Below, piece after piece: positions 1 through 23,399 of a stretch of DNA of 23,399 nt. Within the stretch, counting starts at the first letter, position 1. Each line of letters opens with the position of its first letter. The DNA comes from a virus. Location: positions 1-23,399 of IMG/VR virus record IMGVR_UViG_3300042434_000050; one strand, written 5' to 3'. A program made the position numbers and the translations under genes. Under the pieces are notes generated by a model. It was not told where the DNA came from. It made no database searches and worked only from the letters and a program-made list of their open reading frames with translations.

Positions 1-181
1 CAGGACTCATATGCCCCAGCGCCATAGCAGGAGACGCAATACCCAGCACAGCGCCCACCAGAGCCAGCCACAGCGGCACCTGATCATCACTGATCACCCC
101 ATACCCAGCGAGCACAGCGAGAACAGCAACCGTCACCCCATACAGCCACTTACGGTTCCGAGCCCGGTTAAACCAGCGCAC
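1..181 (-). CDS. Holin-like two-membrane-segment protein (3' end cut by window edge)
   Basis: Sixty codons are visible and the gene runs off the left edge. The start is GTG at 181, which overlaps the TAG of the upstream gene (TAGTG). The product begins VRWFNRARNRKWLYGVTVAV. A basic N-terminus is followed by two hydrophobic segments, roughly residues 13-31 and 37-57, separated by a short acidic turn (SDDQ). This layout and the R-K-W-L-Y-G entry into the first segment match the small holins of actinobacterial phages as I remember them. A holin would sit in the host inner membrane and permeabilise it at lysis time. It follows another membrane protein gene and ends the late operon in this window; the endolysin is presumably further left or elsewhere. 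Function is inferred from topology and position, not from a search. Confidence 0.7.
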   Translation of the reverse strand, partial: MRWFNRARNRKWLYGVTVAVLAVLAGYGVISDDQVPLWLALVGAVLGIASPAMALGHMSP

Positions 182-396
182 TAGTCCAATCCAATCTTGT
201 CCGCAATCCGCTTAACAGTATGGGCAACATCAGCGAGCGATTCCCCACCATTCCGATACCCCGGCTGAATAGGCTTCGTCGCCTTCGACACCTCATCCCT
301 CACCACGATACGCACATACCACATGAGCGCACCAATAATGATCACGAAGATGCCGAGGACACCTCCGATGAGGCTGACCCATTCTGTTGGTTCCAT
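181..396 (-). CDS. Small single-pass membrane protein, holin-like or lysis-associated
   Basis: 71 aa, ATG start, TAG stop. One strong hydrophobic segment lies at about residues 6-28 (GGVLGIFVIIIGALMWYV), followed by a charged cytoplasmic-type tail with a YRNGGESLADVAHTV stretch. Short proteins with one membrane segment and a C-terminal N-G-G-x-S-L-x-D motif occur beside holins in actinobacterial phages, from memory. Its stop overlaps the GTG of the next membrane protein, so the two are probably translated together and may act as a holin/antiholin or two-component holin pair. No strong ribosome-binding site precedes the ATG (upstream mRNA reads GGGTCACGCTC), so it may be weakly expressed. Role inferred from topology and neighbourhood. 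Confidence 0.65.
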   Translation of the reverse strand: MEPTEWVSLIGGVLGIFVIIIGALMWYVRIVVRDEVSKATKPIQPGYRNGGESLADVAHTVKRIADKIGLD

Positions 397-412
397 GAGC
401 GTGACCCGGTTC

Positions 413-427
413 GTAACATGATGTTAC
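413..427. repeat. 15-bp perfect palindrome at the end of the 80-aa gene
   Basis: GTAACATGATGTTAC has 7-bp arms around one central base. It spans the TAA stop of the 80-aa gene and lies 17 bp upstream of the 71-aa membrane protein start. There is no T-run after it in the direction of transcription, so it does not look like an intrinsic terminator. It could be a small operator or mRNA hairpin, or chance. Confidence 0.4.
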
Positions 428-666
428 TCAGCGGGCTCCTCCACGACCGGGGACTTGAACTCCACCCCATCCCAAATATCGCCTATACCAGCATACTTAC
501 CGCGACGGCTCCCGGTGTACGACGTGTCAATATACGTCCCATCCAGACCAATACTGTTGCAGTACGCCGTCACCTTCGCATCATCATCGTCCATGAACGG
601 GATAACGATGACCTGCGTGACCACACCGTTCTCAATCTTCGCTGCGTGAGCGTTCTCGTAAGGCAT
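424..666 (-). CDS. 80-aa tail-fibre-associated protein
   Basis: 80 aa, ATG start, TAA stop. The N-terminus (HAAKIENGVVTQVIVIP) and the later segments YIDTSYTGSRRGKYAGIGD and WDGVEF resemble a short protein that many marine and cyanobacterial phages encode next to fibre genes, in which an A-x-I-E-N-G-x-V opening is followed by an I-x-T-S-Y-N-T-like segment and an N-Y-A-G-I-G motif. This copy is shorter: the usual C-terminal Pro/Trp-rich part is replaced by an acidic tail (SPVVEEPAE). A middle acidic cluster (DDDDAK) is also present. It directly follows the 510-aa glycine-rich protein and is in the same frame as it, separated by TAG plus four codons. Role as a fibre accessory or chaperone is inferred from position only. 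Confidence 0.6.
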   Translation of the reverse strand: MPYENAHAAKIENGVVTQVIVIPFMDDDDAKVTAYCNSIGLDGTYIDTSYTGSRRGKYAGIGDIWDGVEFKSPVVEEPAE

Positions 667-678
667 GATTCTCTCTTC

Positions 679-2211
679 CTAGATCGGGTACCGAATAATG
701 ACAACGCCAGAGCCACCTGCTGCCCCGTTGACGCCAATATTGCCGCCACCACCACCACCGCCAGTATTGGCAGTTCCGGCAGCGGGTGTTGCGCCGCCAG
801 CACCACCACCACCAGAGCCGCCAGAGCCAGCAGTACCGCCTGTGTCGTCAATGCCACCGCCACCGCCGCCAGCACGGGTGACTGACGTGCCGGTGTAGGA
901 GTTGGCTAGCCCAGCACCACCATTTCCTGCTTGGCTCGCAGTCGCAACGCCACCAGCGGCACCAGCGCCACCACCGCCGCCAGCAAGATCAGTAGATCCG
1001 TTAGAGCCGCCGTTGTTGCCTTGGTCAGGAGTAGAACTACCACCAGAACGAGCGGAGCCGACAAAGCCAGCCGCCGCACCTCCTCCCGACCCACCAGTGA
1101 ATCCAGTTCCCGGAGAGACACCGCCACCGCCAGCGCCACCGCCAACAGCGAACGCCACTTTCCCTAGGCGTGATGTGTTGCCGTTATCTGCGTCGGCTGT
1201 TGTCGTTCCGCCTGTGCCGCCAGCGCCGACAGTCACAGTAAAGGAGCCCGCAGAGAGATAGACACTCGTTACTTCCAAATGTCCGCCAGCGCCTCCACCG
1301 CCACCGCGACGATTACCGCCCCCGCCCCCACCGACCGCAAGTACATCCACGAACCCCGGCGCAGCCACCGAGAGGCTAGAACTCGACGTGAACGAGTGAA
1401 CCTTGTACGCCTGACCAGACACACCATTCGACCCATCACCCGTGTACGTCGTCTCCGTACCACCACTCGCCGCTACACCAGCCGCTGAGCCGCTGATGAT
1501 CGTGCGAACGATGACAACACCGCTACCGCCAGCGCCAGAACGACCTCCACCGTTACCAGTATTAGCGGTACCTGATCCTGCAGTAGCAAGAGCACCAGCG
1601 GCATACGTCACGGAAGAACCAGTAATGCTATTTGCTAAACCTGGTCCAGCGGGTCCAGTGGCACCTCCGGTTGCTGACCCGCCAGCGCCGCCACCGTTAG
1701 CATAACTACTTACATCGGTAGAACCAGAGTTTCCTTGGCCTGCTATAAAAGAGTTGGCAAGAATACTGTTACCACCACCGCCAGAACCGCCAACACCTCC
1801 ACGAAGATTGGCTCCAGCAACAGCCCCATATCCGCCACCCATAGCGTAAATACCGTCAAGACGAGAAGAAGCACCGGGAAAAGAGTTGGCTGCGCCTCCA
1901 GCACCAACAGTCACAGCGTAGGAACCAGCCTCTAGGAAATAGCCAGTCTTGAACACCATGCCACCTGCGCCGCCTCCTGTGTCAAGAGTGCCTCCCGCGT
2001 AACCGGAGCCGCCGCCACCAACGACAAGCACATCGACCACACCAGACGAGTTCACCGTCAAAGTGCCAGACGAAGTAAACGTCTGCACCTGATACGTCAC
2101 ACCACCGCTGGTGTACGTCGTGATCGTGCCACCCGAAGTCTGCGCGAAACGACCAGCAGAAGGAGCGGTAGAACCAGCGCCCGTAGTAGTGGAGAGTTTC
2201 TGGATGCTCAC
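679..2211 (-). CDS. Glycine-rich adhesin-like tail protein with two tandem modules
   Basis: 510 aa with extreme glycine content. GTG start at 2211 with AGGAG five bases upstream (2217-2221); no in-frame ATG competes. It holds two copies of one module. Each opens with a beta-type stretch (module 1 about residues 32-70, VQTFTSSGTLTV then VDVLVVGGGG; module 2 about 255-295, VHSFTSSSSLSV then VDVLAVGGGG). Each continues with polyglycine runs, an A-N-S-x-T-G-x-S-V-T motif, and ends with GGSGVVIVRTI (about residue 238) or GGSGVVIIRYPI (C-terminus). Glycine-rich modules of this kind occur in phage tail adhesins; in the phage S16 adhesin, polyglycine helices pack as a sandwich that displays receptor-contacting loops. 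A receptor-binding role is inferred. The neighbouring 283-aa gene carries a third copy of the module. Confidence 0.75.
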   Translation of the reverse strand: MSIQKLSTTTGAGSTAPSAGRFAQTSGGTITTYTSGGVTYQVQTFTSSGTLTVNSSGVVDVLVVGGGGSGYAGGTLDTGGGAGGMVFKTGYFLEAGSYAVTVGAGGAANSFPGASSRLDGIYAMGGGYGAVAGANLRGGVGGSGGGGNSILANSFIAGQGNSGSTDVSSYANGGGAGGSATGGATGPAGPGLANSITGSSVTYAAGALATAGSGTANTGNGGGRSGAGGSGVVIVRTIISGSAAGVAASGGTETTYTGDGSNGVSGQAYKVHSFTSSSSLSVAAPGFVDVLAVGGGGGGNRRGGGGGAGGHLEVTSVYLSAGSFTVTVGAGGTGGTTTADADNGNTSRLGKVAFAVGGGAGGGGVSPGTGFTGGSGGGAAAGFVGSARSGGSSTPDQGNNGGSNGSTDLAGGGGGAGAAGGVATASQAGNGGAGLANSYTGTSVTRAGGGGGGIDDTGGTAGSGGSGGGGAGGATPAAGTANTGGGGGGGNIGVNGAAGGSGVVIIRYPI

Positions 2212-2219
2212 ATTCGCTC

Positions 2220-3071
2220 CTAGTAGTTCACTCGAACGATGACAATGCCACTGCCGCCAGCAGCACCATTACCGCCAGTAGTTGACGAAGCACCACCGCC
2301 ACCGCCACCGCCGCCCGTATTAGCGGTAGCAGCAGTCCCATTGCCACCCGACCATGTTCCTCCAGCGCCGCCGCCACCAGAACCGCCAGAGCCAGCGCTA
2401 CCAGAGTTACCTGCGCCTCCGCCGCCTCCGCCGCCCCGAGTTACTGACGATCCTGTGATTGAGTCGGCTGAACCAGAACCCCCAGCACCCCCGTTGTAGC
2501 CAGAGCCAGCGGTTCCCGCAGCGCCAGCGCCACCACCACCACCACCACCACCTAGATAGTTGCCAGATGCAGTTCCGCCGCTGTTTCCTTGTCCTGACAT
2601 TCCACTACCGCCACTGCGCCCAGAAATGCCACCCCCGCCAGATCCGCCTGCTCCACCTAGGCTTGGCCCACTACCACCGCGACCGCCTCCGACGCCGTAA
2701 TACGGACCTACTCTTGATGCGCTGCCATTTTGCGACGCAGAATCATTCGTTGAAGGATTGGCACCTGCCCCTCCAGCGCCCACGACAACGGTGTGACTTC
2801 CACTTTCAAAATACACAGAAGATGCAGAAAGGATGCCCCCAGCGCCACCACCACCAGCGCCATCCTGATCGCCTGTTGGATTCTTTCCTCCTCCACCGCC
2901 ACCGCCGACAACAAGCACTTGGAACAGTCCCGGTACATCAACAGTCAACGTCCCGCTTGCCGTGAACGTGACGTACTTGTAGCCGCTACCGGAACCAGTC
3001 TCCGTGTTCGTGAAGTTGCCCGGATACAGGCCGTTGACGTTACTGCTCGCCTTGATACGCGAGATTGTCAT
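2220..3071 (-). CDS. Glycine-rich adhesin-like tail protein with one module
   Basis: 283 aa, ATG start overlapping the TAA of the 114-aa gene (TAATG), TAG stop. The N-terminal approx. 50 residues (to FTASGTLTVDVPGLFQVLVV) match the openings of both modules in the next gene. The body is polyglycine with a SADSITGSSVTRGG motif, and the C-terminus is GGSGIVIVRVNY, the same closing signature as its neighbour. It is best read as a paralogue arising by module duplication. The likely role is receptor binding at the tail tip, or as a fibre-tip subunit. Ten bases separate its stop from the next GTG. Codons for polyglycine are mostly GGT/GGC/GGA, giving CCA/CCG-rich tracts on the plus strand. Confidence 0.75.
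   Translation of the reverse strand: MTISRIKASSNVNGLYPGNFTNTETGSGSGYKYVTFTASGTLTVDVPGLFQVLVVGGGGGGGKNPTGDQDGAGGGGAGGILSASSVYFESGSHTVVVGAGGAGANPSTNDSASQNGSASRVGPYYGVGGGRGGSGPSLGGAGGSGGGGISGRSGGSGMSGQGNSGGTASGNYLGGGGGGGGAGAAGTAGSGYNGGAGGSGSADSITGSSVTRGGGGGGGAGNSGSAGSGGSGGGGAGGTWSGGNGTAATANTGGGGGGGGASSTTGGNGAAGGSGIVIVRVNY
2530..2550. repeat. Seven-fold CCA/TGG trinucleotide run inside the 283-aa adhesin
   Basis: Seven consecutive CCA triplets on the plus strand (read as GGT codons on the coding strand) encode most of an eight-glycine run. Slippage here would add or remove whole glycines without breaking the frame. Confidence 0.8.
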
Positions 3072-3415
3072 TAGGAGTTCTCCACTCCGTACACCGAGAA
3101 GTTCACCGTGTTCGCTGACGACGACACATTCAGGTAACGGTTCGTCGGATCCATCGTCAGACCCAGCGTCAGAGCCACCGTGTCATTCCCAGCAATCGTC
3201 GCCTGATACACCACATACCGGCCCGTAGCATACGTAGCGGAAGCCGTGTTGATAGCAATCGTGTACGTCGCTGAAGACGACGACGTATTACAAATCACGA
3301 TGCTAGAAATGATCGTGGACGTGCTAGCCGTACCGCTAGCGGAATACAGATTAGCGGCAGTACCGATGGTGCCGTTACCGGCAGCAGCCGCGAGTTGCTT
3401 ATAAACCTGAGGCAT
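3071..3415 (-). CDS. 114-aa virion structural protein (small beta-rich)
   Basis: 114 aa, ATG start. mRNA upstream has GGGAG nine bases from the start, and the start lies four bases after the previous TAG. The sequence is Ser/Thr/Ala-rich and beta-type, opening with MPQVYKQLAAAAG, then a segment ending in SSIVICNTSSSSATYTIAI, NDTVALTLGLTMDP, and a closing NTVNFSVYGVENS. From memory this matches a family of about 110-120 aa structural proteins found near fibre genes in marine and freshwater phages, with conserved M-x-x-V-Y-K-Q-L at the start and S-V-x-x-x-G-x-E at the end. It may be a tail-tip or fibre-attachment subunit, or a small decoration protein. The exact location in the virion cannot be told from sequence. 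Confidence 0.65.
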   Translation of the reverse strand: MPQVYKQLAAAAGNGTIGTAANLYSASGTASTSTIISSIVICNTSSSSATYTIAINTASATYATGRYVVYQATIAGNDTVALTLGLTMDPTNRYLNVSSSANTVNFSVYGVENS

Positions 3416-3419
3416 CTGC

Positions 3420-3920
3420 CTACGCTCCCATCAGAAGAAAAGGACTAGTAAGTTCTAGCCCCTCAGTTGTACCAGTAAATGAAATATTCCCTGCAAGTGT
3501 AGCCCCATTAAGGGTCTTATTCGTCAACGTCTGTGTGTCCGTAGTGCCCACCACGCTACCCGTCACCCCATGCACACCACTATTGGCATTAACATGCGCG
3601 TTAGCCTCATCGGCGTCCGTAGCGGTAAAAACATGCTCAATCTCAGCGTTACTGGAATGAGAAATCAGCGTCGTCCCGTCAGCACCCCGGCCATTAACCC
3701 CACCAGAGTTATAGACAGTCAGGACATTAGAGGCACGGGAAACACAGAGGATCTTCTCCTCCGCTGCCAGACCCCTATCAATTACTACATAGAACGGCCC
3801 CACCGAGCCCGTAGGCCAGTTAGACAGGTCATCACACGTGATCGTGAGGTCCCCCGTAGTACCGCCAAGATTAGCGGTCAGATAGGCAGGCTTAGCCCCA
3901 CCAGCATACTGACGCCTCAT
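3420..3920 (-). CDS. Tail/fibre protein with GVHGVTG and TDTQTLTNKTL motifs
   Basis: 166 aa. The ATG at 3920 directly follows the TAG of the 626-aa gene and is in the same frame; a full Shine-Dalgarno (AGGAGG, 3929-3934) eight bases upstream supports independent initiation. Residues 1-100 form a beta-type domain with NWPTGSVGPFYVVIDRG and EEKILCVSR, resembling small baseplate or fibre-base domains in actinobacterial phages. Residues about 101-140 carry DEANAHVNANSGVHGVTG and TTDTQTLTNKTLNGAT, repeat motifs common in trimeric phage fibres. The short C-terminal part ends in FLLMGA. It is likely a fibre or fibre-adaptor subunit. Family assignment is by remembered motifs only. Confidence 0.65.
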   Translation of the reverse strand: MRRQYAGGAKPAYLTANLGGTTGDLTITCDDLSNWPTGSVGPFYVVIDRGLAAEEKILCVSRASNVLTVYNSGGVNGRGADGTTLISHSSNAEIEHVFTATDADEANAHVNANSGVHGVTGSVVGTTDTQTLTNKTLNGATLAGNISFTGTTEGLELTSPFLLMGA

Positions 3921-5801
3921 CTACATGACCTCCTCTAGAACCATCAAAAGAGTACCCTGCCAGCCGTTACCCGTGGTACTCAGCCGCTCCGGCTGCCACA
4001 GAAACTCCCGAGCCAGCACCTGATACGCCTGCCCCGATTCCTGATACTGGAACACCGTCCCCTGCTCAATCAAAGCCAGCAGACCGTTCTTATCCGCTAC
4101 AGGGTTCCGGGCCTCAATCATGCCGTTAATGTCCACCTCGTCAGCGAGGATCACCGGCACATCCCACCGGGACGCCTTCCCCTTCACCGGGAAAGCACGC
4201 AACTCCCAGCGGGTAGGGATCGGCCCCTTTGTCGCGTCGGTGGGGCAGCGCAGTAAAACCATTCGCATATTCACGCGAGAAAACTTAATGCCGTTCAAAT
4301 TCAAATTATCCGACCGGACGCTCGTTTCGCTGGTCGTCAACCGGGCATACCGACCATAAGCCCCCGAATCAAACGACAAATCAATATACAGAGGGCTAGC
4401 AGTAGACGGCAGCCACTTAACCTGCATATACAGCGACGACTTCAAATCCTCCACAGAGAACGACATCGTGCCCTGCGTAAACCAGCCACCCTCAACCTTA
4501 TCCGTACCCTCATAAAACACCCCGGCGTCTTCAACCACAAACACCCGCCTACCCAGCCACGTCACACACGCCGTAACCGGAGCCGCCGCCTCAGACCACA
4601 CCGCCACATCATTCGCATACGCGGGAGTCAAAGCAGTCGTCGTAAACGTAGACAAGTCAAGACGCCCAAGACCCGGCACAGGATTAGCGGGAAACACATC
4701 CCCAGCATCATTATTCACCGCCGTGTAAGCGGGATCCATGCTGTCGATCCCATACCACACAAACCTGTCCTGACCCTCGAAACACTTCACCGGCTCAACC
4801 GTAGGAATGATCGCGCCGAGAGTCAGATCACCGTTGTCCGCTGGCTGAGCCATCCGGACACCCTTATCCGTCCCAATAAACACATACCCCAGATAGGCTT
4901 CGATCTCGTAACCGATCTCCCCATCAGGCAACTCCACCGCCACAATACAAGGATTCAGGCCAGTGCCGTCATCCTTAATCGTCACCTTGTGAACAACCCA
5001 CTTGTCCCCGAAACCACCCAGCAGGTAAATAGCCTGAGGACCGCCACACGCCGCCACCCAACGAAACTCGTCATCAGGATGCGTGAAAATCGTGGTCGCC
5101 TGATTGCCCTTCTTCACCCACTTCAGGACATTCGCCTGACCACACAGCAGGTAATCCTTCGTCCACGTAATAAAAGTCGCATCCGTCAACGCATTATTGT
5201 GATACAACGCAGCCGTACCCGTAGGCGAATCCAACTCGTAAATGTAGCCAGCGTTATTCAACCCCAGCATAATATTGCCACGATCAGCGACACTAATAAT
5301 CGGAGCGGACCCCAACGTCACACTCGCCGTCAACGTACCAAAATCCTCATACCAGTACGTGTAATTACTGTTGATCACAACGAGATACCCGCTGTGCAAC
5401 GTCAGCCACGTCTGGCCCGTAGTAGCACGCAACTCAAGAGTCTCAGGCAGCAGGCTCATCTGCCATTCAGTCCACGGATCAATACCAAACGAATCCTCAT
5501 ACCGTGACTGGATCGCATCATCCCGGTCAAGGTTCGACTGGCCCGCACCAGACTTCCAGTTATTCGTCTGCTGACGCCACACATTCTGCGGCAGCAACAG
5601 AAGATCCCGGTTATCCGTCGTGTTCCGCTGTTGCAAAACATCAAGCGACCGCTGCGTATACCTATTCGACGCAACATCAATCGGATACACCCGGCCATTG
5701 ATAGCGACCTGTGACCCGCCAAGATTACCGATAGCGGACGTGCCCTCTACACCGTTCCCGTAGAACGGCTCATCAAACTCCCGCGTAATCTGTGTAGACA
5801 A
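3921..5801 (-). CDS. 626-aa tail protein (minor tail or nozzle-like, beta-rich)
   Basis: 626 aa. The start is TTG at 5801, directly after the upstream TAG and in frame with the upstream gene; GGGGAG lies five bases upstream (5807-5812) and no ATG/GTG occurs nearby downstream. The N-terminal approx. 115 residues (NGRVYPIDVASNRYTQRSLD, VWRQQTNNWKSGAGQ, LDRDD, GIDPWTEWQMSLLPET) match a conserved N-terminal region that I recall from minor tail proteins of actinobacterial phages. The body is a series of beta blades with aromatic and Gly-Asp turns (LTLHSGYLVVIN, YLLGGFGDKWVVHK, YLGYVFIGTDKGVR), suggesting a beta-propeller. In short-tailed phages the tail nozzle is also a propeller, so this may be the nozzle equivalent; in that case the 294-aa upstream product would be its adaptor. 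The last 100 residues may form a separate domain. Confidence 0.65.
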   Translation of the reverse strand: MSTQITREFDEPFYGNGVEGTSAIGNLGGSQVAINGRVYPIDVASNRYTQRSLDVLQQRNTTDNRDLLLLPQNVWRQQTNNWKSGAGQSNLDRDDAIQSRYEDSFGIDPWTEWQMSLLPETLELRATTGQTWLTLHSGYLVVINSNYTYWYEDFGTLTASVTLGSAPIISVADRGNIMLGLNNAGYIYELDSPTGTAALYHNNALTDATFITWTKDYLLCGQANVLKWVKKGNQATTIFTHPDDEFRWVAACGGPQAIYLLGGFGDKWVVHKVTIKDDGTGLNPCIVAVELPDGEIGYEIEAYLGYVFIGTDKGVRMAQPADNGDLTLGAIIPTVEPVKCFEGQDRFVWYGIDSMDPAYTAVNNDAGDVFPANPVPGLGRLDLSTFTTTALTPAYANDVAVWSEAAAPVTACVTWLGRRVFVVEDAGVFYEGTDKVEGGWFTQGTMSFSVEDLKSSLYMQVKWLPSTASPLYIDLSFDSGAYGRYARLTTSETSVRSDNLNLNGIKFSRVNMRMVLLRCPTDATKGPIPTRWELRAFPVKGKASRWDVPVILADEVDINGMIEARNPVADKNGLLALIEQGTVFQYQESGQAYQVLAREFLWQPERLSTTGNGWQGTLLMVLEEVM

Positions 5802-5806
5802 CTACA
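5793..5806 (-). promoter_or_regulatory. Small inverted repeat with the TTG start codon in its loop
   Basis: In the mRNA, TGTAG-TTGT-CTACA can form a 5-bp stem whose 4-nt loop contains the TTG start of the 626-aa gene and whose 5' arm contains the TAG stop of the 294-aa gene. It sits just after the ribosome-binding site. Weak stem; functional role is speculative. Confidence 0.3.
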
Positions 5807-6686
5807 CTCCCCGATAAATCGGGATACGAGTCACCAAACGAATCATCTCCTCCTGAACCCGGTTCTTAAACTCCCGATCCAGTTGAGACGCAATAGACGA
5901 ATTCGCTGTCACCGGCACCTCCTCCGGACGACGCGAATCACCCTGAGTAGACACCTGAGTCCTACGCGCCTCCGTCGTCCGCAGCAGCATCGCCGCAGCA
6001 CCAAGCGCCGGAATGTCCAGCATCGACTCCGTAAGCCCACACGTCGCCACAGGGTCAGTACTCAAACTCGTCGCCAACGTAAACGGAGCCTTATACGTGA
6101 ACTCCACATCCGTACCGCTAGGAATGTTCCGCAGAATACGGATCACATTCTGGTCAGCGGAATACACCCACCGCCACATACGGTCAGGCAGATCCGTCCA
6201 CACATCCGTCGTACCCGGCACACGCCACCGCACCCGCAGAATATTCGTCATACCCTCAGCGGCAGTCGGAACCACATACGTCTGATACGTGGCATCAACC
6301 TCAGCAGTCCACGTACCAATCTTGTAAAGACCATTCTCAGGACTCGACAGGCGGCGCAGCACATCATTCAAGGCATTGAACGCAAACCAGTCCGTCATGC
6401 GGGGCCGCACATAAACCATGTCACCCGCTGTCACTGCCTGCTGCGGGGAACCGTCATAGCCGGGAATCACAAACACCGTGTTGTCGTTCGCGTACACGCC
6501 CTTCACAAACCACACATTCAGGCCAGACGACAGCAGCATCCCCTTCTGAATACCGTCCACCCCAAGTTCCAGTTGCAGGCTCGTCTGCCCAGCACTAGCA
6601 GACACCTGCACAAGGTTCACATTCTCCGTCATGCTCCCGTACACGCGCCTGCGCACGTCGGAAACAAGGTCCCGCATGGTAGCCAC
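5802..6686 (-). CDS. Putative head-tail adaptor/connector protein (294 aa)
   Basis: 294 aa, GTG start at 6686 overlapping the TAG of the collagen-like gene (TAGTG), with GGAGG six bases upstream. It begins MATMRDLVSDVRRRVYGSMT, an N-terminal helix typical of adaptor-like proteins, then has a beta domain (ASAGQTSLQLELG, WFVKGVYANDNTVFVIPGY), an aromatic helix (DWFAFNALNDVLRRLSS), a second beta domain, and a C-terminal part with LDIPALGAAAMLLRTTEARR and a final basic helix. The helix-beta-helix layout and the closing I-P-x-L-G-A-A motif resemble adaptor or tail-completion proteins of other phages. It would link the portal ring to the tail nozzle, matching its place directly upstream of the 626-aa tail protein. 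T7 gp11 fills this role but is shorter (about 200 aa), so the assignment is tentative. Confidence 0.5.
   Translation of the reverse strand: MATMRDLVSDVRRRVYGSMTENVNLVQVSASAGQTSLQLELGVDGIQKGMLLSSGLNVWFVKGVYANDNTVFVIPGYDGSPQQAVTAGDMVYVRPRMTDWFAFNALNDVLRRLSSPENGLYKIGTWTAEVDATYQTYVVPTAAEGMTNILRVRWRVPGTTDVWTDLPDRMWRWVYSADQNVIRILRNIPSGTDVEFTYKAPFTLATSLSTDPVATCGLTESMLDIPALGAAAMLLRTTEARRTQVSTQGDSRRPEEVPVTANSSIASQLDREFKNRVQEEMIRLVTRIPIYRGV
5807..5823 (-). promoter_or_regulatory. Ribosome-binding site and overlapping hairpin before the 626-aa gene
   Basis: GGGGAG (5807-5812) lies five bases before the TTG and decides that unusual start. The 3' arm of a perfect 6-bp hairpin, CCCGAT-TT-ATCGGG (5810-5823), overlaps the first three bases of this site, so the site could be partly masked unless ribosomes are translating the end of the 294-aa gene. 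Confidence 0.45.
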
Positions 6687-7882
6687 TACATGCCTCCAAG
6701 AAGGAACAGAGTCGGAGTCGGATCAGTAACAATAGGAGCCCACGAGGCAGTCGTGCCATCCGTAGTCAAATACTCGCCAGCATTACCAGCCTGATCCGGA
6801 AGCCCACTGATCGTCACCGACCCACCCAGCGACACAGCAGACCCATTAATCGTGATGCTGCTGTTCGCCAGTTTCGCGTTCGTGACATTCGCGTCAACAA
6901 TCTTCGCCGTCGTCACCGAACCATCAAGAGGCGTCCGCTGATCCGACAACCGCGAATCACTCGTATACACAAGATTCGCCGTGTTACTAATCCCGTGAAC
7001 ACTCGTCGTCGCAGACGTATGATTCGACAAATCAGTCGTAGACGCCTTACCCGACAGATCCGTTGTCAGGTTCGTGACCTGAGACTGCGCGACAGTAATC
7101 GCATCCGACCCCGACACCCCATGACTAGCGGCATGAGCGGTAGGAGTACGCGCATTAGTCAACCGCGCATCATTATCCAAAACCGCTGTACCCGTAACCT
7201 GAGCGGCAGTAATCGTAATCGGATCACCACCAGCAGCCCCATGCGTACTAGCGTGAGCCGTAGGCGTCCGAGCATCAGTCAGACGAGAATCATTCGTATA
7301 CACCAGATTCGCAGTATTGCTAATCCCATGAACCGAAGTCGTCGCCGCCGTATGAGAAGACAACGTAGAGTTAACAGCAGCAGCAGACCCAGCCGGATCG
7401 GCACCAACCTGTGCCGCTGACGGCAACGGATGCACATGGTCAGAGCGAGACGCCTCCGTGTCACTACCGGGAGAAGCCGTACCCAGCGACTGCGGAGTAG
7501 CGGTAGAAAGATTAGCGGCCTCACCGGGAGGACCGATAGGACCCTGAGGACCCGTAGGCCCGATAGGACCCTGAGCGCCCGTAGCACCCGTAGCGCCAGT
7601 AATACCCTGCGGAATAGTGAACTCAAAAATCGCGTTCTGCGCCGTACCACTATTCGTCACCGCAGCCGACGACCCAGCAGCACCAGTCGTCGTAGACCCA
7701 ACCGTTACCGAAGCATTAGCACCAGCAGCACCCGGCGTACCCGGCTCACCCTGCGGACCCTGAGGGCCAGCGGGAATATTATCCACCTCACCCTGAAGCG
7801 TATTAATAGCCTCAATGATCAGGTTAATATCATCGGCAGGAGCACCATCACCCGGTGTCTTATTCGGGGTAGGGAGAGGCAT
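6686..7882 (-). CDS. Collagen-like tail fibre protein
   Basis: 398 aa from ATG at 7882; a GTG three bases upstream is possible but lies only three bases from the ribosome-binding site. The N-terminus (about 1-37) has a helix (DDINLIIEAINTLQGEVDNI) that could trimerise. Two collagen-like Gly-X-Y stretches follow, around residues 39-54 (GPQGPQGEPGTPGAAG) and 93-122 (GATGATGAQGPIGPTGPQ...). Then comes SDHVHPLPSAAQVGA, a motif common in phage fibres, and repeated units containing TTSVHGISNTANLVY and LTDARTPTAHA (residues about 177-312). The C-terminal part has NAGEYLTTDGTTASWAP and ends FLLGGM. Collagen-like triple helices form rigid trimeric fibres in many phages. Placed at the start of the tail genes, it is probably a fibre or neck appendage. 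Confidence 0.8.
   Translation of the reverse strand: MPLPTPNKTPGDGAPADDINLIIEAINTLQGEVDNIPAGPQGPQGEPGTPGAAGANASVTVGSTTTGAAGSSAAVTNSGTAQNAIFEFTIPQGITGATGATGAQGPIGPTGPQGPIGPPGEAANLSTATPQSLGTASPGSDTEASRSDHVHPLPSAAQVGADPAGSAAAVNSTLSSHTAATTSVHGISNTANLVYTNDSRLTDARTPTAHASTHGAAGGDPITITAAQVTGTAVLDNDARLTNARTPTAHAASHGVSGSDAITVAQSQVTNLTTDLSGKASTTDLSNHTSATTSVHGISNTANLVYTSDSRLSDQRTPLDGSVTTAKIVDANVTNAKLANSSITINGSAVSLGGSVTISGLPDQAGNAGEYLTTDGTTASWAPIVTDPTPTLFLLGGM
6947..7354 (-). repeat. Two diverged copies of a 25-residue unit in the collagen-like fibre gene
   Basis: 7280-7354 and 6947-7021 each encode a 25-residue unit running from H-T-x-A-T-T-S-V-H-G to D-S-R-L. The peptides agree at 23 of 25 positions, but 12 of 25 codons differ, 10 of them synonymously. 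A related half-unit (DARLTNARTPTAHAASHG) lies between them. Confidence 0.85.
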
Positions 7883-7888
7883 CACAGG

Positions 7889-7893
7889 CTCCT
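7889..7893 (-). promoter_or_regulatory. Ribosome-binding site deciding the collagen-like gene start
   Basis: AGGAG lies six bases before ATG 7882 and three before GTG 7885. The usual 5-9 base spacing favours the ATG. The site overlaps the TAG stop of the 110-aa gene (7892-7894). Confidence 0.6.
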
Positions 7894-8224
7894 AGTTGTA
7901 CTGCGTGTCATAGTCTTCCGCATACACGTTACCCGTGTAAACGTTCCTCCAAGTGTACCCAGCCGCCGTCAGGGCCGTGTATTCAAACGAACCCACGTCT
8001 GTCCGATAGTCAGTCCCACCCAGAATGAAAGTGTGAACGTCAGGATCAGTAATGTCGTCGTTCTCAAACGTTTCACGCTCAACCACCGACCCATCGTTAT
8101 ACACAATCACACTGTTCTGAGCCGGGGGGCTGAGAAAGAACTGCCACAAAGGTGACACGCCGGGGCCGATAGAGGCACGCGGACCATACGTGCCCCTACC
8201 CAGCAACTGCACCTGAACCGTCAC
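7892..8224 (-). CDS. 110-aa conserved phage structural-region protein
   Basis: 110 aa. The GTG start at 8224 shares four bases (GTGA) with the TGA of the basic 126-aa gene, and GAGG lies five bases upstream. The sequence opens with VQVQLLGRGTYGPRASIGPG, then PLWQFFLSPPAQNSVIVYNDGSVVE, DPDVHTFILGGTDYRTD, and an acidic, tyrosine-rich C-terminus (YAEDYDTQYN). It is mostly beta-type with no membrane segment. I recall similar short proteins at the head/tail gene boundary of other actinobacterial phages, but know no function. Its stop is TAG, in frame with the following fibre gene and three codons before that gene's ATG. It could be a fibre-attachment or tail-tip subunit. Confidence 0.6.
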   Translation of the reverse strand: MTVQVQLLGRGTYGPRASIGPGVSPLWQFFLSPPAQNSVIVYNDGSVVERETFENDDITDPDVHTFILGGTDYRTDVGSFEYTALTAAGYTWRNVYTGNVYAEDYDTQYN

Positions 8225-8601
8225 CGGAACCTCGCCGCCTTCTTCGCAACCTTCTTAGGCTGAGCCACAAACTGCTTACCCTTACGATTCCCCGCTGCCT
8301 TAGCGGCATTCGTAGCCCGCTTCTCAGCCGGGGTCAGAGCCTTCCAAGCCTTGTCAGGCAGATACCGCTTCTTGCCCTCACTCTTAGAACCATCAGACGT
8401 GCGCCACTTCTCACCCGTCCACTTCGACAAAGACTTCTGCGCCTTCGTCTTCCCACCGCTGTACCCGCCGCCAGACTTCTTGTATTCCGCTGCCAGCAGT
8501 TGTGCCTTACGCGCAGACCACTGACCGGGCTTGCCCCCTTTGGAGCCAGCCATGATCCGGTTCTTGATCCGCTCCCGCATACCGGGATTCGTGTAAGTCA
8601 C
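8221..8601 (-). CDS. Basic 126-aa protein, DUF5872-like
   Basis: 126 aa, with GTG at 8601 directly after the upstream TAA. Composition by count: 24 Lys, 10 Arg, 7 acidic residues, so net about +27. Recognisable blocks are NPGMRERIKNRIMAGSKGGK, PGQWSARKAQLLAAEYKKSG, KTKAQKSLSKWTGEKWRTSD and RYLPDKAWKALTPAEKRAT. These match what I remember of the DUF5872 domain, found in phages and in some cellular and giant-virus proteins, function unknown. The tryptophan and aromatic positions suggest a small folded domain and not a disordered tail. It is the last and largest of five basic proteins following the capsid gene, so a DNA-packing or capsid-internal role is a reasonable guess, not shown. Confidence 0.75.
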   Translation of the reverse strand: MTYTNPGMRERIKNRIMAGSKGGKPGQWSARKAQLLAAEYKKSGGGYSGGKTKAQKSLSKWTGEKWRTSDGSKSEGKKRYLPDKAWKALTPAEKRATNAAKAAGNRKGKQFVAQPKKVAKKAARFR

Positions 8602-8730
8602 TTACTTCATTCCACGCTTCATGGGCTTCTTCTTGCTCATCGGCTTAGCCATCTTCTTAGCGGCAGCCTTCTTCGCAGCAGCCATCCCAGCCTTCGTGTA
8701 CGGAAACTTCTTCCCATTTACCATCGGCAT
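8602..8730 (-). CDS. Basic 42-aa lysine/alanine-rich protein
   Basis: 42 aa from ATG 8730, with GGGGAAG just upstream (8734-8742). It begins MPMVNGKKFPYTKAGMAAAK and continues with repeated K-K/A-A/K-K-x-M-x-K units; by count 13 Lys, 1 Arg and no acidic residue, net about +14. Small proteins opening M-P-x-V-x-G-K-K-F-P-Y-T are common in phage structural regions, from memory, with no known function. Longer readings from GTG 8778 (TAGTG with the previous stop) or TTG 8790 exist but lack a comparable ribosome-binding site and add a non-basic leader unlike the family. The short form leaves 47 nt between genes. Confidence 0.7.
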   Translation of the reverse strand: MPMVNGKKFPYTKAGMAAAKKAAAKKMAKPMSKKKPMKRGMK

Positions 8731-8777
8731 TGTCTTCCCCTTCGCATAGGATTTAGTGACAAAACTGTCAAGAGGCA

Positions 8778-9053
8778 CTAGCAGTCCCAAGCCCTCAGTG
8801 ACTTGTTGATACGGCTATTCGGATTATTACGAGTCTTCTCACTCGTCAACTTCTTCTTCATCCCGCTCATGCGGGCACAGAAAGACTTCCTGCGGGCAGC
8901 GGACTTCGGAGACTTCTTAGCCTCAGCCTTCTTCACCGGAGGCTTCAGCCCCGGCTTACCCGGATTCGCACGGTTATAAGACGCACGACCCTTAGCGTTC
9001 AAGCCCCCCTTAGGGTTCTTGCCCGCTTTCCGCTGCCACGCAGGAGTAGCCAT
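8778..9053 (-). CDS. Basic 91-aa protein, DUF6321-like
   Basis: 91 aa, ATG overlapping the upstream TGA (TGATG), TAG stop. It opens TPAWQRKAGKNPKGGLNAKG and closes SFCARMSGMKKKLT ... PNSRINKSLRAWDC. The paired GLNAKGR and F-C-A-R-M-S-G-M blocks match my memory of the DUF6321 family, known from cyanophages and other aquatic phages, function unknown. By count it has 17 Lys, 9 Arg and 3 acidic residues, net about +23. Two cysteines (in FCARM and at the C-terminus) are a family trait. No good ribosome-binding site precedes it, so translation probably depends on coupling to the 71-aa gene. Likely a nucleic-acid-binding virion or packaging-associated protein. Confidence 0.75.
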   Translation of the reverse strand: MATPAWQRKAGKNPKGGLNAKGRASYNRANPGKPGLKPPVKKAEAKKSPKSAARRKSFCARMSGMKKKLTSEKTRNNPNSRINKSLRAWDC

Positions 9054-9268
9054 CAGATCGTCTTACTACCAAACGCAAAGCCCTTGGTCTTCGCGCTGCC
9101 GTGAGTACGAGTAGCCCGCTCAGCCATAACCTTATTCTTAGCCTTCTTCTTCTCCTGCGCACGAGTAGCAGCAGCCTTCTTAGCGCCACCACCTAGCAGA
9201 ACAGGCTTAGAAGTAGTCTTCTTTGAGTAACGCTTACCCGTCACATTCGGCTTAGGAACCATAGGCAT
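9053..9268 (-). CDS. Basic 71-aa lysine-rich protein
   Basis: 71 aa, ATG directly after the TAA of the 43-aa gene. By count 15 Lys, 4 Arg, 2 acidic residues, net about +17. It has a Gly-Ala-Lys centre (GGGAKKAAATRAQEKKKAKN) and a C-terminal SAKTKGFAFGSKTI. I do not recognise a family. The low complexity and charge resemble histone-tail-like or disordered DNA-binding segments. It is co-translated with basic neighbours on both sides, in the block between the capsid and tail genes. Confidence 0.65.
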   Translation of the reverse strand: MPMVPKPNVTGKRYSKKTTSKPVLLGGGAKKAAATRAQEKKKAKNKVMAERATRTHGSAKTKGFAFGSKTI

Positions 9269-9400
9269 TTACTTCTTCTTCCGTCGTTGGGAACTCATAC
9301 CAATAGCAATAGCCTGCTTACGGGAAGTCACCTTCTTGCCACTGCTGGACTTGAGTGTGCCCCGCTTGTACTCACTCATTGTCTTTCGCATACCGGGCAT
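9269..9400 (-). CDS. Basic 43-aa protein, DUF6496-like
   Basis: 43 aa from ATG 9400, with GGAGG five bases upstream (9406-9410). It runs MPGMRKTMSEYKRGTLKSSS, then GKKVTSRKQAIAIGMSSQ, and ends RRKKK. The Y/F-K-x-G-x-L-x-S-x-S-G and S-R-K-Q-A-I-A-I-A blocks match the small DUF6496 family as I remember it (phages and bacteria, function unknown). By count 9 Lys, 5 Arg, 1 acidic residue, net about +13. A longer reading from GTG 9469 would cross the hairpin at 9423-9459 and overlap the capsid stop, and is not supported. First of five basic genes after the capsid gene. Confidence 0.75.
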   Translation of the reverse strand: MPGMRKTMSEYKRGTLKSSSGKKVTSRKQAIAIGMSSQRRKKK

Positions 9401-9405
9401 GACAA

Positions 9406-9410
9406 CCTCC
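9406..9410 (-). promoter_or_regulatory. Ribosome-binding site deciding the 43-aa gene start
   Basis: GGAGG sits five bases before ATG 9400. This is why the short 43-aa form is preferred over the 66-codon open frame that begins at GTG 9469. Confidence 0.65.
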
Positions 9411-9422
9411 AAGATAGGGGGA

Positions 9423-9459
9423 TGCCCCCTCCCCCGGCTCATACCAAGGGGAGGGGGCA
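9423..9459 (-). terminator. 12-bp GC-rich hairpin between capsid and downstream genes
   Basis: In the mRNA, TGCCCCCTCCCC (9459-9448) pairs perfectly with GGGGAGGGGGCA (9434-9423) across a 13-nt loop, seven bases past the capsid stop. There is no U-run after the stem, so it is not a textbook intrinsic terminator. It may be a partial terminator or a 3' stabiliser that raises capsid mRNA relative to downstream genes, as is common after phage capsid genes. Its 3' arm can instead pair in a smaller stem, GGGGG-CAT-CCCCC (9417-9429). Confidence 0.55.
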
Positions 9460-9465
9460 GACAGA

Positions 9466-10509
9466 TCACGGAGCCGTGTACAGGCCAGTGTCCGTCTTAA
9501 TGTGAAGCAGCGCCTCCGCACGGAAGACCGAGTAACCAACAAGGTGGTACCAGCCGACCGAAGCGAAACGACGCAACTTGTCCACAACCGGAGACACAAC
9601 GGTCTTCGGGTTCGGGCCAAAGCCCGGAGCGGTCGAGTACGCCTTAGCGAGCGCCTCAGCGCCCATCAGGTAGCCCTGACCAAGGTTGGTGAGGTGGTTG
9701 TTCACAATGATGCGAACACCCTCGTACTCGCCAATCTCACCCATGAAGATGCTGTTACCAGCGCGACCCTCATTGCGGGCAACCGTGTAGCGCCAACCGG
9801 TGTCCGTGGACTCGCTCTTCAGGTGCTGAGCCTGATACGGCGAGACAACAGCAACGTAAGCGCCACCGCGAACGGGGCGAACGTTAGCGGCCTGAAGGCG
9901 AGCAACACCCTCACGGAGAACCTCACCCGTCAGGTAAGTGCCGCTGCCGCCACCGATGGAACCAACCGTGGCGGTCGTCGCATCATCGTAGGTGACCGTG
10001 GTCGCATCGAGGGCGGTACGGGCCAGCGTGTCAATCGACAGACCAGCGTTGTAGCCGACCCGCTCAGCGATTAGCGGATCCATAGCGATCATGGACGTGC
10101 CACGGATCAGAGCCGTGTTCGTGACAGCCGTGCCGTACTCACGCATCGACACGGTGAGTGCCTTGGACGAGAGGGTCACGGAGTCAACGTCGATGTTCTC
10201 CAGCAGCGGGGTGGTCTGCTGGGCGATGTCGTCCACGAAGGAGAACCGCACAGAACCACCACGGTGCGTGGTGTTCGACGCGCGAACGGTAGCGAACTGG
10301 TCGAAAATCAGTTCGGGACGGAGCGCCGGGTAGACCGCGAGATCGTAAGCCTTGGTAACAAACTGGCTACCGAGGGTGATGTCGACAATCGGGGCCGGTG
10401 CGTTGATGGAAAGCGGACCCGCAGCGGTGACAATCTCACCGGGCGAGTACATGGGGCTAGTCGCGGGGCCGTTCTGATTGGCTCCCGGAGTGCCGGTACC
10501 TGCTGGCAT
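9466..10509 (-). CDS. Major capsid protein, N4-gp56 family-like
   Basis: 347 aa. ATG at 10509 with AAAGGA eight bases upstream; TGA stop. Features that recall the N4-gp56 capsid family: a variable N-terminus (about 1-40); VTKAYDLAVYPALRPELIFD (51-70); AERVGYNAGLSIDTLARTAL (148-167); LREGVARLQAANVRPVRGGA (198-217) followed by YVAVVSPYQAQHL; IFMGEIGEYEGVRIIVNN (254-271); and a C-terminal FASVGWYHLVGYSVF with a closing beta strand. Such proteins have the HK97 fold and build the icosahedral shell. It follows the scaffold gene by 12 nt, the classic order, and is the only good capsid candidate in the window. Family name is from remembered motifs; the capsid role itself is well supported by context. 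Confidence 0.88.
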   Translation of the reverse strand: MPAGTGTPGANQNGPATSPMYSPGEIVTAAGPLSINAPAPIVDITLGSQFVTKAYDLAVYPALRPELIFDQFATVRASNTTHRGGSVRFSFVDDIAQQTTPLLENIDVDSVTLSSKALTVSMREYGTAVTNTALIRGTSMIAMDPLIAERVGYNAGLSIDTLARTALDATTVTYDDATTATVGSIGGGSGTYLTGEVLREGVARLQAANVRPVRGGAYVAVVSPYQAQHLKSESTDTGWRYTVARNEGRAGNSIFMGEIGEYEGVRIIVNNHLTNLGQGYLMGAEALAKAYSTAPGFGPNPKTVVSPVVDKLRRFASVGWYHLVGYSVFRAEALLHIKTDTGLYTAP

Positions 10510-10521
10510 TTTCTTTATCCT

Positions 10522-10992
10522 TTACTGTTCGGATGCGATGGGGATTCCGTACTGGCGAACAACGTCCAGCATTGCGTCAACGCCGCCCTCGTTCATCGCT
10601 GCCTCCATACGGGCCAGAGCCGCTGCCTCAGAAGCATCCTCAGCAATAGCCCCCGCCGATGCGGAGATCACACGATCCTGAGCCTCCAGAGACATCTGCT
10701 GCTGAACCTTCTGTTCAGACGAAACAGCCTGCACCGGAGCAAGAAACCCTGCCTCATTAGCCGCTGCACGAATAGCCTCAACCTCCATATCCCCGTCATA
10801 GCCCTTAACGAAATACTTCATCTTCGGGTCATCGACAGAGATGCCAGCCTTGGCAAACGTGATCTGGCGAACCAGTTCAGCATTCTCAGCCTTCAGACGC
10901 TTAGCGTCAGCAGCAGCCTTACGCAGAGCGCGAAGGTCATTGCTACCGCTATCGTCCGACTCAAGGTCGTCGTTGATGTAGTTGTCAGACAT
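10522..10992 (-). CDS. Capsid scaffolding protein
   Basis: 156 aa, ATG at 10992 after an AGGAAAGGGAAG ribosome-binding stretch. An acidic N-terminus (about 1-19, DDLESDDSGSND) is followed by a charged heptad-like helix (RALRKAAADAKRLKAENAEL, about 21-40), then FAKAGISVDDPKMKYFVKGY and an Ala/Glu-rich, mostly helical C-terminus. Short acidic coiled-coil proteins directly upstream of the capsid gene are typically scaffolds that guide procapsid assembly and leave before or during packaging. The D-D-P-K-M-x-Y-F-x-x-G-Y block is one I recall from scaffolds of actinobacterial phages. It is the first gene after the candidate promoter, so scaffold and capsid may be boosted together. Confidence 0.8.
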   Translation of the reverse strand: MSDNYINDDLESDDSGSNDLRALRKAAADAKRLKAENAELVRQITFAKAGISVDDPKMKYFVKGYDGDMEVEAIRAAANEAGFLAPVQAVSSEQKVQQQMSLEAQDRVISASAGAIAEDASEAAALARMEAAMNEGGVDAMLDVVRQYGIPIASEQ

Positions 10993-11135
10993 TGCTCTTC
11001 CCTTTCCTATAACACGCCTAACCGGGAGTAGTCAGACGGAGGTTTCTGTAAAGCCACGCCACCCCATGACGGAGTACGCGGAATTAAAGGCACATACACG
11101 GAACATGGAGGCCAAACCATGACCGGCAATGAGTC

Positions 11136-11167
11136 GGCCAGCACGCCCCCTTTCGGAGGGCCAGCAC
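11136..11167. repeat. Direct repeat GGCCAGCAC flanking a GC-rich hairpin
   Basis: GGCCAGCAC occurs at 11136-11144 and 11159-11167. Between and partly overlapping them, GCCCCC-TTTCG-GAGGGC (11145-11161) can form a 6-bp stem with one G-T pair and a 5-nt loop. It lies just downstream of the candidate promoter and could be an RNA leader element or a protein-binding pair of sites. No U-run follows it. Confidence 0.45.
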
Positions 11168-11181
11168 TCGGCTCACTTCTA

Positions 11182-11209
11182 ATAATACACACATTTACTC
11201 AGTAAACAA
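11182..11209 (-). promoter_or_regulatory. Candidate sigma70-type promoter for scaffold and capsid genes
   Basis: On the minus strand, TTGTTT (11209-11204) and TATTAT (11187-11182) are spaced by 16 bases. The -10 matches TATAAT at five of six positions; the -35 is weaker. It sits immediately after the 348-aa gene and before the only long leader in the operon, where extra transcription of scaffold and capsid would make sense. Untested. Confidence 0.4.
11194..11206. promoter_or_regulatory. 13-bp palindrome in the candidate promoter spacer (possible operator)
   Basis: TTTACTCAGTAAA has perfect 6-bp arms around one base. It overlaps the last three bases of the candidate -35 and most of the spacer, where a dimeric regulator would block or assist RNA polymerase. 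Confidence 0.4.
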
Positions 11210-11212
11210 CCA

Positions 11213-12259
11213 TCAGCGTGTCGCTGCTGTGCCAAGCCCAGAAACACCGGCTTGCTCAGCCACAAAAGCGCCTCCCTGCTGGAACTGGCCCGCTCGGGAA
11301 GCAGCAATCCGGCGCACCTTTTGAGACGCCTCCTCATTACCAAAAGCCGATCCAAGAATGTCCTCACGCGTAGCCGTCTCGCCACGGCCCTGCATGAAGG
11401 TGGACTCACGAGCCGCTGTCGCAAACCCGACATTTGCCTCATCAATAGACACGCCACGCTGTGCCAGATTCTCAGCCTCAAGAGCGTTAATACCAAACTC
11501 CTGACGGGCAGCCTCCGTGCCAATACGAGCAGCGGTGTACCGCTTCTGAAGCATGGCTTCAGTTGCGTCAGTGTCAAGGTAAAACGACATAAGGTCATTG
11601 CCCGTGATGCCGTAATACTCTTGAAGAACCGCATAGGTTTCAGCCGGGGTGGTAGCGACAGCCGTAGCAGCAGTATTCATGCGGTCTACAATTTCCGCTG
11701 CCGATACGCGAGCGCCCACATAATCAGCAATCTTATCGTTAGTCATAAGAGTCTCATCTACGCCATAACGAGATGCTGCCTCTTTAACAGTATTACGATA
11801 GTTAATATACTGAAGTTCAGGATTCTCCCCCGTAAAAATTCCATCCCGCAGAAACTGATCCATCCGAGGAAACACCTGCAAATACGACTGATAAGCAGTC
11901 CTACCAGCATCAGATGTATCCGTCCCATACCGCAGCGCCTGCACAATCTCCGTCGCGCTAGCCCCACGGTTATACAGATCAGCAGCCCAGTTACCCAGCC
12001 CGCTAATACCTAAAGCGCTACGCAGCAGATTCTCCAGCATCTGTGAAGCAGAAAATGCAGGAGGAGGAGTAACTGTTGTTGGAGCAACTGGGGTTGACTG
12101 GGTTGCAGGTGTTTCAGGAGTTGGCTGCGGAGTAGGAGTCTCAGCAGGAAACGGGAAACTAGGAATAGGGATACCCATTGAATACTGTTGACGAGGCTCA
12201 TCGGGAACATCAACATAAATGGGCAAACCCATCGAATTAGGAACAAGTCGCCTAGCCAT
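11213..12259 (-). CDS. 348-aa virion protein, probably internal/ejection protein
   Basis: 348 aa from ATG 12259, which overlaps the upstream TGA (TGATG). A GTG one codon earlier is open but breaks the overlap pattern. Residues 1-35 are a short Pro-rich head with two related bits (NSMGLPI and YSMGIPI). About 40-67 is a Pro/Thr linker (TPTPQPTPETPATQSTP). The rest is helical: NYRNTVKEAASRYGVDETLM, an EYYGITGNDLMSFYLDTDAT block, EAMLQKRYTAARIGTEAARQ, and GISGLG/GVSGLG bits. The E-x-Y-G-I-x-x-x-D-L-x-x-F-Y-L-D segment recalls proteins of actinobacterial phages encoded near other large virion proteins; function unknown there. Its place at the end of the block below the giant protein suggests packaging inside the head. 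Confidence 0.6.
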   Translation of the reverse strand: MARRLVPNSMGLPIYVDVPDEPRQQYSMGIPIPSFPFPAETPTPQPTPETPATQSTPVAPTTVTPPPAFSASQMLENLLRSALGISGLGNWAADLYNRGASATEIVQALRYGTDTSDAGRTAYQSYLQVFPRMDQFLRDGIFTGENPELQYINYRNTVKEAASRYGVDETLMTNDKIADYVGARVSAAEIVDRMNTAATAVATTPAETYAVLQEYYGITGNDLMSFYLDTDATEAMLQKRYTAARIGTEAARQEFGINALEAENLAQRGVSIDEANVGFATAARESTFMQGRGETATREDILGSAFGNEEASQKVRRIAASRAGQFQQGGAFVAEQAGVSGLGTAATR

Positions 12260-13311
12260 CACGCCATCCCAAATGCGGAGAGAAGTTCGTCACCGATCTC
12301 AGTGTATTCCTGACGTGCCTTAGTGCTCTTATCCCAGCCATACTTCGGATCAGTTTTTACAACCCGAAGCCACTCATCTTTACTCATAATCCCATTAGGG
12401 CCACTCAAAAACCCAGTCCACTTAGTGTCAGCCAAATCCATAGACTCAACAGAAACACCTAGAAGATTTGCGGCCTCATTCAGATACGGCTCGGCAACCT
12501 GTCGCAGGCTGTACCGATCTAGAAGGCTGGAAGCGCCCGGATACATCAACTTAGCCTGCTCGCGGAAAAACTCTTCCTGACCCTGAAGCCACTCCTGCCA
12601 CCGCTCCCCCTGACCAAGAGCCTCACCAGTCTTCTGCTGAAGAATCTTGTTATCCAGAGTAAGACCATAGTTGTATGCGGCAGTAGCCAACTGATCCTGA
12701 ATAATTGAAGCAGTGCCCGTTAGCGGTTTACCAGCAATCTCAGCAGCCTGAGTGTCCGTCGTAAGACGCATATACTCGCCCGAAAAAAACGCATCCACCT
12801 CAGACTGAGACAAGTTGCTGCGCACAATCTGACGAGCCTGAGCAGCAATCTGATCCTCAGTAAGAGGCACGCCAAGACGAGCCGCAGACTGACGCAGAGC
12901 CGCAGCCTGATCATCAACCTTCTTTAGATACGTGTCAGCGTTAGGACCTTCAACGGCAAGATCAAACTCTTCCTCAGCCTTCTGCCGCTCTGAAGCAAAC
13001 TGAGTACGGTCATACTCATCCATGAACCGCTGATCAGTCCAGCCCTTGCCGTCAGCCTTGTATGCCTCAATAGCAGACAGCATCAACTGGTTCAGTTCCG
13101 GATACTTGTCAAGAATCTCTTTATAAAATCCATACTTATTGGCGTAATACTCTTTTGATTCGCCAGTAGCCTCAACGGGCTTGCTCTCTTCCTCAAGGGG
13201 AGTCCTAGAGACGCTCTTAACAGGACGCCCTTCAGAGTCGAAAGTAGTAACAACAGTCTGAACATTCTGCTTACGCGCATTAGTGCCCCGCTTCGGCTTA
13301 TCCTCAGGCAT
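12259..13311 (-). CDS. 350-aa virion protein, probably internal/ejection protein
   Basis: 350 aa, ATG at 13311 with GGGAG six bases upstream; the start lies 8 nt inside the end of the 465-aa gene. The N-terminus is basic and likely disordered (PEDKPKRGTNARKQNVQTVV), with charged helices to about residue 150. A helical C-terminal domain follows: QDQLATAAYNYGLTLDNKIL, WLQGQEEFFREQAKLMYPGA, YSLRQVAEPYLNEAANLLGV and a closing DEWLRVVKTDPKYGWDKSTK. The V-A-x-P-Y-x-x-x-x-A-x-x-L-x-V followed by a D-P-x-x-x-W-x-x-x-x-x-A-R stretch is one I recall from proteins of actinobacterial phages without assigned function. Co-translated with the 465- and 348-aa genes. Confidence 0.6.
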   Translation of the reverse strand: MPEDKPKRGTNARKQNVQTVVTTFDSEGRPVKSVSRTPLEEESKPVEATGESKEYYANKYGFYKEILDKYPELNQLMLSAIEAYKADGKGWTDQRFMDEYDRTQFASERQKAEEEFDLAVEGPNADTYLKKVDDQAAALRQSAARLGVPLTEDQIAAQARQIVRSNLSQSEVDAFFSGEYMRLTTDTQAAEIAGKPLTGTASIIQDQLATAAYNYGLTLDNKILQQKTGEALGQGERWQEWLQGQEEFFREQAKLMYPGASSLLDRYSLRQVAEPYLNEAANLLGVSVESMDLADTKWTGFLSGPNGIMSKDEWLRVVKTDPKYGWDKSTKARQEYTEIGDELLSAFGMA

Positions 13312-14701
13312 TCTGCGCTCCCATCAAACGAGCCACCAGCATCTCCATAAACCTATTCACCTGATACCCAGCCATCTCATCCCCACCAGAAATCTCAGAC
13401 GCAAACTCACGCGCCATCTGATCAGGATCCACCCCAGACGGGCGAGTACGAGACGTAGCAGTAGTCGTCCCGCCAGAACGAACATAATTCGTTACCGTCC
13501 GCACAGGAGACTTATTCTCCGCAGCATTCAGCCGTGCCATAAACTCAGCCAACTCAGACTCAGACGGAGGACGGCCAAGAGCATCACGAAGCACACCGGC
13601 AAGAAGAGAACGTCCCTGAGCAAGGCTTGTCTGCGTGTACTGAATATTGACCTGACGAGTAGTAGGACCGCCTCCCCCACCAGCCGCTCTACGCTGCTTC
13701 TCTCGCTCCTTCAACTCTTTAACCTGAGCAATTCGCATAGTCAGGACATCTTCAAACTCGTAACCACTAATATTCGCACGGCCCAAAATGGCAGTAAATG
13801 TTGAGTATTCTTCTGGCTGAAGAACGCCCGGAATAATCGCATAATTCTCAGGAAGAAGACGAGCAGCCGCCATCCGCTTCTGCAACTTAAAAATAGAGTT
13901 CTTATCCATATTTCCAAGAATCTGGATCTCGCTACCAATCCGGTAACGAGGAGCCTGATAAGACTGGCGCACCTTCTCTTGATACGCCAACTTCTCTTCC
14001 TCGGTAGCATCCGGACCCGGCACCATATTCGGCATACCCATAGGGGCCAAATACCCGGCAGCCTGCATATCAGCGCTGATACCCCAATACTTCTGCTGAG
14101 TATTGTCATAAATTGGGGCACCACCAAACGTCTCAATAATGTCCCCATACGCCTGCCGCTGCAAACTACCAATCATCCCGCGAATAGCAGGATCACTCGT
14201 GTACTGACTCACCAACTGGTCAGCAGTAACGGGATACTGCATCGGGGAACCCCACTCAGCATCCTCAACACCCACCGTTTCCTTTTGCAGAAAATCAGCA
14301 GTAGGAACAGACATAGAAGGCTTCACCGGAGGAGCAGATGTTTGCCCCGGCATAGCAGGACCCTGAACACGGTCCTCAACGCCAGCAAGAGCAGGCATCC
14401 CTGTCTGCGTAAACGCAGCAGGCGGAGTTGACATACCAGAAAAATCCCGCTCAGGAAACATCCCAACAGGCGGCATTGACCTTTGTGCCGTTGCAATACT
14501 CTGCTGCGCCATCTGAATATTCATTATGCGCTGCTGCTCACGCTGACGAGCCATCTCATACGCGCTGAAATTAGGATCGGGAATAGGCGTAAGAGTTGGC
14601 ATGATTGCCAGCGCTGAATAACCCGGAAGAACTGACTTCTCCAGAGCGTAGTCCGCAGCGGTAGGGCTCATCCGGTTATTAGCCATATTCATAACAACCA
14701 T
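13304..14701 (-). CDS. 465-aa Met/Gln/Pro-rich virion protein
   Basis: 465 aa from ATG 14701, overlapping the TGA of the giant gene (TGATG) with AAGGAG eight bases upstream. A GTG at 14710 is open but lies inside that ribosome-binding site. Residues about 1-150 are low-complexity, Met/Gln/Pro-rich (YEMARQREQQRIMNIQMAQQ). The middle is helical and mixed (GDIIETFGGAPIYDNTQQKY, IFKLQKRMAAARLLPENYAI). A basic helix precedes a run of five glycines at about 330-345. Residues about 370-400 contain LRDALGRPPSESELAEFMAR followed by LNAAENKSP, and the C-terminus has GVDPDQMAREFA. The L-G-R-x-P-x-x-x-E-L block recalls a domain in actinobacterial phage virion and lysozyme-carrying proteins; no catalytic motif is seen here. 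Confidence 0.6.
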   Translation of the reverse strand: MVVMNMANNRMSPTAADYALEKSVLPGYSALAIMPTLTPIPDPNFSAYEMARQREQQRIMNIQMAQQSIATAQRSMPPVGMFPERDFSGMSTPPAAFTQTGMPALAGVEDRVQGPAMPGQTSAPPVKPSMSVPTADFLQKETVGVEDAEWGSPMQYPVTADQLVSQYTSDPAIRGMIGSLQRQAYGDIIETFGGAPIYDNTQQKYWGISADMQAAGYLAPMGMPNMVPGPDATEEEKLAYQEKVRQSYQAPRYRIGSEIQILGNMDKNSIFKLQKRMAAARLLPENYAIIPGVLQPEEYSTFTAILGRANISGYEFEDVLTMRIAQVKELKEREKQRRAAGGGGGPTTRQVNIQYTQTSLAQGRSLLAGVLRDALGRPPSESELAEFMARLNAAENKSPVRTVTNYVRSGGTTTATSRTRPSGVDPDQMAREFASEISGGDEMAGYQVNRFMEMLVARLMGAQNA

Positions 14702-17700
14702 CAGTCCCACTCCTTGATCATCATGTTATGAAGAACCTTGAAATTAGGGTTCTGCAACAGCAAGTCATTCAGGTCATCAATATACGCTGCCTTAATAGCG
14801 GCAACGCCTTTCCCACCCAGCGTCGTGTCAGGTTGGCCGGTCTGGGTGCGGGCAGCACCAAGAGCAGAGTCACGGTACGCCCACGCCTGCGCAAATGTGC
14901 GACCGTTTTCTGTCTGCTGGATTGACTGGGAGCGGTCATACATTCCCTTGATCCGCTCTAGCCGCTGAGTTGCAGTCTGTGAATTAAACTCAACACCAGC
15001 ATTAGTGTCCTTATACTTTTCCTTAAGATCACTAATGGCTGCCTCGTAAGTAGGCTTATTAATCTTGTCAGCGTTATACATCGCCTCAAGACCCTGCCGC
15101 TCCACCCGCAGCAGCATAGAAATCACGTCATTCACAACATCCTCAGACGACCGGAAACCCCGCTCCTCCTGAGTAATACTCTCAATCCACGCACGCGCAG
15201 TAGCGTCACGCGGATCACCCTCTGGGAAGAACAGCGAGAACTCATCTGGGTAAGCCCCAGCAATTTCCTTATTCTCATCAGTTGCACGCGCCCACTGCCG
15301 AGCCTCAGAAGAAGGAACCCGCGACCAACCCTTACGATTCATTGTCAAAGCAAACACAACCGCAGGACCAAAATCCTTCAGCATGTCTTCCTTGGCTGCC
15401 ACAGAATCTCCACCGTTCTCCGTTAGGTACAACGGATACAGTCGAGAAAACACGCCAAGGCCAATTTCTGAATCCTTAAGCGCTTCCTGTTGAGACACCG
15501 GCAAATCAATAGTTTCTCCTGTGACCGAATACTGGGGGCGAGGAGAAGTCGGGCTAATGTTCTGGCCTAACCCACTAATAAATAGGAACGAGTTTCCAAG
15601 AGCAGTAGCGTCTTCCTTAAGAGCAGCCACACTCACTGGGTCAGTAAGATCGTATCTTCCACTGCTTGCAAGAATTGAGACAGCCTCAACAACTTCCTTG
15701 TTTTTGCGAGATGGGGCCAAAGAAGAAATAGCAGGACCGATTGCTTCACCAACAATTGGGATAGCGCCGACTCCAGCAATAGCGCCTTGTGCCCATGCAG
15801 GAACAATGTTCTCTAAAACTGTTTGTGGACCAAACGGCTGTGACATGGCCTGAAGGTTCTCAATGACATCCTCATCAGGCAGAAGATTAATACCCATACC
15901 CACCAGCGGGCTAACGCCAGCAATCGGATTATCTTCAGCGCCACCAAGAGCAAGGTTTGCAGAAGAAATAGGCGAAGAAACATCAAGAGCAGGAGAATTA
16001 AACCCAAGTCCCTGAGCCCACGCCAGTGAACCAGAAGCAAATCCCTGCATTCTGCCAGCAAGCGGCATCACAAAATCGTAATCACCAAACTGGTTCTGGA
16101 AGAAGAAACCACCATTAGGATCCTGATCCCACGGGGCGTATCCCTCTTCATAATCTCCATACAAACCAGCCGCTGATCCAAGGTCATACAATTCAGCAGA
16201 ACCCGGCATCATCGCTGCATTAAAAGCCCGCTGCGCCTCATACACACGAATCGGATTCTTTGCGGCCAACTTGCTCCACTCAGTAACCGTATTACCCCAT
16301 GCCTGACCAAACGGGAAAATCAGGCGAGTAGCAGCCCAGAAGTTATTTCTACGAGCCGCATCGTAGAACAAGCCCTTTACTTCCTGCGCTGCATAATCCA
16401 TTGCAATATCGTGCGCTTCTTGGAGCGTCAGCATGCCACCAGAATTATCCTTCTTGGCCTTATCCAAAGCCTTCCACGCGGGATGCTTGCTACCGACATT
16501 AACAAACTTCCCGCCCTGAATTTTTTGAATACTGCTAAGAGTAGTTTCAGCGGCTTTCATAGCGTCATCAACGTACTCAGCCGACAGACCGGGCAGGATC
16601 TGCGCCATCCTGTCCCAATACGCCATACGAAACTCTGGCCCTACCGTACCTAGACGCTCAATTTTGTTGGCAAACGCGAAGAAGCCATCAATCCAGCCAC
16701 GGCCTTTCTTCAGTTCAGTACCGTCAATCCACGGAACCATAACTTTGCCGTTGCCCATCCGGTCAACAACCATGCTTGACGGCTGACCGTTCTCCCAGAA
16801 CCGCTTCCGAAGAAGCGACTGAAGCCCCTTAACCCGATCCTTAAGATTAGGGACAGAGTTCAGGCTGAATGAGTCTGGGCCATCCATCCACTTCCCAGTC
16901 TTAATAAACCCTGTAAGTACCGGGTCATCCATCGTGAACTGCCGCACCCTAGCCAGCACGCTATTTGGGCTATTAAACAGATAATCTTCAGTTAGCGATG
17001 GGGAGTTAAAAATCTGCGCATACTTTTCATCTGCCGCAATTAACTGCTGCCGTGCCTTAACCGCATTCTCGTCGGAAGATAGAACCCAGTTCACGACAGC
17101 ACGCGCATCGCTGATCTGCTCTCCCCGCCCAGCGCGTGCCGACAGCGGAATATCTCCAAGAACAGCGCGTGCAAGAACTGTCCGGTGAAGAGTAATAAGT
17201 TCATTAGCCCAACCAGCAGGGAACTGTGCAGCCTCTAGCCCGATCTTCTGCCAACCCTTACGAATGCCGTACTGGTATACGCGAGGATCGGTCAAAGCAT
17301 TAGCCTGCCGGGTAAGAGCAAAGAACTCTTCCACATGATTAGCAATCGCAGCCGCTTCATCTAGCCCAACTTCAAAGTCAGTCCCCAGAATGGTCTGCTG
17401 ATACTTACCAAACGACTGATCAAAGAACTTGCCTTTTGGCGTGTACTTGCCCATAACTTTCGGGTTGCCCAGAACAATACCTACCATTGACAGTGGATCA
17501 TTAAAAATTGAATGATGCCCATTCAGGAACAACCGCACCTGCATCTCTGCACTATTTCGCAGAATGTACGCACCACGGAAAATGAGAAGACCAGTACGGA
17601 AGAAATTGTCAAACACCCTACGTGAAAAATCATACAGATTTTCAACAGCAGGAAGTCGTGAAAGTGCCGCTCCAACTCGTGAAATACCCTGCTGCCAGTC

Positions 17701-20700
17701 ATCAACGTTAGGTAGCGATAGGTAGCCACTCGCTAGTTCGCTATCAAACATAATGTCGGGAATGTCAACACTTGCCCCGTCGTCACCCAGATACTTCAGT
17801 GGAGTATCGCCACTTCCAATTCGCTCCGCAATACCAGCGCGAGCATCTGTCTCACCACCAAGAAATAGGCGCGTAGAGTCACGCAGAGCCGCCTTAAGCA
17901 CTGCCATTCGCTCAGCACCAGCAGTTCCCTTAAACAAAGCAGACGACTTATCCAACCGAGCAACAAGAGAATCGTTAATGTCATTAAACAATGACTTCAG
18001 GACATCAACATTTGCCGCTGTTGCCCCAAACGTTCCATCATTAAGAGTGACTCGCCCAATGTACTCATTCAACTTAGACGGGGCGATCTTGGCATACATG
18101 CCGTACTTGATAACCGCATCCACTACATCGCCAGACTTATCCAACTGAACAAGCCGCGCACCGGGCCGCTCACCCATCTGCCGTGCAATGGCACGCTTAA
18201 TCTTTGCGTCAGAAGTACGCCAAGTAGTCAAACTACGCAAACCATCGTTGCTTGACTTCTTCAGCCCCGCCTGAATACTGCCCTTCTCAACATCAACACC
18301 CAGACGCGGAGCAAGCACACGAATCAGGCCATCCTGACCACCGCCATTAATAGCGTTGTCAAGAACCGCCATGTACGTCTCTGAATCCCACTTGTTTGAC
18401 GTAACCTGCCGCAGCGACCCAACATACGGTGCAGCAATATCAGCCCACTCCTTGCTATCGCGGGCAAGCGTCTGCAACTTAACTATGTCCTTCTCAGACA
18501 CAAACGATGACAGCGCATCAAGAGCCTTCGCCCGAACGCTAGCCAGTGGACCCGAGCCAAACATAAACCAGCGCACATTATCTGGAGTAACGGTCGCGCC
18601 CTTAGCCCCGCTAAGCGCAAGACCCATCTCATAACCGACAATCTCCCGCAACGCCAACTCGGGATCACTAAACTTTTCCGCCAGAGACACACGGCCAGCC
18701 TCAATTCGCTGCTGACCAGCCCGCGCCATCTGCAATGCTGTATTACGCTTTGTTGTCCGCGTGTTACGAGCCGCAGTAAGTGCCCGCTCGCTATCAAGAA
18801 TCAGATCATCAATCTGCTCACGGCTCATACTAAACAAACCGACAGGCTCTGCGGTACGTGGGAGTGCTGCAAGAAACGCGTCCATGTCATCCAGCATGCC
18901 CGCAGCCTGCTCAGCATTTTGAAGAGCACTATCAGGGAATTTGTAAATTTCAGTCAGCGACGTTTCAGGGAACCACGCGCCGTTACCGTACCTACGGTTT
19001 ACCCCCCAAAGAGCATCCCATCCTTGGTTTGTTACAAATTCACCAAACTCGTAACCAAGCCCCCGCTGTTGCATAGCGTCCAAAACACCAGCGTAAGTAG
19101 TGTCCTGCTTGCTTACCAGTTCCTTCAGGTATTCAAATGGGTTCTCAATGCTTTCAATCTGCTTAGCGATAGTTCCGGGGAGAGCGTCCAACTCTTCAGG
19201 CGACAAACCAAAAGGTTCAAAAATTGCTCCTTCACGCTGAGCAATCTCATCAATAAAACTAGCAAGAACAGCAGCCTCTTCTTCAGTAATCTTATCGCCA
19301 GCGTTCTTGTAGACGGGAACCTCGTTCTGCTTCCACCCCATAATCACATCGTTGCCGTTATACAGGCCCCGCTGCATAGCCGTTAGATTCTCAGGATCAA
19401 TCTGATCAGGAACAATCACGCCAACATAGTTAATGTTTTCAAGTTCGTTGACTGCACGCTCAGCCTGATTAGACAAAATCAAGCGAGCAGCCTGCTCATC
19501 AACCTGATCCGCAAAAAAAAGTTCCTGCTGCTTAGTAGCAGAATCCAATTTCTTTCCGTAATACTCTCTAGCCTTACTAAAAATCTTCTCAGCAATCAGC
19601 GGATCATTCTCAACATCAATCTTCTTCCGCTTTAGCAACTTATTTACATGCGCAGCAGACTCAAGAAGAATGTCCTGATCCTCGGGGTCAAGACTGTCAA
19701 ACCACCGCTGCATTTTGACGGGGCTATAAACAGATCCATTCTTAGGTCGAGCCAACGTAGCGGCTTCCTCATATTGGTCCCAAAGAGAAACAGTCTTCTC
19801 AAGTCGGTCCAAATCGGAACCAACAACATCACGACCATTAGTAAAAATATTCAAACGGGCTTGAGCAACCCGCTCTCCAGCCGCATACTGGGCTACACCA
19901 GTAACAGATGGCATAGCAGAGTCATATGCTTCTTTAGCCAACTGTGCTTCGCGCATTTGACGAACAGCCTCAGCCTGATCCGTCTTAGGCATAGACTCAA
20001 AATCCGCAGCAGTAAGAGTCTTCCCCTCAAGAGGACCGCCCGGTTGAGCAGCCAACTTGTTGTAGTCAGCAACAAACTTATTAACATTCCGATTCATTGC
20101 CGCTGTAGCAGACCGAACTTTCTTAGCCTCACGGCCAAACGTCAAAGCCCGTTCAGCGCGGCCAAGCGTCCTGCCCGCATCAGTCACATACTGAAGACCA
20201 GCAACAACATCACCCGCTCGCTTTGCCTCACCAGCAGCAGACGCCAGCATCCCGGCCCCACGAATGGTTTTACCCAACACATTAAACTTTGAACCAATAA
20301 CAGTAGGATCACCAGCAATAAGAGCAACAGCATCAATTAACCCAGAAGCCGTGCTGTAACCAGACCAGTCCGGACCAGCAAGCGCGCCAATAATGCCGCG
20401 ACCAAGTGTCCACGCTTCACGAGAATCATCCGGCCCCGGAATCGTCCACGCATCAAACGTTGCCTTAACCTGCTGCTTGCCAACCTCAGACGTTTCCTCA
20501 ATAAACCAGCCCGGTCCACCATACAGTTCGTTTTCTTCAGCAATACGCGTAACCACGCTATTCAACTGCGACGGATCATCCATGACAATCTGTCGCTGCT
20601 CAGAATAACGAGGATCATCCTGTAGCAGTTTTTCCGCAGCCTGCGTATCAATACCAGCCTGCTGCGTTCCATAAGCGGGGTTAAACGGATTAAGAAGATT

Positions 20701-21504
20701 CTCAGGGTTACGTGCGGCAGCAAGCAATGTCTGCCCGCCATACGTCTGCTCCCACGGATTCTGAAACTCTTCATCCGGAACAAGAACACCATCAACAAAA
20801 GGAGCAAGAATAGGAGACAAAGAAAGACCAGAAGCAACAGCAGTACGAGCAGCCCCTAGCGCAGACTCAGGAGTAAGATTCCCTGCCGCTTCAGCAAATG
20901 CTCCACCCACCTGACGCACAGAACCCTGTACAGCCTCAACAGGCATAGACAAAGCAGCAAAAGCATTCCGAGTCAGCCACTGGGCGGGAGCCCACATAGT
21001 GCCTTCATCTTCTACTTCCTCCGGTGTCACCGCTGAGGCTGTAGTGGGGGCAAGAGAAGAATAATCAGCCTGAGATGCTTTAGCGTCTTGCTTAAGCAAT
21101 CCCTGAAGTGCTGGCGAATCAGGATTAAGTCCCGACTGCGCCATAGCCCACAGCACACCGGGAGAGTTTGTGTGACCATAACGGCTCAGCAGATTCTGAA
21201 ATGAATCAAGCGTTGCCTTCTTACGAGGATCAGAGTAATTATCAACAACAGCCTGAATCTGATTCATTTCGACTTGGTGATGATCCCAAGCATTGTATGA
21301 AGGGCCGTTCCAATAAAACTCGCGAGCAAACCCCTTAGACATGATGACAGGCTTGTCGCTAAGGTCAATATCGCCTAGACCTTCACCAACAGTAAAAGAA
21401 CTGCCCCACCCCGGTTGCTGCTTTTCTTCTTCAACAAGATCGCCATACTGTCCGCGTACACGGCCACCAGTCTCGTCAAGCAGTTCCTCAGAGTACGTTG
21501 ACAT
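14701..21504 (-). CDS. Giant 2267-aa virion protein, probably an internal/ejection protein
   Basis: 2267 aa, nearly a third of the window. ATG overlaps the upstream TAA (TAATG); AAGGA is five bases upstream. N-terminal approx. 160 residues look extended and acidic. Mostly helical sequence follows, with Glu/Lys/Ala-rich stretches (about 440-720 and 900-1000). Hydrophobic or amphipathic segments appear near 215-240, 1298-1313 (FRTGLLIFRGAYI) and 1906-1925 (AIAGVGAIPIVGEAIGPAI). A notable block lies near 1715-1735 (RRNNFWAATRLIFPFGQAWG), similar to a segment I recall from very large phage virion proteins. I see no lysozyme, peptidase or polymerase motif by eye. T7 gp16 (1318 aa) and the N4 virion RNA polymerase (about 3500 aa) show that ejected proteins can be this large. 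A tape measure is unlikely: no repeats, and no tail-tube or chaperone genes nearby. Confidence 0.65.
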   Translation of the reverse strand: MSTYSEELLDETGGRVRGQYGDLVEEEKQQPGWGSSFTVGEGLGDIDLSDKPVIMSKGFAREFYWNGPSYNAWDHHQVEMNQIQAVVDNYSDPRKKATLDSFQNLLSRYGHTNSPGVLWAMAQSGLNPDSPALQGLLKQDAKASQADYSSLAPTTASAVTPEEVEDEGTMWAPAQWLTRNAFAALSMPVEAVQGSVRQVGGAFAEAAGNLTPESALGAARTAVASGLSLSPILAPFVDGVLVPDEEFQNPWEQTYGGQTLLAAARNPENLLNPFNPAYGTQQAGIDTQAAEKLLQDDPRYSEQRQIVMDDPSQLNSVVTRIAEENELYGGPGWFIEETSEVGKQQVKATFDAWTIPGPDDSREAWTLGRGIIGALAGPDWSGYSTASGLIDAVALIAGDPTVIGSKFNVLGKTIRGAGMLASAAGEAKRAGDVVAGLQYVTDAGRTLGRAERALTFGREAKKVRSATAAMNRNVNKFVADYNKLAAQPGGPLEGKTLTAADFESMPKTDQAEAVRQMREAQLAKEAYDSAMPSVTGVAQYAAGERVAQARLNIFTNGRDVVGSDLDRLEKTVSLWDQYEEAATLARPKNGSVYSPVKMQRWFDSLDPEDQDILLESAAHVNKLLKRKKIDVENDPLIAEKIFSKAREYYGKKLDSATKQQELFFADQVDEQAARLILSNQAERAVNELENINYVGVIVPDQIDPENLTAMQRGLYNGNDVIMGWKQNEVPVYKNAGDKITEEEAAVLASFIDEIAQREGAIFEPFGLSPEELDALPGTIAKQIESIENPFEYLKELVSKQDTTYAGVLDAMQQRGLGYEFGEFVTNQGWDALWGVNRRYGNGAWFPETSLTEIYKFPDSALQNAEQAAGMLDDMDAFLAALPRTAEPVGLFSMSREQIDDLILDSERALTAARNTRTTKRNTALQMARAGQQRIEAGRVSLAEKFSDPELALREIVGYEMGLALSGAKGATVTPDNVRWFMFGSGPLASVRAKALDALSSFVSEKDIVKLQTLARDSKEWADIAAPYVGSLRQVTSNKWDSETYMAVLDNAINGGGQDGLIRVLAPRLGVDVEKGSIQAGLKKSSNDGLRSLTTWRTSDAKIKRAIARQMGERPGARLVQLDKSGDVVDAVIKYGMYAKIAPSKLNEYIGRVTLNDGTFGATAANVDVLKSLFNDINDSLVARLDKSSALFKGTAGAERMAVLKAALRDSTRLFLGGETDARAGIAERIGSGDTPLKYLGDDGASVDIPDIMFDSELASGYLSLPNVDDWQQGISRVGAALSRLPAVENLYDFSRRVFDNFFRTGLLIFRGAYILRNSAEMQVRLFLNGHHSIFNDPLSMVGIVLGNPKVMGKYTPKGKFFDQSFGKYQQTILGTDFEVGLDEAAAIANHVEEFFALTRQANALTDPRVYQYGIRKGWQKIGLEAAQFPAGWANELITLHRTVLARAVLGDIPLSARAGRGEQISDARAVVNWVLSSDENAVKARQQLIAADEKYAQIFNSPSLTEDYLFNSPNSVLARVRQFTMDDPVLTGFIKTGKWMDGPDSFSLNSVPNLKDRVKGLQSLLRKRFWENGQPSSMVVDRMGNGKVMVPWIDGTELKKGRGWIDGFFAFANKIERLGTVGPEFRMAYWDRMAQILPGLSAEYVDDAMKAAETTLSSIQKIQGGKFVNVGSKHPAWKALDKAKKDNSGGMLTLQEAHDIAMDYAAQEVKGLFYDAARRNNFWAATRLIFPFGQAWGNTVTEWSKLAAKNPIRVYEAQRAFNAAMMPGSAELYDLGSAAGLYGDYEEGYAPWDQDPNGGFFFQNQFGDYDFVMPLAGRMQGFASGSLAWAQGLGFNSPALDVSSPISSANLALGGAEDNPIAGVSPLVGMGINLLPDEDVIENLQAMSQPFGPQTVLENIVPAWAQGAIAGVGAIPIVGEAIGPAISSLAPSRKNKEVVEAVSILASSGRYDLTDPVSVAALKEDATALGNSFLFISGLGQNISPTSPRPQYSVTGETIDLPVSQQEALKDSEIGLGVFSRLYPLYLTENGGDSVAAKEDMLKDFGPAVVFALTMNRKGWSRVPSSEARQWARATDENKEIAGAYPDEFSLFFPEGDPRDATARAWIESITQEERGFRSSEDVVNDVISMLLRVERQGLEAMYNADKINKPTYEAAISDLKEKYKDTNAGVEFNSQTATQRLERIKGMYDRSQSIQQTENGRTFAQAWAYRDSALGAARTQTGQPDTTLGGKGVAAIKAAYIDDLNDLLLQNPNFKVLHNMMIKEWD
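14710..14715 (-). promoter_or_regulatory. Ribosome-binding site deciding the 465-aa gene start
   Basis: AAGGAG lies within the end of the giant gene, eight bases before ATG 14701. The competing GTG (14708-14710) overlaps the site itself, so initiation there is unlikely. Confidence 0.7.
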
Positions 21505-21875
21505 TAGCGTCCTTCGTAATCAAGACGATTAAGAATGCGAACAAGATCAGGGTTAGGTGAAATAAGCATCAATGCCTGTACCGCTTGACGCACTGGATCC
21601 ATTGGAGAAGGGGGAAGCGGGCCAAGAGCCTCTGGCCCCGGACCCATACCCATTGCAAGACCAGCAGTCACAGGCTCCATCGGACGGGCAGTCGGATCAC
21701 CAAGATTAGGGACCTCATCAGCGCCCACTAGCGGACCCATATACGGCTGCTGCTGGGCTGGGGCCTGCATTCCCCCTGCCGCTGGAGAACCCTGACGGCC
21801 ATAATTTTGTGCAAGATCAGTGCGGTTAGAGTACGCCTTACCCTGCGTGCCCTGCCGCTTCCCACCACGAGGCAT
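21504..21875 (-). CDS. 123-aa Pro/Gly-rich protein following the portal
   Basis: 123 aa, ATG overlapping the portal TGA (TGATG), with a GAGAGGGG ribosome-binding stretch. It opens MPRGGKRQGTQGKAYSNRTD, then has a disordered Pro/Gly/Met/Gln middle with TARPMEPVTAGLAMGMGPGP, and a short C-terminal helix (QALMLISPNPDLVRILNRLD). A small protein opening P-R-G-G-x-x-x-G-x-x-G-x-A-Y-x-x-R-T-D-L and containing R-P-x-E-P-V-T-x-G-L is found beside the portal or capsid genes of many actinobacterial phages, from memory, function unknown. The helical C-terminus could bind the portal or the giant protein. Confidence 0.7.
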   Translation of the reverse strand: MPRGGKRQGTQGKAYSNRTDLAQNYGRQGSPAAGGMQAPAQQQPYMGPLVGADEVPNLGDPTARPMEPVTAGLAMGMGPGPEALGPLPPSPMDPVRQAVQALMLISPNPDLVRILNRLDYEGR

Positions 21876-23399
21876 CAGATAGCCCCTCTCTCAGCGCCCC
21901 GCATAGGCTGCACAGTCATAGCAGGCCTACGCAACGCTCCTAGAAGAGCGCCAAGGTCTTCCATGCCCTGACCCGGCCCCGGAATAGGAGACTGCATCTC
22001 CGCTGCCGCCTGCGGCCCCATCATCGCCTGCATCGTTGCCCCAGCCATAGCCTGCTCTGGGTTCATCTGCTGCTGCATCATCTGTTCTTCCTGAGCCTTC
22101 TGCTGCTCACGAGCCGCATCCTCAGTCACCTTGTTAAGCGCCTCAGCAAGTTCCAGCCGGTCATCCTTAACAATCTGCATAATCTTAGCCAGCATCAACG
22201 GAGGAATCTGACCAGAAGCAGCCTGCTGCTGAATAGACGCCACCAGCGCCTGCTCAAGACCCTCAGCAGTAATCCGGTCCTTCTCAACCTCAGGATTATC
22301 AATAAACGGATCAAGGCTTGCCGCAGTTTCCTTCGACATAATGCCAAGACCAATTCGCTGCCCAAGGCCAATAATCAGGCTATTAACATCCGTGCCTGTA
22401 GCAGGATACGACACCACATGCTCGTCATCAGGGAACACGCGATTTGGAATAAACTTGACAGCCCGCGTTGCATTGCCAGTACCCGTATACAGGCTAAGCG
22501 TTTTTTCACCCGCGTAAGCCTTAGCAAGGCTAATAGCAATTTCGTCCTCTTCTTCAAGCGAAAAAGCGAACGTTTCCTGCGCTTCTGCTACCGGATAGTC
22601 GATGACAGCGGAAAGAACTGCGTCGCCGCGCCTGCCAGTACGAATATTTGTTGAGGACTCGCCGCCAAATTCAGCGGGGATGCCAGCGGTAACACGCGCA
22701 TTCCTTTCCAGCCGGTCAATGGTTGGGTTTGTGAGGTAACCCGGTTGCGACTGAATTTCCCTGATGTCACCACCAGCAATGATATTGACCATTCCTGTGC
22801 GGCCATCATGGGGTCCGTCAAGGAAACGGCCCACTTCACCCGGACGACTAACCAGATACGTGTCAGGGAAAATGCCCTTCTCAACCGCAATCGTCTCAAG
22901 CGCCATAAGCCGTGCCTGCATGTAGTACATGCCGACCATGTTGTCGAACTGTCCCGCTGCGCCATCAAGAGTAATACGCATTGGGATAGCGGCAGGCATC
23001 TCCATAGACATGTTGTCTACATACTCAAGAAGAATGCCCTTCATTTTGCCGGGATCGTCAAAGACTGGCTGCACGTAATACGGGTTATCTTCCTGATATC
23101 CGGAAAGAATCAACTGAGTGCAGTACGGATCCACGTACTCAATGAGCAGCATTGACGCGTCATTGGGAACATCAAACTTGCCCGTAAGCGCGGCAACCTG
23201 CATTGCATAACCCATGCTGCGAAGCCAACCTACAGACCTCCGATACGCAAAAATTACGTCCTTCGGCTTAACCTGACCCGGCATAATGTCAATAGATGGG
23301 TACGTTTCAAGTGGGTGGCGGATCTGCCACGTTGGCCGCTCATCCTTAGAGTTCCAGCGGATAACAACTGGGCTCATGCCGTAAGCAATAAGGTGGCGT
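21875..23399 (-). CDS. Portal protein (5' end outside window)
   Basis: 508 codons are open to the right edge. The ATG at 23377 has no ribosome-binding site and the frame continues upstream without a stop (RHLIAYG before it), so it is an internal Met and the gene is 5'-truncated. Seen from that Met: VIFAYRRSVGWLRSMGYAMQ (41-60), a beta/helix core, MVGMYYMQARLMALETIAVE (about 138-157), and SSTNIRTGRRGDAVLS (241-256), the G-x-x-x-x-N-I-R-T-G-R-R-x-x region that I associate with portal crowns and wings. A long helical C-terminus is Gln/Met-rich (EQMMQQQMNPEQAM, about 427-440). The portal ring sits at one capsid vertex, is the motor docking site for packaging, and leads into the tail. Confidence 0.75.
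   Translation of the reverse strand, partial: RHLIAYGMSPVVIRWNSKDERPTWQIRHPLETYPSIDIMPGQVKPKDVIFAYRRSVGWLRSMGYAMQVAALTGKFDVPNDASMLLIEYVDPYCTQLILSGYQEDNPYYVQPVFDDPGKMKGILLEYVDNMSMEMPAAIPMRITLDGAAGQFDNMVGMYYMQARLMALETIAVEKGIFPDTYLVSRPGEVGRFLDGPHDGRTGMVNIIAGGDIREIQSQPGYLTNPTIDRLERNARVTAGIPAEFGGESSTNIRTGRRGDAVLSAVIDYPVAEAQETFAFSLEEEDEIAISLAKAYAGEKTLSLYTGTGNATRAVKFIPNRVFPDDEHVVSYPATGTDVNSLIIGLGQRIGLGIMSKETAASLDPFIDNPEVEKDRITAEGLEQALVASIQQQAASGQIPPLMLAKIMQIVKDDRLELAEALNKVTEDAAREQQKAQEEQMMQQQMNPEQAMAGATMQAMMGPQAAAEMQSPIPGPGQGMEDLGALLGALRRPAMTVQPMRGAERGAI

Follow-up and report, generated by a model that had tools for sequence, protein, structure and literature searches.

A coupled block of four genes beside the portal gene

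The window, by which we mean the whole stretch of DNA analysed, is the linear IMG/VR record IMGVR_UViG_3300042434_000050 of 23,399 bases, in which the contig end cuts the 5' end of the portal gene. Its virion genes lie on the minus strand (Table 1), and among them four open reading frames make up one translationally coupled block, as the first-pass annotation had claimed and as the ORF calls and the junctions, read base by base, bear out. Stop and start codons overlap by one base (TGATG or TAATG) at the portal/123, 123/2267, 2267/465 and 350/348 junctions, and the 465 and 350 genes overlap by 8 bases. A mechanical ORF caller starts the second and fourth genes at upstream GTG codons, giving 468 and 349 aa; we prefer the ATG starts (465 and 348 aa) because they fit the TGATG junctions better. 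In family names, p468, p350, p349 and p123 stand for the 465-, 350-, 348- and 123-aa slots. Since homologues occupy the matching slots of relatives, we take the four frames to be real genes. Their position between the portal gene (with its 123-aa neighbour) and the scaffold and capsid genes likewise holds, supported by PHROG and Pfam matches of the flanking genes and by synteny.

Table 1. Virion genes of the window discussed in the text, with window coordinates.
Feature	Coordinates	Strand	Match or basis
2267-aa giant	14701..21504	-	proposed main ejection/conduit protein
465-aa protein (468 aa from upstream GTG)	13304..14701	-	weak match to phrog_13037, Streptomyces gp10 family
350-aa helical protein	12259..13311	-	phrog_6654
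348-aa protein (349 aa from upstream GTG)	11213..12259	-	phrog_8424
123-aa protein	21504..21875	-	phrog_8200
Portal, 5' end cut	21875..23398	-	place and synteny; own Pfam match not significant
Scaffold-like protein	10522..10992	-	phrog_7813; function inferred from place
Major capsid protein	9466..10509	-	PF13252, phrog_1357
Head-tail adaptor	5802..6686	-	phrog_7578; Streptomyces homologue matches SU10_adaptor PF24175
626-aa protein, proposed tail nozzle	3921..5801	-	phrog_11667; nozzle role from place and size only

The virion genes of this strand also encode small proteins, a collagen-like protein and glycine-rich or fibre-like proteins. Two adjacent glycine-rich proteins (PF21722, Gly_rich_2; window 679-3071) are possible fibre or receptor-binding proteins. 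Several of the small proteins (62-126 aa) that follow the capsid gene at 8221-9469 are rich in lysine and arginine, and one of them, of 91 aa, belongs to a cysteine-rich family (22 per 1000 residues). Profile searches found no convincing PDB match for the 626-aa protein; matches of the adaptor profile to designed Kelch proteins were taken as an artefact. The scaffold gene is separated from the 348-aa gene by ~220 bases (10993-11212), which contain a GC-rich hairpin-like stretch, CCCTCCGAAAGGGGG, and gave no Rfam match. In Streptomyces BF phages the equivalent gap is occupied by an array of 19-22 tRNA genes; the window contains no tRNA gene.

Structure prediction, suggested with the first-pass annotation, succeeded for one member of the block and led to no ejection-protein fold. 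The AlphaFold2 model of the 350-aa protein is confident and almost all-helical (pLDDT 86). Only viral predictions were significant in Foldseek: of nine such matches, one is the FlowerPower 'minor tail protein', a member of the same family, and the others are unnamed or come from uncultured phages, while no PDB match reached significance. For the C-terminal 978 residues of the giant the model is mostly helical and too poor for fold comparison with Foldseek (pLDDT 64, pTM 0.40). Hydropathy gives weak membrane-like segments in the giant and none in the small block proteins. The 465-aa protein carries a conserved C-terminal LGR...E...F...LN motif.

Gene order among relatives and their hosts

The first-pass annotation saw the block as inserted into a familiar gene order. 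In fact, the order is the standing one of a whole lineage and had already been deposited for Streptomyces cluster BF. Used directly as a query in IMG/VR and GenBank phages, the giant found zero matches, and relatives were recovered through the capsid and the 348-aa protein instead. IMG/VR searches with p350 and capsid yielded 26 loci, and 22 records were examined, one lacking its last 714 bases. About 20 close relatives show the order portal, p123, giant, p468, p350, p349, scaffold, capsid throughout the parts that their contigs cover, the exceptions being genes missed or replaced by the ORF caller. The p468, p350 and p349 families each comprise 24 genomes, and the giant slot is occupied in every genome that covers it. 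A profile scan with p349 brought up 276 relatives, 80 of which were retained; the 61 loci checked (including G022 again and one MAG locus) have the same order where covered, with gaps due to contig ends, antisense frames chosen by the caller and p468-slot proteins too divergent for a label. The lineage can thus be written as portal, p123, giant, 1-3 mid-size proteins, p348, scaffold, capsid.

Cultured podoviruses of Streptomyces cluster BF follow this same order. In Beephvirinae (Immanuel3, Manuel, FlowerPower and others) the giant gp9, gp10, gp11/gp12 and gp13 fill the slots of the window block, and phrog_6654 and phrog_8424 are common to both. The BF block consists of five proteins, two of them with wall enzymes, whereas the window block has four and no recognised wall enzyme. 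A short tail of 16 nm was seen for the Streptomyces podovirus Destructrice of this cluster (PMC13097060); the window phage is uncultured.

A 43-kb contig of an Actinomycetales MAG carries one member, and 3 of the 11 records tested contain the actinobacterial marker whiB, which makes actinobacterial hosts likely for the lineage as a whole.

The giants fall into two types. Only five, the window's included (window, G001, G002, G016, G017), match the window giant in sequence along their length. The sixteen others of the first relative set, type B, align with Streptomyces gp9 (profile E 1.2e-55). Profile comparison gave no significant direct link between the window giant and gp9, but a moderate one joins the window type to type B in the C-terminal part, across 474 columns (E 3.7e-7, probability 93%), which makes common descent of the two types likely, not certain. 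The 123-aa protein is conserved in its N-terminal part; in the window's relatives its C-terminal tail varies with the giant type. We also observed a 1649-aa stop-free frame antisense to the Streptomyces giant gene (L028, 6506-11452).

Wall domains, cysteine scarcity and co-variation

The window block proteins have no wall-enzyme domain recognised by Pfam, and the majority of family members, the window's included, have no recognised domain at all. In relatives, the phrog_6654 unit is fused to NlpC/P60, SLT, SLT_3 or PG_binding_1. BF gp11 joins NlpC/P60 to phrog_6654 and BF gp12 joins SLT to it; the p350 homologue of G001, ~50% identical to that of the window, starts with an SLT_3 lysozyme-like domain; and PG_binding_1 occurs in the p350 homologues of L100 and L122. 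In the distant relative L129 a transglycosylase-like domain, weakly matching M23 peptidase as well, is found in the p468 slot.

The block is also nearly devoid of cysteine. In 64,156 aa of block proteins there are 3 cysteines; other classified virion proteins have 249 in 52,230 aa and larger unclassified ORFs 423 in 49,141 residues. Related sequences enter these totals more than once, and we therefore attach no P values to them. The window's four proteins, the giant among them, have 0 in ~3,430 residues, where ~16 would be expected at the virion rate. T7 gp14-16 and P22 gp7/20/16 behave similarly, with 1 cysteine in 3570 residues as compared with 36 in 4884 for the other T7 and P22 virion proteins, scaffolds left out. 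Cysteine is absent too from the lambda tape measure H, the T7 and P22 scaffolds and the N4 capsid. Since lambda H and several scaffold or capsid proteins are equally poor in it, cysteine poverty is not specific to ejection and points to a constraint common to packaged or exported proteins.

Within the block, divergence is shared. In a set of 19 genomes, with the window among them and some genes represented by fewer, p123, giant, p468, p350 and p349 have pairwise identities that correlate at 0.76-0.90 with each other and at ~0.1 or less with those of the adaptor, the 626-aa protein and p166. When the window type and near-duplicates are removed, leaving 13 genomes of type B, block correlations are 0.34-0.80; giant, p468 and p350 remain a block at 0.66-0.80, and p349 correlates at ~0.5 with the block, 0.65 with the portal and 0.69 with the scaffold. 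The portal co-varies with the block at 0.57-0.70 overall and, in type B, at 0.65 with p349 and 0.29 with p123, the values for giant, p468 and p350 not being significant. Because only the 348-aa protein strongly keeps portal co-variation in type B, we claim no portal contact for the giant. Linkage of adjacent genes adds to these correlations, and part of them could stem from co-inheritance. The 348-aa protein, the best-conserved member of the block, may be a docking protein, given that among phages of a single giant type it diverges in step with portal and scaffold and also with the block; for the 123-aa protein we propose that it couples the portal to the block.

Two Planktophila phages, LanE43AprE7 and LanE43AprF5, provide a natural case of such joint variation. 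They were reported to differ by an 8-kb island, to which no function was assigned; it encodes three hypothetical proteins in one phage and four in the other, and these have no homologues in the respective other phage (Kavagutti et al. 2023; PMC10202952). When we aligned the deposited genomes, the flanks matched at 96.3% and 97.7%, and nothing aligned between E7 positions 8373 and 16921, a stretch that starts inside p123, spans the giant and p350 and stops at the end of p349. Like the window block, this '8 kbp genomic island' lies between portal/p123 and scaffold, and by size, position and gene count we infer that the published island and the unaligned stretch are the same. Portal, scaffold and capsid are 96-99% identical between the two phages, p123 46%, and giant, p350 and p349 26-27%. 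The giant, p350-like and p349-like proteins of both contain no cysteine, and a separate gene resembling p468 could not be recognised in the stretch. The sharp borders lead us to favour exchange of the whole block over fast divergence within it.

A probable ejection set and its alternatives

Taken together, the wall-enzyme fusions of relatives, the avoidance of cysteine, the co-variation as a module and the podovirus morphology of cultured relatives best support the reading that the block is probably the set of ejection (internal virion) proteins of a short-tailed actinobacterial phage lineage. This much of the distinct ejection module put forward by the first-pass annotation stands; no kinship with T7 gp16/15/14 came to light. 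HMM and profile searches detected no homology of the block to T7, P22 or N4 ejection proteins, and PDB profile searches found none either, the matches of alignments A1-A4 and A7 looking like chance. In hhalign, T7 gp16 aligned with the giant over 189 columns (E 0.0036, probability 9%), but this alignment vanished once a larger giant alignment was used. Moreover, sizes descend along the operon, whereas those of the T7 set ascend, and the block lies between portal and scaffold, whereas the T7 ejection genes follow the nozzle.

The resemblance is one of anatomy. Ejection genes lie together in a small operon, one of whose products is very large, and their wall-lytic domain can move between members (PMC8954989). 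The window block is such an operon, and with T7 gp14/gp15/gp16 and P22 gp7/gp20/gp16 it has in common the clustering, the large member, the movable wall-lytic domain (as seen in its relatives) and the near absence of cysteine. Its layout thus fits a set that would act like those of T7 and P22 without detectable kinship. Membrane-spanning elements are reported for gp14 and gp16 homologues (PMC8954989), in contrast to the weak hydropathy peaks of the window giant.

The same genes could encode external tail or adsorption proteins, that is, minor tail proteins with tail lysins that stay outside the tail. Several BF records do annotate gp11, the 350-aa homologue, as a 'minor tail protein', wall enzymes are frequent among external tail proteins, and PHROG tail families hit BF gp11 in its NlpC/P60 part. 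We nevertheless find this unlikely: the divergence of the block does not follow that of the adaptor or the 626-aa protein, the block sits on the head side of the operon adjoining portal and scaffold, and, in contrast to the external tail proteins measured (T7 gp12 and gp17, P22 gp9, lambda J), it is devoid of cysteine. A giant that served as tape measure, with chaperones, in a long-tailed phage would have the right size, helical content and lack of cysteine (as in lambda H); it is very improbable, given that the virion region yielded no recognisable tail-tube or tail-terminator gene (distant versions could escape detection), that an SU10-type adaptor is found in BF, that one BF virion has a 16-nm tail and that BF phages have 'no identifiable tape measure protein' (PMC13097060). 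An N4-type virion RNA polymerase co-injected with the DNA, which size and encapsidation would suit, can be all but dismissed, as none of 18 giants has a Pfam match of any kind and the tested part of N4 gp50 went unmatched.

Going beyond the ejection set as such, we suggest only tentatively that actinobacterial podoviruses possess their own ejection machine for the thick Gram-positive wall, with no detectable relatives in T7, P22 or N4, swapped whole between near-identical phages and docked through p123 and p348. The gene order was already deposited with the BF phages; that it might encode an ejection set is recognised neither in the records nor in the papers that we consulted. If true, a set found widely in actinophages, with wall domains that can be exchanged, would extend ejection sets of this kind to actinobacterial hosts, and a published variable island in phages of a freshwater bacterial group that ranks among the most abundant would gain a function. 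Cultured phage systems are available for a direct test.

We envision that the giant and its partners would be packaged inside the head close to the portal, the 123-aa and 348-aa proteins probably acting as couplers. At infection the set would pass through the portal and the short tail, make a local opening in the thick cell wall, bridge that wall and guide the DNA as far as the membrane. In some relatives, the part that opens or binds the wall would be a domain fused to the 350-aa or the 465-aa member.

Among the p350 homologues, that of L122 (730-3654) stands out by its length of 974 aa, owing to a long N-terminal part that has threonine-rich linkers as well as peptidoglycan-binding matches. 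The first 180 residues of this homologue, which have no Pfam match, resemble a folded domain.
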